Source: Opitutia bacterium (GTDB taxonomy: Bacteria > Verrucomicrobiota > Verrucomicrobiia > Opitutales > Opitutaceae). From it: DNA of 64,000 nucleotides. Shown one piece after another: positions 1 through 64,000 of this stretch (positions are counted from its first letter, which is position 1; each line of letters starts with the position of its first letter). The position numbers and the translations under genes are program-made. Location: contig JACRHT010000012.1 in NCBI GenBank assembly GCA_016217545.1, positions 806,001 to 870,000 on the forward strand, given 5' to 3'. A model generated the notes under the pieces. That model was given only the letters and a program-made list of their open reading frames with translations. It was not told the DNA's origin and made no database searches.

Positions 1-1
1 C

Positions 2-796
2 CTCGGCTTGCTGCGTCTCGCGAGTGCGACGGCGGCAGTCATCGGCTCGTGCACGGTTTTTCTCTTCGGCGGCATCATCGGCACGATGCATCACCTCTAC
101 TTCACGGGCACGCCGATGAGCGTGTTGGCGCTCGGCGCGGTGTTCAGCGCGCTCGAAGTCGTGCCGCTCACGCTCGTCGGACTCGAGGCGGCGGAGAACA
201 TGAAGCTCCTGCAAGGCCGCGCGTGGCTGGCGACGTTCCGCTGGCCGGTGAAGTTCTTCGTTGCGGTCGCGTTCTGGAATCTCGTGGGTGCGGGCGTCTT
301 CGGCTTCCTCATCAACCCGCCGATCGCGCTCTATTACATGCAGGGTCTGAACACGACGGCCGTGCACGGGCACACCGCCCTCTTCGGCGTCTACGGCATG
401 CTCGGTATCGGGCTCATGCTGTTCACGCTGCGGCTCGCCGATCTGCGTCCGCAGTGGAACGAGCGCGCGCTGAGCGTGGCCTACTGGTCGTTCAACGCGG
501 GCCTCGTGTTGATGGTCGTGCTCTCGCTGCTGCCGATCGGCATTCTGCAAACCATCGCGAGCATCGATCACGGCACGTGGTATGCGCGCTCGGCGGAGTT
601 CCTGGCGCAGCCGTTCATGGCGACGCTCCGCTGGTGGCGCACACCGGGCGACGTGATCTTCGGTGTCGGCGCGCTGGCGCTCGGGTGGTTCGTCTGCGGT
701 TTGTGGACGGGCTGGTCGAAGCGCGGCGCGGCCGCTCCGGCCACCGAACTCGGCGCAGCACCGAACGAGGAGCCGCTCGAAACCGTGCAGCGCTGA
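2..796 (+). CDS. norB: Nitric oxide reductase large subunit, C-terminal part (window edge)
   Basis: The gene is cut by the window start; the frame is open from base 2 and stops at 796, giving about 264 residues. It is a polytopic haem-copper-family protein. The stretch HGHTALFGVYGMLGIGLMLF, the upstream MHHLYFTGTP and the NPPIALYYMQG segment match the C-terminal core of quinol-type nitric oxide reductases, which reduce NO to N2O at a membrane haem/non-haem iron centre. At least five hydrophobic segments are visible, then a short hydrophilic tail. The N-terminal part, which would separate qNOR from cNOR, is outside the window. A strong hairpin terminator follows. Confidence 0.8.
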   Translation, partial: LGLLRLASATAAVIGSCTVFLFGGIIGTMHHLYFTGTPMSVLALGAVFSALEVVPLTLVGLEAAENMKLLQGRAWLATFRWPVKFFVAVAFWNLVGAGVFGFLINPPIALYYMQGLNTTAVHGHTALFGVYGMLGIGLMLFTLRLADLRPQWNERALSVAYWSFNAGLVLMVVLSLLPIGILQTIASIDHGTWYARSAEFLAQPFMATLRWWRTPGDVIFGVGALALGWFVCGLWTGWSKRGAAAPATELGAAPNEEPLETVQR

Positions 797-816
797 GCCG
801 GCGATTGGTTTTCGAA

Positions 817-849
817 GCCGCGCGTCTGTATCCGGCGCGCGGCTTTTTG
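817..849 (+). terminator. Rho-independent terminator after the NO reductase gene
   Basis: An 8-bp GC stem, GCCGCGCG (817-824) with CGCGCGGC (836-843), is followed by TTTTTGTTT. It lies 20 bp after the stop codon and faces the converging gene that ends at 869. Confidence 0.8.
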
Positions 850-868
850 TTTGGTGCCGAGGCGGAGC

Positions 869-1786
869 TTAACGCTTCGCGTCGCGCAGTTCGGCGGGCA
901 GCGCGGGAATTTCGGCCACGATTACTTGGCCGGCGGCGCGGCTGATGCCGTAGATGATGCGCCGGTCTTTCACGCTGCGGTCCCACGCCCACGATTGGCC
1001 TTCGAACGGCACGTCGATGGTCGTGACGTAGTCGAGCGCCACGCCTTGGCGCGGCAGGCGCAGGACGTAGAGCTCCTTTTCGTCGTGGCCGGTGACGTAG
1101 AGCAGACCGTCGTCGCCCCAGTCCCCGCCGGAGCTGGAGCTCTTGCCCCATGCGGCGACGACTTGCGGCGGAAAAATCCACGACTCGAGCAGCTGCCAGT
1201 TGGCGTCGAATTTTCCAAGGTAGGTCCAGCGGTTGTCGAAGCCCGGCGTCGTGCCGCTGTCGTTGTAGTTGGCGAAGCAGGCCCACCAAAAACCGTCGCG
1301 CTGCACGGCCCACGTGAGCGAACCGAGCCGGATGCCGAGGCTGTGCGACGAACGCGGCGCGAGTGTGGCAGTGTCGTGGATTTCGAGTGAGCTGGCCATG
1401 GGCAACTGCGGGAAGTTCGAGTGCGAGAGCACGAGCGCGCCGTCGCGCACGTAGCCGCCGTTGTAGTGGATGATCGGTCCGCCCTTGAGGCCGATCCACT
1501 CGGCGACTTTCTCGCCGGTGTCCTTGCGGAACTTGCCGAGGTAGAAGTTGCCGATGCCGTAGAAGTGCTCGGCGTCGACCGCGACGCCTTGATTGGCGCC
1601 GAGCGCGGGGAAGCGGCGGAGCTCCTGCGCCACGAGGCCGTGTTTCGTCAGCGCGGGTGCCGGCGCGCTCGGCAGGCGGTCGAGCCATTCGCGGTAGGCA
1701 CTTTTGGTGGCGGGCGGTGGAGTGTCCGCCGCCAGCAACGAGCTGGCGGCGACGAGAGCGCTGAACGAGAGGAGGAGTTTTCTCAT
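869..1786 (-). CDS. Secreted protein of unknown function, beta-propeller-like
   Basis: This 305-residue protein starts with a clear signal peptide (MRKLLLSFSALVAASSLLA, cut near residue 20), so it is exported. The rest has repeating short strands rich in W, G and D, such as GPIIHYNGGYVRDGALVLSHS and DDGLLYVTGHDEKELYVL, as in propeller-type proteins; no catalytic motif is evident. It lies 72 bp downstream of the TonB receptor on the same strand and is probably co-transcribed with it, which suggests a role linked to the receptor's ligand. The specific function is unknown. Confidence 0.7.
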   Translation of the reverse strand: MRKLLLSFSALVAASSLLAADTPPPATKSAYREWLDRLPSAPAPALTKHGLVAQELRRFPALGANQGVAVDAEHFYGIGNFYLGKFRKDTGEKVAEWIGLKGGPIIHYNGGYVRDGALVLSHSNFPQLPMASSLEIHDTATLAPRSSHSLGIRLGSLTWAVQRDGFWWACFANYNDSGTTPGFDNRWTYLGKFDANWQLLESWIFPPQVVAAWGKSSSSGGDWGDDGLLYVTGHDEKELYVLRLPRQGVALDYVTTIDVPFEGQSWAWDRSVKDRRIIYGISRAAGQVIVAEIPALPAELRDAKR

Positions 1787-1858
1787 GTTGAGGGAGTAAC
1801 CCGCGCCCGGAGGTCGCGGGCTACCGTGAAATGAACGCAGATTCGAAATGTGCGGCGC

Positions 1859-4800
1859 TCAGAAGGTGCGGGTGACGTCCAGCGTCCAGGTGCGGCCGGG
1901 GACGAGGTTTTGCGAGACGGACGGGTTGTAGCCGAAGCCGCCGGTGGCGAGCGGCGGAGCCTCGTCGGTGAAGTTGACGATGCCGAGGCGCACCTTCGTG
2001 TGACGCAGCAGCGGTGAGGCGTGCGGGCCGAACTTGTAGCCGATGGTGGCGTTGAAGCTCAGCGATTGCTTCGTGACGTAGCGGTAGACGAAGCGGCCGC
2101 CGGTGAACTGCTTCGCGATATACTCGGGACGGCCGAGCGATTCGTAGAGCGCTTCCGTCGTCGTGGCGCCGGAGTCCTGCGTCGCGCCGTAGTAGTAGGC
2201 GGCCAGGCCGGCCGACCACGCGCCGCGACGCCACATGAGATTCGTCGTGCCGCGCCAGCGGGCGACGCCGTCGGTGTTCAGATTGTCGTTGATCGTCGGC
2301 GCGAGATTCGCGGGCGCGGAGGTGGAGAGGGATTTGATCGTGTAGGCCCAGTCGCTCTGGAAGGCGAATTGGCCGATCGCGAGCGGCGGCAGGTCGTAGC
2401 GCAGGCCGAGGTCGACGCCGGCGTCCTCGCTGCTCGCGATGTTGATGAACGGGCGGTTGACCGAGAAAATCTTTCCGGCGGCCGCGACCGGCGCGGTGGG
2501 ATTGGCGGCGTTGTAGGTGGCGAAGGTCGCGATGTCCTCCGCGGTGAGCGCGAAGCGGACGACGTCGGGGTCGCCTTTGTAGTCGGCCGTGCCGCTGCCG
2601 AGGTCGATCTGACCGATGGTTTTGCCGGCGGCGAGTTGGGCCTTGGTGTAGGCGGAGAGGAGCGCGACGTCGGAGTCGCGGATCTGCGTGACGCTGCGCT
2701 GGCCGAGGAGATCGGTGCGCTCGATGTGCCAGTAGTCGGCGCTGACGCTGAGGCCCTGGAGGCCGGGCACGTCAATCACGACGCCGAAAGTTTTGCCGAC
2801 GGACTCGGAGGCGCGGAGGTTGGGGTTGCCGCCGAAATAGGTGCGCTGCACGTAGGCGCCCTCGTTCGTGACCGGGTTGCGGTAGGGATCGATGTCGCCG
2901 GCGCCGGCGGTGATCGACCAGCGCGGGCTGGTGAACAGCGCAGCGAGGCTCGGCGCCATGAAGCCTTCGTTGTAGGAGCCGCGCAGCATCAGCCACGAGG
3001 CCGGGCGCCAGTTGAGGCCGATCTTCGGCTTCGTGGTGCTGCCGAAATCGCTGTAGCGCTCGTGGCGGCCGGAGGCGGTGAGTTCGAGCGTGTGCACGAG
3101 CGGGATCTGTTGCGACTCGGCGATGAGCGGCAGCGCGAATTCCGAGTAGAGGCTCGTGACGTTGCGGTTGCCGAACACGTCGGGGCGCGGCGGGTGGAGC
3201 AGGAAATCGTTGTCGAGCGGATCGAGGCCGGAGGCGGCGCCGTTTTCGCCGCTGAGCGCCGGACGCGTGTCGGCGAGATCCTCTTTGCGATACTCGCCGC
3301 CGAGCGCGACCATGAGATCGCCGGCCCAGAGCGGCACGACGCGGCCGGTGGCGCGGAAGTCGCCGCTGGTGATCGAGCTCGTGGCCGAGCGCGTGTAGAT
3401 TTCGGAGAAGGACTTCACGACCGCGGCGGGGTTCGTGTAGGGCTTGTCGACAACGACCGCGCCGCCCTCGACCTTGAACGTGTAGCCGAAGGGATTGTAG
3501 GCGCTGGCGTCGGTGCGCGCGAGGGCTTGCTGGAGCAGGCTTTCGCGGACGTCGGGGTAGGCGTTATCCTTGCCGCGAACCTCGTTGTAGAACGCGGAGC
3601 TTTCCCACGACCAAGTCTGGCCGAGCGAGCCCTTCACGCCGGCGGCGAGGCGGACGACGTCGGCTTCGGTCTCGATGTTTTCCGGGTCGAGGTCGGGCAG
3701 CGTGACGGAGACGAGGCTGATCGTGCGCGGATCGCCGGTGAGACGTGGCGCGCCGTCGGCGCGCGGGGCGCCGGTCGGGCTGTAGAAGGCGGAGCCGTAG
3801 GGATTGTAGGGATTGTCGACGGAGAGGACGGCGAGCTTGTCGGAAGTCGGCGCGTTGAGCGCGAGCGGCTGGCGCACCATGTTCGAGCGCGACTTGTAGT
3901 AGGCGGCGTCGGCATAAACGGTGACGCGCGGCGTGAGTTCGTATTCGCCGGAGACGAAGGCGTTGGCGCGGCGCACGCGCGGGGCGGACCAGCCGAACGA
4001 GTTCAGGTCGAGGAAGAATTCCGGATTGCCCGTGCGTGTCGGCGCGGAGCTGCTGAGCGTCGGCACGCCGTTGACGAGGCGCAGGTAGTTGCTCGCGGTG
4101 CCGGAGCCGATGCGGAACGTCGGATAATAACCGCGCGCGGTGCGAACGTCGAAGACGCCGCCGAGCGTGTTGAAGGGCGCGGGCACTTGGTCGGCCTGGT
4201 TCGACGTGCGGCTGAAATCGCGGTCGGAGAGCAAAATCGGTTCGCGGTAGAGCGCCTCGACCGTGCCGAAGAGCTGGCCTTTGCCGTTGGCGAAGGGCGT
4301 GCCGAAGGTGAACGACGTGCCGAAGTTCTCGCCGCCGCCCGCCTCGGGCAGGCCGACGTGCACGGAGGACTCGGCGCCGGCGAAGCGGCGGCGGAGCACG
4401 TAGTTGATGACGCCGCCGACGGCGTCGGAGCCGTAGACCGCGGACGCGCCGTCGCGCAGCACCTCGACGCGTTCGACGCCCTGCGTCGGCAGCTGGTTGA
4501 CGTTCACCGCTTGCGAGAGACCGGCGGTCATCGGGTTGATCGCCATGCGGCGGCCGTTGACGAGGATGAGCGTGCCGGTGGCGCCGAGGTTGCGGAGATT
4601 GATGTTGGCGTTGTCGCCGCGCGCGCCGGAGGAGCCGAGGCGCGTTTCGTTTTCCGGCAGATTCACGACGGACGGCAACGACGTCAGCAGGTCGACGGGC
4701 AGCACGGCGTTGCGCGTCTCGATCGCGTCGCGATCGATGACGGTGAGCGGCGCGATCTTCTCCATGTCGAGGCGGCGGATGTTCGAGCCGGTGACGACGA

Positions 4801-4933
4801 ACTCCTGAAGTTTGACGGTCTCTTTGCCCGGCGTCGCGGTTTGCGCGACGAGCGGCAAGGCGCTCGCGAAAAGCGCGAACGCGACGGAGAGAACGAGTGG
4901 AAGGGCAGGGGACGGACGAGGTGCAGGTTTCAT
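1859..4933 (-). CDS. TonB-dependent outer-membrane receptor
   Basis: The 1,024-residue protein has a signal peptide ending near VAQTA (residues 1-31), a short TonB-box-like segment (KLQEFVVTGSNIRR), a plug domain with GARGDNANINLRNLGATGTLILVNGRRM and VEVLRDGASAVYGSDAVGGVINYV, then a long beta-barrel ending in aromatic F (DVTRTF), typical of outer-membrane insertion. The family imports large ligands such as oligosaccharides, vitamins or siderophores using TonB energy. The substrate cannot be told from the sequence. The downstream secreted protein (869-1786) is its likely operon partner. Confidence 0.93.
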   Translation of the reverse strand: MKPAPRPSPALPLVLSVAFALFASALPLVAQTATPGKETVKLQEFVVTGSNIRRLDMEKIAPLTVIDRDAIETRNAVLPVDLLTSLPSVVNLPENETRLGSSGARGDNANINLRNLGATGTLILVNGRRMAINPMTAGLSQAVNVNQLPTQGVERVEVLRDGASAVYGSDAVGGVINYVLRRRFAGAESSVHVGLPEAGGGENFGTSFTFGTPFANGKGQLFGTVEALYREPILLSDRDFSRTSNQADQVPAPFNTLGGVFDVRTARGYYPTFRIGSGTASNYLRLVNGVPTLSSSAPTRTGNPEFFLDLNSFGWSAPRVRRANAFVSGEYELTPRVTVYADAAYYKSRSNMVRQPLALNAPTSDKLAVLSVDNPYNPYGSAFYSPTGAPRADGAPRLTGDPRTISLVSVTLPDLDPENIETEADVVRLAAGVKGSLGQTWSWESSAFYNEVRGKDNAYPDVRESLLQQALARTDASAYNPFGYTFKVEGGAVVVDKPYTNPAAVVKSFSEIYTRSATSSITSGDFRATGRVVPLWAGDLMVALGGEYRKEDLADTRPALSGENGAASGLDPLDNDFLLHPPRPDVFGNRNVTSLYSEFALPLIAESQQIPLVHTLELTASGRHERYSDFGSTTKPKIGLNWRPASWLMLRGSYNEGFMAPSLAALFTSPRWSITAGAGDIDPYRNPVTNEGAYVQRTYFGGNPNLRASESVGKTFGVVIDVPGLQGLSVSADYWHIERTDLLGQRSVTQIRDSDVALLSAYTKAQLAAGKTIGQIDLGSGTADYKGDPDVVRFALTAEDIATFATYNAANPTAPVAAAGKIFSVNRPFINIASSEDAGVDLGLRYDLPPLAIGQFAFQSDWAYTIKSLSTSAPANLAPTINDNLNTDGVARWRGTTNLMWRRGAWSAGLAAYYYGATQDSGATTTEALYESLGRPEYIAKQFTGGRFVYRYVTKQSLSFNATIGYKFGPHASPLLRHTKVRLGIVNFTDEAPPLATGGFGYNPSVSQNLVPGRTWTLDVTRTF

Positions 4934-5104
4934 AGGCGACCGGCCGCGGAGAAGCCGTTTTGTTTCGCCCCGCTCAAACGAAATGAGCCCGCGTCACGCG
5001 ATCTTCACCGACGTAACGCAGCCGCCACGCGATCGTCACGCAGCGCGGCCGGTTCGGTCTTGTGCGGCGGGGTGCGGCTGCGCTTCGGTAGCGCCGTTTC
5101 ACGC

Positions 5105-5809
5105 ATGAAGAATCTCCGCGCGCTCCTTCTTTCGCTCGTTTGGCTGCTGCTGCCGCTCGCACTCGTCGCGGCGCCGGTGGCCGGGCGTTACCTCAAGGCC
5201 GAGGCCTACGACGTCGCCGCGCTCATCCCGCCGTCACCGGCCGACGACTCGCTGACGACGCTCGCTGATCTCACGGTCGTGCGCGCCGTGCAGGCGCGGC
5301 GCACGCCGGAGGAAGTGGCGCTGGCGGCGTATTTCGTGCGCGACACGGTTTTTCAATACGACGCGGTGATCGGGCCGTGGTTCACCGCGGCCAACCTGCC
5401 GTTCGCGGCGGAGTTTTTTGAGCAAGTGCGCGCCGACCGCTTCGCGATTTCGACCAAGGGCAAGGAACTCTGGGCGCGCAAACGTCCGCCGCTGCTCGAT
5501 CCGGCGGTGCGCGCGGCGATCGAGTTGCCGGCGACCGGCTCGTATCCGAGCGGGCACGCGACGATGGCGTTCGTGTGGGCGGGATTGCTGGCGGAGATTT
5601 TTCCGGAGAAACGCGAGGCGCTCTACGAGCGAGCGCAGCTCGTCGCTTGGTCGCGCGTGGTTGGCGGCGTGCATTATCCGAGCGACATCGCTGCGGGGAG
5701 GTTGCTCGGCGAGCGGTTGACGAAGGATTTTCTCACGGTGCCGGAAGTGCGCGCGGCGCTCGAGCGCGTGCGGACGGAAGCGGCGACGGCTGCGGCGCGA
5801 AAAAACTGA
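5105..5809 (+). CDS. Class A non-specific acid phosphatase (PAP2 superfamily)
   Basis: The start ATG at 5105 opens a signal peptide (MKNLRALLLSLVWLLLPLALVAA), so I prefer it over the much longer upstream open frame, which is antisense to the receptor gene. The 234-residue protein carries the three parts of the class A acid-phosphatase signature in order: KELWARKRP, GSYPSGHA and SRVVGGVHYPSD, the last holding the nucleophilic His and its Asp. It should dephosphorylate phosphomonoesters in the periplasm. It is divergent from the receptor at 1859-4933, with 171 bp between them. Confidence 0.92.
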   Translation: MKNLRALLLSLVWLLLPLALVAAPVAGRYLKAEAYDVAALIPPSPADDSLTTLADLTVVRAVQARRTPEEVALAAYFVRDTVFQYDAVIGPWFTAANLPFAAEFFEQVRADRFAISTKGKELWARKRPPLLDPAVRAAIELPATGSYPSGHATMAFVWAGLLAEIFPEKREALYERAQLVAWSRVVGGVHYPSDIAAGRLLGERLTKDFLTVPEVRAALERVRTEAATAAARKN

Positions 5810-5889
5810 CGGCTCGCGGCCCGATCGATGCCGTCGTGGTGGGCAATCGGGTTTTGACTGGCGCGGCGACGCCTGTGTTCGATGGACCC

Positions 5890-6447
5890 GTGCTCTCGGA
5901 CCTCCTCCAGGATCGCGCGGCCCAGTTCGTCTCCGGCACGATGAGTGCGGCGGAGCGCGAGAGCTTTGAGGTCATCGCGGCGTTCGACGCGGAACTCGGG
6001 GCGCACGTGGCGGCGTTGCAGGACGCGGCGATCGCGATGACGACGTCCGTCGTGCGGCGTGGGGAGACACCGCCGGTCGCGCTGAAGGCCCGCATTCTCG
6101 CGGCGGCGGAGGCGTTGCCGCAGCAACGCGAGCGCGAGGCGTTCGTCGTGACCGACCGGTCCGGCCGCATCGAGTGGGTGAATGAGTCGTTCACGGCGCT
6201 GTGCGGCTACGGGCTCGACGAGCTGCGCGGGCGCAAGCCCGGCGAATTGCTGCAGGGCATCGAGACCGATCGCACGGCGGTCGAACAGCTTCGCGAGGCG
6301 CAACGGGCCGCCGTCGCCTGCAACGTGGAGCTGGTGAATTACCACAAGAACGGTTCGCTCTATCGGGTCGCGGTGCGGATGAGCCCGTTTTTCGACGACG
6401 CGGGTGCACCGCTGTGGTTCGTCGCGCGCGAGCGGAAGCTCGCGTAG
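5890..6447 (+). CDS. PAS-domain protein with an anti-sigma-like N-terminus
   Basis: No in-frame ATG fits the expected N-terminus, so I chose GTG at 5890; GTG 5875 and GTG 5839 are alternatives. The protein is about 185 residues. Residues 1-75 (LSDLLQDRAAQFVSGTMSAAERESF) resemble the helical N-terminal region of anti-sigma factors such as RskA, without the zinc HxxxCxxC motif. The second half is a PAS domain (VVTDRSGRIEWVNESFTALCGYGLDELRGRKPGELLQG and a PAC-like end). No histidine kinase, GGDEF or HTH output is attached, so it probably acts through a partner protein. Confidence 0.7.
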   Translation: MLSDLLQDRAAQFVSGTMSAAERESFEVIAAFDAELGAHVAALQDAAIAMTTSVVRRGETPPVALKARILAAAEALPQQREREAFVVTDRSGRIEWVNESFTALCGYGLDELRGRKPGELLQGIETDRTAVEQLREAQRAAVACNVELVNYHKNGSLYRVAVRMSPFFDDAGAPLWFVARERKLA

Positions 6448-6466
6448 CGCGCGTCGCCCGGCTCGC

Positions 6467-7492
6467 TCAGCCGGCGAGGAAGCGGGCGCGCGCGCCGCCG
6501 AGTGCGGATTCGTAGGCGGCGGTCAGTCGGTCCCAGCGGTGGTTGGCCTCGGTGTCGATTTGCTGGCGCGCGGCATCGGCTTCGAACCAGGCGAGCGTGC
6601 GGCGAATGCCTTGGGCGAAAGGGGTGCGTGCGGCGAAGCCCGGGACGAAGCGCTTGATCTTGGTGTTGTCGAAGACGGAAGAGACGGCCTTGTCGCCGAG
6701 GAGTGTGCCCTCGGTGGCCGGCACGCAGGAAATGATGAAGTCGGACGGAATGTGCACGAAGCGAGGGCGAGCCACGCCCGCAGCTTCGGCGGTGAGTTGG
6801 AAGATCTGGTTCCACGGCAGCGCCTCGTTGGAGGTGATGTGGAAGGCGTGGCCGAGCGTCGCCGGGTTGCCAAAGAGGCCGACGAGGCCGGCGGCGAAAT
6901 CGGTGTTGTGCGTGATCGTCCAGAGCGAGGTGCCGTCGCCCGGGATGATCACGGGTGCGCCGCGTCGCAGGCGGTCGATGGCGGTCCAGGGGAACAGCCA
7001 GGAGTTGAGCACGAGCGGGATCTGGTCGTCGCCGTAGGTGAGAGAGGGGCGGATGATCACGCCGGGGAAGCCGGACGCTTGGTGGGCTTTTTCCAGTTCC
7101 TCCTCGGCGGCGATCTTGTTGCGTGAGTAGTCCCAGTGCGGATTGGCGCGCGGGGTGGATTCAGTGATGAGGTAGTGGGCGGGCGGCTTTTGATAGACGC
7201 TGGCGGAGCTGATGAAAAAATACTGGCGCGTGCGCCCGCCGAAGAGTTCCACGTCGCGGCGCACGTCGGCGGCGTTGAAGGCGATCCATTGCACGACGAC
7301 GTCCCACGTGTGACCTTCGAGCGCGGCGCGGGTCGCGGCGGGATCGGCGATGTCGGCGACGAGCGTGCGCGTGCCCGCGACCGGGGTATGGCGTCCGCGA
7401 TTGAGCAGCCAGAGTTCGTGTCCGGCCGCGAGGGTGAGTTGGGCGACGGCGCGGCTGATAATGCCCGAGCCGCCGACGAAGAGGATTTTCAT
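6467..7492 (-). CDS. NAD(P)-dependent epimerase/reductase (extended SDR)
   Basis: The start is ATG at 7492 (MKILFVGGSGIISRAVAQLTLAAGHELWLLNRG), which places the Rossmann GGSGIIS loop at the N-terminus; upstream in-frame codons look non-coding. The 341-residue protein has the SDR-type S...YxxxK region around ISSASVYQKPP and DYSRNKIAAEE. It resembles nucleotide-sugar epimerase or isoflavone-reductase-like proteins with an atypical catalytic triad. No pathway partner is adjacent, so the substrate is unknown. Confidence 0.85.
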   Translation of the reverse strand: MKILFVGGSGIISRAVAQLTLAAGHELWLLNRGRHTPVAGTRTLVADIADPAATRAALEGHTWDVVVQWIAFNAADVRRDVELFGGRTRQYFFISSASVYQKPPAHYLITESTPRANPHWDYSRNKIAAEEELEKAHQASGFPGVIIRPSLTYGDDQIPLVLNSWLFPWTAIDRLRRGAPVIIPGDGTSLWTITHNTDFAAGLVGLFGNPATLGHAFHITSNEALPWNQIFQLTAEAAGVARPRFVHIPSDFIISCVPATEGTLLGDKAVSSVFDNTKIKRFVPGFAARTPFAQGIRRTLAWFEADAARQQIDTEANHRWDRLTAAYESALGGARARFLAG

Positions 7493-7752
7493 GCGGAGTT
7501 GTGGCCAGAGTGTGCGGCGGAAACGCTGGGGGCGACGACGGGAGGCGGCAACGTTTGGTATTTGGGACAACCGGGAAGGGTGAGGTGCGATCCGGCTGAG
7601 CTGGCGATAAACTGCACCTTGCCAGTGAGTTTTGACGCGATGCGAAGGCGCGGATGTGGGCGACGATGCGTTTGGCGAGAAAATCCTTGCGCGAGGGGGG
7701 GCTGGTCCTACTTTCGCCCTTCCGTTTTTTGCGTAACGCAAATCCGAGCTAC

Positions 7753-7830
7753 GTCCCCATCGTCTAGCCCGGTCCAGGACACCACCCTTTCACGGTGAGA
7801 ACCGGGGTTCGAATCCCCGTGGGGACGCCA
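7753..7830 (+). tRNA. tRNA-Glu (TTC), canonical
   Basis: The acceptor stem GTCCCCA/TGGGGAC, anticodon loop CTTTCAC (anticodon TTC), canonical T-loop TTCGAAT and encoded CCA make a complete tRNA of normal type. Its D-loop keeps the usual GG. It serves as the local contrast for the divergent tRNA array at 17.4-22.3 kb and marks the left border of the accessory island. Confidence 0.97.
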
Positions 7831-7868
7831 ATTTTGGCGAAGCCCGCGACTCGGCTGGCGAATGGCGG

Positions 7869-7928
7869 GGTTAGTGACGTGATCCGTCACTAACCTCGTC
7901 ATGCCAATAGTGCCAAATACTTTGGCAC
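7869..7928. repeat. Two perfect inverted repeats downstream of tRNA-Glu
   Basis: GGTTAGTGACG (7869-7879) and its exact complement (7885-7895) enclose 5 bases, and GTGCCAAA (7910-7917) with TTTGGCAC (7921-7928) encloses 3. Neither is followed by a T-run, so terminators are unlikely; binding or recombination sites at the island border are possible. The rest of 7831-8116 holds no gene that I can support. Confidence 0.6.
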
Positions 7929-8116
7929 GAGTTGCGGTCTCTGCCCTAGGCAGTGGCAACGCGCACTGTAGTTTAAGACGAAGTTGGTCGATGACGTGGA
8001 GTCCATCCTGCCTTGGCGCTTCATTAGCAGAGAAAGTCAGGTTGGCAGGTCAGGTCCCTGACGATGAATTGGCGGCCATCGGTCGCGACGACGACCGCCA
8101 CCGTTCAAGGGCGAGA

Positions 8117-8347
8117 TCAGCCCGGGCTCTGCCGAGGATCGGCGCTGCGCGGATAGGTGCGCTCCTCCTCGTAGGTGCCATCCATTTTGTGGATGCGCAC
8201 CGAACCAGGGTGGTCTTGCATGAAGTCGGAGGTGGCGCGCACGGCCTCCTCCTTGGTCAGGCCCTCGAAGACCTTCGAGGCGCGTTCACCGCCCTGCTTC
8301 TGCAGTTTCCAGCTGTCACCGTCGTGGTTTAGATCGTAGCGATCCAT
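8117..8347 (-). CDS. DUF2188-like small protein
   Basis: This 76-residue protein (MDRYDLNHDGDSWKLQKQGG...ASKVFEGLTKEEAVRATSDFMQDHPGSVRIHKMDGTYEEERTYPR) has the pattern of DUF2188: a short strand with W-K, a helix after the KEEA turn, then the closing strand VRIHKxDG..EERTYPR. The family is small and has no proven activity. It is 43 bp downstream of the E1-like gene on the same strand, so it may be the last gene of the ubiquitin-like operon. Confidence 0.75.
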   Translation of the reverse strand: MDRYDLNHDGDSWKLQKQGGERASKVFEGLTKEEAVRATSDFMQDHPGSVRIHKMDGTYEEERTYPRSADPRQSPG

Positions 8348-8390
8348 GGTATTTCCTTGGTTTGGTTTTGATGTGGCTGCCGCCTGGACA

Positions 8391-9761
8391 TCAGGCAGCC
8401 GGCCGCAAAGTGCCGTTGGCGGCGTGCCGCCGTTGATAGAGTTCCGGTCTTGAAGCGAATCCCAGCGAGTCGTCGCCGCGCAGGTGCAGGCGTAGCAATT
8501 CGCATCGTTGGCCACCATGCAGGCCCCGAAGAAGTTCGGCCACGACGAGTGCGGCAGCGGTGACTCCAACAAAGGATGCGGAAATCGGCTTCCGTGCCAA
8601 CGTTTCGAGAACGACGCCACATTCACCTTCCTCGAGTTCGGCTCCGAACAGGGCGGGATCGAAGTCACTGGCTTCGGGCCGCGCGGTTTCCGGCCAAAGA
8701 TCCCGGGGGTGCTTGCTTGCGTCGGGAAACGTGTGCAGCAGCAGCCGGTCGAACTGGTCGAGCGAAGAGCCGAGGCCGCACTCGACCACAAGATCGAAGC
8801 CGGCAGCCTCCAGGTCACGGCGGCCGGTGGCCGAATCAAAACCGCACAAAGCGATGCGAGGCTCGTCGTCGCTCACGCGGGTGTTGGCGTCGAACGCTCG
8901 CTCGATCAGCTTGGTGCGGAAGCCGCGAGCCTCCGCCCAAGCGGCGCACGTGCGGGTCTTGAGCGCCGTCACTACGGCTGGTTCGCACAGGAGCCCCGCG
9001 CTCCAGTTGCCGGACGTGATGACGTCATAGTCGTGGAGGAAAAGCAGCGCTTGGGACTGGGCGGGATACGGTAGCAAACCGAGGGTCCACAAATAGGCTT
9101 GGCCGAGATGCCCGAGACCCAGCAGCCAAACTTTTTCCGGCAGACGAGTCAGCGCTGGACCAGCGGCACGCGAGTCCAGCCAAGATTGCGCGGGCGACCA
9201 TAGAGAGAGGCCGAAGGGGCGGTCACACACTCCCAAAGCGAGGCCCGCAACATCGAGAAAACAACGAGCGACCGTGATGCCGGCGGCGAGCACACCGCCA
9301 AGAGCGAAGCCTTCACCGGGCGCAAAGGAGGTGGCCAACCCGGCGGGGACAAATCCACCGCGCCAGCCATCAGCCAGCAGAACCAAGTCGTCTTCTCGGG
9401 ACGTGAGCGCCTCCCCGAACCACACGGTCTTGTTGGCGTCCGGTCTTTCGGTCACCACGCTTGCCCCCAAGGCGTGGGCGACGCACGAAAGAGGCTGCCC
9501 CTGCCAGCCGGGCAGGATGCAAGTGATGCCTTCAGGAACTTGGGCGGTGACGCCGCCCAAGAACGCACGTTTGCCCGCGTTTACCGCGGTGAGCAAAGCA
9601 GCCTGATACTCGGCGCGTCGTGCCGCCGCCGGCGGGCAGATCAGGTGGAAACGTAGCTCCTCCAAGAGCGAAAGCGCCTTCGCATAGTCAACGCGATGGC
9701 GCTGCATGCCCGCCTTGGCGAGGCGGTTGAGATTGTCCACGGTCGGTAAGGAAGTTTTCAC
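8391..9761 (-). CDS. ThiF/E1-like activating enzyme of a ubiquitin-like conjugation operon
   Basis: The protein has 456 residues. The C-terminal half is a ThiF/E1 Rossmann domain: a glycine-rich loop (VWLLGLGHLGQAYL), the acidic strand and turn LFLHDYDVITSGNWSAGLL (equivalent of the D-x-D..SN motif of E1 enzymes), then IALCGFDSATGRRDLEAAGFDLVVECGLG, whose Cys is a candidate thiol site. E1 enzymes adenylate the C-terminal glycine of a ubiquitin-like protein. The N-terminal 180 residues are not recognised. Its start overlaps the JAB gene by 4 bp (ATGA). The presence of Ubl, E2 and JAB partners supports a Bil-like system over thiamine or molybdopterin synthesis. Confidence 0.85.
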   Translation of the reverse strand: MKTSLPTVDNLNRLAKAGMQRHRVDYAKALSLLEELRFHLICPPAAARRAEYQAALLTAVNAGKRAFLGGVTAQVPEGITCILPGWQGQPLSCVAHALGASVVTERPDANKTVWFGEALTSREDDLVLLADGWRGGFVPAGLATSFAPGEGFALGGVLAAGITVARCFLDVAGLALGVCDRPFGLSLWSPAQSWLDSRAAGPALTRLPEKVWLLGLGHLGQAYLWTLGLLPYPAQSQALLFLHDYDVITSGNWSAGLLCEPAVVTALKTRTCAAWAEARGFRTKLIERAFDANTRVSDDEPRIALCGFDSATGRRDLEAAGFDLVVECGLGSSLDQFDRLLLHTFPDASKHPRDLWPETARPEASDFDPALFGAELEEGECGVVLETLARKPISASFVGVTAAALVVAELLRGLHGGQRCELLRLHLRGDDSLGFASRPELYQRRHAANGTLRPAA

Positions 9762-10228
9762 AGGAGAGAGAGGTGAAAGGCTGGGTTCCGATCAGTGCAG
9801 GCCTGCCAGCGGTGATTGCCGCGATAACGGTAGATGCCGACGCCGCGGAGAGAGAAGGTGTTGAATCGCGCAAAGTGGGGCACGATGAGGGCCAGATGGC
9901 CGGGAGTGCCGACCATCGGATGCGTTTCATCCGCGTGGCTCTGCCCCGTCCAGTCTCCGGGGTGGGTGTGCACGTCGGTGACCACGCGGAGCTGGCGGGA
10001 CTCACACAGTTGCCACAGGCGAGTGTAGCCGGAGCCTTGAAATACGATGATGCCGGTGTCCAGCGCGTGGGGATCGAGATCATCGTAGCAGACGTGCGCG
10101 GCGATCCGCAGGCTGTCGGGCGGAGCCAACAGGAACGCGCCGCTTTCCCGCTCGCCCGCCCCACGGGCCCGGAGGTCGCGGACGAGTGCGCACCAACGCC
10201 AATACGAGATGGAAACCGGTTCACTCAT
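9758..10228 (-). CDS. JAB/JAMM-type metalloprotease (deubiquitinase-like)
   Basis: The start is the ATG at 10228 (MSEPVSISYWRW), which overlaps the E2-like gene by 8 bp. The 156-residue protein holds the complete JAMM zinc set: an early Glu (GERESGAFLLA) and VHTHPGDWTGQSHADE, that is H-x-H-P, then S-x-x-D. JAMM peptidases cleave or mature ubiquitin-like tails. In this operon it would process or remove the Ubl encoded two genes upstream. The length is that of a bare catalytic domain. Confidence 0.9.
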   Translation of the reverse strand: MSEPVSISYWRWCALVRDLRARGAGERESGAFLLAPPDSLRIAAHVCYDDLDPHALDTGIIVFQGSGYTRLWQLCESRQLRVVTDVHTHPGDWTGQSHADETHPMVGTPGHLALIVPHFARFNTFSLRGVGIYRYRGNHRWQACTDRNPAFHLSLL

Positions 10229-10697
10229 CGGCGGCAGGGTTGAGGGTGCGGAAAACAAAGGTGAGGTAAGCCGTGATCGTGTGCTTCGGTGTCCACCACC
10301 ATTGGGCGAAAGTCTGCTTCCATCCGTCATGCCCACTCATCGCCGTGCGGTCGCAGGGCATGTAGAGTGCGGTGGTATTCCAGTTCGGATTGAACACGGC
10401 GTTTACATGCGCCGAACCACGCGGCCACCGCTCTTTTGGCAGCGGAGCGTTGGCAACGGTATCCCAAGGTTGGGCGGTCGGAGCCTTTGCTGGGTAGTCG
10501 TCGAGGTTGAAACGCAGCGCGACACGGCCTTCGGCGGTGAAGCGGGGGTCGCTGCGAACCCAGATGCGGCAATGCGGCCATCGTCCGAAATCCTCGTCAG
10601 GCAGCAGCCCCCAACGGCCGGCATCGGTTCCCGCGACAAAGGGGGCCTCTTCCAGGTGCGACTGGAAGAGGCTGAGGTCTGGAGCGACGGCGTTCAT
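10221..10697 (-). CDS. E2-like (UBC-fold) conjugating enzyme
   Basis: The start at 10697 overlaps the Ubl stop by 4 bp (ATGA). The protein has 158 residues. Visible E2-like features are the strand and Pro turn (VALRFNLDDYPAKAPTAQPWD), a following ALYMPCDRTA whose Cys is the likely thioester residue, and a C-terminal W-rich helix (WWWTPKHTITAYLTFVFRTL). This order agrees with prokaryotic E2-like proteins found beside E1 and JAB genes. The assignment rests on context and motif order, since similarity to eukaryotic E2 is weak. Confidence 0.75.
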   Translation of the reverse strand: MNAVAPDLSLFQSHLEEAPFVAGTDAGRWGLLPDEDFGRWPHCRIWVRSDPRFTAEGRVALRFNLDDYPAKAPTAQPWDTVANAPLPKERWPRGSAHVNAVFNPNWNTTALYMPCDRTAMSGHDGWKQTFAQWWWTPKHTITAYLTFVFRTLNPAADE

Positions 10698-11185
10698 CCC
10701 TGGACCTGGCAGATGTCGGCGAGATAGGCAGTGACCTCGCACTTCGGGAAGCGAGCGTAGCTGCCGATCGCCGCCTCCTCGCTCATCGACTGCCCGGAGG
10801 CGTCACCGAGGCGCAGTTCCTTGTTCTCGGCATCGGCACCGGTGAGACCAAACTCCTTCAGCGCCCACTTCAGGACCCGTCGGACACCCACGCTGGGGGC
10901 GAAGGCCTTCGTGGCACGCTTGAGGTTGAACACCACCGTGACCTCGATCTTCCGGCAGCGGTGGCAGTGGATCCGGAGGCGCTCCTTGGCCGGCTCTTTG
11001 AACCGCTCCGGCGTGAGGGGCTCGTCCTCGTCCGCCGCGAAGAGGAGGACTTCCTCAACCTTTGCGTCGGCGGAGATGATGCCGGCCTGCTGAGCGGCGA
11101 CGAGCAATTCGGCCGGCGTCGCCTTGGCCGGCACTGAAACAGGAGTGGGGTTACCCTCTCCGCTGATGTGGATGTCTCTATTCAT
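10694..11185 (-). CDS. Two-domain ubiquitin-like protein with a C-terminal glycine
   Basis: I chose the ATG at 11185 (MNRDIHISGEGNPTPVSVPA). The 163-residue protein shows two consecutive beta-grasp-like units, about 1-78 and 79-163 (IEVTVVFNLKRATKAFAP...ELRLGDASGQSMSEEAAIGSYARFPKCEVTAYLADICQVQG). It ends in Gly with no extra residues, as needed for direct adenylation by E1. A CHRC motif (IHCHRCRK) lies at the domain junction. It is the first gene of the operon Ubl-E2-JAB-E1, so it is the presumed modifier. The layout resembles the ISG15-like Ubl of Bil antiphage systems. Confidence 0.8.
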   Translation of the reverse strand: MNRDIHISGEGNPTPVSVPAKATPAELLVAAQQAGIISADAKVEEVLLFAADEDEPLTPERFKEPAKERLRIHCHRCRKIEVTVVFNLKRATKAFAPSVGVRRVLKWALKEFGLTGADAENKELRLGDASGQSMSEEAAIGSYARFPKCEVTAYLADICQVQG

Positions 11186-11238
11186 GTTCTTACGAGTTGC
11201 AGAAGTCCGTTCTGGGCTTCCTGGCACTCACGAGTATG

Positions 11239-11349
11239 AGCGCTGCTCACTAAATCAAGCACAATCGCTTGAGAAAGTGAGCACTGCTAAGCAACCGATA
11301 AAAATACCACGCGCCGCTTGAACAAGCCGCGAATAACTGATAGGTTATT
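11239..11349. promoter_or_regulatory. Palindromic operator region between the Ubl operon and the XRE gene
   Basis: The 198-bp divergent gap holds nested inverted repeats: TCAAGC (255-260) with GCTTGA (267-272), flanked by the imperfect arms AGCGCTGCTCACT and AGTGAGCACTGCT, and a second palindrome AATAAC (332-337) with GTTATT (344-349). (Short numbers are offsets from 11000.) These are natural binding sites for the adjacent XRE repressor, which would then control both directions. Confidence 0.6.
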
Positions 11350-11383
11350 GATACGGCAATTTTTCCCTCCTACCCGCTCTCCC

Positions 11384-11785
11384 ATGGACACCACCGCGCA
11401 ATCACTCGGCTCCGGCCTTAAATCAGCCCGAGAGGCACGTAACCTCTCGTTACGGCAAGTCGAAGAGGTGACAGGCATTTCGAACGCTTACCTAAGTCAG
11501 TTGGAAAACGACAAAGTGAAGAAGCCTTCGCCCCATTTCCTCCACAAGCTAGCCGCGCTCTACGACGTGCCCTACGAGCTGTTGATGGAGTATGCTGGCT
11601 ACATCAAACGTGCAGCAGAGGCCGCCACTGAGCCGCGCACCTTGGCCGCCGCGGCGTTTCGCAGCCAAGCGCAGCTCTCTCAAGCCGGCGCGGCCCTTTA
11701 CAGCCAAGCGCAGCTCACGGATGAGGAAGCCGCGCAACTGCTCGATTACCTCGGCTACCTGCGTTCGAAACAAAAAACTAAATGA
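11384..11785 (+). CDS. XRE-family transcriptional regulator
   Basis: The start ATG at 11384 gives 133 residues. Residues 8-60 form a classic HTH_3 domain (LGSGLKSAREARNLSLRQVEEVTGISNAYLSQLENDKVKKP). The tail holds a twice-repeated S-Q-A-Q-L segment and an LTDEEAAQLLDYLGYLR helix, as in regulators paired with ImmA/IrrE peptidases. Its stop overlaps the next start by 4 bp (ATGA). It probably represses itself and the divergent Ubl operon through the palindromes at 11239-11349. Confidence 0.9.
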   Translation: MDTTAQSLGSGLKSAREARNLSLRQVEEVTGISNAYLSQLENDKVKKPSPHFLHKLAALYDVPYELLMEYAGYIKRAAEAATEPRTLAAAAFRSQAQLSQAGAALYSQAQLTDEEAAQLLDYLGYLRSKQKTK

Positions 11786-12675
11786 GAGCGCCCGCTTTGG
11801 AGTCGGCCGCAGAGGTCGAACATATCGTTCGGAACCTGCTGCGGGAGTCCAAGGCATGGGGCAAATTTCCGACGCCGGTCGACGACATCGCTGCTTACAG
11901 CAAGCTGGCGATCGACCGAGGCGTTGATCTGCGGACGATCGATCCGGGGTTTCTACCCCGACAACTTGAACATCTGTCGAGCGCGCTGCGGAAGATTCTC
12001 GGCGTGATTGATCGTCGGCAGCGAAAAATTTATCTCGACCATTCGATGTCGTCGTCACGAAAGGCCTTCGTGAAACTGCACGAGATTGGCCACGATGTCC
12101 TGCCTTGGCAGGCGATCAACCTCAGCTACAGCGACGACGAGAAAACCATTAGCCACGAGGCGCCGGAACTTTTCGAACGCGAGGCGAGCTTCTTCGCCTC
12201 CGCAGCCCTGTTCCAACTGGAGCGCTTCGACGAGGCCCTGAAAAAACTCCCATTGTCGTTCAGCTCCGTCCGTGTGCTCGCGGAGCAGTTCGGTGGGTCC
12301 GTGCATGCCACCGCGCGCCGCTATGTCGAACGGTGCCCGAAGCGCTGCGCCCTCCTCGTCTTCAATCCCCCGGCGACTCGAACCAAGACCTGTCCGATGC
12401 CGGTCCGCAACTGCTTCGAGTCTCCACCCTTCACCGACGATTTCGGTCGGCTCGGTGTGCCCGATGTGTGCGACTCTCAGCATCCTTTCGTGCAGGATAT
12501 CCTGCGCGGTCGTCGCCTTCACGAAGAGGGCACGGTGACGCTGCCGACGGCTCGCGTGCCGAGCCTCCAGCTGAACTACCACTTCTTCAACAATACCTAC
12601 AACAGCTTCGTCTTCATGCTGCCACCCGGTGAGGCAATGAAATCGCGCATCACCATCGTGAATCGCGTGAACTAG
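11782..12675 (+). CDS. ImmA/IrrE-type zinc metallopeptidase
   Basis: This 297-residue protein has HEIGH at residues 100-104 and a downstream EREASFFASAAL helix supplying the third zinc ligand, the standard ImmA/IrrE (M78) arrangement. Residues beyond about 190 form an extra domain with four Cys in RCPKRC...TCPMPVRNC. Such peptidases cleave a partner XRE repressor on a stress or phage signal, and the translationally coupled XRE gene is the obvious target. Cleavage would derepress the Ubl operon; this is an inference from context. Confidence 0.9.
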   Translation: MRAPALESAAEVEHIVRNLLRESKAWGKFPTPVDDIAAYSKLAIDRGVDLRTIDPGFLPRQLEHLSSALRKILGVIDRRQRKIYLDHSMSSSRKAFVKLHEIGHDVLPWQAINLSYSDDEKTISHEAPELFEREASFFASAALFQLERFDEALKKLPLSFSSVRVLAEQFGGSVHATARRYVERCPKRCALLVFNPPATRTKTCPMPVRNCFESPPFTDDFGRLGVPDVCDSQHPFVQDILRGRRLHEEGTVTLPTARVPSLQLNYHFFNNTYNSFVFMLPPGEAMKSRITIVNRVN

Positions 12676-13670
12676 GCCCCGCTCTGGGTCTGGATGCGCA
12701 CCGTCGGCCGCAGAGTAAGATTCTGCGTGTGAAAACGGGTGTGAAGAATCCGCGCCATTTCGTCGTAAACCGGCGCGCGCTGGGCGGGATCCCCGATAGT
12801 CAGGATCAGAGCAAAAGGTTGCGGCGCAGTCATCGCGATATTGACGTCGTGACGGCAGAGCAACCGGACCTTGAGGCGCCAGCGTTTCCCCTTCACGCCG
12901 GTTGGCAACAGCCGGTAGTAGGTCCGCACCGGCGCCCATTTCCGCAGGTGCTTCACCTGATAGGATTCGTAGAGTTCGCTGGACCGGGAGTGTTCAACAG
13001 GCACCTGACCTTTGAAGTTCTCTTCGCCGTCGCCATCCACAAACACGCCGAAGGAAGCGTCGATGTGGGTCTCGCAGTATTCCGCACCGAAGTCGCCGTT
13101 GCGCATCGGCGGAAACGCGAGCGTCATGGCAATCTCGCCCCGATACCGGCCGTTCGTAGAAAGCGAAGGGGGATACGGAAAATCGTCCCACTCCAAGAAA
13201 TAACCGGGCCGCAAGTGCTCCTCGAACACCAGTGTCATGGCGGAGGGCGTGCATTCAAGGGCGGCCCGCACTCCGAGCGGCGTGCCGAACCCAAAATAGT
13301 GATCCTCGCCGTCCGGGACGCGCTGGCGCGTGCGCAGGTCTCGTGCGCAATGGGTCAGGACCGCGCGAGCGACGGTCACCGACGGCGCCGGGGTGATCGA
13401 GTGAAAAATATGGGCGAGTTGCCGCGAAACCAACGGGGTCGCGAAACTGGTTCCAAGACTGTCGATCAAACGGGGCTGCACATCCAACGAGGTCACGCCA
13501 TGGACGGGACTGCCTGCATGCCCGATATTGCCGCCGAGGTGAACGAGGTCGGGCTTGATCACATAATTAGGGCCGGGGCCATTACGGGAAAATGGTGACG
13601 GCTCACCGCGCTTAGATCCGTGCGGGGCGAGGTCCATCTGCGCCACCGAGCCTACAACGATGCCGAGCAC
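12672..13670 (-). pseudogene. 5'-truncated subtilisin-like serine protease (S8) with C-terminal domain
   Basis: The open frame begins at GTG 13670, inside a subtilase domain: GIVVGSVAQMD and PSPFSRNGPG are the region after the oxyanion Asn, and GTSFATPLVS holds the catalytic Ser. The Asp and His regions are missing. Upstream, the same frame stops at 13779-13781, and another frame reads QDQRVVVACSA, which looks like the strand just before the oxyanion hole, so a frameshift plus deletion is likely. Residues 110-332 form an unrecognised C-terminal domain. The stop overlaps the IrrE stop tail to tail. It could instead be a non-catalytic relic still expressed. Confidence 0.6.
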
Positions 13671-13711
13671 GCTACCACCACCCGCTGGTCCTGCTACAGC
13701 TCGTAGCCGAA

Positions 13712-14269
13712 GTGAGCTTTCCCCGACCCGACGATGTCGACCCCGCAGATCCGGAGATGTTCGATATCGGCGAATGCCTCAAAATTGTCGGCAAGGCGCA
13801 TAAGGAGAACCGATCTGATCTAGATGGCCTTCGGCGCTGGTGCCAACGTGCATTGGGCTACTATGAACAAGTGGATACACCAAATGGGTTTCACCTTACG
13901 ATGCACGCTGAGTGTTTGATTCTGTTGGAGGACTTTAGCGGCGCCCATGCGATTCTGGCTCGGGTCGACGACGCGGAACGCGAGGCGCACTGGTGGCATC
14001 GACAGGCGCAGGCCTTGCGGGGGTTGCATTTGCTCGACCAAGCGGAAGCCGCGATCGATCGCGCGCTGAGCCTGCGCACATTGGCACATTTCCGAGCGGC
14101 GTTTCTCTTCGCCAAGGGCGAAATTCTCGCTGACCGGCGCGACATGCGATGTCTCGCAGTAATCGCTGAGGCACGCGCGCTGGCCACCGGACCTAAGTTC
14201 CCGGTCCAGCTGGACGAGACGCTTGCGCGGTTCCGTGCTTTATTCCCGGATCTGAGTTCACCGGCTTAG
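13712..14269 (+). CDS. TPR-like protein of unknown function
   Basis: This 185-residue, mostly helical protein has spaced A, L and Y residues (GLRRWCQRALGYYEQVD, FSGAHAILARVDDAEREAHWWHRQAQALRGLHLLDQAEAAIDRALSL) fitting three to four tetratricopeptide-like repeats. GTG at 13712 is the likely start. It is divergent from the broken subtilase, and its 5' end lies where the missing subtilase N-terminus would have been. It may serve as an adaptor within the island; no enzymatic motif is seen. Confidence 0.6.
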   Translation: MSFPRPDDVDPADPEMFDIGECLKIVGKAHKENRSDLDGLRRWCQRALGYYEQVDTPNGFHLTMHAECLILLEDFSGAHAILARVDDAEREAHWWHRQAQALRGLHLLDQAEAAIDRALSLRTLAHFRAAFLFAKGEILADRRDMRCLAVIAEARALATGPKFPVQLDETLARFRALFPDLSSPA

Positions 14270-14749
14270 CCTGTGAGAGAGCGCGCGGATGCATCCACTG
14301 AACGCGAGCAATTTCGCCACACTGCCCCTAGCGCTTCACGTCGTCCTCACCATAGCTTCGGCGGTCTCTGGACTTCAGGTTAGGCGCGGCGTGCGGAGGC
14401 ACCACTACCATTCCAAAAAACCGAGCTGTCTTGCGCGACGACGTCGTGCTCGCCTGCCCCAAAGCCGCAGTATCCGATTCGGCGAAGGCATCAAAGTTGA
14501 CGTGGCCGCCCCTGGGCGGACGGCTTTGTCGAGCCGTGTGGCAGATCAACTGGCAAGAAAAGGAATATAGGCGGATCAATCTGGCATGAGCTTCTCGCAC
14601 GATTGCATATGTCCGCTAGCCTCTGGCCGTTCATTCTGGCACGAGGCATTCTGGCCTTCTGGCAAAAACACGGCAAGCGGAAGGCCGACGACATCGCCGT
14701 GCGAGGTCGCCAACCCGCGGCGTGCCGCGGTATTGCACTCATACGTCAC
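14270..14749. other. 480-bp gap without a supported gene
   Basis: Short frames exist here (for example 14289-14570) but they lack family features, ribosome sites and consistent codon use. No tRNA, strong hairpin or repeat was recognised. Confidence 0.5.
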
Positions 14750-15472
14750 ATGAAATCTTCGATCAATCGAGCGGATGCGCTCCCTGTTATAGGGCAGAAG
14801 GTGAGCTTCGGGCGCTTGCTTCGGCAACGTCTTCTCTGGCGTTGGGCGCTGGTCTTGGGCGCGGCATTCGTTGTGCTCGCGGGTGTTTTCGTCTTCGCTT
14901 ACCTGCGTAACGCGGAGCGGTTTTGGCGATGGGAGGGCGTCGCGAGCTCCGCCTCGCTCGCCCTTTGGGTGGGCCTGCTTCCGCCTATCGTTTACGCCTA
15001 CGTTTTCGCGCACGAGTTCGGGCATCTGCTCCCGTTCCTCCCGCGGGCAGCGTGGAACCGGCTGCGCCGGGCGCCTGATGCACACCCGCGTCCGTCCTTT
15101 CTGCTCATCGGGAGGGACGATCGCTATCCGAATTACGCGCATTTGTTTTCGATTCTGGGGACTGAGGTGAGGCTCGGCGTGGGCTTGATGGGGTGGGCTG
15201 ACGAGCCTGACATGCGAGCCGAGTCGGAGTTTTTCGTGCGGTTTATGGCTGGGATGGGGCACTTCTTCCCCTGTGCCGTTGCCGGCGTTCTGTTCGTCGG
15301 CACGCACGGGTGGGCGCAGTCGACCGGCTGGGTGGACCTTTTCGTGAGGTGGGGCGTCTTGCTCTTCCCGTTCTTGGTTCTGCTCCTAGACCTGCTGCTC
15401 AGTTGGGGCGAGCGCCGGACGGACTTCCGCATTGTCGTTTTTGGTAAGCGGGAAATGTATCCCGAGGGCTAA
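14750..15472 (+). CDS. Integral membrane protein with an HEFGH zinc motif (putative M50-like peptidase)
   Basis: The start ATG at 14750 (MKSSINRADALPVIGQKVSFG) gives 240 residues. There are about five hydrophobic segments (residues 30-52, 65-95, 150-170, 180-200 and nearby). HEFGH at residues 88-92 sits inside a membrane segment, as in site-2-type (M50) proteases and some YgjP/M48-like proteins. The usual downstream N/DG or LDG motif is not clear, so activity is uncertain. It is isolated, 480 bp after the TPR gene. Confidence 0.55.
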   Translation: MKSSINRADALPVIGQKVSFGRLLRQRLLWRWALVLGAAFVVLAGVFVFAYLRNAERFWRWEGVASSASLALWVGLLPPIVYAYVFAHEFGHLLPFLPRAAWNRLRRAPDAHPRPSFLLIGRDDRYPNYAHLFSILGTEVRLGVGLMGWADEPDMRAESEFFVRFMAGMGHFFPCAVAGVLFVGTHGWAQSTGWVDLFVRWGVLLFPFLVLLLDLLLSWGERRTDFRIVVFGKREMYPEG

Positions 15473-15865
15473 GCCAGGCTCCCGGGCGGCCGTAGGCGCC
15501 GGAAGCTCTGGGGTAGCGAGCACCATCGTGGCGAAAACCGGCCGAGATAGTGTGCAAAAGAAGAATCGTTGGTGAAATACGATTCTAGAATGAGACTGCG
15601 ACTAATTCTGCCAGTTTACATGGCGGAGGCACAGAATCAGCCAGGTTCCTAGGCCGGAAAAAATGCATTCGGTGAAATGATCGCCCATTTTCGGCCAGCA
15701 ACATTGGCAAAACGACGGCACAAATCACGCCGTTCGCCATCGGCAGCGAGTCGCGGGCTTTTCGTTTTTGGGCATCCCGTTTCGCCTGCATTTTGGGGCG
15801 CGCCCTATCGGAGAGGTCGCGCCTTCGGGGCAATTGGAAAGAGGCAACCACCTAGAAGTTCACCA
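15473..15865. other. AT-richer intergenic segment with an inverted repeat
   Basis: No gene is supported. AGAATCGT (15562-15569) and its exact complement ACGATTCT (15579-15586) flank 9 bases. Base composition is visibly less GC-rich than in neighbouring genes, which suggests the edge of transferred DNA. Confidence 0.5.
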
Positions 15866-16771
15866 CTAGATCGCGAAGGCGCGGGTGAGGAGGTTGCGCA
15901 CTTCGCTCGCTTGTCCGCGCAGCCGCAGCACGCGCGGATGCCACGCCAGCGCCATCGCGCGGTCCAGCCGCCGCAAGGCAGGCGCATCGATCACGCGCAC
16001 CTCCGCGGCCGGCAACTCGTGCAGTGCGATCGCAGGCAGCACCGCCCCATGCCCTTTGCCCCGCACGGCGGCGAGGCTCTGAGGGAAGGACTGGCAGGTG
16101 AGACGCGGACGAAGCTCGCCGCCGGCTTCGGACGCGATTTCGCGCAGGCGCTGCGAAAACTGACCGTCGCCGGTCTGCGTCACCAAAGGCACCGAGGTCA
16201 GGGCTTGGCGGAACGAGGCGCGGGGCGCGGGCACGAGGGCTCGCGGCACCACCAGTCGATACGTCAGCGTGCCCAGCGGGGCACTCTCCAGATCGGCGGT
16301 GACGGCATCTGCACGCACCAAACCGAAATCGAGGCGCCCATCCGAGAGCTGGGCAATGATGTCGTGGGTCCGTAGGTTGAAGGTCGAAAAACGCACGCGC
16401 AATTTGGCAACGCGCTCTCTCGGAAGCCGCGGGATCACCAGCCACTGCAAGAGGCTGTCTCCGGCCGCGAGTCGGTAATCGGCCTCTTGCTGTAGGCACT
16501 CGCGGCGCAGGTCGTGCAGCGACTGAAAGTGCGCCCGCGTGATTCCTGCCAGCCGCTCGCCCTCGGGCGAGAGCTTCAGCTCCTTGCCCCGGCGCTGCGT
16601 GAGCGAGACGTTGAAGAACTCGGCGAGTTCGCGCAGCTGGCGGCTGTATTGACTCTGACGCACGGGGTCACCGGGCGCGGCTTGGGCGATGCTGCCGGCC
16701 TCCTGCACCTCGAGGAGCGCGCGCAGCCGATCGAACGAGAGGCCGCGGTTGGCAAAAAGATCCTCAAACAT
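15866..16771 (-). CDS. LysR-family transcriptional regulator
   Basis: This 301-residue protein begins with a LysR-type wHTH (LSFDRLRALLEVQEAGSIAQAAPGDPVRQSQYSRQLRELAEFFNVSL), then two substrate-binding half-domains (LPRERVAKLRVRFSTFNLRTHDIIAQLSDGRLDFGLVRADA). Its target is not evident: no divergently oriented gene starts nearby other than a 53-codon frame and the tRNA array. It lies at the left border of the RNA island and may belong to the core genome. Confidence 0.88.
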   Translation of the reverse strand: MFEDLFANRGLSFDRLRALLEVQEAGSIAQAAPGDPVRQSQYSRQLRELAEFFNVSLTQRRGKELKLSPEGERLAGITRAHFQSLHDLRRECLQQEADYRLAAGDSLLQWLVIPRLPRERVAKLRVRFSTFNLRTHDIIAQLSDGRLDFGLVRADAVTADLESAPLGTLTYRLVVPRALVPAPRASFRQALTSVPLVTQTGDGQFSQRLREIASEAGGELRPRLTCQSFPQSLAAVRGKGHGAVLPAIALHELPAAEVRVIDAPALRRLDRAMALAWHPRVLRLRGQASEVRNLLTRAFAI

Positions 16772-16953
16772 GATTATTAAGTCAGGTATCCTGAGGACGC
16801 TGCTGTGGCAAGGCTCGGCGCGGTCAGGTAAGATGCCGTCACGTTCGATCTGCGGTGCAGGGCGAGATTAGGGAAAATGAAACCACCCCCTTGATTTCGC
16901 ACCGGCTGCGGTCGTTGTAACCTAGTAGAACCAACTCTCGTCACTCACCCGCC

Positions 16954-17115
16954 ATGAAACCCGCGACCAACCATACACTATCCGCCCTCCGGCAGCCGGA
17001 GTGGCGAGGTTCGTGCGCGGTGTTTATCGCGAAGACGACGAACCCCTTGGCGGAACGACTCGGCGATTATCGGCCGAATTCCAGCCAGGAGAACCAAGGA
17101 AGTGGTGTGACCTAG
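16954..17115 (+). CDS. Possible 53-residue peptide
   Basis: The frame starts at ATG 16954 (MKPATNHTLSALRQPEWRGS) and stops at 17115. It is followed 33 bp later by a perfect terminator hairpin, which shows that something is transcribed here on the plus strand. The peptide itself has no recognised motif and no clear Shine-Dalgarno site, so this unit may instead be a small RNA. Confidence 0.3.
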   Translation: MKPATNHTLSALRQPEWRGSCAVFIAKTTNPLAERLGDYRPNSSQENQGSGVT

Positions 17116-17148
17116 CGTCGACGGACTCACTGTAGCCGTCTGCTGCGG

Positions 17149-17176
17149 CCCACTTCCGCCCGGAAGTGGGTTTTTT
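17149..17176 (+). terminator. Rho-independent terminator before the tRNA array
   Basis: A perfect 9-bp stem CCCACTTCC/GGAAGTGGG with loop GCCC is followed by six T (17171-17176). It ends the transcript covering 16954-17115. Confidence 0.9.
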
Positions 17177-17389
17177 CATGCCTGAAAAGGCCGCTTCCGG
17201 AAGCCGAGTGATCAACTCGTTTTTCCAGATTCCGTAAGCGGCTTCATCGCTGAGCCCAGTTCGATCAGCCAACGCCCGCATCAAATCCTGCGGCCATCCA
17301 AACCATACTGCGCAACCGCGCAGTGAGAGAGGGATGACGGTGTGTGTTCTTTTTTGCGAATGCATGAGGCCCAGTAGCCTCGTGCGAAA

Positions 17390-17442
17390 CGTGCGGTGCG
17401 CCCGGATGGGCGTTCAACGGCCTGGGGCCGGCCGCACGTCCA
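17390..17442 (+). tRNA. Truncated tRNA-like element at the array start
   Basis: A perfect 7-bp acceptor (CGTGCGG/CCGCACG), a T discriminator and an encoded CCA enclose only 35 bases, which fold into two short hairpins without a 7-nt anticodon loop. It is spaced from the next tRNA like other array members. It is probably a deletion remnant or a CCA-ended decoy. Confidence 0.4.
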
Positions 17443-17450
17443 ATTTCATG

Positions 17451-17589
17451 CGCCCTGTCGTCTAACACGCCAGGATTCCGGTCTTTCGAGCCGGTGATGC
17501 GGGTGTGACGAAGCGCAGCGGAGATGGGCCAGCCGTAGGCTGGGCTCGTCAGAGCCGAGCGCAGCGAGCCAATCCCGTCGGGGCGACCA
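17451..17589 (+). tRNA. Array tRNA-Glu (TTC) with T-loop insertion
   Basis: Acceptor CGCCCTG/CGGGGCG, anticodon stem CCGGT/GCCGG with loop CTTTCGA, and CCA at 17587-17589. The T-stem GCGGG (17499-17503) pairs with CCCGT (17574-17578) across a 70-nt loop instead of 7, so about 63 nt are inserted in the T-loop. The loop begins TG, as in the whole array. Confidence 0.75.
17506..17570 (+). repeat. Palindromic insertion in the tRNA-Glu T-loop
   Basis: The insert begins TGACGA, has TCGTCA as its inverted partner, and holds a GCCAGCC-GTA-GGCTGG hairpin, then GAGCGCAGCGAGCC. The last motif recurs in the Asp insert and in variant form in the Cys and Tyr inserts. Confidence 0.7.
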
Positions 17590-17696
17590 TTTTGTTCGAA
17601 CCAGCGCTGGTTGTGTTTCCGAGACCAGAATTCGCCGTGCCCCATCGGACTTTTCGGTAGCTTGCCGGCAGCCAGAGCCGGCAGGGGCTAATTTTT
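17590..17696 (+). other. Structured array segment without a recognisable tRNA
   Basis: GCCCC (17639-17643) pairs with GGGGC near 17683-17687 around an inner GCCGGC-AGCCAGA-GCCGGC hairpin, followed by TAATTTTT. This could be a terminator or a degenerate tRNA or Y-type RNA. Confidence 0.35.
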
Positions 17697-17770
17697 GCGC
17701 GCGTGGCGTAGGAGCAACGCAGCGGTCCGCCAGTCCGCAGTCCCGAGTGCGATTCTCGGCGCGCGCACCA
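17697..17770 (+). tRNA. Array tRNA-Gly (GCC)
   Basis: Acceptor GCGCGCG/CGCGCGC, T-arm CCGAG-TGCGATT-CTCGG and encoded CCA. The anticodon loop CCGCCAG has C instead of T33, and the adjacent stem pair is a T-T mismatch. The D-loop reads AGGAGCA with AGC in place of GG. Confidence 0.75.
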
Positions 17771-17776
17771 TCTTGA

Positions 17777-17851
17777 GGAGTTGTGGTGTAACAGCAGCAC
17801 AGCGGACTTTTAATCCGCATGGCGCGGGTGCGAATCCCGCCGGCTCCACCA
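17777..17851 (+). tRNA. Array tRNA-Lys (TTT)
   Basis: Acceptor GGAGTTG/CGGCTCC with two G-T pairs, anticodon stem GCGGA/TCCGC with loop CTTTTAA, T-arm GCGGG-TGCGAAT-CCCGC, discriminator A and CCA. G replaces the conserved T at the second T-loop position. Confidence 0.88.
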
Positions 17852-17856
17852 TTTTG

Positions 17857-17934
17857 CCACCAGTCAGTCATCGAGGGCGGACACGCGGAGAAGTCTTCCG
17901 CTGCCGAGCGACCTGGAACTGCGCTGGCGGCTGA
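17857..17934 (+). tRNA. Degenerate tRNA-like sequence (anticodon AGT)
   Basis: Acceptor GCCACCA/TGGCGGC has one mismatch, the D-stem is GTC/GAC, and the anticodon stem GCGGA/TCCGC has loop GAAGTCT. The T-arm is poor and no CCA is present. This is probably a decayed array member. Confidence 0.35.
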
Positions 17935-18079
17935 CGCGACGTGCCCGGGAGGCCAGCAGGCCGACCGGGCCGCCGCAGGCGGAGCCCTCAGGGCCGAGCG
18001 CGACGAGCGCGAGCCAACAGCGAAGGGACCGGTCTGCAAAACCGGAATCACGCGGGTGCGAGTCCCGCCGTCGCGTCCA
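17935..18079 (+). tRNA. Array tRNA-Cys (GCA) with D-loop insertion
   Basis: Acceptor CGCGACG/CGTCGCG, anticodon stem CCGGT/ACCGG with loop CTGCAAA, T-arm GCGGG-TGCGAGT-CCCGC and CCA. The discriminator is T, as cysteinyl-tRNA synthetases require. About 70 nt are inserted in the D-arm. Confidence 0.8.
17948..18018 (+). repeat. Insertion in the tRNA-Cys D-loop
   Basis: It contains GGGCCGCC-GCA-GGCGGAGCCC and then GAGCGCGACGAGCGCGAGCC, closely matching the Tyr T-loop insert and, more loosely, the Asp insert. The boundaries are approximate. Confidence 0.65.
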
Positions 18080-18085
18080 GACTTT

Positions 18086-18160
18086 GGGGTTGTGGTGCTA
18101 ATAGCAGCACGCCGCGCCCGCAACGCGGAGGAGACGGAGCGTAACCGTCCAGCTCCACCA
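18086..18160 (+). tRNA. Array tRNA-Ala (CGC)
   Basis: Acceptor GGGGTTG/CAGCTCC contains G3-T70, the G3-U70 pair recognised by alanyl-tRNA synthetase. Anticodon stem CCGCG/CGCGG has loop CCCGCAA (C at 33). T-arm GACGG-AGCGTAA-CCGTC, discriminator A, CCA. Confidence 0.8.
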
Positions 18161-18167
18161 TTTGTTC

Positions 18168-18242
18168 AGGTCCTAGATGTCCAAGCGGACGGGTTGGTTT
18201 CCAAGTCCGACCGGGAGGGTGCGAGTCCCTCAGGACCTGCCA
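18168..18242 (+). tRNA. Array tRNA-Trp (CCA)
   Basis: Acceptor AGGTCCT/AGGACCT, T-arm GAGGG-TGCGAGT-CCCTC, discriminator G and CCA. The anticodon loop is best read TTCCAAG with a T-T mismatch closing the stem, giving anticodon CCA. The D-arm GTCC/GGAC has a very short AAGC loop. Confidence 0.7.
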
Positions 18243-18249
18243 ATTTTCC

Positions 18250-18325
18250 GGAGGTCAGGCCGATCTAGTGATGGCGCGTGGCTGAAGCCCACGAGAGCGC
18301 GGCGCGCAACCGCGGGCCTCCACCA
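18250..18325 (+). tRNA. Array tRNA-Phe (GAA)
   Basis: Acceptor GGAGGTC/GGCCTCC, anticodon stem CGTGG/CCACG with loop CTGAAGC, T-arm CGCGG-CGCGCAA-CCGCG, discriminator A and CCA. The second T-loop base is G. Confidence 0.82.
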
Positions 18326-18333
18326 TTTTTTGC

Positions 18334-18475
18334 TGCGGGTAGAACGAGGTTTCCGCCGGGTCTCATAAGCCACGGCGCCGTCGGTGCGATTGACTCGCTC
18401 GCAGACGCGGGCTCGGGCCTGTGGCCCACACCTTCGGTGTGCCGTTTCGCTTCGCTCCACCGACACCCGCACCCA
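18334..18475 (+). tRNA. Array tRNA-Met-like (CAT) with T-loop insertion
   Basis: Acceptor TGCGGGT/ACCCGCA and anticodon loop CTCATAA with an imperfect stem. T-stem GTCGG (18380-18384) pairs with CCGAC (18460-18464) across a 75-nt loop. Discriminator C, CCA. Elongator, initiator or Ile2 identity cannot be decided. Confidence 0.65.
18390..18458 (+). repeat. Insertion in the tRNA-Met T-loop
   Basis: It begins TTGACTCGCTCGC, has a CACACC-TTCG-GGTGTG hairpin and ends TTTCGCTTCGCTCC. Its layout matches the reverse complement of the Glu insert, so the element appears in both orientations. Confidence 0.6.
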
Positions 18476-18483
18476 TTTTATAT

Positions 18484-18559
18484 CGGGGTGTAGCGTAGCA
18501 GCCAACGCGCTCGGCTTGGGACCGAGAGATCGCAGGTGCAAATCCTGTCGCCCCGACCA
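18484..18559 (+). tRNA. Array tRNA-Pro (TGG)
   Basis: Acceptor CGGGGTG/CGCCCCG, anticodon stem CTCGG/CCGAG with loop CTTGGGA, T-arm GCAGG-TGCAAAT-CCTGT, discriminator A and CCA. Confidence 0.85.
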
Positions 18560-18566
18560 ATTCCAT

Positions 18567-18642
18567 CAGGTGCGTGGCCCAGTCAGCGGGGCACCGGCCC
18601 GTGACGCCGGGGAAGCGGGTGCAAATCCCGCCCACCTGACCA
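18567..18642 (+). tRNA. Array tRNA-His (GTG)
   Basis: Acceptor CAGGTGC/CCACCTG with a C-C mismatch at the seventh pair, anticodon stem CCGGC/GCCGG with loop CCGTGAC, T-arm GCGGG-TGCAAAT-CCCGC and CCA. It lacks the usual G-1/C73 of histidine tRNAs. Confidence 0.75.
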
Positions 18643-18648
18643 CCTTTT

Positions 18649-18786
18649 GCTCGCGGAGATGAAGAGTCGACGGAGCGCAGCGAAGGAGGGGCCGCCGTAG
18701 GCGGAGGGCGAAGCCCCGAGCGCAGCGAGCCAATCAGCCCTCCGTCGAAGGGAAGTCAGTCGGTGCGAGTCCGATCGCGAGCGCCA
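18649..18786 (+). tRNA. Array tRNA-Asp (GTC) with D-loop insertion
   Basis: Acceptor GCTCGCG/CGCGAGC, discriminator G (expected for Asp) and CCA. The anticodon loop is CCGTCGA on a CCCT/AGGG stem. T-arm GTCGG-TGCGAGT-CCGAT. About 68 nt interrupt the D-arm. Confidence 0.75.
18668..18735 (+). repeat. Insertion in the tRNA-Asp D-loop
   Basis: It reads GACGGAGCGCAGCGAAGG, then GGGGCCGCC-GTA-GGCGG...GCCCC, then GAGCGCAGCGAGCCAATC. It is the clearest copy of the array insertion element. Confidence 0.7.
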
Positions 18787-18790
18787 GTTT

Positions 18791-18864
18791 GAGCGGGTCG
18801 TCGAACAGCAAGACACCTCTCCCACACAGAGGAGATCACGGCGCGAATCCGTGCCTGCTCACCA
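18791..18864 (+). tRNA. Array tRNA-Val (CAC)
   Basis: Acceptor GAGCGGG/CCTGCTC, anticodon stem CCTCT/AGAGG with loop CCCACAC, T-arm CACGG-CGCGAAT-CCGTG, discriminator A and CCA. The D-loop AACAGCA has AG in place of GG. Confidence 0.82.
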
Positions 18865-18865
18865 T

Positions 18866-18940
18866 TGCCAGGTAGCTCAACAGCAGAGCGGCCGTTTGTT
18901 AAACGGCGAGATGCAGGTGCGAGTCCTGCCTTGGCAGCCA
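18866..18940 (+). tRNA. Array tRNA-Asn (GTT)
   Basis: Acceptor TGCCAGG/CTTGGCA, D-stem GCTC/GAGC with loop AACAGCA, anticodon stem GCCGT/ACGGC with loop TTGTTAA, T-arm GCAGG-TGCGAGT-CCTGC, discriminator G and CCA. This is the cleanest example of the A18/G55 pattern. Confidence 0.9.
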
Positions 18941-18944
18941 ATTT

Positions 18945-19095
18945 CGTCGCCGAGTGAGCGAGTGACCACGCCTGCCCGACATGCAGGAAGGCCAGGTGCG
19001 ATTGACTCGTTTCGCTAACGCGAAACTCGGGCTGCGCCCACACCTGCGGTGTGCCGCTCCGCTCGCGGGGCGAGCTTCGCCTGGGGCGACGACCA
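18945..19095 (+). tRNA. Array tRNA-Val (GAC) with T-loop insertion
   Basis: Acceptor CGTCGCC/GGCGACG, anticodon stem CCTGC/GCAGG with loop CCGACAT. T-stem CCAGG (18992-18996) pairs with CCTGG (19080-19084) across 83 nt. Discriminator A, CCA. Confidence 0.75.
19002..19078 (+). repeat. Insertion in the tRNA-Val T-loop
   Basis: It begins TTGACTCGTTTCGC like the Met insert and shares its CACACC-TGCG-GGTGTG hairpin. Confidence 0.6.
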
Positions 19096-19099
19096 CCAC

Positions 19100-19172
19100 G
19101 GCTCGGTGGCGCAGCAGTGAGCGCAGCTCCCTCATAGGGAGAAGGTTGCGGGTGCGAGTCCCGCCCGAGCCC
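19100..19172 (+). tRNA. Array tRNA-Met-like (CAT), no encoded CCA
   Basis: Acceptor GGCTCGG/CCGAGCC, D-stem GCGC/GCGC, anticodon loop CTCATAG on a CTCC/GGAG stem, T-arm GCGGG-TGCGAGT-CCCGC. The gene runs into CCCTTTTTTT instead of CCA, so it may also mark a transcript end. Confidence 0.75.
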
Positions 19173-19198
19173 CTTTTTTTCGAGACGTGGCAGACAGA

Positions 19199-19275
19199 GT
19201 GCGTAGCACGGAGATGGCGACAGCCCTGAGCAGGGCGAAGGGTGAGCCGAGCGGGCGCCCCTTGGGCGCGAGGCG
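19199..19275 (+). repeat. Insertion in the tRNA-Tyr D-loop
   Basis: It contains CACGGAGATGG, a GCCCTGAGCAGGGC hairpin and a GGGCGCCCCTTGGGCGC hairpin. It resembles the Glu insert at its left part. The boundaries are approximate. Confidence 0.55.
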
Positions 19276-19334
19276 AACAACAGCAATTGCAGCGCGCTGT
19301 AAACGCGCCGCCCGAACGGGCTGCGGAGGTGCGG

Positions 19335-19398
19335 GAGCGTAGCAGCGCGACCGGGCCGCCGCAGGCGGAGCCCGTAGGGCCAAGCGCGATGCGCGAGC
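19335..19398 (+). repeat. Insertion in the tRNA-Tyr T-loop
   Basis: It shares CCGGGCCGCCGCAGGCGGAG and the closing GCGCGAGCCAA with the Cys insert. Confidence 0.65.
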
Positions 19399-19426
19399 CA
19401 ATCCTTCCGTCTCGACCAATTTTCCT

Positions 19427-19513
19427 GCGGATGTGGCGGAACTAGCAGACGCCCCGGCCCGAGATGCCGGTGAACGCAAGTTCGTGAGGGTGCAACTCCC
19501 TCCGTCCGCACCA
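19427..19513 (+). tRNA. Array tRNA-Leu (GAG)
   Basis: Acceptor GCGGATG/CGTCCGC, anticodon stem CCGGC/GCCGG with loop CCGAGAT, long variable arm, T-arm GAGGG-TGCAACT-CCCTC, discriminator A and CCA. The D-loop has TAGC where TGG is usual. Confidence 0.85.
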
Positions 19514-19518
19514 ATTTT

Positions 19519-19605
19519 CGGCGAGTGGTGGAATGCATACACGCGAGTCTCAGAAACTCGTGAGCGTGAAAGCTCGTGCAGGTGCGAATCCTGTCTCGCC
19601 GACCA
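19519..19605 (+). tRNA. Array tRNA-Leu (CAG)
   Basis: Acceptor CGGCGAG/CTCGCCG, anticodon stem CGAGT/ACTCG with loop CTCAGAA, long variable arm, T-arm GCAGG-TGCGAAT-CCTGT, discriminator A and CCA. Confidence 0.87.
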
Positions 19606-19606
19606 A

Positions 19607-19754
19607 TTTCTGGGCAGTGAGGGTGAAGATACTTCGCCTCCAACGATACCCGTGCCCTCCGGCAAGATGGGCTGCAATAAACGAGCGCCCGTTCGAAGTG
19701 CGAACTTCGGACGGGAAGGGCTCCAGGGTGCTTCGCCTGTATTTCTCCCAGAAA
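19607..19754 (+). ncRNA. Y-RNA-like element 1
   Basis: The ends pair: TTTCTGGG (19607-19614) with CCCAGAAA (19747-19754). Just inside lie CAGTGAG on the 5' side and TTCT on the 3' side, the motif pair shared by all four elements here, and ATACTTCG follows. The interior has a 12-bp hairpin CCCGTTCGAAGT/ACTTCGGACGGG (loop GCGA) instead of a clear tRNA domain. The position before the Ro gene supports a Ro-binding Y RNA. Confidence 0.6.
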
Positions 19755-19760
19755 ATATTT

Positions 19761-19893
19761 CGGAGGCAGTGAGCACGCGGATACTTCGGAAAACGCGCTC
19801 GCCGATCCGGCGAGAGTTGTGGGTTCAAGTCCCACTCGGGCCGCTAGGCTCGATGGCGGAATCATCAAACGCTGCGCGCGGTTCTCTCCTCCG
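19761..19893 (+). ncRNA. Y-RNA-like element 2 with permuted tRNA domain
   Basis: The ends CGGAGG (19761-19766) and CCTCCG (19888-19893) pair, with CAGTGAG and CTCT just inside. The body is a circularly permuted tRNA: T-arm GTGGG-TTCAAGT-CCCAC (19819-19835), acceptor 3' strand TCGGGCC, a GCTA cap, acceptor 5' strand GGCTCGA (19847-19853), then a D-like arm. This is the layout of bacterial Y RNAs, where the anticodon stem is replaced by the Ro-binding stem. The T-loop is normal (TTC). Confidence 0.7.
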
Positions 19894-19900
19894 TCCCCTT

Positions 19901-19983
19901 GAGGGTAGTGAAGGCACGGTTCCTTCGGTAAAGCACTCTGTGCTCTGGTTCGACTCCAGATCCCGCGCCGACTTTTCTCCCTC
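19901..19983 (+). ncRNA. Y-RNA-like element 3 (short)
   Basis: GAGGG (19901-19905) pairs with CCCTC (19979-19983), with TAGTGAA and TTCT inside. It holds an AGCA-CTCTG-TGCT hairpin and a T-arm TCTGG-TTCGACT-CCAGA, but no complete D-arm or acceptor. Confidence 0.6.
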
Positions 19984-19990
19984 CTCTTTT

Positions 19991-20122
19991 CGCGGGCAGT
20001 GAGTTCGCAGTTACTTCGAACTGAACTGTCGGCGGTTCAAATCCGCCCGCGCTTTGGCGCGTAGCTCAGTTGGTAGAGCACTCAGGGCCGCAAGGCCTGA
20101 CTGCGCACAATCCTCTCCCGCG
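19991..20122 (+). ncRNA. Y-RNA-like element 4 with permuted tRNA domain
   Basis: The ends CGCGGG and CCCGCG pair, with CAGTGAG and CTCT inside. The body reads T-arm GGCGG-TTCAAAT-CCGCC (20031-20047), acceptor CGCGCTT joined directly to TGGCGCG (20055-20061), then a canonical D-arm GCTC-AGTTGGTA-GAGC and a GNRA hairpin GGCC-GCAA-GGCC. It ends 49 bp before the Ro start, so the two are probably co-transcribed. Confidence 0.72.
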
Positions 20123-20171
20123 ATCCGTCGCCGTGATTCACGGCAAAACCACCAAACCACAAGGAGCCATC

Positions 20172-21611
20172 ATGGCCAAATTCAGCATTCTTCCCTTCCT
20201 GTCGCGCAAGCCGACCGTGCCCAACACGGTGAACTTCGCGGGCGGCGCCGCCTTCGTGCAGCCGGCGAAGCTCGAGCTCGTGTCGCTTCTGCTCACGACG
20301 TTCCTGCAGGACGAATTCTATTGCACGGAAAAGCAGACGGTCGCGCGCGTGCGCGAACTCGTGAACAAGGTCAACGACCCGCGTTTCGTCGCGAAAGCTG
20401 CGCTCTACGTGCGCCACCAGCACGGCATGCGCTCGGTCAGCCACCTCGTGGCCGCCGATCTTGCCAAGTCGGTCAAGGGCGCGCGTTGGACCAAGTCGTT
20501 CTTCGCTCAAGTCGTCCGCCGTCCCGATGACGCCGTCGAGATCCTCGCGTGTTACCTCGGTGCATACGGTCGCCCCGTTCCGAATTCCCTCAAGAAAGGT
20601 CTCGGCGCGGCGCTCGCGCGTTTCGACGAGCACCAGCTCGCGAAATACCGCCGCGACCATGGGACCTTCAAACTCGTCGATGCGGTCAACCTGGTCCGTC
20701 CGCCATCGACGGCGGCACTGAGCAAGCTCGTCAAAGGCGAACTCGCTCCGGCTCAGACGTGGGAAACGCAGCTCACGCAAGCGGGCGAGGCGGAGTCCAG
20801 CGAGCAAGTTGCTGCAGCGAAATCCAACGCCTGGGCCGGTCTGGTGCGCGAGCGCAAGCTCGGCTACCTCGCCCTGCTGCGGAACGTCCGCAACATCCTG
20901 ACGCATGCGCCGGAAGTCGTGGACGAACTCTGCTCGCAACTGGCCGACGAGCGCGCCGTTCGCCGTTCGCTGGTGTTCCCGTTCCAGTTCCTCGCCGCGG
21001 TCGATGTGCTGCAGCAGGGCAACCTGCCGCATGCCTCGCGCGTGATGGAGGCGCTGAACGCGGCCGTGGATCACTCGCTGGTCAACGTGCCGAAATTCGA
21101 AGGCAACACGCTGGTCGCGCTCGACTCGTCGGGCTCGATGGTGGGTCGCCCGCAGAAGATCGGTTCGCTGTTCGCCGCGACGCTGGTGAAGGCGACGGGC
21201 GCCGACCTGATGCTGTTCAGCGATGACGCGCGTTACGTTTCGCTGAATCGTCGCGACACGACGCTGACGGCGGCGGCGAGTATCCCGTTCATCTCCGGCG
21301 GCACGAACTTCCAGGCGATCTTCCAGCGCGCGAACCGCGCCTACGATCGCGTGGTGATCTTGTCGGACATGCAGGGCTGGATCGGCGGCGGTGCGCCGGT
21401 CTCGCAGTTCGCCGAATATCAGCGTCGTCACGCGGTGACGACGCGGGTGTTCAGCTTCGATCTGAAAGGTTACGGCACGATGCAGTTTCCTCAGGAACGC
21501 GTCTACTGCCTGGCCGGTTGGAGCGACCGCGTGTTCGAGCTCATGCAGAAGCTCGACCACGACCCGCACGCCCTCGTGCGCGAAGTCGAAGCGATGGCGC
21601 TCGACGAATGA
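20172..21611 (+). CDS. rsr: Ro60-family RNA-binding protein (TROVE + vWA)
   Basis: The start ATG at 20172 follows AAGGAG at 20161. The 479-residue protein has a helical-repeat TROVE ring (about 15-300: FLQDEFYCTEKQTVARVRELV, ARWTKSFFAQVVRRPDDAVEILACYLGAYGRPVP) and a vWA-like domain with an intact MIDAS D318-S320-S322 (VALDSSGSM). Ro proteins bind misfolded RNA ends in the ring and Y RNAs on its outer surface, and can work with exonucleases. Four Y-RNA-like genes lie directly upstream, and the RtcB ligase gene is downstream on the same strand, as in the Salmonella rsr-yrlBA-rtcBA locus. Confidence 0.95.
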   Translation: MAKFSILPFLSRKPTVPNTVNFAGGAAFVQPAKLELVSLLLTTFLQDEFYCTEKQTVARVRELVNKVNDPRFVAKAALYVRHQHGMRSVSHLVAADLAKSVKGARWTKSFFAQVVRRPDDAVEILACYLGAYGRPVPNSLKKGLGAALARFDEHQLAKYRRDHGTFKLVDAVNLVRPPSTAALSKLVKGELAPAQTWETQLTQAGEAESSEQVAAAKSNAWAGLVRERKLGYLALLRNVRNILTHAPEVVDELCSQLADERAVRRSLVFPFQFLAAVDVLQQGNLPHASRVMEALNAAVDHSLVNVPKFEGNTLVALDSSGSMVGRPQKIGSLFAATLVKATGADLMLFSDDARYVSLNRRDTTLTAAASIPFISGGTNFQAIFQRANRAYDRVVILSDMQGWIGGGAPVSQFAEYQRRHAVTTRVFSFDLKGYGTMQFPQERVYCLAGWSDRVFELMQKLDHDPHALVREVEAMALDE

Positions 21612-21615
21612 CTCT

Positions 21616-21645
21616 GCGGGACGGGCTGCATTCCCGTCCCGCTTT
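21616..21645 (+). terminator. Terminator or attenuator after the Ro gene
   Basis: A perfect 10-bp stem GCGGGACGGG/CCCGTCCCGC (loop CTGCATT) is followed by TTTCTCTC. It separates the Ro gene from the downstream tRNAs and could make their expression conditional on readthrough. Confidence 0.75.
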
Positions 21646-21647
21646 CT

Positions 21648-21722
21648 CTCCCTGTGGTGAAAAAGCCATCACACGGCCGTGCGAAGGCCGAGGTCCAGGT
21701 GCAAGTCCTGGCAGGGGGACCA
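21648..21722 (+). tRNA. Array tRNA-Arg (GCG)
   Basis: Acceptor CTCCCTG/CAGGGGG, anticodon stem CGGCC/GGCCG with loop GTGCGAA, T-arm CCAGG-TGCAAGT-CCTGG, discriminator A and CCA. An unmodified GCG anticodon is unusual, because most bacteria read CGN with A34 converted to inosine. Confidence 0.82.
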
Positions 21723-21730
21723 ATTTCAAT

Positions 21731-21805
21731 CCTCGCGTGGGGAAACATAGATCACCCCACGCTTCGGACGTGGTGTTGCGGGTGAGAGTCCTGCCGCGAG
21801 GTCCA
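21731..21805 (+). tRNA. Array tRNA-Arg (TCG)
   Basis: Acceptor CCTCGCG/CGCGAGG, anticodon stem CCACG/CGTGG with loop CTTCGGA, T-arm GCGGG-TGAGAGT-CCTGC, discriminator T and CCA. Confidence 0.82.
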
Positions 21806-21881
21806 CTCCGCGTGGCCGAGTAGCTCAGGCTTCCGCCTTCTAAGCGGAACGACGCAGGTGCAACTCCTGCCGCGGGGACCA
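21806..21881 (+). tRNA. Array tRNA-Arg (TCT)
   Basis: It abuts the preceding CCA. Acceptor CTCCGCG/CGCGGGG, anticodon stem TCCGC/GCGGA with loop CTTCTAA, T-arm GCAGG-TGCAACT-CCTGC, discriminator A and CCA. Confidence 0.87.
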
Positions 21882-21883
21882 AC

Positions 21884-21970
21884 GGAGAGTGCCGAGGACA
21901 GTTCCTCAAGCGGTCCCGAAAACCGTGGTGCCGCTCAGCGACAATGGTGCGATGCCATCACTCTCCGCCA
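21884..21970 (+). tRNA. Array tRNA-Ser (CGA)
   Basis: Acceptor GGAGAGT/ACTCTCC, D-arm GAGG/CCTC, anticodon loop CCCGAAA on GCGGT/ACCGT, long variable arm, T-arm ATGG-TGCGATG-CCAT, discriminator G (expected for Ser) and CCA. Confidence 0.82.
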
Positions 21971-21974
21971 CTTT

Positions 21975-22048
21975 CCGCTCGTAGCTCAAAAGCAGAGCAG
22001 CCGACCGATAATCGGCCGACCTTGGCGCGATACCAAGCGGGCGGACCA
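21975..22048 (+). tRNA. Array tRNA-Ile (GAT)
   Basis: Acceptor CCGCTCG/CGGGCGG, D-stem GCTC/GAGC with loop AAAAGCA, anticodon stem GCCGA/TCGGC with loop CCGATAA, T-arm CTTGG-CGCGATA-CCAAG, discriminator A and CCA. Confidence 0.87.
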
Positions 22049-22052
22049 ATTG

Positions 22053-22135
22053 GGAGAAGTAACTCCGGAAGCCGGAGGACACGGTGCTAACGTGCGCGGC
22101 CCGATCGGGCTGAGGGGCGGGACCTCACTTCTCCG
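22053..22135 (+). tRNA. Array tRNA-Ser (GCT), no encoded CCA
   Basis: Acceptor GGAGAAG/CTTCTCC, D-arm CTCC/GGAG, anticodon loop GTGCTAA on CACG/CGTG, variable hairpin GCCC-GATC-GGGC, T-arm TGAGG-GGCGGGA-CCTCA, discriminator G. The bases after it are CAC. Confidence 0.78.
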
Positions 22136-22138
22136 CAC

Positions 22139-22212
22139 TGCCGGGTCGTCTAACAGCAGGACCACGGGCTTTGAACCCGTCGATGCACGTGCGAGTCGTG
22201 CCCCGGCAGCCA
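22139..22212 (+). tRNA. Array tRNA-Gln (TTG)
   Basis: Acceptor TGCCGGG/CCCGGCA, anticodon stem ACGGG/CCCGT with loop CTTTGAA, T-arm GCACG-TGCGAGT-CGTGC, discriminator G (expected for Gln) and CCA. D-loop AACAGCA. Confidence 0.87.
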
Positions 22213-22216
22213 ATTT

Positions 22217-22291
22217 GCTCTTCACGCATAGTCAGCGATGCAGCGGTCCCGTAAACCGCAAAGGCCGGCGCAACTCCGGCGAAGAGCTCCA
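22217..22291 (+). tRNA. Array tRNA-Thr (CGT), last of the array
   Basis: Acceptor GCTCTTC/GAAGAGC, anticodon stem GCGGT/ACCGC with loop CCCGTAA, T-arm GCCGG-CGCAACT-CCGGC, discriminator T and CCA, followed by TTTTTCTTT. Confidence 0.85.
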
Positions 22292-22364
22292 TTTTTCTTT
22301 CGCAAAAGAACACACACCGCGCCGGCGCAGCTGCGTCGGCGGCCGAAGCAGGAGATCCCTTTCC

Positions 22365-23000
22365 ATGAACATCTCCCTTCTCGACAAACCGATTGTCCTC
22401 TCGCTCAACCGCGCGTGGCAGGTCATCGGCCATCGCACCGTCAAACAAGCGCTCGTCGCGCTGAATGGCGGCGGTGACGGCCTGCCGCCGGCGCTCGGCC
22501 TCGATATCGCTTACCCGAAACTCGAGGACGGCGGCTGGAACTTCGACCGCCCGCTCTACCTGACTCCGCTCGCGTGGGGCGACTGGACGAAGCTGCCCGT
22601 GCGCGATTTCGACTTCGCCGTGCACACGCCGCGCCAAGCGATCCGTGTGCCGACCGTCATCATCGCCACGCAGTTCGACCGGATGCCCGTGCGCATGCCG
22701 CGCGTGACGCGCCAAGCGATTTTCGAACGCGACGGCGGCGTCTGCCAATACACCGGCGAATACGTCGGCAAAGGTGGAGGCAATCTCGACCACGTGATCC
22801 CGCGTGACCGCGGCGGCCGCGACTCGTTCGAAAACCTCGTCTGGGCCAAACGCGAAATCAACTCACGCAAAGCCAACCGCCTGCCGCACGAGGCCGGCCT
22901 GCAACTCATCCGGCGCCCGCGCGCTCCGCTTCCGCTTCCCGCGGTGGCGGCAATTCGCGAGCCCAAGCATCCCGACTGGCGCCACTTCCTCGCTCTCTGA
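22365..23000 (+). CDS. HNH endonuclease-family protein
   Basis: ATG 22365 follows AGGAG at about 22350; the large open frame further upstream is only tRNA sequence. The 211-residue protein has a C-terminal HNH fold: VCQYTGEYVGKGGGNLDHVIPRDRGGR (the His of LDHVIP), DSFENLVWAKREINSRKANR (the Asn and final metal residues). The N-terminal 110 residues (LDKPIVLSLNRAWQVIGHRTVKQALVAL) match the leader found in many small stand-alone HNH proteins. Most HNH enzymes cut DNA; whether this one acts on RNA or DNA is unknown. It is the first of four plus-strand genes after the array. Confidence 0.88.
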   Translation: MNISLLDKPIVLSLNRAWQVIGHRTVKQALVALNGGGDGLPPALGLDIAYPKLEDGGWNFDRPLYLTPLAWGDWTKLPVRDFDFAVHTPRQAIRVPTVIIATQFDRMPVRMPRVTRQAIFERDGGVCQYTGEYVGKGGGNLDHVIPRDRGGRDSFENLVWAKREINSRKANRLPHEAGLQLIRRPRAPLPLPAVAAIREPKHPDWRHFLAL

Positions 23001-23073
23001 TCGCACGCGGGTGGGGAAGCGGTCCGGCGGCCCACCGAACTCCTTCCCGATCCGTGTGCGATCTTTCACTCCC

Positions 23074-23775
23074 ATGAACCCGCTTGCCCAAAGCCCCGTC
23101 GCCGTCGTCGACCTCCTCGACATCGTCGACACCGCGCTCGCGACCGTCTCGCGCCGCGTGCCGCTGCACGTCGCGCGCGACGACCTCGCGTCGGCCGGCA
23201 AGCTCGCGCTCATCGCAGCCTTCGGCCAAGTCGACGGCTCCGAGGACGACATCCGCGCTTACTGCTTCGTGCGCGTGCGCGGTGCGATGCTCGACGAACT
23301 GCGCCGCCTCGATTCGGTGTCCCGTCGTTCGCGTCGCGCCGCCCGTCTCGTGGCGCGCGCCCAAGCCCAGCTCGCCGGCGAATTGGGCCGCGAGGCGACA
23401 CTCGACGAACTCGCGATCGCCACTGGCCTTGAAATCCGCGCGATTGCTGCCGCGCGCACCACGCTCGCGGCGGACGCCGGTGGCGACGAGTTCGCCTGGG
23501 ACGACCTGGCGGACGCCGATACGCCCTGTCCGGCGACGAGTGTCGAACTCGCCGATCTGCGCGCCTCCGTCGTCGCGGCGCTCGATCGCCTGCCGGCGAA
23601 CCAGTCGCTCGCGCTGCGCCTCTATTACCTCGAGGACGCGACGCTCGACGACATCGCCGCGCGCCTGAACGTCTCCCGCGAACGCGCCCGCCAAGTGCGC
23701 GAAGCCGGCGAGAAACGCCTGCGCGCCGACTTCGTCATTCTCTCCCTCTGGCAAACCCTCCTCAACGAAACCTAA
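23074..23775 (+). CDS. Sigma-70-family RNA polymerase sigma factor (FliA/SigB-type)
   Basis: The start ATG at 23074 gives 233 residues. Region 2 is visible as DLASAGKLALIAAFGQVD...IRAYCFVRVRGAMLDELRRLDSVSRRSRR, region 3 as ELGREATLDELAIATGLEI, and region 4 as ALDRLPANQSLALRLYYLEDATLDDIAARLNVSRERARQVREAGEKRL. It is a group 3 alternative sigma factor without region 1. It is 73 bp after the HNH gene and presumably directs transcription of the island itself. In Salmonella the related RtcB locus is driven by sigma-54 with RtcR, so this would be a different control mode. Confidence 0.9.
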   Translation: MNPLAQSPVAVVDLLDIVDTALATVSRRVPLHVARDDLASAGKLALIAAFGQVDGSEDDIRAYCFVRVRGAMLDELRRLDSVSRRSRRAARLVARAQAQLAGELGREATLDELAIATGLEIRAIAAARTTLAADAGGDEFAWDDLADADTPCPATSVELADLRASVVAALDRLPANQSLALRLYYLEDATLDDIAARLNVSRERARQVREAGEKRLRADFVILSLWQTLLNET

Positions 23776-23781
23776 ACCTCC

Positions 23782-23815
23782 GCGCGCCGTCCCGCACGGG
23801 GCGGCGCGCCCTCTC
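23782..23815 (+). terminator. Hairpin between sigma factor and AAA genes
   Basis: GCGCGCC and GGCGCGC enclose an inner CCCG/CGGG, followed by CTCTCTT. It may terminate or attenuate before the AAA gene. Confidence 0.55.
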
Positions 23816-23908
23816 TTATGAGCCAACTCTCCATTCGCCCGAATCCACTCCCTTTGAAGCTGGTGCGCCTGAAGCGCTCGCGCGTGCGCACCTCTCTCCG
23901 TCAATACC

Positions 23909-25042
23909 GTGAAAATCTTCCGCCCAAAACCAAGCACGCCCGCGTCGGTGTATCACCACCGTTCGCTCTGTAGCGTTGACTATCCACTTCCCGCTCTCGA
24001 GCGCGGTTGGCTGCATGGCCGCCAAGCCAAACTCGCCTGGGACATGAACCGCATCGCCGCGCACATGGGTGAACGCTGCTGGCTCAGTTTCTACGACGGC
24101 GACTCCAAGCGCGCCGCTGATCCGGCTTCGCCCGCACTCGTCGCCGTCGCCGGCTTCTGGCCGGGCGGCGGTTTTGTCGAGGTCGTGCCGCAGAACGGAA
24201 ACACCTTGGAGGATCACCCGCGCCACGTGCTCGCCGCCTATGCCGCGACCGCGGTGGAGTGTGATCGGCTGTTTGCGGAGCTGCTGGCCGGTTTCATCCA
24301 CGCGGACGCCGTGCGCGAGGGTGTGCCACGCATCGGCATCCTCAACAACGCCTATGGTTCACTCGAGGTTCAGCGCATCACGATCTCGGAAGAGCAAATC
24401 GTGGACCGCGATCTTGTGGAAATCTACTACGGCAACGGAGCCGCCGCGTGGACGGACGCTTGGGTCGCGGAACTCGGCAAACGCCGCTACGGCCTCTCAG
24501 TGCTCACGGGCGCGCCAGGCACCGGCAAGACCACGCTGCTGCGATCCCTCGCCTCCTGGCTGAGCGATACGCACATGTTCTATTTCATGCCCGCTGCGCG
24601 CTTCATGCAGGTCGAGTCCGGCGATATCGTGAACTTCTGGGCCGATGAAAACCGCAGCTCCAAGCTGCGAAAGATCCTCATTCTGGAGGACGCCGAAAGC
24701 GTCCTGCTGCGCCGGGCCGACGACAATCGCGAGAAAGTCGCCTCCCTGCTGAATCTCACCGACGGCATGATGGGCGACGCACTGGGCCTTCACGTGGTTT
24801 GCACGCTCAATTGCGGGCTCGCCGATCTCGATCCCGCGCTGTTGCGCCCCGGCCGCCTGGCCGCGCAGCGCGAGTTCGGCCCGCTTCCGCTCGATCAGGC
24901 CCGCCGTCTCGCCGCGCGACTCCATCGTCCGCTGCCCGAAAAGCCGTCCACGTTGGCCGAGATCATCCACGGCCAACCGGCGCCCGTGCCGGCACCGCTG
25001 CCGCCGCGGCGTCTCGGTTTTCACTCCCACCTTACTGCCTAA
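23909..25042 (+). CDS. AAA-family ATPase
   Basis: The start is GTG 23909 (MKIFRPKPSTPASVYHHRSL). The 377-residue protein has a novel N-terminal part (1-190) and an AAA domain: Walker A GAPGTGKTT (201-209), Walker B ILILEDAE (257-264), sensor-1 in CTLNCGLADLDPALLRPGR with the RPGR arginine-finger region. It resembles BCS1/CDC48-type single-AAA remodelling proteins. Located 22 bp before rtcB, it may remodel or load RNA-protein complexes, or regulate the ligase; the role is inferred from linkage only. Confidence 0.88.
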   Translation: MKIFRPKPSTPASVYHHRSLCSVDYPLPALERGWLHGRQAKLAWDMNRIAAHMGERCWLSFYDGDSKRAADPASPALVAVAGFWPGGGFVEVVPQNGNTLEDHPRHVLAAYAATAVECDRLFAELLAGFIHADAVREGVPRIGILNNAYGSLEVQRITISEEQIVDRDLVEIYYGNGAAAWTDAWVAELGKRRYGLSVLTGAPGTGKTTLLRSLASWLSDTHMFYFMPAARFMQVESGDIVNFWADENRSSKLRKILILEDAESVLLRRADDNREKVASLLNLTDGMMGDALGLHVVCTLNCGLADLDPALLRPGRLAAQREFGPLPLDQARRLAARLHRPLPEKPSTLAEIIHGQPAPVPAPLPPRRLGFHSHLTA

Positions 25043-25064
25043 ATCCACATAACGCATTCATCCC

Positions 25065-26603
25065 ATGAACATGGAAATCAAAGCTCGTGATCTCGTCGCT
25101 GCCGGCTGGCACGAAGGCCGCCGCATGGGCCCGGCGCTGCGCCGCGCCCGCGACCTTGAGTCGTCGGGGCTCGCGCGCGCGGATGTCCTCGCGCAGCTCG
25201 AAAAGGAGTTTCCGAAGCAGCTGCCCGTCATCCTGCCGCGCTACGAGCCGGCGCCGCTCGCGGAAGCGATCGACGTCGAAACGGAGATCGAACAGGAGAA
25301 CGTCGCGGCTGCCCGTGCGCGCATGCACGAGCTCCTGCATTCGCCCGTGATTCAGCGCGGCGTCATCATGCCAGACACGTGTCCGGCGGGCGGTGGTCGC
25401 GCGACGATTCCCGTTGGCGGTGCCATCGAGGTCGCCAATGCGATCATTCCGGGCGCCCACTCGGCGGACATCTGCTGCTCGATGTTCGCGTCCTTCTTCC
25501 CCGCGAACCACCCGGTCGGCGAAATGATGGATCATCTTCAGAAGGTGACGCATTTCGGCGCCGGCGGCCGTCCGCGCGGCCATCAGTGGTCGTCGCCAGT
25601 CATCGAGGAGCCGGTCTGGGACAATCCGTTCCTGACCGGTCTGACGAGCCGCGCGCGCGATTTCCTCGGGACGCAGGGCGACGGCAACCACTTCGCTTAC
25701 TTCGGGCGCATCGAGTTCACCGAGGCGCAGCGCGCCGCGATCGAGGCTGCCGGCTACACCGAGCTGTCCGATTGGATCACGCGCCGCGACGGGAAGTTCA
25801 ACGTGCTCGTCACGCACCACGGTTCGCGCGGCCTCGGCGCCGACGTCTACAAGCGCGGCCAGGTTGCCGCGCGCAAATGGTGCGACGAAAACGCCAAGGA
25901 CATCCCCGATGCCGCCGCGTGGCTGCCGGGCGACTCACCCGAGGGCCTCGCCTATTGGGACGCCCTGCAATACATCGGCCGCTGGACGCGCGAAAACCAC
26001 GCTCTCATCCACGAGGCGCTGCTGCGCCGTCTCGGCCAGCGCGCGCTCGTGCAGATCGGCAACGAGCACAACTTCGTCTGGAAGCGCGGCGATATCTTCC
26101 TGCATGGCAAGGGTGCGACGCCCGCGTGGCGCGACCGCGATGGTCGTCCGCTGCTGGGCCTGATCCCGCTCAACATGGCGAAGGAAATCCTCCTCGTCCT
26201 CGGCGCGGACAACCGCGACTACCTCTCGTTCTGCCCACACGGGGCCGGCCGCAATCAGTCGCGCTCGGCGATGCTGCGTCCCTTCAAGGATGTGGAGGGA
26301 CGCATCGAGCCGGCCCGCGTGCAGCAGGTGATGGCGGAGCTGACCGCGGGCCTCGACATCCGTTGGTTCTGCGGCGCACCGGACCTTTCCGAGTCGCCCA
26401 TCGGCTACAAGGACGCCGCGAAGGTGAAGGCGCAGATCGCGCGCTACGGTCTCGCCCATCTCGTCGGCGAAATCCAGCCGCTCGGCTGTATCATGGCCGG
26501 CGAGGCTCCCGAACCGCCGTGGGTTCGCGCCCGCCGTGAGAAGCAGGCGCGCCACCGCGCGGAGCGTCGCGAGGGCGCGCAGGAGGCGAAGGATCCGAGT
26601 TGA
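25065..26603 (+). CDS. rtcB: RtcB RNA ligase
   Basis: The 512-residue protein has the RtcB fold residues in order: HSADICCSM (132-140, metal Asp/Cys), GTQGDGNHF (N208, H209), VTHHGSRGLG (H251), IGNEHNF (H335), KGATPA, and HGAGRNQSRS with H392 as the guanylylated histidine. RtcB joins 2',3'-cyclic phosphate or 3'-phosphate ends to 5'-OH ends, healing cleaved tRNA or joining spliced exons. Usual Cys neighbours read DIGCGM; here DICCSM marks a divergent subfamily. It ends the island operon. No archease or RtcA gene is seen nearby. Confidence 0.96.
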   Translation: MNMEIKARDLVAAGWHEGRRMGPALRRARDLESSGLARADVLAQLEKEFPKQLPVILPRYEPAPLAEAIDVETEIEQENVAAARARMHELLHSPVIQRGVIMPDTCPAGGGRATIPVGGAIEVANAIIPGAHSADICCSMFASFFPANHPVGEMMDHLQKVTHFGAGGRPRGHQWSSPVIEEPVWDNPFLTGLTSRARDFLGTQGDGNHFAYFGRIEFTEAQRAAIEAAGYTELSDWITRRDGKFNVLVTHHGSRGLGADVYKRGQVAARKWCDENAKDIPDAAAWLPGDSPEGLAYWDALQYIGRWTRENHALIHEALLRRLGQRALVQIGNEHNFVWKRGDIFLHGKGATPAWRDRDGRPLLGLIPLNMAKEILLVLGADNRDYLSFCPHGAGRNQSRSAMLRPFKDVEGRIEPARVQQVMAELTAGLDIRWFCGAPDLSESPIGYKDAAKVKAQIARYGLAHLVGEIQPLGCIMAGEAPEPPWVRARREKQARHRAERREGAQEAKDPS

Positions 26604-26809
26604 TCAAGGCCACGCGCGTCCTTTCCAGGAAGGCCAAGCCCCCAGGATTTTCTAAAGAGCGTCGGCTGGGAAAATAGTTTGCGGCGCGCGGGGCCGCGCG
26701 CGCAGCCTGCATCACGATGCGCGGCGGGGCCACGAAGCGCATCCCTTCATTCATTGCCCCTCGGATCAACCTCGGCCCGCGGGGCGTTGCCTTCTTCCCC
26801 TCGATCCCC

Positions 26810-27472
26810 ATGCGCATCAGAAATACCAGGCGGATTGCCTGCTGCCTCTTGCTCTCGGCCTTCGCCGCGACTCAAGGCGGAGCGACCTTCATCAACGGCG
26901 CTGCCGACCGGCGCAAAGCCTACACCAAGGGCGAACCCACGCCGGCCATGGAGTCGCGCGTGCGCGAGTTGGTGCCGGCAGCGATCCCGCCGCGCGTTCG
27001 CTATGTCTTCGATACGAACGAACGCATGAACGCCTTCGCGGAAAACCTGCGCAAGGGGCTGGAGGCGGGCGATGCCGCCCTGTTCAAGGACGGGGTGATG
27101 CTGCTTCCCGGAGCGAACAAACTTTTCGGCAAGACCCTCGGCACGGGAAGTTCGAACATATCGGTCAGCGATCCCGCCGACCTGAAGAACGGAAAATTCG
27201 ATCGCGGGCTGAAAATGGCGTTCCTCAAGGGGGAGCAGATCCCGAAGCTGGCCACCGAGGTCTCGCGTGCCCTGAAGGAGGACGGCGGGTTTGTCGTGCG
27301 CGCGCTGCGCACCGACGAGATGGCGCATTGGTGGATCTACATCATGTTCGATATCGAGGAGCCCGCATTCGTTGTGGCCAGCAAGGAGGGCAAGCATCGC
27401 TTCGTGGTGGAGCTCAATGCGGCCGGACAAGTGGTGGTCCTCGATGAGTTGAACCACTTGCCCACGCACTGA
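26810..27472 (+). CDS. Secreted protein of unknown function
   Basis: I chose ATG 26810 because it starts a signal peptide (MRIRNTRRIACCLLLSAFAATQ). The 220-residue product has no recognised domain; the C-terminal half alternates strands and helices (GLKMAFLKGEQIPKLATEVSRALKEDGGFVVRALRTDEMAHWWIYIMFD). It is 206 bp after rtcB and probably not part of that operon. Confidence 0.65.
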   Translation: MRIRNTRRIACCLLLSAFAATQGGATFINGAADRRKAYTKGEPTPAMESRVRELVPAAIPPRVRYVFDTNERMNAFAENLRKGLEAGDAALFKDGVMLLPGANKLFGKTLGTGSSNISVSDPADLKNGKFDRGLKMAFLKGEQIPKLATEVSRALKEDGGFVVRALRTDEMAHWWIYIMFDIEEPAFVVASKEGKHRFVVELNAAGQVVVLDELNHLPTH

Positions 27473-27840
27473 GAGAGGGATGGGCTGATCCTAACGAGCG
27501 CCTCGAAAACCAACCGCCGCGCGGTGCGATGGAAATGTGCGGCGAGCGATGTGCAGACGAGCTCGCGCGTGCTGCACGTTCACGCGAACGTCTCCGGGAA
27601 TATGGACTGCGGCAATGGTCCGACACGGCGACTTGCAATGCGCTGACGCCGCGCCGGGGCCACGGAGCGGCACGGCAAGGTTCGCCATCAGTCGCGATGA
27701 CCAAGCCCGCCCGGGAATGATCCGCCTGGGCGCGATGATTTCAGGCCTGACGCGGCAGTTTCTGAAGCTCGCCGCGCTTCCGCTACGGCTCGCCGCTATC
27801 GTGTGCGCGTGATCCCGCGTCGTCGATAAGCGGCTGTGCT
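27473..27840. other. 368-bp gap without a supported gene
   Basis: Open frames on both strands here lack protein-family features. No RNA gene, terminator or repeat was recognised. Confidence 0.5.
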
Positions 27841-28362
27841 TCACTCGCTCTGTCCAATTCGATCCAAGGCGGCCTTGATCGCGTGCAGGTAATTCGGGTG
27901 CCAGAGTTCGTGGTCGGCGTCGGGAACGTCCGTGAAGCTGCTTTGGCGATAGAAGTCGCGCACCGCGGTCGCCCGACGGTGCATCTGCGCGTCTTCCTTT
28001 GCTCCGACGAGCACGTCGGCGGGCGTTGCCGCGTTCCCCTCGCGATAGGAGATCATCCAGCGATCCGGCTCGTCGTCGTCCTCGAGGAAAAACGGTGAGA
28101 TGGAGCCGAGAATCAAATGCCGCGCGCGCAAGGCGCCGAGGTGCGCGTAGAGCGCCCCGAGCGAGAACCCCAACACCACCTTGCCCGCCGTTTGCGCGTC
28201 GACTTGGGGAAATATCTCGCGCGAGCCGAAGTTGGGTCGGGCGCTCGTCCATTCCAGACGGACGAACTCGGCATCCCAACCCGAGCGGTGCAAAAATTCG
28301 ACGAAGGGCCGGAAGCGACGCTCGGCCCCCGGCATGGGCGGAACCACGGTGAGCAATGGCAT
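27841..28362 (-). CDS. Small alpha/beta-hydrolase-like protein
   Basis: This 173-residue protein has a nucleophile elbow GFSLGA (GxSxG) and a later His (VPDADHELWHPNYLHAIKAALD), fitting a compact alpha/beta hydrolase. The cap is missing and the length is below the usual 220 or more residues, so substrate and activity are uncertain. No partner gene is evident. Confidence 0.7.
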   Translation of the reverse strand: MPLLTVVPPMPGAERRFRPFVEFLHRSGWDAEFVRLEWTSARPNFGSREIFPQVDAQTAGKVVLGFSLGALYAHLGALRARHLILGSISPFFLEDDDEPDRWMISYREGNAATPADVLVGAKEDAQMHRRATAVRDFYRQSSFTDVPDADHELWHPNYLHAIKAALDRIGQSE

Positions 28363-28459
28363 CCCACCGAAATGATTACGCCCGCGAAAACGTCAACCAA
28401 CCCACGCGCCTTGTCGCGAGCGGGCTCGCCGTCCAAGTGAAAGCGGGTGCGCTGTTGCT

Positions 28460-29140
28460 TCAGGCCTGTTGTCGCCGCCAGAGGCCGGGGCCGATCGAGA
28501 CAGCCAGCGCGAGCGCGATCTCCACGGCCCAGATCAGCGCGGGTGCCGGATGCAGGAAGCGCTCGACGGCGGGGTCGGTCATGATCAGTTCGCCGCCGAT
28601 CTTGCCGAGAATGGCGGCGCCGAAATAGACGAGGAGCGGATATTTTTCGGTGAGAACCGACAGCAGGTTGCTGGCGAACACGACGAGCGGAATACTGAGT
28701 CCGAGACCAAACAGCAGGAGTCCGAGATTTCCGTGCGAGGCGCCGGCGACGGCGAGGACGTTGTCCAGGGACATGGAAACATCCGCTGCGACGATCAGCC
28801 CGATCGCGCGCCAAACGCTGCGCGTCTGCACCGTCGCGGCCTCGGTCTCCTCGGTGTTGTCGAGCAGGAGCTTCACCGCGATCCACAGGATCATCAGACC
28901 GCCTGCGAGTTTGAGGTAGGTGACATTGAGAACCCGGCCGGCAACGAAGGTGAGCGCGACGCGGAGAACCACGGCGACCGCCGCGCCGAGACTGATCGCG
29001 AGCAGGCGCTTCTCCTTGGGCAGCGTCCGTGCGGCCAGGGCGATCGCGATGGCGTTGTCGCCCGCGAGCACGATGTCGATGAAAACGATGCTCAGGAACG
29101 CAACGAGCCAGTGAGCGAGTGAAGCGGAATCGGCATGCAT
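28460..29140 (-). CDS. TerC-family integral membrane protein
   Basis: The start ATG at 29140 overlaps the CoA-transferase stop by 1 nt (TGATG). The 226-residue protein has seven hydrophobic segments and the family motifs FIDIVLAGDNAIAIALAAR near the N-terminus and AADVSMSLDNVLAVAGASHG in the middle, whose acidic residues are thought to handle metal ions. TerC/YjbE-type proteins are linked to manganese export or metallation of exported proteins. The coupling to metabolic genes upstream is unexplained. Confidence 0.9.
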   Translation of the reverse strand: MHADSASLAHWLVAFLSIVFIDIVLAGDNAIAIALAARTLPKEKRLLAISLGAAVAVVLRVALTFVAGRVLNVTYLKLAGGLMILWIAVKLLLDNTEETEAATVQTRSVWRAIGLIVAADVSMSLDNVLAVAGASHGNLGLLLFGLGLSIPLVVFASNLLSVLTEKYPLLVYFGAAILGKIGGELIMTDPAVERFLHPAPALIWAVEIALALAVSIGPGLWRRQQA

Positions 29141-30372
29141 CAGGAATCCTTCGCCTCGACCGCGATATTGTCGCGCTGCAACTGCGCGTAACGCTCGGCG
29201 TCGTAGCCGATCTCGCCAAGGAGTTCTCGGTTGTGCTCTCCGAGGCGCGGGGCCGGCGCGCGGATGCTGCCGGGCGTGCCGAGCAGGCGCGGCACGACGT
29301 GATGCATCGGCAGCTGGCCCATCTCCGGGTCCGGATAGTCGGCGACGATCTCGCGCGCGGTGAAATGCGGGTCGTCGAGGATCTGCCGCACGTCGTAGAT
29401 CGGGCCCACGGTCACCTCGGCGCGTTCGAAGAACGCGACGTTCTCCGCCTGCGTGCGCTCGGCGATGAAGGTGCCGATGATCGCGTCGAGCTCCGCCGCG
29501 TGGGCGACGCGGGCGGCGTTGGTGCGGAAACGTGGATCGTCGATCAGCTCGGCGCGGCCGATGGCGCGCAGGAGCCGCTCGGCCATCGCCTGCGTCGAGC
29601 CGGAGAGGGCGACGTAGAGGCCGTCGCGGCAGCGGTAGCAATTGCGCGGCGCAGAATTCGTCGAGCGACTCCCGGTGCGCGGCTTTACTTGGCCGGTCAG
29701 GCGATAGTTGGCGGCCTGCGGACTCAGGATGGCGAAAAGCGGATCGAGCAGCGGCAGATCGATGACTTGGCCGCGTCCGCCGTTTTGCTCGACGTGGCGC
29801 AGCGAGATCATGACCGCCGAGGCGCCGTAGAGTCCGGCGACACCGTCGGCGAGATACATGGGCGGCAACACGGGTTCGCGATCGGCGAAGCCGTTGAACG
29901 AGGCGAAGCCGGACATGCCTTCGATGATCGTGCCGAAGCCCGGACGCTGGCTGTAGGGACCGTCCTGTCCCCAGCCCGAAATGCGGACGATGACCAGGCG
30001 CGGGTTGAGGCGCAGCAGCTCCTCGGGCGCGAGGCCCATTTTTTCCAGCACGCCGGGACGAAAGCTCTCGATGAACAACGTGGCGCTTGGCACGAGCTGG
30101 CGAATGATCTCAACCGCTTCCGGCCGACGCAGGTCGAGCGCGAGGCTCTTCTTGTTTCGCGCGTAGATTTTCCAATGCGTGGAGACGCCCTTCGTCTGCC
30201 AGGCGCGGAGCGTGTCGCCCTCGGGCGGCTCGACCTTGATGACTTCGGCGCCGAAGTCGCCGAGCACCTGCGTGAGCACGTTGCCGGCGAACAGGCGCGA
30301 GAGGTCGAGGACGCGCACGCCGTTCAACGGACCGGGCGTTGCGGGAGTGTAGTCGCGTTGGTGGAGCGGCAT
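29140..30372 (-). CDS. Class III (CaiB/BaiF) CoA-transferase
   Basis: The 410-residue protein shows family III features: GVRVLDLSRLFAGNVLTQVLGDFGAEVIKVEPPEGD, NKKSLALDLRRPE, SFRPGVLEKMGL, GQDGPYSQRPGF and a conserved Asp within YLADGVAGLYGA. It moves CoA between carboxylic acids. The adjacent CitE-like lyase (4 bp away) suggests a substrate such as citramalate, malate or another branched hydroxy acid, activated here and cleaved by the lyase. Confidence 0.9.
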   Translation of the reverse strand: MPLHQRDYTPATPGPLNGVRVLDLSRLFAGNVLTQVLGDFGAEVIKVEPPEGDTLRAWQTKGVSTHWKIYARNKKSLALDLRRPEAVEIIRQLVPSATLFIESFRPGVLEKMGLAPEELLRLNPRLVIVRISGWGQDGPYSQRPGFGTIIEGMSGFASFNGFADREPVLPPMYLADGVAGLYGASAVMISLRHVEQNGGRGQVIDLPLLDPLFAILSPQAANYRLTGQVKPRTGSRSTNSAPRNCYRCRDGLYVALSGSTQAMAERLLRAIGRAELIDDPRFRTNAARVAHAAELDAIIGTFIAERTQAENVAFFERAEVTVGPIYDVRQILDDPHFTAREIVADYPDPEMGQLPMHHVVPRLLGTPGSIRAPAPRLGEHNRELLGEIGYDAERYAQLQRDNIAVEAKDS

Positions 30373-30375
30373 GGC

Positions 30376-31224
30376 TTAGCGCGTGACGGTGGCGGCAGCG
30401 GCGAGGACGGCGTGGGCGCGGCGGATGAACGGTGCGTCAATCATCCGGCCGTCGAGGGCGAAGGCACCGGCGTGGGTCTGAGCGGCTTCGACGATGCGAC
30501 GCGCGAAGTCGATCTCGGCGGCGCTGGGTTGGAAAACTTCATTGGCGATCGCGATCTGGCTCGGGTGAACGCACGACTTGCCGAGGAAGCCGAGGCGCTT
30601 GGCGCCGATCGCTTCGGCGCGGAAAACGTCGGCGTCCTTGATCGCGCCGTAGGCGGCGTCGTAAGCCCAGACATCGGCCTCGCCGGCGGCGAGCCGCACG
30701 GCGAGCTGGAGTTGTTGGATGACGGCGGTGTGAGTGCGATCGATGCCGAGCGGCTCGAGCAGGTCGGCGAAGGCGAGTTGGAGGCCGGCGACACGCGGAT
30801 CGGCGCTGGCGATTTCGGCGGCGCAACGCAGCGCGCGAGGCGTCTCGATGTTGACGAGGAACGCGATGCGGCGGTCGAGGCCGCGCGTCTGCTCGAGCTG
30901 AGCGAGTGCGGCGCTGGCGGTGCGGACATCGTCGGCCGAGTCGACCTTGGGCAGGTTTACGTAGTCGAGGCGCGGGTGCACGATCGCGGCGAGATCGGCG
31001 GTGAAGTGAGCGGTCGCGAGCGCGTTCACGCGCGCGATCAGGATTTTGTTCGATGCTGCGAACTCGGGCGAGGCCAGCGCGGTGGCGAGATTCGCGCGCG
31101 CGGCGGCCTTGTGTTCCTCGGCGACGGCGTCCTCGAGATCGAAGGAGAGGCTGTCGGCGGCGCTGGCGAGCGCCTTGGGGAAGAGCTCGGGACGGGAGGC
31201 GGGGACGAACAGCTTGCTGCGCAT
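30376..31224 (-). CDS. HpcH/HpaI (CitE-like) acyl-CoA lyase
   Basis: The start ATG at 31224 (MRSKLFVPASRPELFPKALASAADSLSFDLEDAV) fits the family exactly. The 282-residue TIM-barrel protein has the metal-binding DLEDAV, an Arg in IARVNA, the Glu in FLVNIETPRAL and GLQLAFADL, and GFLGKSCVHPSQ at the end. Such enzymes cleave malyl-CoA, citramalyl-CoA or citryl-CoA. It is paired with the CoA-transferase downstream and begins 11 bp after the FGE-like chimera gene. Confidence 0.9.
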   Translation of the reverse strand: MRSKLFVPASRPELFPKALASAADSLSFDLEDAVAEEHKAAARANLATALASPEFAASNKILIARVNALATAHFTADLAAIVHPRLDYVNLPKVDSADDVRTASAALAQLEQTRGLDRRIAFLVNIETPRALRCAAEIASADPRVAGLQLAFADLLEPLGIDRTHTAVIQQLQLAVRLAAGEADVWAYDAAYGAIKDADVFRAEAIGAKRLGFLGKSCVHPSQIAIANEVFQPSAAEIDFARRIVEAAQTHAGAFALDGRMIDAPFIRRAHAVLAAAATVTR

Positions 31225-31235
31225 GGGAGTGGGGC

Positions 31236-33392
31236 TCAGGTGGCGTCGGCGGCGCAGCGGAAGCCGAGCATGCCGCTGCGGTCCTTGCACGGCGCCATGA
31301 GCAGGTATTTGCCGTGCTGGTCGAGTTGGTAGGCTTGGGGAAAATACCAGTGTGACGTCTGCGGCTGGTAGGCGCTGCCGCCGCGCAGCACCGCGGCCCG
31401 TGTGTGGGTGTCGTGGAACTCATCGGTCCACTGCCAGACGTTGCCGACGAGATCCATGATGCCGAAGGGACTGGCGCCTTCGGGGTGAGCATCGACGTCG
31501 TCCGGCGGAGTGAGGGTGCGGCCGCGGTTCGGAGTCGGCACGGCGGCGGGGCGCCAGTCGTTGCCCCAAGGGAAGAGGCGGCCGTCGGTGCCTTGGGCGG
31601 CGTATTGCCATTCCCAGGAATGCGGGAGTCGTTTGCCGGCCCAGGCGGCGTAGGCGCGGGCGTCTTCGAGAGAAACCCAAGTCACGGGTTTGTTTTCCCA
31701 ACCGCGAGGCGGGGCGCCGCGGTTCCAATGGCGGAGGAAATTATGGCTGTCGGCCGGGCGATAGCGCGTCACGTCGACGAAGCGTTTGAACTCGGCGTTG
31801 GTGACGGGGAAGCGGTCGAGGTGGAAGCGCGCGATCTGCATGCGGTGCCGGTGCGCGCGGCGCGGGGAGTTTTCCCACGGGAACTGCACGTCGAGGCCGG
31901 GCCAGGTGAAACCCTCGATTTCGATGCCGGTGCAGCGGAAGTCGAAGTCGCCCGCCGGGATCGTGACCATGCCCGCGGGAGCTTGGTCGGCGGGGCGGGT
32001 CGGCGGGATCGGGACGATTTGCTGGGGCAGGAATTGCCACTGCGCGGAGAGATCTTGCAGCGGAATCCGCGTGAGAGCGCGGCGCTCGCGGAGGAAGCGG
32101 GCCAAGTTCTTCGGCTGGCTGCCGCGTTCCACGGCGAGCACGGCGCCGAAACCGCGGCGCTCGATCGGGAAGGCGAGGGTGGCGTGGCCGTCGCTCAGCT
32201 CCGGCTTCAGCTTGGTGCCGTGCCACGCGTCGTAGTAGCTCCGTCCCGGGCGATGAGCGACGCGCAACTGGTCGCCGGTCACGTCGTATTCGTTGCGGTT
32301 CACGACCGTCCAAAGGGTCGCGTCCTTGCCGGGGAACATCGAGGCGAAGACGTTTTGCTGGCAGGCGAACGCGTAGGGCTCCCAGTCGAGGCTGACGGGC
32401 AGCTCCGGGAAGTGGCGGTAGATATGCGTGATCCGTTTCAGCGCGGCGGCATCGCGCGGCGTGAACTGGTTCCAGACGCCCCAGATGTTTTCCCAGGAGT
32501 TGTAGCCGGTGCCGTTGAAGAAGATGTAGTGAAAATCGTTGGTGCGGTCGCGGCCCCAGCGATTCTCGGTGTTGGTCATGTGGCGCGGCTCGAGCCATTT
32601 CAACTTGGCCACGGGAAGCACGGTTTCGGCGGGCAGCAGCTTGCCCCAGCTCTGGAGATTCCACGCGAGGGCCTCGTCCGAGAGCGGCACGGCTTCCGGC
32701 TCGAGGACGAGCGGGTGTTTCTGTTTTTCGGCGGCGTCGAAGAAGGCGCGCGGCACTCCGCTGTAGGTATCGCCGTTGATGCCGTCCGCGCCGATCGCCT
32801 TGGCGAGACGCGCGGCTGACTCCCAGTCGGGCAAACCGGCGGGGCGCGTGCCGTTGTCCCACGCCATGGTCGGGATGAAAACTTTCACGCCGCGGCGGTG
32901 GAAGTCCGCGACGGCGCGCCGGAGGCCGGGGAGACCACCGGGCAGATCGGCGGCGAGTTCGAATTGGTTGCGATCGTCGATGCCGATGTTCGGGTAAACA
33001 TACCACAGCAGCACGCTGTCGATGCCGCCGTAGCGTTGCACGAGGTCGTCAAGGTAACGATCAACCGTGTAGCGGCGCCGCACCGGGTCGTAGAAGAAAC
33101 GGTCCTCGACCATCATTTGGGCGTGGACGAAGTTGCGCTGCGACCAGCGGAGTTCGGGGCGCTCGTAGTTGGCGCCGCTGTAGCCCATGCGGATGAGGTG
33201 CTCCTGACGCCACTCGCGGAAGTCGCGTCGCCAGGCTTCGGCGGCGGCGTTCACGTTTTGCTTCCACTGGCCGATGGTCTGGAAGGGCCAGCCCGGCATG
33301 CTCACCGGCAGGGGCAGATGCGGACCGTTGCGCGCGTGGGAGAGTTGAAACTCGATGAGGCGAGCGGAAGGCGCGGAGGGTGATTTGCTCAT
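31236..33392 (-). CDS. Glycoside-hydrolase-like protein fused to a formylglycine-generating-enzyme (SUMF1) domain
   Basis: This is a 718-residue protein. Residues 1-460 look like a TIM-barrel glycosidase of the melibiase-like kind (GGIDSVLLWYVYPNIGIDDRN, GVKVFIPTMAWDNGTR, SAARLAKAIGADGINGDTYSGVP). Residues 465-718 are a SUMF1/FGE fold (GMVTIPAGDFDF, RFPVTNAEFKRFVD, PVTWVSLEDARAYAAWAGKRLPHSWEWQYAAQG, PFGIMDLVGNVWQWTDEF, AVLRGGSAY, GFRCA). No signal peptide is seen. The FGE catalytic Cys pair is not obvious, so the domain may bind rather than oxidise. A LacI operator (33510-33522) lies in its promoter. Confidence 0.8.
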   Translation of the reverse strand: MSKSPSAPSARLIEFQLSHARNGPHLPLPVSMPGWPFQTIGQWKQNVNAAAEAWRRDFREWRQEHLIRMGYSGANYERPELRWSQRNFVHAQMMVEDRFFYDPVRRRYTVDRYLDDLVQRYGGIDSVLLWYVYPNIGIDDRNQFELAADLPGGLPGLRRAVADFHRRGVKVFIPTMAWDNGTRPAGLPDWESAARLAKAIGADGINGDTYSGVPRAFFDAAEKQKHPLVLEPEAVPLSDEALAWNLQSWGKLLPAETVLPVAKLKWLEPRHMTNTENRWGRDRTNDFHYIFFNGTGYNSWENIWGVWNQFTPRDAAALKRITHIYRHFPELPVSLDWEPYAFACQQNVFASMFPGKDATLWTVVNRNEYDVTGDQLRVAHRPGRSYYDAWHGTKLKPELSDGHATLAFPIERRGFGAVLAVERGSQPKNLARFLRERRALTRIPLQDLSAQWQFLPQQIVPIPPTRPADQAPAGMVTIPAGDFDFRCTGIEIEGFTWPGLDVQFPWENSPRRAHRHRMQIARFHLDRFPVTNAEFKRFVDVTRYRPADSHNFLRHWNRGAPPRGWENKPVTWVSLEDARAYAAWAGKRLPHSWEWQYAAQGTDGRLFPWGNDWRPAAVPTPNRGRTLTPPDDVDAHPEGASPFGIMDLVGNVWQWTDEFHDTHTRAAVLRGGSAYQPQTSHWYFPQAYQLDQHGKYLLMAPCKDRSGMLGFRCAADAT

Positions 33393-33509
33393 TGATGGCG
33401 GGGCGGGGAGTCGGCGTGGGCGCGGCGGACGTGGCAGGGAGAACGGGATCCAGAATGGCGTTCGGAGGCCGCAATGCAGCTCCGAACCGGGCGGAGGGCA
33501 AGAAAAGAA

Positions 33510-33522
33510 GCAAACGTTTGCC
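33510..33522. promoter_or_regulatory. LacI-type operator 1
   Basis: The sequence GCAAACGTTTGCC contains the perfect palindrome GCAAACGTTTGC. It sits 118 bp before the minus-strand chimera gene and 117 bp before the plus-strand LacI gene, so it can control both. Confidence 0.85.
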
Positions 33523-33638
33523 TAACGTTGCGCCCGGAGTCCATCCGATTAAGCCGCGCGCGACGAAGGTCGGGGCTTGCTTGGCGTCACCGGCGGGCGC
33601 ACAAGTGACCCTTGCCCCTCGGGCCGCTTCATTTCCCC

Positions 33639-34643
33639 ATGTCGAAAACTCCCAGCCTGATCGACGTCGCCCGCCGGGCGAAGGTGAACATCTCCACGGT
33701 TTCGCGCGTGCTGAACGGCACGGGCAAGATCGGTGAGGAGACGCGTGCCCGCGTGCTCAAGGTCATGCGTGAGACCGGCTACAAGCCGAACCGCGTCGCC
33801 CGCCGCCTGCGCACGACGGACGGCACCAGCCACCTGCTCGGCCTGATCATTCCGAACATCCAGAACATTTTCTTCGCCGACCTCGCGCGCGGCGTGGAGG
33901 ACGTGGCCTACAGCAACAATTTCGCCGTCCTGCTCTGCAACTACGATGAGGACGAGGCGCGCGAGCGTTTCTATCTCGACGTGATGCAGTCGGAGTCGGT
34001 CGACGGCATCATCCTGCCGCCGATCCACGAGCACGACCCCGCGGTGCTCCAAGTGGTGAAATCGGGCGTGCCGGTGGTGTGCGTCGACCGCAGCCTCGCG
34101 ACCGGAAACCTGGACAAGGTCGAGGTCGACAACCATCGCGGGGCGTTCGAGGCGGTGAATCACATCATCGCGCAGGGACACAAACGCATCGGGCTGATCG
34201 GCGGCCCGGCCGATTCCTCCACCGGTCGCGAACGCCTGCGCGGCTACAAGGACGCTCACGCCGAGGCCGGACTGCCCGTCAAGGCCGAGCTGATGCGCTT
34301 CGGCGACTACAAGCAGGGCTCCGGTCAGGTGCTCGCGAACGAGCTGCTTTCCCTGTCCGATCCACCGACGGCGCTCTTCGTCTGCAACGGACTGATGACC
34401 GCCGGCGCGCTCGAGGCCATCGCCTCCCGCGGGCTGAAAATTCCGAAGCAGGTGGCGATCGTCGGCTTTGACGAGATGCCGCTCGCGAGCGTGTTCAACC
34501 CGCCGCTCACGGTCGTGCGTCAGCCGGCCTACGAGGTGGGCAAGTGCGCGGCGGAGCTCCTGCTGAAGCGCATCGAGGACCCGAACCGCCCGGCGACCAG
34601 CCTGCGCCTGGTGCCGGACCTGATGGTGCGAAAATCCTGCTGA
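33639..34643 (+). CDS. LacI-family transcriptional regulator
   Basis: The start ATG at 33639 gives 334 residues. Residues 4-50 form the HTH and hinge (SLIDVARRAKVNISTVSRVLNGTGKIGEETRARVLKVMRETGYKPNRVARRLRT), followed by a periplasmic-binding-like effector domain (GLIIPNIQNIFFADLARGVED, GIILPP, VDNHRGAFEAVNHIIAQGHKRIGLIGG). The hinge type agrees with a palindromic AACGTT core site. Four such sites flank genes from 31 to 40 kb. The inducer is likely a pentose or arabinofuranoside-derived sugar, judged from the ribokinase and GH127 targets. Confidence 0.92.
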   Translation: MSKTPSLIDVARRAKVNISTVSRVLNGTGKIGEETRARVLKVMRETGYKPNRVARRLRTTDGTSHLLGLIIPNIQNIFFADLARGVEDVAYSNNFAVLLCNYDEDEARERFYLDVMQSESVDGIILPPIHEHDPAVLQVVKSGVPVVCVDRSLATGNLDKVEVDNHRGAFEAVNHIIAQGHKRIGLIGGPADSSTGRERLRGYKDAHAEAGLPVKAELMRFGDYKQGSGQVLANELLSLSDPPTALFVCNGLMTAGALEAIASRGLKIPKQVAIVGFDEMPLASVFNPPLTVVRQPAYEVGKCAAELLLKRIEDPNRPATSLRLVPDLMVRKSC

Positions 34644-34684
34644 GCGCGATTCCGCGCGCGAGGTTTCGCTTGACGCCAAAGTAA

Positions 34685-34697
34685 GGCAAACGTTTGC
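34685..34697. promoter_or_regulatory. LacI-type operator 2
   Basis: GGCAAACGTTTGC, 37 bp before the ribokinase start; same palindromic core as operator 1. Confidence 0.85.
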
Positions 34698-34733
34698 TTT
34701 CGACTCGCCCCCTCAACCTCAATTTAGTGTTTC

Positions 34734-35711
34734 ATGGCCTCCGTTCCCCAGGTCGTCGTCGTCGGCAGCATCATGCAGGATCTCACTCTCGCTTGCGCCG
34801 AATTTCCGCAACCCGGTGAGACGATCGTCGGCCAATTGCGCACGGGCCAGGGCGGCAAGGGTTCCAATCAGGCCATCGCGTGCGGCAAGACCGGCGTGCG
34901 CACGACCTTCGTCGGCGCGATGGGAGATGACGCCTACGCCCGGCAGGTCGCGGCGTTTTATCGGCGCGAAAAGATCGGCTGCCAACTCGCGCTCAAGCGC
35001 GATCGCGCCACCGGCACGGCGGTGATTCTCATCAATGGACGCGGGCAAAACGAAATCGTCATCGAGCCCGGTGCGAACGCGGCGTTGCGCGCGAGTGACC
35101 TTCCGGCCGCGTTGATCGCGGGGGCGAAAGTCCTGATTACGCAGCTCGAAGCCAATCTGGCGACCACGGCGCACGCGCTGCGCCTGGCGCGGAAGGCGGG
35201 CGTCCTCACGGTGCTGAACCCGGCACCGATGCGCGCGGATTTCGATGCGCGGTTGCTGCGCCATGTCGATGTGCTGATTCCGAACGAGAGCGAGTTTGCC
35301 GCACTGGTGCGTGTGTTGCCGCAGGTGCAGGAAACCGGTTTCGACGAGCGGCAACTGCACGCTTTGCCGGATGCGGATCTGCACGCGTTGTGCCGGCGCA
35401 TCGGAGTCGGCACGGTGATCGTCACGCTCGGCGAACGCGGCTGTTTCGTCTCGGAGCGCGACGCGTTCACGCGCGTGCCGGCGCATCGCGGAGTAAAGGT
35501 GGTCGACACCACCGGCGCGGGCGACGCGTTCTGTGGCGGCTTTGCGGCGGGACTGGTGCGCAGCGGCGGACGGATCGTCGATGCAGTTCGTCTGGGCACA
35601 GCCGTCGCCGCACTGTCGGTGACCAAGGCGGGCGCGGCTCCCTCCATGCCCGCTCGGGCGGAGCTGAGAAAATTCCTCGGTCGCGAACAGGCCGCTGCTT
35701 GGCGGCTTTGA
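34734..35711 (+). CDS. rbsK: Ribokinase (PfkB family sugar kinase)
   Basis: The 325-residue protein has the PfkB signatures: GSIMQDLTLACAEFPQPGETIVG, GGKGSNQAIACGKTG at the N-terminal substrate site, and VVDTTGAGDAFCGGFAAGL with the catalytic Asp and anion hole. It phosphorylates D-ribose or a similar pentose at O5. It is directly controlled by a LacI operator 37 bp upstream and ends 1 bp from the converging GH127 gene. A kinase for another sugar of the same shape remains possible. Confidence 0.88.
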   Translation: MASVPQVVVVGSIMQDLTLACAEFPQPGETIVGQLRTGQGGKGSNQAIACGKTGVRTTFVGAMGDDAYARQVAAFYRREKIGCQLALKRDRATGTAVILINGRGQNEIVIEPGANAALRASDLPAALIAGAKVLITQLEANLATTAHALRLARKAGVLTVLNPAPMRADFDARLLRHVDVLIPNESEFAALVRVLPQVQETGFDERQLHALPDADLHALCRRIGVGTVIVTLGERGCFVSERDAFTRVPAHRGVKVVDTTGAGDAFCGGFAAGLVRSGGRIVDAVRLGTAVAALSVTKAGAAPSMPARAELRKFLGREQAAAWRL

Positions 35712-35712
35712 A

Positions 35713-37572
35713 TCACTCGGGCGCGAGGGAGAACCACGTCAGGCGCCACGTGCGATCGTTTCGTCCGCCCGCTTCGAAATAGGGCTGCAGCGTGAGCGGC
35801 TCGCGGTAGCCGAGAGCGAGACGCAACGCGGGCGCGCTCGACCCTGCGGGAGGGGGCAGCGTTTCGATGCGCAGCGGATCCGGCAGGCGCAGGGTTTCCT
35901 CCGTCTTGAAGCCGTCGATCAACGCGGAGGCGTAGACGAGCGGCCCGCGCGTGATGGCGGCGTAGTCGAAGTGCAGCACTTCCTGGGCAACCGGCGAGCC
36001 GTCGGGCGCGCGCGATTCCTGAATATTGAGATTGGTCCGTCGATGCAGGTGCGGCCGCATTTCCATCTCGATCGTGACGACGTCGCCCGGCGCCCAGTCG
36101 CGATCGAGCACGAGGTAATTGGCCGCGTGCGGCTCGGCTTGGTGCATGGTGCCTCCGGCCGCGGCGCGGAAATTTTCCGCCCAGCTCGGTGTGCGCAGAC
36201 GAAGCGCGAATTTTGCCGGTCGCTCGGGTGAGACGTGAAGACGAACGGAGCAGGTAAACGGATACTGTGTCTCCTGCCGCACCTGAACGCTGCCGGCGGT
36301 CGGGTGGGGGAGGGTCGCGGCTGACGCGCCGTAGAGATTCACCGCGATGCTGCCGTCGCCTGAGACCGAATACGCCGCAAGCGGCAGCTCCTCGAGGGCC
36401 ATCGGGCCGCTCGATTTGCAGCAGCGCCAGTAGGTGGTGAAGACCCGGCGGCCGTTCGGAAAAGAATAGTAGCACCAATTGTCGCCCTTCGGGGCTTGGG
36501 CGCCGAGCAGGTCGTTGTAGGCGGATTTTTCGATCTCCTCCGCGAACGCGGCTTCGCCGGTTTGGAGGAGCAGTTCGCGATTCAATTGGATCCACGCCAG
36601 CGTCGAGCACGTCTCGACAAATCCCTGCGGACTGAACACGGGGCGCGGATTGAAAACTTCGCGCGAGCGATGCGCCACGCCGCCCCACGGGCCGCCGCCG
36701 AGGGTGAGATGGTGGTCGCGGATGTTCTGCCAGGCTGCGCGGACGGCGCGCGAGAGACGCTCGTCGTTGGTGGCCCGACTGAGTTTGGCGAGCCCGACGA
36801 GGTTCCAGCAGAGTTGATAGGCCTTGCCGGTGGCGAGGTTCGCGGCGTCGGTGCCCGCCATGATTTGCTCGATTAGATTGAGCGCCGGCGTGGCCTCAAT
36901 CTCCGCGAGAATCAGACGTGCGAGAGCGAGATAACGTGGCTCCTGCGTGGCGAGGTAGAGCTCCATCGCGGGGTCGATCAGGACGGTGGCGGAGAGACCG
37001 TGGTGATTGCCCAGCGAGGTGACGGGAATTTTCTCGTCGTGAAAAGTGCGCCAACACAAGTCGCCGATGCGTCGGGCCGCCTGCAGGTAGCGCGGCTCGC
37101 CGAGGGACCTCGCGGCCTCGATCAGCCCAAGAATCAAATAGCTGTGCACCCAAATGTCCCACGTGCGTTGGGCGGGCGCTCCATCCCAAGTGAGAGGCGC
37201 CGGACCCTGGCGGCACATGAACCGGCGGTTGGCCGCGTAGGTGCCCAAGTAGCCATCGGCGTCCTGCCGCTGCACGAGAAAATCCGCCACGCGGCGCACG
37301 CTCGCGGCGAGAGGAGAGTCGGGTTCGTGCGCTGCGGCGCGCGCTGCGGCGATCAGCCATTTGCCCGCGTGCTCCCCATACCAATCGCCCTCCTGGTTGC
37401 CGCACACGTGCTCGGCGCGAAAGAGCGCGATGGCGGGGCTGGCCTCGTTCTCGATGAAAGTCGCGAGATGGTTTTTTCGACTCAGCTGGAGCGCGGCGCC
37501 GAGAATCCCGTCGAGAGTAACGCGAGCGGAGGTCGAGGCGGAGGGCCGATCCGGGGGATTCACTGGGCTCAT
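35713..37572 (-). CDS. GH127-family hydrolase (beta-L-arabinofuranosidase-like)
   Basis: The start ATG at 37572 gives 619 residues. The (alpha/alpha)6 barrel with GH127 marks is visible: GDWYGEHAGKWL, DADGYLGTY, WDIWVHSYLILGLIEA, then FVETCSTLAW (Glu and Cys of the zinc site) and YWRCCKSSG (tandem Cys, one being the nucleophile in characterised GH127 enzymes). The C-terminal part is beta-sandwich. There is no signal peptide, so it probably acts in the cytoplasm on imported oligosaccharides. LacI operator 3 lies 46 bp upstream. Confidence 0.88.
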   Translation of the reverse strand: MSPVNPPDRPSASTSARVTLDGILGAALQLSRKNHLATFIENEASPAIALFRAEHVCGNQEGDWYGEHAGKWLIAAARAAAHEPDSPLAASVRRVADFLVQRQDADGYLGTYAANRRFMCRQGPAPLTWDGAPAQRTWDIWVHSYLILGLIEAARSLGEPRYLQAARRIGDLCWRTFHDEKIPVTSLGNHHGLSATVLIDPAMELYLATQEPRYLALARLILAEIEATPALNLIEQIMAGTDAANLATGKAYQLCWNLVGLAKLSRATNDERLSRAVRAAWQNIRDHHLTLGGGPWGGVAHRSREVFNPRPVFSPQGFVETCSTLAWIQLNRELLLQTGEAAFAEEIEKSAYNDLLGAQAPKGDNWCYYSFPNGRRVFTTYWRCCKSSGPMALEELPLAAYSVSGDGSIAVNLYGASAATLPHPTAGSVQVRQETQYPFTCSVRLHVSPERPAKFALRLRTPSWAENFRAAAGGTMHQAEPHAANYLVLDRDWAPGDVVTIEMEMRPHLHRRTNLNIQESRAPDGSPVAQEVLHFDYAAITRGPLVYASALIDGFKTEETLRLPDPLRIETLPPPAGSSAPALRLALGYREPLTLQPYFEAGGRNDRTWRLTWFSLAPE

Positions 37573-37617
37573 GACAAAAAAGTTGACACCGGGCGTAAAA
37601 CAAAAATGGTCGGGCAC

Positions 37618-37630
37618 GCAAACGTTTGCC
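37618..37630. promoter_or_regulatory. LacI-type operator 3
   Basis: GCAAACGTTTGCC lies upstream of the minus-strand GH127 gene. Confidence 0.85.
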
Positions 37631-37794
37631 TTGCGCGCTACGTTCGCTGAGTCACCCCCATCCGCAAGCTCAATCATGCCCCAGCTCGCTCCGGCTTCTC
37701 GGTTCGCTCGCGTTGCGCCTGTCCATGGCCGGAGTCCGTCCACGCCCTGATTTTCTTCCCTCTCCATTCGGAGAATGAAATTTTCATCCAAAGA

Positions 37795-37807
37795 GCAAAC
37801 GTTTGCC
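37795..37807. promoter_or_regulatory. LacI-type operator 4
   Basis: GCAAACGTTTGCC lies 14 bp before the TonB receptor start, so a bound repressor would block this promoter. It is 165 bp from operator 3, so looping between the two is possible. Confidence 0.85.
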
Positions 37808-37820
37808 TAACCCCAACCCC

Positions 37821-40001
37821 ATGAACCCAAATCAGACCAACAAAAAGACTCGCGCGGCGGCTGCCTGGTCGCTGCTTCTCGTGCTCGGCGGGTTGCCCGC
37901 ATTCGCGCAGCAGGTTTCTCCGCCGCCGAAGGAGGGCACCGAACCGGAAAAGAAGGAAGAGGTGGTGAACCTCGGGACGTTCACGGTTACGACCGGCTAT
38001 CGCTCGCCCAAGGCGCTCGACCAGATTCCGGGCGCGATCAAATTGATTTCTTCGGACGAGGTTTCGAACACCCAGTTGCTGACCGAAGATGCCACGGCGG
38101 TGTTGGCCCGCACGATTCCGGGTTACACTCCGGGAACGCAGCAGATGCAGAACACCGGTGAGACGCTGCGCGGTCGCGTCGCGCTTCGCCTGTTCGACGG
38201 CATTTCCCAGACGACGCCCCTGCGCGAGGGCGGCCGCAACGCGACGTTCACCGACATGGGTGTCGTTGACCGCATCGAGGTGATCAACGGCCCTTCGGCC
38301 ACGGAAGGCATCGGCGCGGTGGGCGGCATCATCAACTACATCTCCAAGAGCCCGACCAAGGAGGGCAGTGAAGCGACCCTGCGGAGCAAGTTCTACGGCC
38401 AGGGCTACGACGACAGCTACGGCTGGAGCGTGGGCCTCAACTACATGAACAAGCGCGGTCCGAGCGACATCTTCGTGGGCGTCGAAACCGGCGAGCGCGG
38501 CATGGGCTTCGATGCCAACGGCCGCCGCCTCGGCATGGGCGCGAGCGGTTCGCTCAATGACACGCGCTCGAACAACGTCTTTCTCAAGGCGGGGCGCAGC
38601 TTCGGCGAAAACAACGCCCAGCGAGTCACTCTCACGGTCAGCCGCTTCCACATCGAGGGCCAGGGCCACTACGTGCCGCTGCTGGGCGATCGCGCGCGGG
38701 GCATCACGGACTCGTCCATTCGCGGCGTGCCGCCGGGCGCGCGCGCCTCGTTCAATGATTTCGATCAATATGCGCTGGCCTACAAGAACGACGCGTTGTT
38801 CGGCGGCTCGCTCAACGTCCAAGCCTACAAGGCCAGCCAGGCCATGCGGTTCGTGCCGGAGGTGGTCTCGGCCGACAAGGCCGATCCCGTCCTGGCGCCC
38901 CTGGGCGTCGGCATCGATCAATCGGAAATCAACTCCCAGAAGAAGGGCATGCGCAGCTCCTGGTCCGGCCGCGATCTCTTTGGCATCACCGGCTTGGAGC
39001 TGACTCCGGGTTTCGACTTCCTCGATGAGGTCGCCCAGCAGCGCCTGGCGCTCACGGGACGCACCTGGGTTCCGCCGATGAACTACATCAGCAAGGCTCC
39101 GTTCGCCCAAGCCTCCTACACGCAAGGCCCGATCACGGTCAGCGCCGGCGTGCGCCACGAAGGCGGCGAGTTGAAGGTCGACGACTACACCACGGTCTTT
39201 TTCGCCAACAACACTCCCGTCAAAGGCGGCACGCTGAAATACAGCGAGACGCTCCCGAACGTCGGCCTGATTGCCCGCCTGCCGCAGAACTGGTCGATCT
39301 TCGGTTCCTATAGCAAGGGCTTCACGCTCCCCAACGTCGGCATTCCGCTGCGCAACGTGAACACGCCGGGCCAATCCGTCGACGGCATCGTCGATCTGCA
39401 GGCCGTCGTCGCCGACAACAAGGAAGGCGGCATCAGCTGGCGCGGCAAAAACTTCAGCTTCAGCGGCTCCTACTACCGCTCCTACTCCGAACTGGGCGCC
39501 AGCCTCTCGGTCGACCCGGTCACGAAGGACTTCATCCTCCAGCGCCGTCCCGTGCTGTTGAAGGGCTACGAACTCACCGGCGAATACCGGCCGAACAAGC
39601 AGCTCAAGTTCACCGCGCTCTATTCGCACATCAAGGGCCTGACCCGCACCACCGAGACCGGCCCACTCACCCGCGTGCAAGGCATCTCCAACGTGAGCCC
39701 CGACAAGCTCAACTTGTCCACGACTTGGAAATTCCTGCCCAAGGCCAGCGCGACGCTCGACGTCGAGCACGTGTTCGCCCGCGACATCAACGTCGGCGCC
39801 GCCGGCGAAGAGCACACGACATCGCTCACGCTCGCGCATCTGACCGCCACCTACTCGACGCCGTGGGGCGACTTCTCGATCGGCATCGAGAACCTCATGA
39901 ACAAATACTATATCCTGCCCTGGGCCCAGATCGACCAGTTCCAGAATTACTTCGCGGGCCGCGGCCGGGTCATCTCGCTCTCGCACACGATCAAATTCTG
40001 A
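37821..40001 (+). CDS. TonB-dependent outer-membrane receptor of the LacI regulon
   Basis: I chose ATG 37821, because the earlier in-frame codon lies inside the operator. The 726-residue protein has a signal peptide (ALA-rich, cut near AFAQQ), a TonB-box region (VVNLGTFTVTTGYRS), a plug (VVDRIEVINGPSATEGIGAVGGIINYISKSP) and a 22-strand-type barrel ending in F (SLSHTIKF). Controlled by operator 4 and followed by a sugar transporter and esterase, it probably imports a plant-type oligosaccharide. Confidence 0.93.
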   Translation: MNPNQTNKKTRAAAAWSLLLVLGGLPAFAQQVSPPPKEGTEPEKKEEVVNLGTFTVTTGYRSPKALDQIPGAIKLISSDEVSNTQLLTEDATAVLARTIPGYTPGTQQMQNTGETLRGRVALRLFDGISQTTPLREGGRNATFTDMGVVDRIEVINGPSATEGIGAVGGIINYISKSPTKEGSEATLRSKFYGQGYDDSYGWSVGLNYMNKRGPSDIFVGVETGERGMGFDANGRRLGMGASGSLNDTRSNNVFLKAGRSFGENNAQRVTLTVSRFHIEGQGHYVPLLGDRARGITDSSIRGVPPGARASFNDFDQYALAYKNDALFGGSLNVQAYKASQAMRFVPEVVSADKADPVLAPLGVGIDQSEINSQKKGMRSSWSGRDLFGITGLELTPGFDFLDEVAQQRLALTGRTWVPPMNYISKAPFAQASYTQGPITVSAGVRHEGGELKVDDYTTVFFANNTPVKGGTLKYSETLPNVGLIARLPQNWSIFGSYSKGFTLPNVGIPLRNVNTPGQSVDGIVDLQAVVADNKEGGISWRGKNFSFSGSYYRSYSELGASLSVDPVTKDFILQRRPVLLKGYELTGEYRPNKQLKFTALYSHIKGLTRTTETGPLTRVQGISNVSPDKLNLSTTWKFLPKASATLDVEHVFARDINVGAAGEEHTTSLTLAHLTATYSTPWGDFSIGIENLMNKYYILPWAQIDQFQNYFAGRGRVISLSHTIKF

Positions 40002-40037
40002 GTTTGCCGCCGCCGACGGCGTTCAGCACCAACCCAC

Positions 40038-42413
40038 ATGCGTTTCCTGCCGGGCCGGCTTCTCGGACTCCTGCTTCTGTTTCCGGGAAGCCTGGCGATT
40101 GCGGAGAACCTGATCTCCGTCCGCACGGAAACGCTGGCCGCGCCCGACGGCGCGGGCGGACAAGGTGCGCTGATCGCGGCGGAGGCGCCGACGCTCGTCC
40201 GTGACGCGCAAGCGTGGCGGCTCGAAGGCAGTCCCGCGCACTGGACGAAAATTCCGACGCCGGCTCCCGGCGTCATCGGCGCCATCGCGCGCGGCGCGGA
40301 TTCGTTCCTGATTTTGGGGGATCGGAGGCAGCCCGGGGGCGTTGAAGTCCGCACGTGGCTCAACTCCTCGGCGCTGCCTCCGTTGCCCGAGTGCTTGACG
40401 CGCGTCGTCGGCGCCCTCGCCGGAGAAACCCTGCACATCGCCGGCGCGAATACCGCGGGCGAGAACCGGTTATTCCTCGTCACTCTCGACGTGCCGAACG
40501 CCTCGTGGCAACGCGCGGCGCCGTGGCCGGTCTTCGGTGAACCGTGCGGCGCCACCGCGCAGGATGGCGCGCTGTTCCTCGCCGTGCGCGAGACGGCGGC
40601 GGATTCGCTCTGGCGCTGGACGGCGAAGGACGGCTGGGCGCGCCAAGGCGAATTTCCCGGCCGGCTCGTCGACGGCACGCTGCGCGCGATCGGTCAGGCG
40701 CACCTGCTGTTTGCGGTGCATCGCGCGGGCGCGGCCGACCATCTGGCGACGTTCCATCTCGTGACGCGCTCGTTCGCGCTCCAAGGCGCGGACCTGCCGA
40801 GCCGTGTCGAGCGCGGCGTGGCGTGGCGCAATGGCTTGTTGCTCGAGTCCCGTGACGCGGCGGGCGCGGCGGTGTTTGTGGCCTGCGAATTGGAGGGCAA
40901 CAAGCAGCTGCTCCGGCCGCTCGATTGGGTGGCGCTCTTCGCCTACCTCGGCGGCATCGCGGCGATCGGCTACTGGTGCTACGTGCGCGAGAAGAAGCAG
41001 TCGACGGCGTCGTTCTTCGTCGGCGGGCGCTCGATCCCATTTTGGGCGGCGGGCATCAGCCTCTATGCGTCGAATTCGAGTTCGATCGGCTACATCGCGA
41101 CGACGGCGAAGGCCTACGCGACCAACTGGCAGTATTTGCTCGGCAACATCACCAACGTGTTCGCGCTGGTGTTTGTCGCGCTCTTCATCGTGCCATTGCT
41201 GCGGCGGCTCGAGCTGATGTCGGTGTTCACCTACCTCGACCAGCGTTTCCACCGCTCCGTGCGCATGGCCGCCAGCGGCATGTGCATCCTGATGCACCTC
41301 GGCGGCCGAATGAGCGTGATCCTTTTCCTGCCCTCGCTGGCGATCTCGACCGTCACCGGGCTCGATGTGATCTGGAGCATCCTGATGATGGGCGTCGTCA
41401 CGATCGCCTACACCGCCCTCGGCGGCATGAAGGCCGTGATTTGGACCGACGTCGCGCAGGTGATCGTGAAATTCGGCGGCCTGTTCTTCGCACTCGGTTT
41501 CATCATCTGGTCGCTCAAGGGCGGTTCGCGCGAGTTCGTCGCCGTCGCGGCGGCTGACGACAAGATGCGCCTCATCGACTGGAGCTTCGATCTCACCAAG
41601 GCGACGATCTGGTGTTTCGTGTTTCTCCAGTTGATGGAAACGGTCCTGACCTTCCCGAAGGACCAGGTGCTGATGCAGCGCGTGTTCGCCACGAAATCCG
41701 TCAAGGAGGCGGGACGCTCCGTCTGGATCTTCGCCGCGCTCGTGCTGCCCGGCAGCCTCATCCTCTACCTGATCGGCACGGGACTGTATGTTTACTATCA
41801 CAGTTTTCCCGAGCGCATGAATCCGATGCTGCCGAACGACGCGACGCTGCCGCTCTTCATCGCCGCTGAGTTGCCGGCGGGAGTCACCGGACTCGTGCTC
41901 GCCGGCTTGTTCTCCGCCGCGATGGGCACGCTCTCGAGCATCCTCAACAGCGTGTCGACGCTCGTGTCGGTGGATTTCTACGAGCGCCTCGCCGCGAAAC
42001 CCAACCCGAAGACCAGCATTCGCATCGCGGAGTGGGTGACGGTGCTCGCGGGCCTGATCGGCATCGGCCTCGCGATCCTGCTTTCGCGCTTCAACATCAA
42101 CTCGTTCCTCGACGTCGCGCTCGAACTGGCGGGCCTGTTCGGCGGCGCGTTCGGCGGCGCCTACACGCTCGGCATGTTCACCCGGCGCGCGAACTGGCAG
42201 GGCGTGCTGATCGGCATGGGCTTCAGCTTCGTCGCGACCTTCGCGGTGTGGCTCGGGAAGCTCGTCCACCCGTTCCTCTACCTCGCGATCTCGATCCTCT
42301 TCTCTATCGTGGTCGGTTACGTCGCGAGCCTGTTCTTCCCGCCGCCACCGCCCGAGTCCCTCCGGGGCCTCACGATTCTGCGCGAATCCGACCATGCGCA
42401 CGCGGCGGGCTGA
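40038..42413 (+). CDS. Kelch-domain/sodium:solute symporter (SSS) fusion
   Basis: This 791-residue protein joins a signal peptide and an N-terminal beta-propeller-like domain (about 30-290, with repeated W and G strands) to a complete SSS transporter (from about 300: VALFAYLGGIAAIGYWCYVREKKQSTASFFVGGRSIPFWAAGISLYASNSSSIGYIATTAKAY). About 13 hydrophobic segments follow. Similar fusions occur in sialic-acid and sugar loci of Bacteroidota and Verrucomicrobiota, where the propeller may mutarotate or epimerise the sugar before uptake. It is 36 bp after the TonB receptor. Confidence 0.88.
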   Translation: MRFLPGRLLGLLLLFPGSLAIAENLISVRTETLAAPDGAGGQGALIAAEAPTLVRDAQAWRLEGSPAHWTKIPTPAPGVIGAIARGADSFLILGDRRQPGGVEVRTWLNSSALPPLPECLTRVVGALAGETLHIAGANTAGENRLFLVTLDVPNASWQRAAPWPVFGEPCGATAQDGALFLAVRETAADSLWRWTAKDGWARQGEFPGRLVDGTLRAIGQAHLLFAVHRAGAADHLATFHLVTRSFALQGADLPSRVERGVAWRNGLLLESRDAAGAAVFVACELEGNKQLLRPLDWVALFAYLGGIAAIGYWCYVREKKQSTASFFVGGRSIPFWAAGISLYASNSSSIGYIATTAKAYATNWQYLLGNITNVFALVFVALFIVPLLRRLELMSVFTYLDQRFHRSVRMAASGMCILMHLGGRMSVILFLPSLAISTVTGLDVIWSILMMGVVTIAYTALGGMKAVIWTDVAQVIVKFGGLFFALGFIIWSLKGGSREFVAVAAADDKMRLIDWSFDLTKATIWCFVFLQLMETVLTFPKDQVLMQRVFATKSVKEAGRSVWIFAALVLPGSLILYLIGTGLYVYYHSFPERMNPMLPNDATLPLFIAAELPAGVTGLVLAGLFSAAMGTLSSILNSVSTLVSVDFYERLAAKPNPKTSIRIAEWVTVLAGLIGIGLAILLSRFNINSFLDVALELAGLFGGAFGGAYTLGMFTRRANWQGVLIGMGFSFVATFAVWLGKLVHPFLYLAISILFSIVVGYVASLFFPPPPPESLRGLTILRESDHAHAAG

Positions 42414-43317
42414 TTTTTTTCGGCGCTTCGCGGCGCTGGGCGCGGGCGTCCTCGCGGCGCTCGTCTTGCGGGCGGACGGGACTCCGGCTGCCGGAAAACT
42501 CATCGCAGGCAGTTGCGCGTCGACCGCGCTCGGCCACGTGGTGGACTACGTCGCCTATCTGCCGACGGGCTACGACGGCGCGTCGCCCCGCGCTTATCCG
42601 ACGCTCTACCTGTTGCACGGTCGTGGCGACACGATGCAGGCGTGGCGACAAGTGACGCCGTTGCTCGATGCCATGATTGCGGAGGGTAAAATTCCGCCGT
42701 TGATCGCGATCATGCCCGATGCGCCGTCGAGCCGACGCGCGGGCTACTATGTCGACTCCCAATTCACCGGTGCGGACGACTTGCCCCCCGGCGAAGCCGT
42801 GGAGACGGCCCTCACGCGCGATCTGGTGACGCATATCGATCAGACGTTCCGCACCAAAGCTGATCGCTCAGAACGCGTGGTCGCGGGGTATTCGATGGGC
42901 GGGTATGGTGCCGCGCGCTTCGCCTTCGCGCATCCGGAAACGTTCGCGACGGCCATCGTGCTGAGCCCTGCGCTCTATGAGCCGTTGCCGCCGACGGACT
43001 CGAGCGTGCGGGCCTTTGGTGCGTTTGGCCGCGGTCCGCTTCGCTTCGACGAGACGATCTACCGCCGGCTCGCTGAGCCTTGGTGTGCCCGCAACGCGTC
43101 CCACCCTGCGCTGCGCATCTTCATTGCGGTCGGCGACGACGAGCCCGTGCGCGACGCGGCGGGGGAGAGTCTCACGACCGACGCCGTGCGCTTGCACCAA
43201 CGCTGCCGCCAGCAACCGAACGTGACGACGCAGCTGCGAATCGTCGACGGCGGCCACGAGTGGACGGTGTGGCGCGCCGGACTCGCCGCAGGGCTCCTGT
43301 GGAGTCTAGGTCACTGA
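42394..43317 (+). CDS. Secreted esterase (esterase D / feruloyl-esterase-like)
   Basis: The 307-residue protein starts within the transporter gene (20-bp overlap) with a Tat-like leader (MRTRRADFFRRFAALGAGVLAALVL). It is an alpha/beta hydrolase with LYLLHGRGDTMQAW, nucleophile elbow GYSMGGYGA and a final His in DGGHEWTVW. The closest type is the esterase family that removes acetyl or feruloyl groups from plant polysaccharides, which fits an arabinoside-uptake operon. Confidence 0.87.
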   Translation: MRTRRADFFRRFAALGAGVLAALVLRADGTPAAGKLIAGSCASTALGHVVDYVAYLPTGYDGASPRAYPTLYLLHGRGDTMQAWRQVTPLLDAMIAEGKIPPLIAIMPDAPSSRRAGYYVDSQFTGADDLPPGEAVETALTRDLVTHIDQTFRTKADRSERVVAGYSMGGYGAARFAFAHPETFATAIVLSPALYEPLPPTDSSVRAFGAFGRGPLRFDETIYRRLAEPWCARNASHPALRIFIAVGDDEPVRDAAGESLTTDAVRLHQRCRQQPNVTTQLRIVDGGHEWTVWRAGLAAGLLWSLGH

Positions 43318-43352
43318 CGGGTGAGCGAATCCAGGGACGTCGCCCACGCGTC

Positions 43353-44981
43353 TCAACCAGGCCGGCTGGCGACGCCGCAGTGGCCGCGGTAGGTTTCGCG
43401 CAGGACGGTTTTTTGGACCTTGCCGGTGCCTGAGACGGGCAGCGCGGACACGAAGACGACGTCCTCCGGGAGCCACCACTTCGGCACGCGCGACTCGAGG
43501 TGGCGGATGATTTCCGGCGCCGTGGCGGCTTGGCCGGACTTAAGCACCGCGATGACGAGCGGACGCTCGCCCCATTTCTCGTGCGCGACGCCGATGACGG
43601 CGGCTTGGGCAATTGCGGCGTGCGTGGTGACGGCGTTTTCCAGTTCGATGGAGCTGATCCACTCGCCGCCGGATTTCACGAGATCCTTCGTGCGGTCCAC
43701 GATCTGGAGGAACCCGTCGGCGTCGATGGTCGCGACGTCGCCAGTCGGAAACCAGCCGCCGTCGCGCAGCGGGTCGCCGCCTTCGCCGCGAAAGTAGCTA
43801 CGGCAAACCCAATGCCCGCGCGCGAGCAACTCGCCGCGACTGCGCCCGTCGTGCGGCACGGTGCGGCCGTCGTCATCCACGACGCGCAGCTCGATGCCGG
43901 CCAGCGGGCGGCCTTGGGCGCGTTGCGGTTCGTCGCCGCGTGTGTCGAGGGGCGCGCGCCGCGTCGGCGTGTTCACGACTCCGACGGGGCTGAGTTCGGT
44001 CATGCCCCAGCCGTGGCGGACTTCGATGCCGTGGTCGTCGCGCAGGGCGCGCGCGAGGGTCGGCGGCAGTGCGGCGCCGCCGATGACGGTGCGGTGCGGG
44101 CGGGGCAGGCGCTGGCCGGTCTTCTCCAAGTGTTGCAACACGCCGAGCCACACGGTCGGCACGCCGCAGGAGAACGTGACGTGCTCCTGCGTGTAGAGCT
44201 CGGTGAGGCTCGCGCCGTCGAGGCCGGCGCCGGGGAAGACGAGCTTCGCGCCGGTGAGCGGCGCGGCGTAGGGGATGCCCCAGGCGTTGACGTGAAACAT
44301 CGGCACGACAGGCAGCACGGTGTCGCGTGCGGAGAGGCCGAACGAGTCGGGCAGGCTCACGGCGTAGGCGTGCAGCAGCGTGGAGCGATGCGTGTAGAGC
44401 ACGCCTTTGGGATGACCGGTGGTGCCGGAGGTGTAGCAGAGCGCGGCGGCCGCGAGTTCGTCGAGGTCGGGCCACTCGAAGTCGTCGCTCTCGCCGGCGA
44501 CGACATCCTCGTAGCAGAGCAATGGCACGGCGCTGGCCGGCAGGTGCGCGCGGTCGGTGAGGGCGATCCAATGCCGCACGTGCGCACAGCGTGGCGCGAT
44601 GGCCTCGATCTGTTTCAGGAACGCGAGGTCGAAGAACACGACGCGGTCGTCCGCGTGGCCGACGATGTAGGCGAGTTGTTCGGTCGAAAGGCGCGGATTG
44701 ATCGTGTGCACGACGGCGCCGGAGCCGGAGGCGGCGTAGTAAATCTCGAAATGTCGGTGCGTGTTCCACGCGAGCGTGCCGACGCGGTCGGTGCGTTGGA
44801 CGCCGAGCGCGGCGAGCGCGCGGGCGAGTTGGCGCGCGCGGCGGTGGGCGGTGCGGTAGTCGTAGCGATAGAGGCCGCCTTCGGGGAGGCGGGAAACGAT
44901 TTCAGTGGTGCCGTGGCAGCGGTCGGCGTGTTGCAGCAACGACGAAATCAGCAACGGCTGACGCATCATCAGGCCATGCAT
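43353..44981 (-). CDS. AMP-dependent acyl-CoA synthetase
   Basis: The start ATG at 44981 (MHGLMMRQPLLISSLLQHAD) suits medium/long-chain acyl-CoA ligases. The 542-residue protein has the P-loop-like AALCYTSGTTGHPKGVLYTHRS, the GWGMTELSPVGVV motif, GWFPTGDVATID and DRTKDLVKSGGEWISSIELE, and the C-terminal catalytic Lys (GTGKVQKTVLR). It activates a carboxylic acid with ATP and CoA. It is the last gene of the ten-gene minus-strand operon, 38 bp after the preceding one. Confidence 0.92.
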   Translation of the reverse strand: MHGLMMRQPLLISSLLQHADRCHGTTEIVSRLPEGGLYRYDYRTAHRRARQLARALAALGVQRTDRVGTLAWNTHRHFEIYYAASGSGAVVHTINPRLSTEQLAYIVGHADDRVVFFDLAFLKQIEAIAPRCAHVRHWIALTDRAHLPASAVPLLCYEDVVAGESDDFEWPDLDELAAAALCYTSGTTGHPKGVLYTHRSTLLHAYAVSLPDSFGLSARDTVLPVVPMFHVNAWGIPYAAPLTGAKLVFPGAGLDGASLTELYTQEHVTFSCGVPTVWLGVLQHLEKTGQRLPRPHRTVIGGAALPPTLARALRDDHGIEVRHGWGMTELSPVGVVNTPTRRAPLDTRGDEPQRAQGRPLAGIELRVVDDDGRTVPHDGRSRGELLARGHWVCRSYFRGEGGDPLRDGGWFPTGDVATIDADGFLQIVDRTKDLVKSGGEWISSIELENAVTTHAAIAQAAVIGVAHEKWGERPLVIAVLKSGQAATAPEIIRHLESRVPKWWLPEDVVFVSALPVSGTGKVQKTVLRETYRGHCGVASRPG

Positions 44982-45019
44982 GGCGGGACGTGGGGGTTGG
45001 GGTAGTGACGTGGAAACGG

Positions 45020-46327
45020 TCAACGCGCGAGGAGCGTGCGCAGGCCGAGGGGAATGGGTTCGGGCAAGTGGCCGACTTCGCGCGCGAAGCGCTGGCAAAT
45101 CGCGGGCGTGAGCGAGCGCAGCGACATGATCAGCGCGGCGCGCCATTCGACGCGGTCGCCACAGACGGCGAGGCCGCGCGCGAGCGCTTCGACCGGCAGC
45201 ATTTCGTGGACGTTGCTCGGGCCGAAGGCGCGCGTTTGTGCGGCAAGGTTGTCGAGCGCGAGTTCGAGTGCGCGGCGCGCGGCCGGTTCCTCGGGCGCAT
45301 GGGCTGCGGCGAGCGCCTCGACGTAGTCGGCGAGCGCGGTGGCGAGGATCGAGTGGTATTGCGTGCGCGCGTTGTGCGGATCGAGCCAGCGCCCGGTCTC
45401 GGTCTGGCCGGGCAACACGCCGAGCTCGAACTTGCGGCGTGCGGCGTCGAGGTAGCGTGACTCGCGAGTGACGAGGTAGAGACGGGCGAGCAAGCGCGCG
45501 GAAAAGGCGTTGTAGTTCCAGTTGGTCACGAGCGGGCGCTGCATCGCCCACTCTCCGGCACGGCGTGCGCTGTCGAGCAGCGTGGCGTCGTGCGTCAGCG
45601 CGTAGCCGGAGAGCAACGCGAGGCCGCACACGCCGTTGTCGAACTGGAGGTCGCCGTGGTCGAGGTCCTCGATCATCCACACGCCTTCGGTCATGGTGCG
45701 GCCGAGGCGCTGGCCCTCGGCGACGCGCTCGGCGGCCATCTGGCCGAGACGATCGGTGCGCGCGGCGTCGTAGGGATAACCGAAGGCGCCGCTCTTGGTC
45801 TGGACGGATTGGAGGTAGCGCAGACCGTCGAGTGCACGGGCGCGGAGTTTTTCGGCGGCCGCGGCGTCCTCGAGTAGACGCGCAGTGTCGAAGTAGGCTT
45901 CGATCATGCGCACGCTGTCGCGCAGACGTTCCGGCGCGTGGCCGGCTTGCAATGCGGCGCGCGCAGCATCCCACGGCTCGCGGCCGACGCGCGCGGCGCA
46001 GTCGGCGAGCCAGAGTTTTTCCACATCGTCGAGACTCAGCGCGTCGGCGGACGGCGGCAGATAGTCGGTCTTCGCCTCGGGCACGCTCACGTCGCGGCCG
46101 AGGGCGGAGCGCAGCGCACGCACGGCGGCGTCCACGGCGGCGCGGTCGCCGGAGCGCAACGCGGTGCGGAGTTGGTCGTTTGCGTCGCGGGCTTCGCGTG
46201 AACGCGTCGCGGTCGGCGCGTGCCACTTGGCCGGGTTCAGCGAGGAGATATTCGGACCGGCGGCGTGCGCTGAGCCGAGGAAAGCGGCGGCGAGGAGCGG
46301 CAGGAGGCGTGGAGAGAGGCGGCGCAT
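45020..46327 (-). CDS. Secreted helical-toroid protein (paralogue 1)
   Basis: ATG 46327 overlaps the symporter stop by 1 nt (TGATG). The 435-residue protein has a signal peptide (MRRLSPRLLPLLAAAFLGSAHA) and an all-helical body with the marks TMTEGVWMIEDLDHGDLQFDNGVCGLALLSGYALTHD and PLVTNWNYNAFSARLLARLYLVT, as in six-hairpin toroids of glycoside hydrolases and polysaccharide lyases. DLQFDNGVCG and VTNWNYN recur in the paralogue at 49292-50509. The catalytic role is unknown. Confidence 0.72.
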   Translation of the reverse strand: MRRLSPRLLPLLAAAFLGSAHAAGPNISSLNPAKWHAPTATRSREARDANDQLRTALRSGDRAAVDAAVRALRSALGRDVSVPEAKTDYLPPSADALSLDDVEKLWLADCAARVGREPWDAARAALQAGHAPERLRDSVRMIEAYFDTARLLEDAAAAEKLRARALDGLRYLQSVQTKSGAFGYPYDAARTDRLGQMAAERVAEGQRLGRTMTEGVWMIEDLDHGDLQFDNGVCGLALLSGYALTHDATLLDSARRAGEWAMQRPLVTNWNYNAFSARLLARLYLVTRESRYLDAARRKFELGVLPGQTETGRWLDPHNARTQYHSILATALADYVEALAAAHAPEEPAARRALELALDNLAAQTRAFGPSNVHEMLPVEALARGLAVCGDRVEWRAALIMSLRSLTPAICQRFAREVGHLPEPIPLGLRTLLAR

Positions 46328-48036
46328 CAGGAACGCGGGCGGGATTGGAGCGCGAGGGCGGCGAAGCCGAGCACGGCGAGACCGCCGCCGGTCCAGGCGA
46401 CGGCGGGCCACGCGGTGCGCGTGGCCGGTTGCACGAGCGTGAGGAGCGTCATGGCGGCGGTGACGAGCACGCAGGCGCCCACGACGTTGAGCGGTGCGGG
46501 GAAGCCGCGGTCGTCACCCGCGAGTTCGGCGGCGGGTGCGCGGAGCGAGTCGATGAAGCGGCGGGATTTTTCCGCCTCGTCCGGAGTCGAGCGCCACCAC
46601 GCGCGGCTGACGAGGAAGACGGCGGCGCTGACGAGTGCGGTGCCCGCGTTTTGCAGCAGCGTGACGACGGTCGGCGAGCAGCCCCATTGGCGCGGGAAGT
46701 AGTAGGCGAGCCACGCGGTGAGCGCGCCGGCGATCATCGCGGCGAAGGCGCTGCGGGAATTCGCCTTCCAAGTGAAGAGGCCGAGGAGCATCGGCACGGC
46801 CATCGGGATGACGAAATACGAGGCGATTTGCTGCGCGGCGTTGAGGATGAGGCCGGCGGAATGCAGGACGAGGATGCCGATGAGGATCGTCGCCGCGCCG
46901 GAGATGAGGACAGTGGCGCGACCGACGAAGACGAGGCGGCGCTCGTCGGCGTGTGGGTTGATCCGGGCGCGGTAGATGTCGAAAGCGAAGACGCCGGAGA
47001 GCGAGTTCAGCTCGGCGCTGATGGTGGACAACGTGGCGGAGAACATCGCGGCCACCATGACGGCGACGAGGCCGCCCGGTAGGATTTCGCGGCAGATCCA
47101 GCCGAAGGAGGACTCGGGATGGATGGAGGGATTGAGCGCGCGCGCGACGAGCACCGGGAGCATGGCGAGCGCGATGTGCGGGAAGTAGAGCACGCCCGCG
47201 AGCACGCCGGCCTTCGCGGCGTCCTTTTCGCTGCGCGTGCCGAGGTAGCGCGTGATGAGGCCCCATTGCGCGGCGTTGTAGTCGCAGAAAAAGATCACCG
47301 CCCACGCGAGAAACCAGAGCCACTCGCTGCTCGCGAGCGAGGGCAGGCGGAAGAAGTCCGCCGGCAGCAGGTGCAGCGCGCCGTCGATGCCGCCGATGCG
47401 ACCCCACGAGAGCGCGAACAGCGCGATCAGCGCGGCGAACAAAATCACGAACTGGAGAATGTCCGCCACCACCGCGCCGTAGAGACCGCCGAGCAGCGTG
47501 TAGAGGATGACGACCGCCACGCCGCCGATGACGACGGCGTCGGGGATCGACAGGCCGCCGGCGAACGGTGCGGTGCGTTCGTAGCCGAGGATCGCGGTCA
47601 TCAGCACCGCGAACGCCGCCATGCGCACGCCGTTGCCGAGCGGGCGCGAAATCAACCCGAGCCACGCGAACACCTCGCGGAAGCGCGGCGAGTAGCGCAC
47701 GGCGAAGTATTCGATCGGTGTCGTGAGGCCGGTGCGGCGCCAGCGCCGGCCGAAGGTGAGCGCGCCGACGATCAGCATCGTGGGCGGCAGGCAGGTCCAG
47801 AGCAGGCCGAAGGCGCCTTTGCCGTATACGACGCCGGCGATGACGACGAACGAGTAGGCGGAGAAACTCGCCATGTATTGCGAGAGACCGACGGCCCACC
47901 ACGGGATGATGTTGCCTCCCTTATAGTAGTCCGAGGTGGACTTGGCGCTGCGCGCGAAGGCCGCGCCGATGGCGACGAGCAGGATGAAGTAGGCTCCGAC
48001 AACGGCGACGACGAGCTGGTTCGTGGAAAGGTCCAT
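46327..48036 (-). CDS. Sodium:solute symporter (SSS family)
   Basis: The 569-residue protein starts MDLSTNQLVVAVVGAYFILLVAIGAAFARSAKSTSDYYKGGNIIPWWAVGLSQYMASFSAYSFV, the classic first two helices of SSS transporters, and has about 14 hydrophobic segments including FSATLSTISAELNSLSGVFAFDIYR, the Na2-site helix. It should move the product of the outer-membrane receptor and secreted enzymes of this operon into the cytoplasm. The substrate is unknown. Confidence 0.92.
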   Translation of the reverse strand: MDLSTNQLVVAVVGAYFILLVAIGAAFARSAKSTSDYYKGGNIIPWWAVGLSQYMASFSAYSFVVIAGVVYGKGAFGLLWTCLPPTMLIVGALTFGRRWRRTGLTTPIEYFAVRYSPRFREVFAWLGLISRPLGNGVRMAAFAVLMTAILGYERTAPFAGGLSIPDAVVIGGVAVVILYTLLGGLYGAVVADILQFVILFAALIALFALSWGRIGGIDGALHLLPADFFRLPSLASSEWLWFLAWAVIFFCDYNAAQWGLITRYLGTRSEKDAAKAGVLAGVLYFPHIALAMLPVLVARALNPSIHPESSFGWICREILPGGLVAVMVAAMFSATLSTISAELNSLSGVFAFDIYRARINPHADERRLVFVGRATVLISGAATILIGILVLHSAGLILNAAQQIASYFVIPMAVPMLLGLFTWKANSRSAFAAMIAGALTAWLAYYFPRQWGCSPTVVTLLQNAGTALVSAAVFLVSRAWWRSTPDEAEKSRRFIDSLRAPAAELAGDDRGFPAPLNVVGACVLVTAAMTLLTLVQPATRTAWPAVAWTGGGLAVLGFAALALQSRPRS

Positions 48037-48045
48037 GCGGGGAAA

Positions 48046-49314
48046 TCAGGGCCGGGCGGCGGGCGCGGCGAGGAGCAGGCCGCAGGCTTCCTCGATCACG
48101 GCGAGGGTGTGCGCAATTTGCTCGGGTGTGTGCGCGGCCATGAGGCAGAGCGAAATGCCCTTGGGGTCGCGGCGGAGCAGGACGCCGTGCCGTGCGGCGT
48201 GGCTGAGCACGATGGTCTGGATTTCGGCGAGCGAGAGTCTGGGAACCAGCGGTTGGAAAACGACCGCCGGCACGGCGTCGCCGTGCGTGAGCCGCACACC
48301 GGTGCGGCGCGTGATCGCGACGAGCCCGTCGTGCAACGCTCGCGCGGTGGCGTGCAGCGCGGGATAGAAACCGTCACGCGAGAGCACGTCGATCGTGGCG
48401 AGCGAGGCGCGGATCGAGAGCAGTTCGCCGGAGTAGGTGGAACTGATCCAGTTGTTCTCGATCGGGTCCATCCACTCGGCGCGGCCGACGAGCGCGGAGA
48501 TGGGCATGCCGTTGGCCATGCTCTTGCCGAAGCAGGCGAGGTCGGGCGTGACGCCGTAGCGCGCTTGCGCGCCGCCGAGGCTCCAGCGGAAGCCGGTGAT
48601 GATCTCGTCGAAGATGAGCGGGATTTTCGCCGCGGCGGTGCAGGAGCGGATCGTCTCGAGGAAGCCGGCCGGCGGGTGCGTGCCGTAGAGCGCGGGCGTG
48701 AGGATGACGGCGGCGAGTTCGTTTTTGTTTTCGGTGAACTTGCGCTCGAATGCAGCGGTGTCGCCGAAGGGAAAGTCGATGGAGTAGCCGGCGAGTTCGG
48801 GCGGAATGCCGCCGGTCTTGGTCGTGATCGCCCACCAGTCGTGCCAGCCGTGGTAGCCGCAGGTGAGGACCTTGCCTCTGCCGGTGACGAGGCGCGCGGC
48901 GCGCACGGCGGCGGCGGTGGCTTCGGCGCCGGTCTTGAGGAGGCGCACGCGTTCGGCGCAGGGGATGATGGCGCAGAGCTTTTCGGCGAGCTCGACCTCG
49001 AGCGTGCCGGGCAGGGAGAATAGGATGCCGTCGTCGAGTTGGGCGCGAATGGCGGCGTTCACCTCGGGGTGGTTGTAGCCGAGAATGATCGGGGCGAGTG
49101 CGGCGATGTAGTCGATGTAGTCGTTGCCGTCGGGATCGGTGACGATGGCGCCGTGGCCCTTGTTCAGGAACGCGGGGAACACATCGGCGGGAGCGAATTG
49201 GCCGACGCGTTTGCTGATGGTGTGCGTGCCGCCGGGTGCGACGGCACAGGCGCGCTGCCACCACGCGCGAGTGCGCGGGAGGCCGGCGGGATTAGGGCTG
49301 AGCACGGTGGGCAT
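48046..49314 (-). CDS. Class III aminotransferase, glutamate-1-semialdehyde aminomutase-like
   Basis: The start ATG at 49314 overlaps the lipoprotein gene by 23 bp. The 422-residue PLP enzyme has GGTHTISKRVGQFAPADVFPAFLNKGHGAIVTDPDGNDYIDY, GAEATAAAVRAAR, YHGWHDWW, IFDEIITGFR and the PLP-lysine in ACFGKSMANGMP. It resembles HemL but lacks the GKIIGGG motif, so a sugar- or side-chain-specific transaminase is more likely than haem synthesis. It probably removes or moves an amino group of the operon's substrate. Confidence 0.87.
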   Translation of the reverse strand: MPTVLSPNPAGLPRTRAWWQRACAVAPGGTHTISKRVGQFAPADVFPAFLNKGHGAIVTDPDGNDYIDYIAALAPIILGYNHPEVNAAIRAQLDDGILFSLPGTLEVELAEKLCAIIPCAERVRLLKTGAEATAAAVRAARLVTGRGKVLTCGYHGWHDWWAITTKTGGIPPELAGYSIDFPFGDTAAFERKFTENKNELAAVILTPALYGTHPPAGFLETIRSCTAAAKIPLIFDEIITGFRWSLGGAQARYGVTPDLACFGKSMANGMPISALVGRAEWMDPIENNWISSTYSGELLSIRASLATIDVLSRDGFYPALHATARALHDGLVAITRRTGVRLTHGDAVPAVVFQPLVPRLSLAEIQTIVLSHAARHGVLLRRDPKGISLCLMAAHTPEQIAHTLAVIEEACGLLLAAPAARP

Positions 49315-50509
49315 AGTCGAGGTAGGCGGCGGCGTAGGGGCCGAGTTCGGAGGAGGGGGCGCGGCGGGCGAGGCCGGTGGAAGCGAGCGCGTGCATCGCG
49401 GCGGTCCAACGCGGCGTGGTGCGCCAGCGCGAGAGCGCTTGCGCGAAAACTTCCGTGGGCACGGTGACGACGGAGACGCCGTCGCGGAGGATCTCGTCGG
49501 CGGCGTTGTCGAGACCGAGCGTGGCGGCGCGTTCGACGGCGGCGTCGGTGACGGCGAAGGCGCGGTTGGCGATGGCGAGTTCGACGAGCGCGCGGCAGAG
49601 GATGGCGTGATAGACGAGCTTGGCGTTGTGCGGGTCGAACCACCGGCCGTTGTCCATCTGGCCGGGCAGCACGCCGAAGCGGCAGCGACGCGCGGCCTCG
49701 TCAAGCCAGGCGCGGTCCTTAGTGACGAGCGCGAGGCGGGCGAGGAACCAGACGCTGAAGGAATTGTAGTTCCAGTTGGTGACGATGGGCTGCGTCTTCG
49801 CCCACTCGGCGGCGCGGAGGGCGGCGGCGAGGTAGCGGGCGTCGTGCGTGAGCGCGTGGGCTTCGAGCAGCGCGACGCCGCAGAGGCCGTTGTCGTATTG
49901 GAGGTCGCCGCGGCCGCCGTCGGAGACGAGCCAGCCGTCGGCGATGGCGTCGGGATGGGCCTCGAGGAGCTTGTCGATCATCTTGCCGAAGAACTCGCTC
50001 TTGGCGCGGATGTCGGGGAAGGCGAAGAGGCCGTTCGGGCGCTGCACGCTGCACAACGCGTCGGCGAGACGCGGGATCTCGGCGCGTTCGGCGGTGGCGG
50101 CGTCGCCGAGCGCGGCGACGGTTTGCGCGTCGGCGATGAGCAACACGGCGAGCTGGCGGAGACCGGCGGGGAGCTTGGTGGGATGCGCGACGTCGCGGAG
50201 GTAGGCCTCGATGTCGGGGGCGATGTGCGCGCGGTATTTGGCGAGGTAGGCGGCGGCGAGCTTCGCGTCGGCGGGAGCGGAGGCGTCGGCGGCGACGCGC
50301 TTGGGCGTGCCGCCTTCGACGGTGCCGACGAGATCGCCGAGCGCGGTGCGCCACTCCGCCGCCGCGGTGCGCACGGCGACGTCATCGCCGGAGGCTTGGG
50401 CGGATTGAAGTTTCGTCTGCGCGCGACGGACGGCGTGTTCGTCGGCGCGGGTGCAGGCGGCGAACGCGAGGAGAGCGAGCGCGAGGGCGGAGAGGCGGCG
50501 GAGTTGCAT
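49292..50509 (-). CDS. Helical-toroid lipoprotein (paralogue 2)
   Basis: ATG 50509 starts a lipoprotein signal (MQLRRLSALALALLAFAAC, lipobox FAAC). The 405-residue protein shares DLQYDNGLCGVALLEAHALTHD and IVTNWNYNSFSVWFLARLALVT with the protein at 45020-46327. It is predicted to be anchored to a membrane and to handle a polymer or its fragments. It lies 2 bp after the TonB receptor stop. Confidence 0.72.
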   Translation of the reverse strand: MQLRRLSALALALLAFAACTRADEHAVRRAQTKLQSAQASGDDVAVRTAAAEWRTALGDLVGTVEGGTPKRVAADASAPADAKLAAAYLAKYRAHIAPDIEAYLRDVAHPTKLPAGLRQLAVLLIADAQTVAALGDAATAERAEIPRLADALCSVQRPNGLFAFPDIRAKSEFFGKMIDKLLEAHPDAIADGWLVSDGGRGDLQYDNGLCGVALLEAHALTHDARYLAAALRAAEWAKTQPIVTNWNYNSFSVWFLARLALVTKDRAWLDEAARRCRFGVLPGQMDNGRWFDPHNAKLVYHAILCRALVELAIANRAFAVTDAAVERAATLGLDNAADEILRDGVSVVTVPTEVFAQALSRWRTTPRWTAAMHALASTGLARRAPSSELGPYAAAYLDYAHRAQP

Positions 50510-50511
50510 GA

Positions 50512-52812
50512 TCAGAAGCGCACTTCGTAGCTGAGGTAGAGTTCGCGCGGGATGCCGGCGAAGGGGCCGCCGCGATAGTATTCCTTGTCGAAGGCGTTGC
50601 GGACGTTCACGTCGAGGCGGTGCTTGAAGCCGAGCGCCTTCCAACCGTAGCCGACGCCGAAATCCCAGAGCGTGTAGCTCGGAATGAAGAACATGTTGCC
50701 GGAGGCGTCCACGATGGACGGCGAGATTGCGGCCTGGCCTTGGTAGCGCGCGGCGGCGCGGACGTTGAGGCCCTTGAACGTGCCGGAGGCGAACTCGTAG
50801 CGCGTGGTGACGGCGAGGTTTTCCAGCGGCACGCCTTCGGGCGGGCGGCCGACGAGTGATTGCGAGCGCGGGGCGAGCGGCGAGATTTCGGCCCAGTGGA
50901 CGTTGTTCTTGCCGTAGGAAACGCCGAGGAGCCATGAGCGCGACGGGATGTAGGTGAGGTCGAACTCGACGCCTTGGGAGCGTTGCGCGCCGGTGACCTT
51001 GTAGCTGCCGATGCCGCTCGCGGGTGGGAGCGAGACGCCGGCGGCGTTGGTGGCGGTGAACGGAAGGTTGGATTTCTCGATGCGGAAGACGCCGGCGGTG
51101 AAGTTCAGGTGCGAGTCGAGGAGGCTGGCCTTGATGCCGGCCTCGAGGCCTTCGCCTTCCTGGTTGCCGATGGGATTGCCGTTGTAGTCGAGGTCGGTGG
51201 CGGAGCCGGGGTTGAACGACTCGCTGTAGTTGGCGTAGAGCGAGATGTTTTCCTTGGGTTTGAAGAGCAGGCCGGACTGGAGCGTGGTGGCGGTGATCTT
51301 CGGCTGCACTTGCGCGGTCTGGGGCACTTGCGCGCCGGCGGTGAATTTGCGCGGCGTGAGCGTCTGCTCGATCTCGTCGCGGCGCGCGCCGATGAGGAGA
51401 TGCAGGCGATCCTGGAAGAGGATGGCGCGCTCGCTGACGAGGAGGCCGCGAATGGTGCGGTCGTCGACGCGGTTGCGGAGCGAGTCGGTGAGGTAGGGCG
51501 GGATCGAGAGGATGGGCCCGATGCGCGAGTAGTCGGCGGCGTCGACGCGTTCGGCGGGGAGAACCTGGGCGAGGACCATGTCCTCGTTTTTCACCGTGAG
51601 ATAGTCGTAGGTGGCGAGGAGCTTGTGCTTGGTCGGGCCGAGTTCGAATTGGGCGAGGAGGTCGAGCTGGGCGACGGTCTGCTTTTCGTAGAGATCCTCG
51701 TAGTATTGGATCCAGCTGGTCTTGTTCGCGATCGACGCGGTGGAGAGCGTGGCGGTGTCGACGACGGGCGTGCCGTTGACGCCGAGGACGTTTTGCTGGC
51801 GCGTGCCGTGGTTGACGACGAGGCGCGAGGAGAGGTGGGAGTTGAACGTGTGGCTGATGCTGAGGTCGCCGGCGTTGACCTTGAGCTGGTTGAAGCTCGC
51901 GGAGCCGACGAACGTCTGGCCGTAGTATTGCTCGCGCGGGAAGGCGGCGATGTCCTGCACGCCGACGATGCCCAGGACGGCTTTCGTCACGGCGTCCTGC
52001 GCGACCGGCTGCGTGATGGTCGAGGGCGAGCGCGACTCGATGGTTTCGGCGCTGTATTCGATCGTGGTCTTGCGCGTGACCTGCCAGCGGCCGGCGGTGT
52101 AGGCGCCTTTTTGGCGGGAGTTCCAGTAGTTGATCGCGCGCTGCTTCGAGTCCTCGCGGTAAGCGTCGACGCGGACGGCAAGTTTACCGTCGGCGAAGAC
52201 GTCGTTCGCGCCGAAGTAATAGCGCGAGTAGTCGTCGGTGCCGACGGTGATGCGCGCCTGGACCTCGCGTTTGGCGCGCGGCTTGAGCAGGACGACGTTG
52301 CGCAGGCCGGAGGGCTCCGTTTGGCCGTAGATGGCGGCGTTGGCGCCGCGGATGAGTTCGATGCGCTCGACGAAGGCGGTGCCGAAGAGGCCGGTGTCGC
52401 GCACGCCGTTGATGTAGGTGCTGCGGCTGGCGATGCCGCGCATGAAGAACCGGCCGGTGCCCTCGGACGGACTGAACGAGCTGGCGAAGGACGCCGCGTC
52501 GTTGAAGTCGTAGGCGAGGAAGTCGTCCATCATTGCGCGGTCGAGCAGTGTGACGGGAAAGGGAATGTCTTTAATCGCGACGGCGTAGCGGGAGCCGGTG
52601 CCGACCTCGGACGCGAGGTATTTGGACGGGTCGGCGTTCACGACGAACGGATCGAGCGAGTAGGTGTCGCCGCGCGGCGACGTGGCGGTGGAGTCGGGTG
52701 CGGCGGTTTGCGCGATCGCGGGAAGCGCGAGCGCGAGACCGACGAGGAGGCCGAGTGAACAGAGGGCGAGGCGACTCACGGGGGACGGCGAGGCGAGAGG
52801 TGATGTGTTCAT
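50512..52812 (-). CDS. TonB-dependent receptor, siderophore-receptor type
   Basis: The 766-residue protein has a signal peptide (cut near AIAQTAA), a TonB region (SLDPFVVNADPSKY), a plug with DIPFPVTLLDRAMMDDF, FFMRGIASRSTYINGVRD and VERIELIRGANAAIYGQTEPSGLRNVV, then a barrel ending in YLSYEVRF. The plug style is that of FhuA/FoxA-like receptors, yet the operon suggests an organic nutrient. Confidence 0.92.
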   Translation of the reverse strand: MNTSPLASPSPVSRLALCSLGLLVGLALALPAIAQTAAPDSTATSPRGDTYSLDPFVVNADPSKYLASEVGTGSRYAVAIKDIPFPVTLLDRAMMDDFLAYDFNDAASFASSFSPSEGTGRFFMRGIASRSTYINGVRDTGLFGTAFVERIELIRGANAAIYGQTEPSGLRNVVLLKPRAKREVQARITVGTDDYSRYYFGANDVFADGKLAVRVDAYREDSKQRAINYWNSRQKGAYTAGRWQVTRKTTIEYSAETIESRSPSTITQPVAQDAVTKAVLGIVGVQDIAAFPREQYYGQTFVGSASFNQLKVNAGDLSISHTFNSHLSSRLVVNHGTRQQNVLGVNGTPVVDTATLSTASIANKTSWIQYYEDLYEKQTVAQLDLLAQFELGPTKHKLLATYDYLTVKNEDMVLAQVLPAERVDAADYSRIGPILSIPPYLTDSLRNRVDDRTIRGLLVSERAILFQDRLHLLIGARRDEIEQTLTPRKFTAGAQVPQTAQVQPKITATTLQSGLLFKPKENISLYANYSESFNPGSATDLDYNGNPIGNQEGEGLEAGIKASLLDSHLNFTAGVFRIEKSNLPFTATNAAGVSLPPASGIGSYKVTGAQRSQGVEFDLTYIPSRSWLLGVSYGKNNVHWAEISPLAPRSQSLVGRPPEGVPLENLAVTTRYEFASGTFKGLNVRAAARYQGQAAISPSIVDASGNMFFIPSYTLWDFGVGYGWKALGFKHRLDVNVRNAFDKEYYRGGPFAGIPRELYLSYEVRF

Positions 52813-52827
52813 GGAGGACGTGCGGGG

Positions 52828-53676
52828 TTAGGGCGACTGAGGAAAGCCGGTGTGGGCAGCGAGCAGCGGGAAGGCGCGAAGGGCGTTGTGCGCGAAGACG
52901 CGGCGCTTTGCTTCGAGCGGCAGGCGAGCGAGCGCGACTTTGGAAAACTGCGCGCCGACGCTGAGGTAGGTGGCGTCGCTGCCGTAGAGCAGGCGGTCGG
53001 CGCCGGTGGCGGCGACGAAGTCCTCGACCGCGCCCGGCAGGCTCTGCGAGAGCGAGGTGTCGGTGAAGATATTCGCGTGCGCGGCGAAGAGCGTCGCGGC
53101 CTCGTCGGGACGGGGACGAAGGTGCGCGCAGAGGAAATTCAGGCGCGGGTGGCGGCGCGCGATGGCGGCGAGGTCGGCGACGGTGTCGGCCGGGTGCAGG
53201 TGCACGAGCACGGACAGACGGTGGACCTCGCAGCGCTCGAGGAGCGGCGTGAGCACGCGGGATTGGAGGCGCACGTCGTGCAGTTCGCCGTGGAGCTTGG
53301 CGCCGACGAAGATTTCGCCCGGTTTCAGAGCGTCGAGGCGCGCCGCGGTTTCGCGCGGGAAATGCGGATGCAGCACCAGGTGCGCGGTGAGGCGGCCGGC
53401 GCTGCGCCGGACGACCAACTCGCTGTCGGCGTGCGCGGCTTCGAGATCGGCGGCGAGCGTGGCGCGGAGGGCGTTGAGGTGGCTGAAGGTGAGATGGCGC
53501 ACGCCGACGCGTTCGGCGGCGGCGAGCAGCGAGACGGCGGAACGCGGCCAGTAGGGCGAAGTGTCGCCATCGGCGGCGGCCCACGCGTCGACGTGCGCGT
53601 GGATGTCGAGGATGAGTTCGCGCTCGATCGGTGAGGCGGCGAGGGCGGCGGCGGCGAAGGGATCGGGCGCGTTCAT
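52828..53676 (-). CDS. Amidohydrolase-2 family protein (A)
   Basis: The start ATG at 53676 overlaps the next amidohydrolase gene by 4 bp (ATGA). The 282-residue TIM-barrel protein has ILDIHAHVDAW (HxH), LTAHLVLHPHFP, VGAKLHGELHD, LSVLVHLHPADTV, FLCAHLRP and LLYGSDATYL (metal Asp). It belongs to the COG2159-like family that hydrolyses or decarboxylates ring or lactone substrates. Confidence 0.85.
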   Translation of the reverse strand: MNAPDPFAAAALAASPIERELILDIHAHVDAWAAADGDTSPYWPRSAVSLLAAAERVGVRHLTFSHLNALRATLAADLEAAHADSELVVRRSAGRLTAHLVLHPHFPRETAARLDALKPGEIFVGAKLHGELHDVRLQSRVLTPLLERCEVHRLSVLVHLHPADTVADLAAIARRHPRLNFLCAHLRPRPDEAATLFAAHANIFTDTSLSQSLPGAVEDFVAATGADRLLYGSDATYLSVGAQFSKVALARLPLEAKRRVFAHNALRAFPLLAAHTGFPQSP

Positions 53677-54530
53677 GGCAGGCGGAGGAGGCGGCGGAGG
53701 TTGCCGCCGGCGATTTGCTGGCGTTGCGCGAGCGGCAGCGCGGCGTAGGCGACGGCGCCGCGCGCGATGGCGGGGTCGTTCCACGGCGCGGCCGAGCCGA
53801 AGAGGAAACGCTCCGCGCCAAACTCGGCGACGAACGACTCGAGTTGTCCGAAGAGCCCGAAGCGTGTGACCGCGAGGTGGAGATTGGCCGCGCGGGCGAG
53901 CGCGGCGTAGAGCTGGCGCTCGATCACGTAGGGCGCGTTGAGCAGGACGACGGGCAGCGCGGGATGGCGGCGGCAGAGCGCGACGACGTCGTCGAGGCCG
54001 TAGGCGATGCGCGCGTCGCGGTTGGGAAAATGAGCGGCGGGCACAAAGAGCGGCAGGCGTTTCCGCGCGAGCAGCGTCCAGCAGGCGGACGCGTCGGGAA
54101 AGCGGTCGAGCTCGAGCGCGCCGGACGCGGGACCGATCTCGCGCTCGAGGCGGAAGGCGCGCGCGCCGGTCGCGACGAGTTCGCGCACGAGGGAGAGCAC
54201 GCGCTGGCCGCGGCGGAGCGGAAATTGCGGCAGGACGAGGCACGCGTGGAGGCGCGGCTGGGCGGAGGCGGCGTCGAGCGCGATGCGGTTCTGCGTGGCG
54301 AAGGCGTCGGGGCCGAGCGCGTGGCCGTGGACGAGGGCTTGCGCGATGCCGCAGCGGTCGAGTTCGGCGACGGCGTTCGCGGCATCGTAGCCCGGGATGC
54401 CGGCGCGCAGCGGCGAGCCGAGCATCAGGTCGCAGTCGAAGAATTCGAGCGGCGCGGCGGAATCGCTCACGGCGGCGCGGCGCGGCGGCGGGTCTTTTTT
54501 GGCGGGAGGGCGGGAGCGGCGGGCGGTCAT
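53673..54530 (-). CDS. Amidohydrolase-2 family protein (B)
   Basis: This 285-residue relative of the downstream gene has weaker metal ligands: FFDCDLMLGSP replaces the HxH strand and FLFGSAAPWND replaces the GSD motif, while PLFVPAAHFPNRDARI and LPVVLLNAPYVI keep the barrel. It may be catalytically altered or act as a partner subunit of amidohydrolase A. It overlaps genes on both sides by 4 bp. Confidence 0.75.
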   Translation of the reverse strand: MTARRSRPPAKKDPPPRRAAVSDSAAPLEFFDCDLMLGSPLRAGIPGYDAANAVAELDRCGIAQALVHGHALGPDAFATQNRIALDAASAQPRLHACLVLPQFPLRRGQRVLSLVRELVATGARAFRLEREIGPASGALELDRFPDASACWTLLARKRLPLFVPAAHFPNRDARIAYGLDDVVALCRRHPALPVVLLNAPYVIERQLYAALARAANLHLAVTRFGLFGQLESFVAEFGAERFLFGSAAPWNDPAIARGAVAYAALPLAQRQQIAGGNLRRLLRLP

Positions 54531-55180
54531 CGAAGGGCGGCGTGCAGCGTGATCGTGGCGGTGCGGCCGTCGGCGAAGGCGACGGGCACGGCGATCGGCG
54601 AGAAGAGGGGGCTCGTGTCTGCGAGCGGAGCGACGCGGAGGAGGTAGCGACCGGGCGCGGTCGGGTCGGCTTCGACGCTGACGGAGAACGTGCCGGGTTT
54701 TTCCACGCGCGGCGCACCGAGGCGGGCGGCGACGCCGTCGGCGATTTCAAGGCGGGCGGTTTGTTCGGTGCGCGGCGTGCGCGGTGCCCAGACGAGCGAC
54801 GGGTGGTCGAGCTTGAACCAGACGGGATGCTCGATGGCGAAGGAGACGGTGTCGCGGCCGGCGTCGGATTTGACGACGATGTCGCGATGGACGGTGCCCG
54901 AGCGGCCGCCGGCGCGGTAGGTGGCGTGGAGTTGCGCGGTGCCGCCGGCGGGAATCACGCGTGGCTCCACGGTGGCGGTGGTGCATCCGCAGGAAGGTTC
55001 GACGGCGTTGATCGTGACCGGCGCGGGGCCGGTGTTGCGCACGTGGAAGGTGAGCGCGATTTCCTCCTGGCCGGGAGCGAGGCGCGCCGCGAGCTGCGCG
55101 GGGCTCCACTCGAGGGCGCCGCCGCGCGTGATGGACGCGAGCGCGGCGGCGAGGAGGCAGCTGGACAGGAGGCGTTGCAT
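54527..55180 (-). CDS. DUF1573 secreted protein
   Basis: The start ATG at 55180 gives 217 residues with a signal peptide (MQRLLSSCLLAAALASITRG). Residues 25-120 carry the DUF1573 pattern: FHVRNTGPAPVTINAVEPSCGCTTATVEPRVIPAGGTAQLHATYRAGGRSGTVHRDIVV, with the typical SCGCTT. The fold is an immunoglobulin-like sandwich of unknown role in the periplasm. Confidence 0.87.
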   Translation of the reverse strand: MQRLLSSCLLAAALASITRGGALEWSPAQLAARLAPGQEEIALTFHVRNTGPAPVTINAVEPSCGCTTATVEPRVIPAGGTAQLHATYRAGGRSGTVHRDIVVKSDAGRDTVSFAIEHPVWFKLDHPSLVWAPRTPRTEQTARLEIADGVAARLGAPRVEKPGTFSVSVEADPTAPGRYLLRVAPLADTSPLFSPIAVPVAFADGRTATITLHAALR

Positions 55181-55200
55181 GGCGCGTCCCGAGGCGGTGG

Positions 55201-57123
55201 TCAGGAGCCGTTGAGGCCGACTTCGACCTTCTCGATGTAGGTGGTGTGGGTGAAGAGCGTGCGGCTGTGCGCGACGCCGACGCGGATGTTGCCGTCGGAA
55301 TCGCGGTAGTTGGCGAGGCCGCTCGAGACCGTGATCGAGAGATCGGATTCGGCGGTGCCGACGGAGCCGGAGGCGACTTGCGTCCACGCGCCGGAGGTGA
55401 AGTTCCAGAGGTAGATCTTGCGCGTGATGCCGGAGTTGACGCTGTCCTTGGAGCGGACCTTGACGCGGATGCTGGTGAGCGCGCCGGTGCCGACGTAATA
55501 GTCGATGCCGACGGCGGGCTGGGAGGCGCCGCCGATCGTGTAGTAGTCGTTGTCGTCCGCGGTGAACGAGGTGCGTTTACCGGCGGAGTAGGTGCCGGCT
55601 TCGATCGTGTAGCCGGTGCAGGCGGTGAAGAGGGTGCCGGAGGGCGCGGGCGGCGTGGTGCGGCTCGCGAGCGGCGTGTAGGGCACGCCGGCTTTGTAGA
55701 GGAGGTAGAGGCCGGCGTTGACGGTGTTGTCGCCGTAGGAATTCATCAGGCCGGAATTCCAGAGCGCCCAGGCGGCTTGCTCCCAATTGGTGTGCGACTC
55801 GCTCTCGTAGGCGGCGATTTTCCAGAGGCCGAGGAGGAAGGCGTAGGGAATCTCCTTCTGGCCGACGCCGACCTGCGGGATGCCTTTGTTGACGATTTCC
55901 CACGCGAGGTTGTCGAGCGTGGCGACGGCGTAGGGTTTGAGCGCGGCGGCTTGGGCGGTGTCGCCGCGGTCGCGCAGCGCGACGTAGGCTTCGACGAAGG
56001 CCCAGGCGTTCATCGGCTGGTATTGCGGGCGGGCGTTGTGACCGTCCCAGTAGCGGCCGGGGACGCGAGCGATCTCGGTGAGGCCGGAGAAGGGCTGGCT
56101 GGACATGCCGTCGACGAGGCCGTCGGCGTTAGCGTCGAAGAGCACGCCCGGCTTCAGATTGCGGTCGATCTTGTCGAGCATCGCGGTTTTGGCGGCGGTG
56201 TCGCCGTCGCGGGCGTATTTTTGCGCGAGAATCCAAACGAGCTTGGCGGTGTAGTTGTGGTCGCGGACGGGCGGCTCGTTCTCGGCCCACCCGATGGCGG
56301 CGGCGAGGGAGGTGGTCGCGCTCGTGCGCAGGGAGGCGACGGGGTGTTGGAGGGTCGACTCCATCATCATCGCGCCAACCCAGCCGTGATCGTAGGCGAG
56401 TCCGCCGTCGAAGACGCCCAGTTCCGGAATGATGTCGGCGATCATGAAGCGGTCGCCGGAGTAGAGGCCGGCATCGAAGATCGGGCAGAGCGTCGGTTTG
56501 GCGGAGTAGAACGCGTCGACGCCGGGGCCGACGGACGAGTCGTAGCACGCATCGGTGTTCGGCACGCGCAACAGGCCGTAGGCGCCGACGTAGACACCGG
56601 CGTCGGCGAGCGGCGGCCAGGGGGCGTTGGCGTCGACGTATTGCGTCGCGATATACATCTGGGTGATGTCGCGCAGCGCGGAGAGTCGGGAGGCGTAGCC
56701 GGCGAGGTGGGCGTAGTAGCCGCCGAGCGCGGGACCGGCGCCTTTGCGGCCGATTTCCGGGCAAGTGATGAGGAAGTTGCGCAGGCCGGGCGCGTGGACG
56801 TTTTCCCATTTGTCCGCGATGGCCGCGAGGGTCGGGACGGTGAAGTTCGGTGTGGTGTAGGTGTAGAGGAGGTCAGGACAGCCGACGGAGTCGCCGCGGG
56901 TCGCCTTGGCGTTGGTGATGGCGGTCGTGACGTCGGTCACCGTGCCCGCCCACATGGCGAGTTCGATGGCGTCCATGTCCGCCGAGGTGCCGTAACTGTT
57001 GCCGCACGGCGGGGTTGGGGCTGCGCCGGTGGAAGTGAGGATTCCGGCGATCATGGCGGCTGCCGACAGGTGGAAACGGGCGCGGCGGCCCGGAAACTGA
57101 GCGAGGAAGGGTAATGTGCTCAT
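55201..57123 (-). CDS. Large secreted helical-toroid protein with C-terminal beta module (paralogue 3)
   Basis: The start ATG at 57123 (MSTLPFLAQFPGRRARFHL) gives 640 residues with an export signal. The helical region has GGLAYDHGWVGAMMMESTLQHPVA, HNYTAKLVWILAQKYARDGD, RVPGRYWDGHNARPQYQPMNAWAFVEAYVALR and NWEQAAWALWNSGLMNSYGD, which echo chondroitin/alginate-lyase-like toroids. The last 110 residues form a strand-rich module. It is the first gene of the operon and faces the FadR-type regulator, so it is probably the depolymerising enzyme; no activity is proven. Confidence 0.7.
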   Translation of the reverse strand: MSTLPFLAQFPGRRARFHLSAAAMIAGILTSTGAAPTPPCGNSYGTSADMDAIELAMWAGTVTDVTTAITNAKATRGDSVGCPDLLYTYTTPNFTVPTLAAIADKWENVHAPGLRNFLITCPEIGRKGAGPALGGYYAHLAGYASRLSALRDITQMYIATQYVDANAPWPPLADAGVYVGAYGLLRVPNTDACYDSSVGPGVDAFYSAKPTLCPIFDAGLYSGDRFMIADIIPELGVFDGGLAYDHGWVGAMMMESTLQHPVASLRTSATTSLAAAIGWAENEPPVRDHNYTAKLVWILAQKYARDGDTAAKTAMLDKIDRNLKPGVLFDANADGLVDGMSSQPFSGLTEIARVPGRYWDGHNARPQYQPMNAWAFVEAYVALRDRGDTAQAAALKPYAVATLDNLAWEIVNKGIPQVGVGQKEIPYAFLLGLWKIAAYESESHTNWEQAAWALWNSGLMNSYGDNTVNAGLYLLYKAGVPYTPLASRTTPPAPSGTLFTACTGYTIEAGTYSAGKRTSFTADDNDYYTIGGASQPAVGIDYYVGTGALTSIRVKVRSKDSVNSGITRKIYLWNFTSGAWTQVASGSVGTAESDLSITVSSGLANYRDSDGNIRVGVAHSRTLFTHTTYIEKVEVGLNGS

Positions 57124-57165
57124 AAGCGGGGGATGGCGCACGTATTTGGTGTCGGCAGTCAATGT

Positions 57166-57296
57166 GTCAAGCTATATGATAGGTTGTGCACAACCACGTC
57201 GCCTCTTGGGTTGTCCGTTTATGGATTCATAGGTTATTGAATAATCGTGAGTAGGGTAGCTGCGTGTGCGGTTTGAAATCTATCAGACAGCTTGAC
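57166..57296. promoter_or_regulatory. Candidate FadR-type operators in the divergent promoter
   Basis: Two 17-nt copies of one site occur in opposite orientation: GTCAAGCTATATGATAG (57166-57182) and CTATCAGACAGCTTGAC (57280-57296), which match with 3 differences after inversion. The second overlaps a TTGACA -35-like box. A perfect 14-nt palindrome GGTTGTGCACAACC (57182-57195) adjoins the first. Confidence 0.65.
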
Positions 57297-57329
57297 AGAA
57301 AAGCCGCCCGGCCGAAGAAATGTGGTCTG

Positions 57330-58019
57330 ATGAACCTCGCCCCGCTCCAAAAAGAAAGCCTCGTCGACCAAGCGGTGCGTTCGATTTTCGGGCACATTCA
57401 GAAGAACGACCTGAAGGCGGGCACGGTGCTGCCAGCGGAGGGCAAGTTGGCCGAGCTGCTGAACGTCAGCCGGCCGGTCGTGCGGGAAGCGATGCGCACG
57501 CTCGTGGGCAAAGGCGTGATCGAAATGGTCAACGGCGTGGGCGCGGTCGTGAGGCCGTTGGATGCGCGCTCGCTCGCCGAAGTGATCGAGCGCCTCGCCG
57601 CGACGCGCGTGAACAACGCGTGGGAAATCGAGGAGGCGCGCCATGGCTTGGAAATGCACGCGGCGATGCTCGCCGCGCAGAAGCGCACCGAGCAGGACCT
57701 GGAGGACTTGGAGGAAATCGTGCGGCAGATGCGCGGGGCGATGGACGACAAGTTCCGCTACGCGTCGTTGAACTCGGAATTCCATCGCCGCATCGCGCAG
57801 GCCACGGGCAATCCGCTCCTGCACACACTCGTTTGTGCGCTCCTCGACGTGTTGGGCGGTGTCATGACCGAGATCTACGGCCAAGTGATCCCGGACGATC
57901 ACTGGGTGGCGATCCACCGTTACCACGAGGAAATCCTCGAACACATTCGCAACCGCGATGCGGCGAAGGCGCGCGACGCGACGCTCGAGCATCTGCTCTT
58001 CGCGGTGCGCAAACTCTGA
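57330..58019 (+). CDS. FadR-type GntR regulator
   Basis: ATG 57330 (MNLAPLQKESLVDQAVRSIFGHIQKNDLKAGTVLPAEGKLAELLNVSRPVVREAMRTLVGKGVIEMVNG) gives 229 residues: a GntR winged helix, then the six-helix FCD ligand domain with metal-binding positions (HRRIAQATGNPLL, HRYHEEIL). It is divergent from the ten-gene operon by 206 bp and probably represses it until a carboxylate or sugar-acid inducer appears. Confidence 0.9.
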   Translation: MNLAPLQKESLVDQAVRSIFGHIQKNDLKAGTVLPAEGKLAELLNVSRPVVREAMRTLVGKGVIEMVNGVGAVVRPLDARSLAEVIERLAATRVNNAWEIEEARHGLEMHAAMLAAQKRTEQDLEDLEEIVRQMRGAMDDKFRYASLNSEFHRRIAQATGNPLLHTLVCALLDVLGGVMTEIYGQVIPDDHWVAIHRYHEEILEHIRNRDAAKARDATLEHLLFAVRKL

Positions 58020-58147
58020 CGGCGAGCTGAACCGGTCGGTGACTCGGCCTGCGGCAAACGCGACGTGGGCGACGGGCATGCCGCGTGGTTGGAATTTTCG
58101 TGAGCGTGCACGCGGCCCGGGATTGGCATTCGCGCGGAAGAGCGTCT

Positions 58148-59071
58148 ATGTCTCGGGCAATGACTTTTGCCGAAATCGCCGCGGCGCTGCCCCGCCAAGC
58201 CGTCAACACGATCGCCGATCTGCCGTTCCCGCGCATCGCCTCGGGCAAGGTGCGCGAGATTTTCGATCTCGGTGACGCGCTGTTGCTCGTCGCGACCGAT
58301 CGGCTCTCCGCCTTCGACGTGATCATGCCCGAGGGCATCCCCGGCAAAGGCGCGATTCTCACGCAGATGAGCCTGTGGTGGTTTCAGCAGACCGAATCGC
58401 TGATCGCGAACCACCTCCTGCCCGACCAAGCGGGCGAATTCGCGCGCCGCGGCATCGTGGATCGCGACCTGCAGCTGCGCAGCATGGTCGTGCGGAAACT
58501 GAAACCCCTCACGATCGAGTGCGTCGCGCGCGGTTACCTCATCGGCAGCGGCTGGAATTCCTACCAAAAGAGCGGCGAAGTTTGCGGCATCAAGTTGCCC
58601 GCCGGGCTGCGTCAGGCGGACCGGTTGCCCGAGCCGATTTTCACGCCCACGACCAAGGCGCCGAAGGGCCAGCACGACGAGCCGATCAACGACGCGCAGG
58701 GCGCCGCCGCGATCGGCGCCGCGCTCTATGAAAAAGTGAAGGCGACCAGCCTCGCGCTCTATCGCCTCGGTCACGATCGCGCGCGCGCCGCCGGCATGAT
58801 CCTCGCCGACACAAAGTTCGAGTTCGGCACCGACGCGGCCGGCAATCTCATCCTCATCGACGAAGTGCTCACGCCCGACTCGTCGCGTTACTGGCCGGCG
58901 GAGAGCTACGCGCCCGGCATGTCGCCGCCGAGTTACGACAAGCAGTTCGTGCGCGATCACCTGCTTGCGATCAAGTGGGACCAGAAGCCGCCGGCGCCGC
59001 ACATCCCCGACGACATCATCCGCCGCACGCAGGAAAAATACCTCGCGGCGCTGAAGAACCTCATCGGCTGA
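58148..59071 (+). CDS. purC: SAICAR synthetase
   Basis: ATG 58148 follows GGAAG; ATG 58160 is an alternative. The 307-residue protein has FPRIASGKVREIFDLGDALLLVATDRLSAFDVIMPEGIPGKGAILTQMS, VECVARGYLIGSGW-type residues, GMILADTKFEFG and IDEVLTPDSSRYW, all standard for PurC. It joins CAIR and aspartate with ATP in purine synthesis. A core gene, it marks the return to ordinary chromosome. Confidence 0.96.
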   Translation: MSRAMTFAEIAAALPRQAVNTIADLPFPRIASGKVREIFDLGDALLLVATDRLSAFDVIMPEGIPGKGAILTQMSLWWFQQTESLIANHLLPDQAGEFARRGIVDRDLQLRSMVVRKLKPLTIECVARGYLIGSGWNSYQKSGEVCGIKLPAGLRQADRLPEPIFTPTTKAPKGQHDEPINDAQGAAAIGAALYEKVKATSLALYRLGHDRARAAGMILADTKFEFGTDAAGNLILIDEVLTPDSSRYWPAESYAPGMSPPSYDKQFVRDHLLAIKWDQKPPAPHIPDDIIRRTQEKYLAALKNLIG

Positions 59072-59075
59072 TCCC

Positions 59076-59570
59076 ATGAGGCACGCACGGAATCTCTCTT
59101 TCATTTGCTTGTTCGCTGTGCTGGCGGCCGCTGTGCCGGCCCACGCGCGGATCGGCGAGAAGTCGGCCGAGTTGCGTGCGCGTTTCGGCAAGCCCGAGGC
59201 GACACCGCAGAAAAACATCCTCGTTTGGCTGATCGAGGAGCCGGCCGGGGCTTTGCTTTACACGGTCACGTTGGATGAGAAAGACGTGTCGATCGCCGAG
59301 GGACTGAAACCTTTCCGCTTGGCGAAGATGACGGAACAGTCGGCGCGCAACTTCATCGCCGAACAACTCTCGGCCTTGCCGGAGAACCATCAGGCGCGCG
59401 AATTCAAGCCCGGTGACGCCTACACTTTCGCCGGTGAGAAGATGACTTGTGGCGCGAACGAGAAGATCATCGTCGACGACGAGCATGGCTTGCTGGTGGT
59501 CTGGACAGTCGCGCCGCAGCCTTCGGTGCTGGCGGTATCGCGTGAGATGGTGGCTCGCACGCGGCGTTGA
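59076..59570 (+). CDS. Small secreted protein of unknown function
   Basis: The 164-residue protein has a signal peptide (MRHARNLSFICLFAVLAAAVPAHA) and a mixed alpha/beta body (LRARFGKPEATPQKNILVWLIEEPAGALLYTVTLDEKDVSIAEGLKP). It begins 4 bp after purC and may be co-transcribed. No domain is recognised. Confidence 0.65.
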   Translation: MRHARNLSFICLFAVLAAAVPAHARIGEKSAELRARFGKPEATPQKNILVWLIEEPAGALLYTVTLDEKDVSIAEGLKPFRLAKMTEQSARNFIAEQLSALPENHQAREFKPGDAYTFAGEKMTCGANEKIIVDDEHGLLVVWTVAPQPSVLAVSREMVARTRR

Positions 59571-59597
59571 GGCGCCGGGCGGAAGCAGCGTGGCGCT

Positions 59598-62075
59598 TCA
59601 GCGAGCGAGGTAGGGAGAGAGCCACGTCGGCAGCGCGGGCGCTGTCGGGCCATCGAGTTTGGCGCGCCATTCGGTGTCGGTGAGCGGCGTGCCGGATGCG
59701 GAGTATTCGTAGTAGCTCATCACGGCGCCGGTGCAGAGGACTTCACCGTCGCCGTAGGGATAGAGCACATGGATGAGCCGCGCGCGGCCGACTCCGACGG
59801 CGAGTTGCGTGTCGGAGTTCGGATCGCGGACGACGCTGGCCCAGCGCGGGGCGTCGTCGCGCGGAACGTGCCACGAGTTGCCGAAGTAACCGTGCACGAG
59901 GGCGAGTTGCTCGCCGTATTTGCGGATGAAGTCATCTTCGGCGCTCGTCCACGCGCGTTTCCGCAGTTGCTTGTGCGACATGGATTCAAGGCGATGACAT
60001 ATTGAGTCGAGCTTTGCCCAGCGCCGCCTCAACGAGGACTCGTCCGTGGGAATTGGTTGTTTGCCTGAAGCAATATCTTCGGCGAGGGTGCGGATGCGTG
60101 CGATCAGTTCGCTGTGGGCGGCGTGGAATTCTTCGTCACTTTGGGTGGGGGAATGAAGATCGTGCTCGGTCACGAGATGACCATAGCGCATGTCCGCGTC
60201 AAAGTAGCGGTTGCCGATCTCACGTGGCAGCTGCTCGATATCTGCGGGCTTGGAGCCGGGCAGATGAAATCCAAGTGATTCAATTTCCCGCGCTGTCGCG
60301 CGTAGGTTTTCCGCGGCAACCATCGAGGAGGTTTCAAAAGTGCCGGCAGATTCCAAGGTATCCTTCGCCGACTCCACCAAATCTGCAAGGAGTCGGAAGA
60401 ATTCAGGACACGGCTCGATGAAGCCAGAAGGCAACATTCCCATGCCCGCATACATGGCTGTTTCCTTTTGTTGGAGCGTGAACATGTGGCGCATTTGGGC
60501 CCAGCCCGCGAGGGTGGTGAGGCAGGATTTCGCCGCCCAGGCGTCGTTGCGCATGAAGGCGGGCGCGTCGGGCTCGGCGGGAGCGTGCAGGGCAGCGAGC
60601 GTGTCGAGGTAGCGGTCGTAGAGACTCGGACGTGCGCGTCGTTCGGCTTCCTTTGTCGGGTGCCAGTCTTCGCGGGCGGCGTCGAGCGCGGCGTCGAGTT
60701 GCGCGGGCTCGACTGCGGACAGCTGACGGCGCGCGAAATCGGAGCCGAGGAGCGCGGCGACGGCAAGGCCGCTGGGCAGATGGCCGGGCTCGGCGAGTTT
60801 GGCGAGGGCGAGCGCGTCGGGCAGGCGGTAGGCGGAGAGGACGCGGAATTGGATTTCGGCGAGCTTTTCGGCGGCGTCCTGTGGAAGGCGAAGCGAGTCG
60901 TTGAGTTTCTTCCACTCGTCACGCGCGATGGAGGAGCGGAGCAGCCAACGGCGTTTGGCGATGAGGTTGGATTTCCAGTCGGTTGCGCCGTGGTTCGCGC
61001 TCAGAAAATTCTGAAACTCATACGCGGCTTCGGGGAAAGCAGGGTCGTCGGGACGGCCGAGGAAGATGGCGTAGTCGCGGAAGAAGGACTCGGTGTTGTT
61101 GCGGTAGTTTTGATTCACCGCGAAGCCGAGCAGGCCGATGGCAGTGAGTTCGGCGTCGCGGTCGGCGCGGAAGGGGATGCATTGGAGCCAGCGCACGGCG
61201 CGGAAGTAGTTTTGGAGCGACTCGGTGTCGGTGTAGAAGCCGACGGGGGTGCAGCGGCGGTAGTCGATCGCGAGTAGCGTGCGCGAGGCGGGCGCGAGCC
61301 ATGACGGCAGCTCGGCGGCGGTGGCGGCGCGGATTTTGCCGACTTGTTGTTCGATCTCGTCGCGCGCGGCGGCGTCGAAGAAATCGACGGGCGTGCCGAG
61401 GAGCCGGAGGGCGGGACCGACGACGAGCTGGGCGTGGCGCCAGCCGGGCGCGAGTTCGGCGGCAGGAAAGTAATTTCTGTCGGCGAGCAATTCGCGGGCT
61501 TTGGTCACGACGCTTTCGAGGTGCGTGCGGAGCATGAAAGCGCGCCGCAGTTCGAGTTCGCGAAAGGAATCCTCGAAGAGGATGTGGAAGGCGTTGAGCG
61601 CGGAGTCGCTGGTGATGAAGACCGGGCCGCGCGGCATCGTGTAGGCCTCGAAGGATTGGCGGAGCGAGATGTCTTCCAGGAGGAGCTTGTCGCGGTCGAG
61701 CTGGGCGATTTCGGCGGGAGTGAGGCCCTTTTGTTTGGCGCTCGTGTGCCAGTCGTAGTCTCGGCCGGGAGTGGGGAGACTGGGTGGGCGACCAAAGGAT
61801 GAGCGGAGGCTGGCCGAGTAAGCGGCTTGTTGCTCAGACGTCAGGCTGTTGTGCCACGCCTTATGCGCCTGATTATACTGTTCGGTGAGTTGATCGATCG
61901 CGTCGGGGGATTTTCCGCGTTCTTCGGAGTGCGGATAATGTGTGGGCGGTGGCGGCAGCTCGGGTGGGGCGGCGTGGGTGCCGACGTGGGCGAGAGCGAG
62001 AATCGCGAGGGTCGCCGCGCGTAAGGTGTGGCTCGCGGAGCGGTGGGAGGCGGTCTGCGGGGCGAGAAGGCTCAT
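59598..62075 (-). CDS. DUF3160 secreted protein
   Basis: The start ATG at 62075 gives 825 residues with a signal peptide. The long helical body has FVITSDSALNAFHILFEDSFRELELR, SRTLLAIDYRRCTPVGFYTDTESLQNYFRAVRWLQCIPFR and ends with strands including GVGRARLIHVLYPYGDGEVLCTGAVMSYYEYSASGTPLTDTEWRAKLD, the pattern of DUF3160 proteins. The function is unknown; similar proteins are common in Verrucomicrobiota and Planctomycetota. Confidence 0.82.
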   Translation of the reverse strand: MSLLAPQTASHRSASHTLRAATLAILALAHVGTHAAPPELPPPPTHYPHSEERGKSPDAIDQLTEQYNQAHKAWHNSLTSEQQAAYSASLRSSFGRPPSLPTPGRDYDWHTSAKQKGLTPAEIAQLDRDKLLLEDISLRQSFEAYTMPRGPVFITSDSALNAFHILFEDSFRELELRRAFMLRTHLESVVTKARELLADRNYFPAAELAPGWRHAQLVVGPALRLLGTPVDFFDAAARDEIEQQVGKIRAATAAELPSWLAPASRTLLAIDYRRCTPVGFYTDTESLQNYFRAVRWLQCIPFRADRDAELTAIGLLGFAVNQNYRNNTESFFRDYAIFLGRPDDPAFPEAAYEFQNFLSANHGATDWKSNLIAKRRWLLRSSIARDEWKKLNDSLRLPQDAAEKLAEIQFRVLSAYRLPDALALAKLAEPGHLPSGLAVAALLGSDFARRQLSAVEPAQLDAALDAAREDWHPTKEAERRARPSLYDRYLDTLAALHAPAEPDAPAFMRNDAWAAKSCLTTLAGWAQMRHMFTLQQKETAMYAGMGMLPSGFIEPCPEFFRLLADLVESAKDTLESAGTFETSSMVAAENLRATAREIESLGFHLPGSKPADIEQLPREIGNRYFDADMRYGHLVTEHDLHSPTQSDEEFHAAHSELIARIRTLAEDIASGKQPIPTDESSLRRRWAKLDSICHRLESMSHKQLRKRAWTSAEDDFIRKYGEQLALVHGYFGNSWHVPRDDAPRWASVVRDPNSDTQLAVGVGRARLIHVLYPYGDGEVLCTGAVMSYYEYSASGTPLTDTEWRAKLDGPTAPALPTWLSPYLAR

Positions 62076-62230
62076 CACGCCGGACAACGTGTCGCGCGCG
62101 GAAAAATTAGGCGAGTGGGTTTGGGCGGACTCGTCTTCGGAGCCACAGGTTGTTTGCGCTCCTCGCTGCGGGAAGCGGATGCTCGGGCGGTGCGGGTGGC
62201 CGGCTGGGAGCCGGCGCTACGCGCGCGTGT

Positions 62231-63565
62231 TCAGGCGGAGGCTTTTTCCGCCGGCGTGGCGCTGGCGGGCGTGCGGGCGAGGAGGACCTTGTCCACGCGC
62301 TGGCGATCCATGTCCATCACCTCGAAACGCCAGCCGCTCCAGTCGAAGTAGTCGCCGGCGGCGGGGATGCGGCCGAGTTGCGTGACGACGAAGCCGCCGA
62401 GCGTCTGGAAGTCGGCGGTGTCCTCGCCGGGCAATTCGCGGAGTTTCAGCAGCTCCTTGACCTCGGAAATGGCGAGGGTGGCGTCGACGAGCCAGGAGCC
62501 GTCGTCGCGGCGCTTGGCTTCGGGCTGGGCGCGGCGGATCTGGTCGGGCAGGTCGCCGACGATGGCTTCGAGGATGTCGATGAGGGTCACCATGCCTTGC
62601 ACACCGCCGAATTCGTCGATGACGAGCGCGGTGTGCTTGCCGGACTTTTTGAATTGCTCGAGCGCCTGGATGGCGGTCGTGGTCTCGGGCAGCATCGTGG
62701 CGGGCGTGACGAGATTGCGGAGATTCGTCGGCAGGCCGAACGCGGCGTGCGCCCAGAGGGCCTTGATGTGCACCATGCCGAGAACGGTGTCGCGGTGCTT
62801 TTGGTAGACCGGAAAGTGAGAGTGGCCGCTGGCGACGATCTTGCGCCAGTTGGCTTCGTCGGGGTCGTCGATGTTGAGCCACACCATTTTCGGGCGCGGC
62901 GTCATGAGCGCGGTGACGGGGCAGTGGTCGAGCGCCATGACGCCTTCGACCATCGCTTTCTCGGCCTTATGAAAAACGCCCGCGTGCAGGCCTTGCTCGA
63001 TGAGAGAGGCGACTTCCTCGTCCGAGACGGTGACCTTGGGCTCCGCCCGTGAGCCGAGGAGCTTGGCCACGCCGTCGGTGCACACGGTGAGCAGCCACAC
63101 GAAGGGCGCGGCGACCTTCGAGATGAAGTTCATCGGTCGCGCGAGCGCGACGGCCCAGCGTTCGGGATTGGCGAGGCCGAGGCGTTTCGGGACCAGTTCG
63201 CCGAGCACGATCGTGAAGAAGGTGATGCCGAGCACGACGCTGCCGAAGCTGAGGTAGGTGCTGTATTCGGTGGCGGCTGGGAAGCGTCCGATGAGCCAGT
63301 TGTTCAGTTCCCGGGCGAGCGCCGCGCCCGAAAATGCGCCGGCGGCGATGCCGCTGAGGGTGACGCCGAATTGGACTGTGGAGAGGAACTTGGTGGGACT
63401 CTCGGCTTGCGCGAGCGCGAGCTGGGCGAGGCCGTTGCCGTGTTCGGCGAGGGCCCTCAGGCGGGACTTGCGCGAGGACACGAGCGCGATCTCGGCCAGC
63501 GCAAAAATGCCGTTGATGGCCAACAGCAGCGCGATGACGGCGAGTTCGAGTGCCACGGAGTGCAT
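62231..63565 (-). CDS. CBS-domain membrane protein of the HlyC/CorC family
   Basis: The start ATG at 63565 gives 444 residues: a DUF21 membrane domain (LELAVIALLLAINGIFALAEIALVSSRKSRL, then three further hydrophobic segments to about 190), two CBS domains (TPRPKMVWLNIDDPDEANWRKIVASGHSHFPVYQ and the next 60 residues, ending ALVIDEFGGVQGMVTLIDILEAIVGDLPD) and a C-terminal CorC_HlyC domain (WLVDATLAISEVKELL). Members are linked to divalent-cation (Mg, Co) export. Confidence 0.92.
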   Translation of the reverse strand: MHSVALELAVIALLLAINGIFALAEIALVSSRKSRLRALAEHGNGLAQLALAQAESPTKFLSTVQFGVTLSGIAAGAFSGAALARELNNWLIGRFPAATEYSTYLSFGSVVLGITFFTIVLGELVPKRLGLANPERWAVALARPMNFISKVAAPFVWLLTVCTDGVAKLLGSRAEPKVTVSDEEVASLIEQGLHAGVFHKAEKAMVEGVMALDHCPVTALMTPRPKMVWLNIDDPDEANWRKIVASGHSHFPVYQKHRDTVLGMVHIKALWAHAAFGLPTNLRNLVTPATMLPETTTAIQALEQFKKSGKHTALVIDEFGGVQGMVTLIDILEAIVGDLPDQIRRAQPEAKRRDDGSWLVDATLAISEVKELLKLRELPGEDTADFQTLGGFVVTQLGRIPAAGDYFDWSGWRFEVMDMDRQRVDKVLLARTPASATPAEKASA

Positions 63566-63675
63566 GGGGCGGCGAACGGTAGGCCGGCGGAAGGGCCGGG
63601 CAATCAATTTACCCAATCCAACGGCTCGCGCGACCGTAAATTAAGGCCGGAACTCGCTGGCGGGCAGTAATCTGC

Positions 63676-64000
63676 TCAGGAATCGGTCGGCTTCTCGGCG
63701 GCGAACTCGGCGGCCTTTTTGTCGTCGAACTCACCCTCCCAGCGGGCGACGACGACGGAGGCGAGGCAGTTGCCCATGACGTTCACGGACGTGCGCGCCA
63801 TGTCGAGCAACGCGTCGACGCCGAGGATGAGGAACGCGCCGGCGAGCGGGAGCTTGAAGGACTCCAGCGCGGCCACGAGCACCACGAACGACGCGCGCGG
63901 CACAGCGGCCACGCCTTTGGAGGTGAGCATGAGCATCAGCATCATGGTGATCTGTTGATCGATGCTGAAATGGATGCCCGTGGTCGTCTCGGCCGCTTGG
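63676..64000 (-). CDS. Dicarboxylate/amino acid:cation symporter, C-terminal part (window edge)
   Basis: The frame stays open to the right edge of the window. The visible 108 residues hold MMLMLMLTSKGVAAVPRASFVVL, ALESFKLPLAGAFLILGVDALLDMARTSVNVMGNCLASVVVARWEGEFDD, the HP2-TM8 region of GltP/DctA transporters, with D-x-x-R-T-x-x-N-V for substrate binding. It imports C4-dicarboxylates or glutamate. Confidence 0.9.
   Translation of the reverse strand, partial: QAAETTTGIHFSIDQQITMMLMLMLTSKGVAAVPRASFVVLVAALESFKLPLAGAFLILGVDALLDMARTSVNVMGNCLASVVVARWEGEFDDKKAAEFAAEKPTDS

What the first reader, a model, noticed from the sequence alone, without database searches (positions are those of the whole stretch)
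17390..22291. A single array of divergent tRNA genes that covers all 20 amino acids
By anticodon I read Glu, Gly, Lys, Cys, Ala, Trp, Phe, Met (2), Pro, His, Asp, Val (2), Asn, Tyr, Leu (2), Arg (3), Ser (2), Ile, Gln and Thr, 26 full-length genes in under 5 kb, nearly all with encoded CCA. Such a complete private set, distinct from the canonical tRNA-Glu at 7753, could run translation on its own. Bacterial tRNA arrays are known, but full 20-amino-acid coverage together with Ro and RtcB genes is to my knowledge not an established system.
Basis: partly seen in the sequence, partly recalled or inferred. Interest (0 to 1): 0.95.

Follow-up and report, generated by a model that had tools for sequence, protein, structure and literature searches.

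The report
Second tRNA set with altered elbow
Next to its normal tRNA genes this bacterium carries a second, compact set covering all 20 amino acids, nearly all of whose members share an altered fold contact that ordinary tRNAs do not have; it looks like an emergency set for times when normal tRNAs are attacked, but nobody has yet shown that it is used.

Summary
The array is real: 26 tRNA-like genes covering all 20 amino acids, as read. A covariance model built only from two relatives' arrays recovers 21 of them at E<1e-3. Related arrays occur in Opitutaceae, most often with LysR upstream and HNH, a sigma factor and RtcB downstream (HNH in 24 of 28 loci, RtcB and sigma in 17 each). Ro with its Y RNAs is an optional insertion. 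The main new finding: 434 of 448 uninterrupted array tRNAs have G55 instead of the near-universal U55 (pseudouridine), mostly with A18-G19 in the D-loop. Five HNH-linked tRNA arrays from elsewhere and 28 sampled normal tRNAs of this genome keep U55. Stems, several tertiary pairs and charging signals are conserved (G3:U70 in 17 of 17 Ala, 2 of 461 others), so the tRNAs are probably charged. Best reading: a stress-inducible backup tRNA set that escapes tRNA-cutting enzymes, with RtcB mending cut RNA. The window's copy cannot run translation alone: it reads 43 of 61 codons by strict wobble, and six genes are interrupted by inserts, mostly a small array-specific element. Two fuller relatives read 57 and 54. 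Expression, charging and use are untested. A new variant of the known HNH-linked tRNA arrays.

The parts
15866..16771 (-). LysR-type regulator, divergent from the array
   Evidence: Pfam HTH_1 and LysR_substrate; homologue (48-62% identity) in 19 of the 28 array loci
17024..17365 (-). small ORF, conserved over part of its length (34-63% identity over 41-107 aa); may be a small protein or conserved promoter DNA
   Evidence: tblastn in many related loci; no NCBIfam match
17451..17589 (+). tRNA-Glu(TTC), T-loop interrupted; insert core 17509-17571
   Evidence: R2 E=0.03 on the 5' part
17590..17696 (+). structured non-tRNA RNA between Glu and Gly, conserved in relatives
   Evidence: 6-sequence fold: 24 pairs, 4 with both-side change; no Rfam match at E<=10
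17697..17770 (+). tRNA-Gly(GCC), C33
17777..17851 (+). tRNA-Lys(TTT)
17852..17934 (+). structured RNA between Lys and Cys, conserved in relatives
   Evidence: 8-sequence fold: 16 pairs, 5 with both-side change
17935..18079 (+). tRNA-Cys(GCA), D-loop interrupted; U73 kept
18086..18160 (+). tRNA-Ala(CGC), G3:U70 kept, C33
18168..18242 (+). tRNA-Trp(CCA)
   Evidence: 2e-11
18250..18325 (+). tRNA-Phe(GAA)
   Evidence: 2.7e-14
18334..18475 (+). tRNA-Met(CAT), T-loop interrupted by the element in opposite orientation (core 18409-18458)
   Evidence: by eye, acceptor and T-stem complementary, anticodon stem poor; nhmmer minus-strand hit; mis-parsed as Ser by the scanner
18484..18559 (+). tRNA-Pro(TGG)
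18567..18642 (+). tRNA-His(GTG), C33
18649..18786 (+). tRNA-Asp(GTC), D-loop interrupted (insert 18671-18732), C33
18791..18864 (+). tRNA-Val(CAC), C33
18866..18940 (+). tRNA-Asn(GTT)
18945..19095 (+). tRNA-Val(GAC), T-loop interrupted, C33
   Evidence: 1.4e-4
19100..19173 (+). tRNA-Met(CAT), no encoded CCA
19181..19418 (+). tRNA-Tyr(GTA), D-loop and T-loop both interrupted (T-loop insert 19334-19393)
   Evidence: R2 only E=0.071
19427..19513 (+). tRNA-Leu(GAG), C33
19519..19605 (+). tRNA-Leu(CAG)
19606..20110 (+). four Y-RNA-like elements (motif starts 19614, 19766, 19904, 19996); the last matches YrlA at 20005-20109
   Evidence: Rfam RF02553 40.7 bits, below its gathering score of 69; motif search
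20172..21611 (+). Ro/Rsr protein (TROVE domain)
   Evidence: PF05731 1.3e-17
21648..21722 (+). tRNA-Arg(GCG)
21731..21805 (+). tRNA-Arg(TCG)
21806..21881 (+). tRNA-Arg(TCT)
21884..21970 (+). tRNA-Ser(CGA), C33
   Evidence: R2 E=0.014
21975..22048 (+). tRNA-Ile(GAT), C33
22051..22135 (+). tRNA-Ser(GCT), no full CCA
   Evidence: by eye, orthologues in relatives
22139..22212 (+). tRNA-Gln(TTG)
22217..22291 (+). tRNA-Thr(CGT), C33
   Evidence: 7.2e-18
22365..23000 (+). HNH endonuclease
   Evidence: PF13395 4.5e-7; in 24 of 28 array loci; homologues sit in or beside tRNA arrays of other groups
23074..23775 (+). sigma-70-family factor, nearest FliA/WhiG (below cut-off)
   Evidence: in 17 of 28 array loci
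23909..25042 (+). AAA ATPase; not a constant partner
   Evidence: PF00004 6.3e-12; beside the array in only 4 of 28 loci, window included
25065..26603 (+). RtcB RNA ligase with recognisable catalytic motifs
   Evidence: PF01139 2.5e-30; HGSRGLG, EH and HGAGR motifs align to solved RtcB; in 17 of 28 array loci

Best explanation
A silent, stress-inducible backup tRNA set. Shown: a set of about 26-38 tRNAs (in the fuller loci) with intact stems, conserved identity elements and a systematically changed elbow (A18/G55 in place of G18/pseudouridine-55, G19-C56 kept), conserved across genera, usually beside HNH and often beside sigma, RtcB and LysR genes. Inferred: when the normal tRNA pool is cut or starved (tRNA-cleaving toxin, phage or anti-phage nuclease), the LysR regulator and/or the sigma factor switches the locus on; array tRNAs are charged by the normal synthetases and keep translation going because enzymes that read the usual D-/T-loop contact, its modifications or U33 do not cut them; RtcB rejoins cut RNAs; HNH keeps the array together or reshuffles it, like homing enzymes in phage tRNA clusters; Ro and Y RNAs, where present, sort or degrade damaged tRNAs.
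For: (1) G55 in 434 of 448 uninterrupted array tRNAs; AG at 18-19 in 382; C56 in 426. Normal tRNAs of the same genome: T55 in 28 of 28 sampled. Five HNH-linked arrays elsewhere: T55 in 130 of 132 readable T-arms. (2) Selection on the RNA: 451 of 700 stem pairs in orthologue groups have both-side changes; tertiary pairs 54-58, 15-48 and 8-14 covary above three control pairs. (3) Signs of selection for charging: Ala G3:U70 17 of 17 against 2 of 461 others; Asn G73 15/15, Asp G73 13/13, Gln U1:A72 25/25, Cys U73 16/17, Pro C1:G72 22/24; long variable arms in Leu 42/46, Tyr 16/16 and Ser 10/10 after dropping four mis-parsed calls. (4) Near-complete decoding in fuller arrays, 57 of 61 codons in L240, 54 in L231. 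(5) G19-C56, the elbow face that the ribosome and RNase P contact (passages of PMC4810234), is kept. (6) HNH in 24, RtcB in 17, sigma in 17 and LysR in 19 of 28 array loci. (7) Precedents: the Anabaena trn operon, 26 tRNAs, induced by translation inhibitors, improving survival and sharing a repressor with rtcB, an HNH and an AAA gene (sections of PMC10272220); phage tRNAs with anticodon-loop mutations predicted to escape host tRNases (passages of PMC10264068).
Against: No expression or charging data. The window copy is reduced (43 of 61 codons) and 6 of 26 genes carry loop inserts that should block function unless removed. The 18-55 pair itself varies too little to show covariation: its mutual information, 0.092, lies within the range of the control pairs, as does 26-44 (0.053). 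C33, poor for decoding by general knowledge, is present in 76 of 474 and nearly fixed in Leu-GAG (12/12) and Val-GAC (11/12). Some synthetase signals differ from usual bacterial ones: C1:G72 in Tyr 16/16 and Glu 23/30, A73 in His 16/16 with T at -1 in 8 of 9 arrays. In E. coli leucylation depends on G18:U55 (passage of PMC9976931). RtcB was not found near 11 of the 28 array loci; at least L237 and L239 have several kilobases of downstream DNA without it. The trigger and the attacker are not identified.
Confidence: 0.45

Rival explanations
1. Decoys: the array RNAs are bait for tRNA-cleaving toxins or phage factors (one of each anticodon), not meant for the ribosome; RtcB or Ro handles the cut bait.
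For: Elbow contact and part of the U33 positions altered; inserts tolerated in D-, anticodon and T-loops while stem mismatch rates stay alike, 3.2% in 30 interrupted against 2.8% in 448 uninterrupted; a competitive-inhibitor role was proposed for the tRNA-like part of YrlA RNA (passage of PMC7790460).
Against: Bait for anticodon nucleases needs no G3:U70, U1:A72 or discriminator bases, yet these are kept; C33 would spoil bait for enzymes that read U33.
Confidence: 0.22
2. A spreading tRNA-array cassette maintained mainly by its HNH endonuclease, with little benefit to the host; the altered elbow is a founder trait.
For: Patchy distribution: 24 of 252 family genomes with at least 4 pattern matches; within the family HNH is 67-82% identical (51.9% in L246) and RtcB 70-87%, against about 50% for LysR; two arrays each in G053 and G175; HNH is the commonest partner; a homing endonuclease amplifies phage tRNA genes (passages of PMC13096335).
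Against: Compensatory stem changes, identity elements and recurrent linkage with sigma, LysR and RtcB point to selection on the RNAs.
Confidence: 0.17
3. Aminoacyl donors outside the ribosome: tRNAs charged but kept from EF-Tu, for peptide or cell-wall chemistry.
For: Non-proteinogenic tRNA-Gly species of Staphylococcus aureus escape EF-Tu (passage of PMC9976931); that a staphylococcal one has the T-loop UGCAAAU is my recollection and comes from no call. The same T-loop occurs here in Pro and His.
Against: All 20 amino acids with several isoacceptors each are not needed for such chemistry; no transferase-like family among the nine proteins scanned.
Confidence: 0.07
4. Decaying relic: the window's array is a dying copy with no present function.
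For: Reduced set, two members without CCA, six interrupted.
Against: Stems of interrupted members are about as intact as others (30 against 448 over all loci); best orthologue identity averages 93% for 16 window tRNAs.
Confidence: 0.09

Closest known systems
tRNA array units of mycobacteria, their phages and plasmids (PMC5966550, PMC12803027)
   Same: 20-30 clustered tRNAs for 19-20 amino acids; an HNH gene is the most widespread companion (passages); the HNH here is homologous to the one in M. avium pS2b
   Different: U55 there (27 of 27 in L251, GG found in 26 of 27 D-arms); no RtcB or Ro annotated in the stretch read; here on a chromosome-size contig, with G55/A18
Anabaena trn operon and TrcR regulon (PMC10272220)
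   Same: 26-tRNA operon; rtcB, an HNH and an AAA gene under the same repressor; a Nostoc plasmid has 24 tRNAs just after a homologous HNH gene (L252)
   Different: U55 in 22 of 23 of the Nostoc array (the Anabaena operon itself was not held); the rtcB named there (all3526) is chromosomal; here LysR and sigma
Phage tRNA clusters with HNH (Synechococcus phage S-CBWM1; Tunturiibacter phage Tunturi_5, which also has a tRNA ligase and an S6-modifying gene)
   Same: Large tRNA set with homologous HNH; in Tunturi_5 the ligase too
   Different: Normal elbow (T55 in 36 of 36 and 24 of 25); viral
rsr-yrlBA-rtcBA RNA repair operon of Salmonella (PMC7790460)
   Same: Ro, Y RNA and RtcB together
   Different: No tRNA array named in the passages read; regulated by RtcR, with RtcA; here Ro is optional

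Membership tests
tRNA array unit (HNH-linked) | Dense cluster of about 20 or more tRNAs covering nearly all amino acids | tested here: met
   26 genes, 20 amino acids; 32-34 scanner calls in L065, L069, L231, L232, L239, L240
tRNA array unit (HNH-linked) | Homologous HNH endonuclease in or beside the array | tested here: met
   HNH starts 73 bases after the last tRNA; homologues inside or beside arrays in 5 of the 12 hits fetched (of 84 records matched)
tRNA array unit (HNH-linked) | tRNAs with the normal elbow (U55, GG in D-loop), as in the five arrays compared | tested here: not met
   G55 in 434 of 448 here; T55 in 130 of 132 there
tRNA array unit (HNH-linked) | Carried on plasmid or phage | tested here: inconclusive
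   Here on a 1.23-Mb contig and in single-contig genomes G003 and G064; plasmid or phage markers were not sought
Anabaena-type stress tRNA operon | Silent in normal growth, induced by translation stress | not testable with these tools
   No expression data
rsr-yrl-rtcBA repair operon | Ro, Y RNA and RtcB | tested here: met
rsr-yrl-rtcBA repair operon | RtcA and the sigma-54 activator RtcR in the operon | tested here: not met
   Not among the proteins of 15866-26603 scanned with Pfam; the rest of the genome was not searched for them
Nuclease-evading tRNAs (phage type) | Loop mutations known to block cleavage | tested here: inconclusive
   C33 in 76 of 474 and G55 in 434 of 448; no cleavage test

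The most novel reading that the evidence does not exclude
Verrucomicrobia keep a second, near-complete tRNA population built on a different tertiary contact (A18/G55), chargeable by the normal synthetases but invisible to enzymes that read the standard elbow, and switch translation over to it when normal tRNAs are destroyed. Any tRNase that reads the universal elbow hits every tRNA, so only a full set can answer it. The array-specific inserts in D-, anticodon and T-loops might even be removed with the help of the neighbouring RtcB, which would be protein-type tRNA splicing in bacteria.
Probability: 0.3. Interest if true: 0.92.

Novelty: new variant of a known kind. Interest (0 to 1): 0.8.

Why it matters
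Pseudouridine-55 is described as universally conserved and its pair with G18 as part of the standard tRNA elbow (PMC4810234). Conserved sets of up to about 38 tRNAs per array that abandon this contact, while keeping stems, charging signals and the G19-C56 face, are a natural experiment on what the elbow is for. They give a direct test of whether full tRNA sets are emergency replacements in the arms race over tRNA cleavage, and they supply dozens of tRNAs that share one defined change in the elbow.

Tried and rejected
Ro as the core of the system: rejected, because 12 of 24 genomes with at least 4 pattern matches lack TROVE, among them G003 (single contig) and G074 (both 100% complete), with 33 scanner calls each; three of the 12 (G166, G188, G193) are less than 90% complete. 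AAA as a constant partner: rejected, 4 of 28 loci. Inserts as genome-wide repeats: rejected, 31 of 33 model hits in 8 genomes lie on array contigs or regions (G083:C358 checked); the 2 others, weak, are in G003 about 100 bases from a normal tRNA-Ser; that search scored 150 first-look candidates per genome out of thousands. Inserts as ordinary RNA introns: unlikely, since they lie in both orientations. G55 as a general trait of HNH-linked arrays: rejected. HNH as a guarantee of an array: rejected, 7 of 12 fetched HNH hits (Bosea, S. meliloti, Rhodococcus, Persicobacter, Acaryochloris, LR756511, RHph_TM21B) have 0 or 1 tRNA within 9 kb. Outside the family, in the phylum sample of 288 genomes, 5 or more matches on one contig were seen only in one other family, f11 (G448 10 in all with control 3, G463 7 with control 1); pairs of matches within 600 bases also occur in G430 (f11), G445 and G469 (f7), not examined, and G445 has 6 control matches against 4. 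L073 (Verrucomicrobiaceae by title) and L074 (Verrucomicrobiota by title) have G55 in 16 of 17 uninterrupted calls. Scanner errors found: Met 18334 parsed as Ser; the four distinct calls labelled Ser-GGA (L065, L231, L236, L237) are by my reading Pro-CGG, so one search's Ser row (14) should be 10 and the C33 count (80 of 478) becomes 76 of 474. Not in the 28-locus counts: L244 (2 calls) and L075 (1 call). The 14 T55 calls include stray normal tRNAs in the fetched stretches (for example L236 Val, L250 Glu). The D-loop 18-19 assignment is a text rule, not a structure. Mutual information is inflated by relatedness; control pairs reach 0.05-0.19, and 18-55 (0.092) and 26-44 (0.053) do not exceed them. 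My first codon-usage set of 12 ORFs (16.1% unread for the window, 11.2% for L231) held doubtful ORFs and was replaced by nine.

Full report
WHAT IS THERE. The window is G000:C12:806001-870000 of a 5.09-Mb genome (99.9% complete); its relatives by record title are Opitutaceae and their kin (Verrucomicrobiota). ARAGORN sees 11, Rfam 16 at E<=10, my scanner 23 at score >=25. A covariance model (R2) built from 53 tRNAs of two relatives, without window sequence, sees 21 at E<1e-3, and its 13 best hits among the candidates scored in the whole genome are array members. At score >=25 the scanner gave no hit on the reverse strand of 10 loci or in 20 shuffles; at a looser cut it gave three false hits inside the Ro gene. 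The genome has 43 further RF00005 matches outside the array, so the array is an addition; I did not check that the 43 form a complete set.

MODULE. Relatives with a close Ro protein or with clustered array T-arms were fetched. In the window the order is LysR(-), a small ORF(-), tRNA array with Y RNAs and Ro, HNH, sigma, AAA, RtcB. By tblastn with the window proteins, of the 28 loci with array tRNAs used below, window included, HNH is found in 24, LysR in 19, sigma in 17, RtcB in 17 and an AAA homologue beside the array in 4. Of the four without HNH, three (L072, L242, L249) end within or just after the array; L250 does not. RtcB is missing near L237 and L239 although several kilobases downstream were held. 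Within the family HNH is 67-82% (L246 51.9%) and RtcB 70-87% identical, LysR about 50%. Ro with its Y-RNA motif lies inside the array, before Arg tRNAs, in part of the genomes. Of 24 family genomes (of 252 searched) with at least 4 matches of the array T-arm pattern, where the reversed control pattern never exceeded 3, 12 have TROVE and 12 do not. The Y-RNA motif was found in 17 of 17 close-TROVE loci (57% identity or more) whose upstream region was held, in 2 of 5 more distant Bacteroidota loci, and in none of the 17 fetched array stretches without TROVE. So Ro and Y RNA are an optional insertion; the array with HNH is the core, often with LysR, sigma and RtcB.

THE ALTERED ELBOW. I collected 507 array tRNA calls from 28 loci, 478 of them distinct in sequence; 448 have uninterrupted loops. 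Position 55 is G in 434 and T in 14. The D-loop carries AG where normal tRNAs have GG in 382, GG in 30. C56 is kept in 426. A18 with G55 occurs 381 times, G18 with T55 10 times, A18 with T55 once, G18 with G55 20 times. By contrast 28 of 28 sampled normal tRNAs of this genome have T55, and so do 130 of 132 readable T-arms of five HNH-linked arrays from a Mycobacterium avium plasmid, a Nostoc plasmid, a Tsukamurella plasmid and two phages. In a phylum sample of 288 genomes, 5 or more pattern matches on one contig occur outside the family only in one other family of the same class (G448, G463); a few pairs elsewhere were not examined. PMC4810234 (passages) calls pseudouridine-55 universally conserved, describes its pair with G18, and names the G19-C56 face as what the ribosome, RNase P and others contact; the array changes the first and keeps the second.

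THEY ARE REAL, SELECTED RNAs. Within orthologue groups, 451 of 700 stem pairs show changes on both sides that keep pairing. Tertiary partners covary: 54-58 (T:A 310, A:T 42, G:G 37; mutual information 0.893, shuffled 0.016), 15-48 (0.577) and 8-14 (0.290), against 0.194, 0.088 and 0.046 for three control pairs. Pairs 18-55 (0.092) and 26-44 (0.053) do not exceed the controls; 18-55 hardly varies. Relatedness inflates all of these. Window members average 93% identity to the best array orthologue but 60% to the most similar sampled normal tRNA for the same amino acid (16 compared).

THEY LOOK CHARGEABLE. G3:U70 is in 17 of 17 Ala and 2 of 461 others; G73 in Asn 15/15, Asp 13/13, Trp 12/12; U1:A72 in Gln 25/25; U73 in Cys 16/17; C1:G72 in Pro 22/24. 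Against: C1:G72 in Tyr 16/16 and Glu 23/30, and His with A73 16/16 and T at -1 in 8 of 9 arrays. U33 is replaced by C in 76 of 474, nearly always in Leu-GAG (12/12) and Val-GAC (11/12), often in His (11/16) and Val-TAC (7/11).

DECODING. With strict wobble the window set reads 43 of 61 codons; unread codons are 14.1% of 3,776 codons in nine ORFs. The L240 set, which includes four Ser tRNAs that I read by eye in its gaps, reads 57 of 61, 2.4% unread; L231, with a few members read by eye, reads 54. So 'runs translation on its own' fails for this copy but nearly holds for the fullest one.

INSERTS. Six window members carry seven loop inserts. A roughly 62-nt element (consensus) accounts for five of the seven by nhmmer. 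It sits in D-, anticodon and T-loops, in both orientations, often at GA/A, with a few copies between genes, and is present or absent between orthologues (Cys in W and L065 but not L066; Asp in W and L066 but not L065). In eight whole genomes, 31 of 33 model hits are on array contigs or regions. Stem mismatches are 3.2% in 30 interrupted and 2.8% in 448 uninterrupted tRNAs. Whether the RNA is spliced is unknown.

MECHANISM. Most likely a stress-switched backup set (0.45): charged by normal synthetases, used by the ribosome, resistant to tRNA-cutting enzymes that read the normal elbow or U33, with RtcB repairing cut RNA. Charging, use and resistance are inferred, not shown. [quoted passage not shown] The Anabaena precedent is a silent 26-tRNA operon induced by translation inhibitors that aids survival and is co-repressed with rtcB, an HNH and an AAA gene (sections of PMC10272220). 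Decoys (0.22), a spreading cassette (0.17), relic (0.09) and non-ribosomal donors (0.07) remain. On re-checking I found that AAA is not a constant partner and RtcB not a universal one; I left the odds, since HNH, RtcB, sigma and LysR are still each found in 17 or more of 28 loci.

NOVELTY. Large tRNA arrays with HNH genes are known (passages of PMC5966550 and PMC12803027). The altered elbow, this gene neighbourhood, the optional Ro insertion and the array-specific loop element I saw in none of the listings (titles and starts of abstracts); three papers on Ro and RNA repair that I looked for were not held, so prior mention there cannot be excluded.

Noticed in passing
17590-17696 and 17852-17934: Two structured non-tRNA RNAs between array tRNAs, conserved in relatives and without an Rfam match at E<=10 that fits them.
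   Followed up: partly
17509-17571, 18671-18732, 19334-19393 and others; L065 10024-10084 and 10348-10410: A roughly 62-nt element inserted in either orientation in D-, anticodon and T-loops of array tRNAs, almost confined to arrays; two weak copies in G003 lie beside a normal tRNA-Ser.
   Followed up: partly
L065 5555, L231 9516, L240 8600, L241 9245: A 30-31 aa hydrophobic small ORF inside the array region of relatives, followed by a hairpin-like GC-rich repeat in the sequences read; none found among ATG-started + strand ORFs of window 16701-22400.
   Followed up: no
11318-12675: A CapP-like metallopeptidase (11782-12675, PADLOC 2e-18) after an ORF that by eye looks like an HTH protein (not searched), the kind of regulator pair seen with defence systems, about 5 kb upstream of the array.
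   Followed up: no
22365-23000: The HNH protein's best NCBIfam resemblance is to the HNH part of Cas9d, Cas9 and IscB, far below cut-offs.
   Followed up: no
L249 8684-8758: One Met tRNA in the array of G123 keeps the normal elbow (T55, GG) and has initiator-like A11:U24 (listing, my reading).
   Followed up: no
L259 (Tunturiibacter phage Tunturi_5): A phage with 25 tRNAs in the stretch read, a homologous HNH, a tRNA ligase and an S6-modifying enzyme, resembling the Anabaena regulon.
   Followed up: partly
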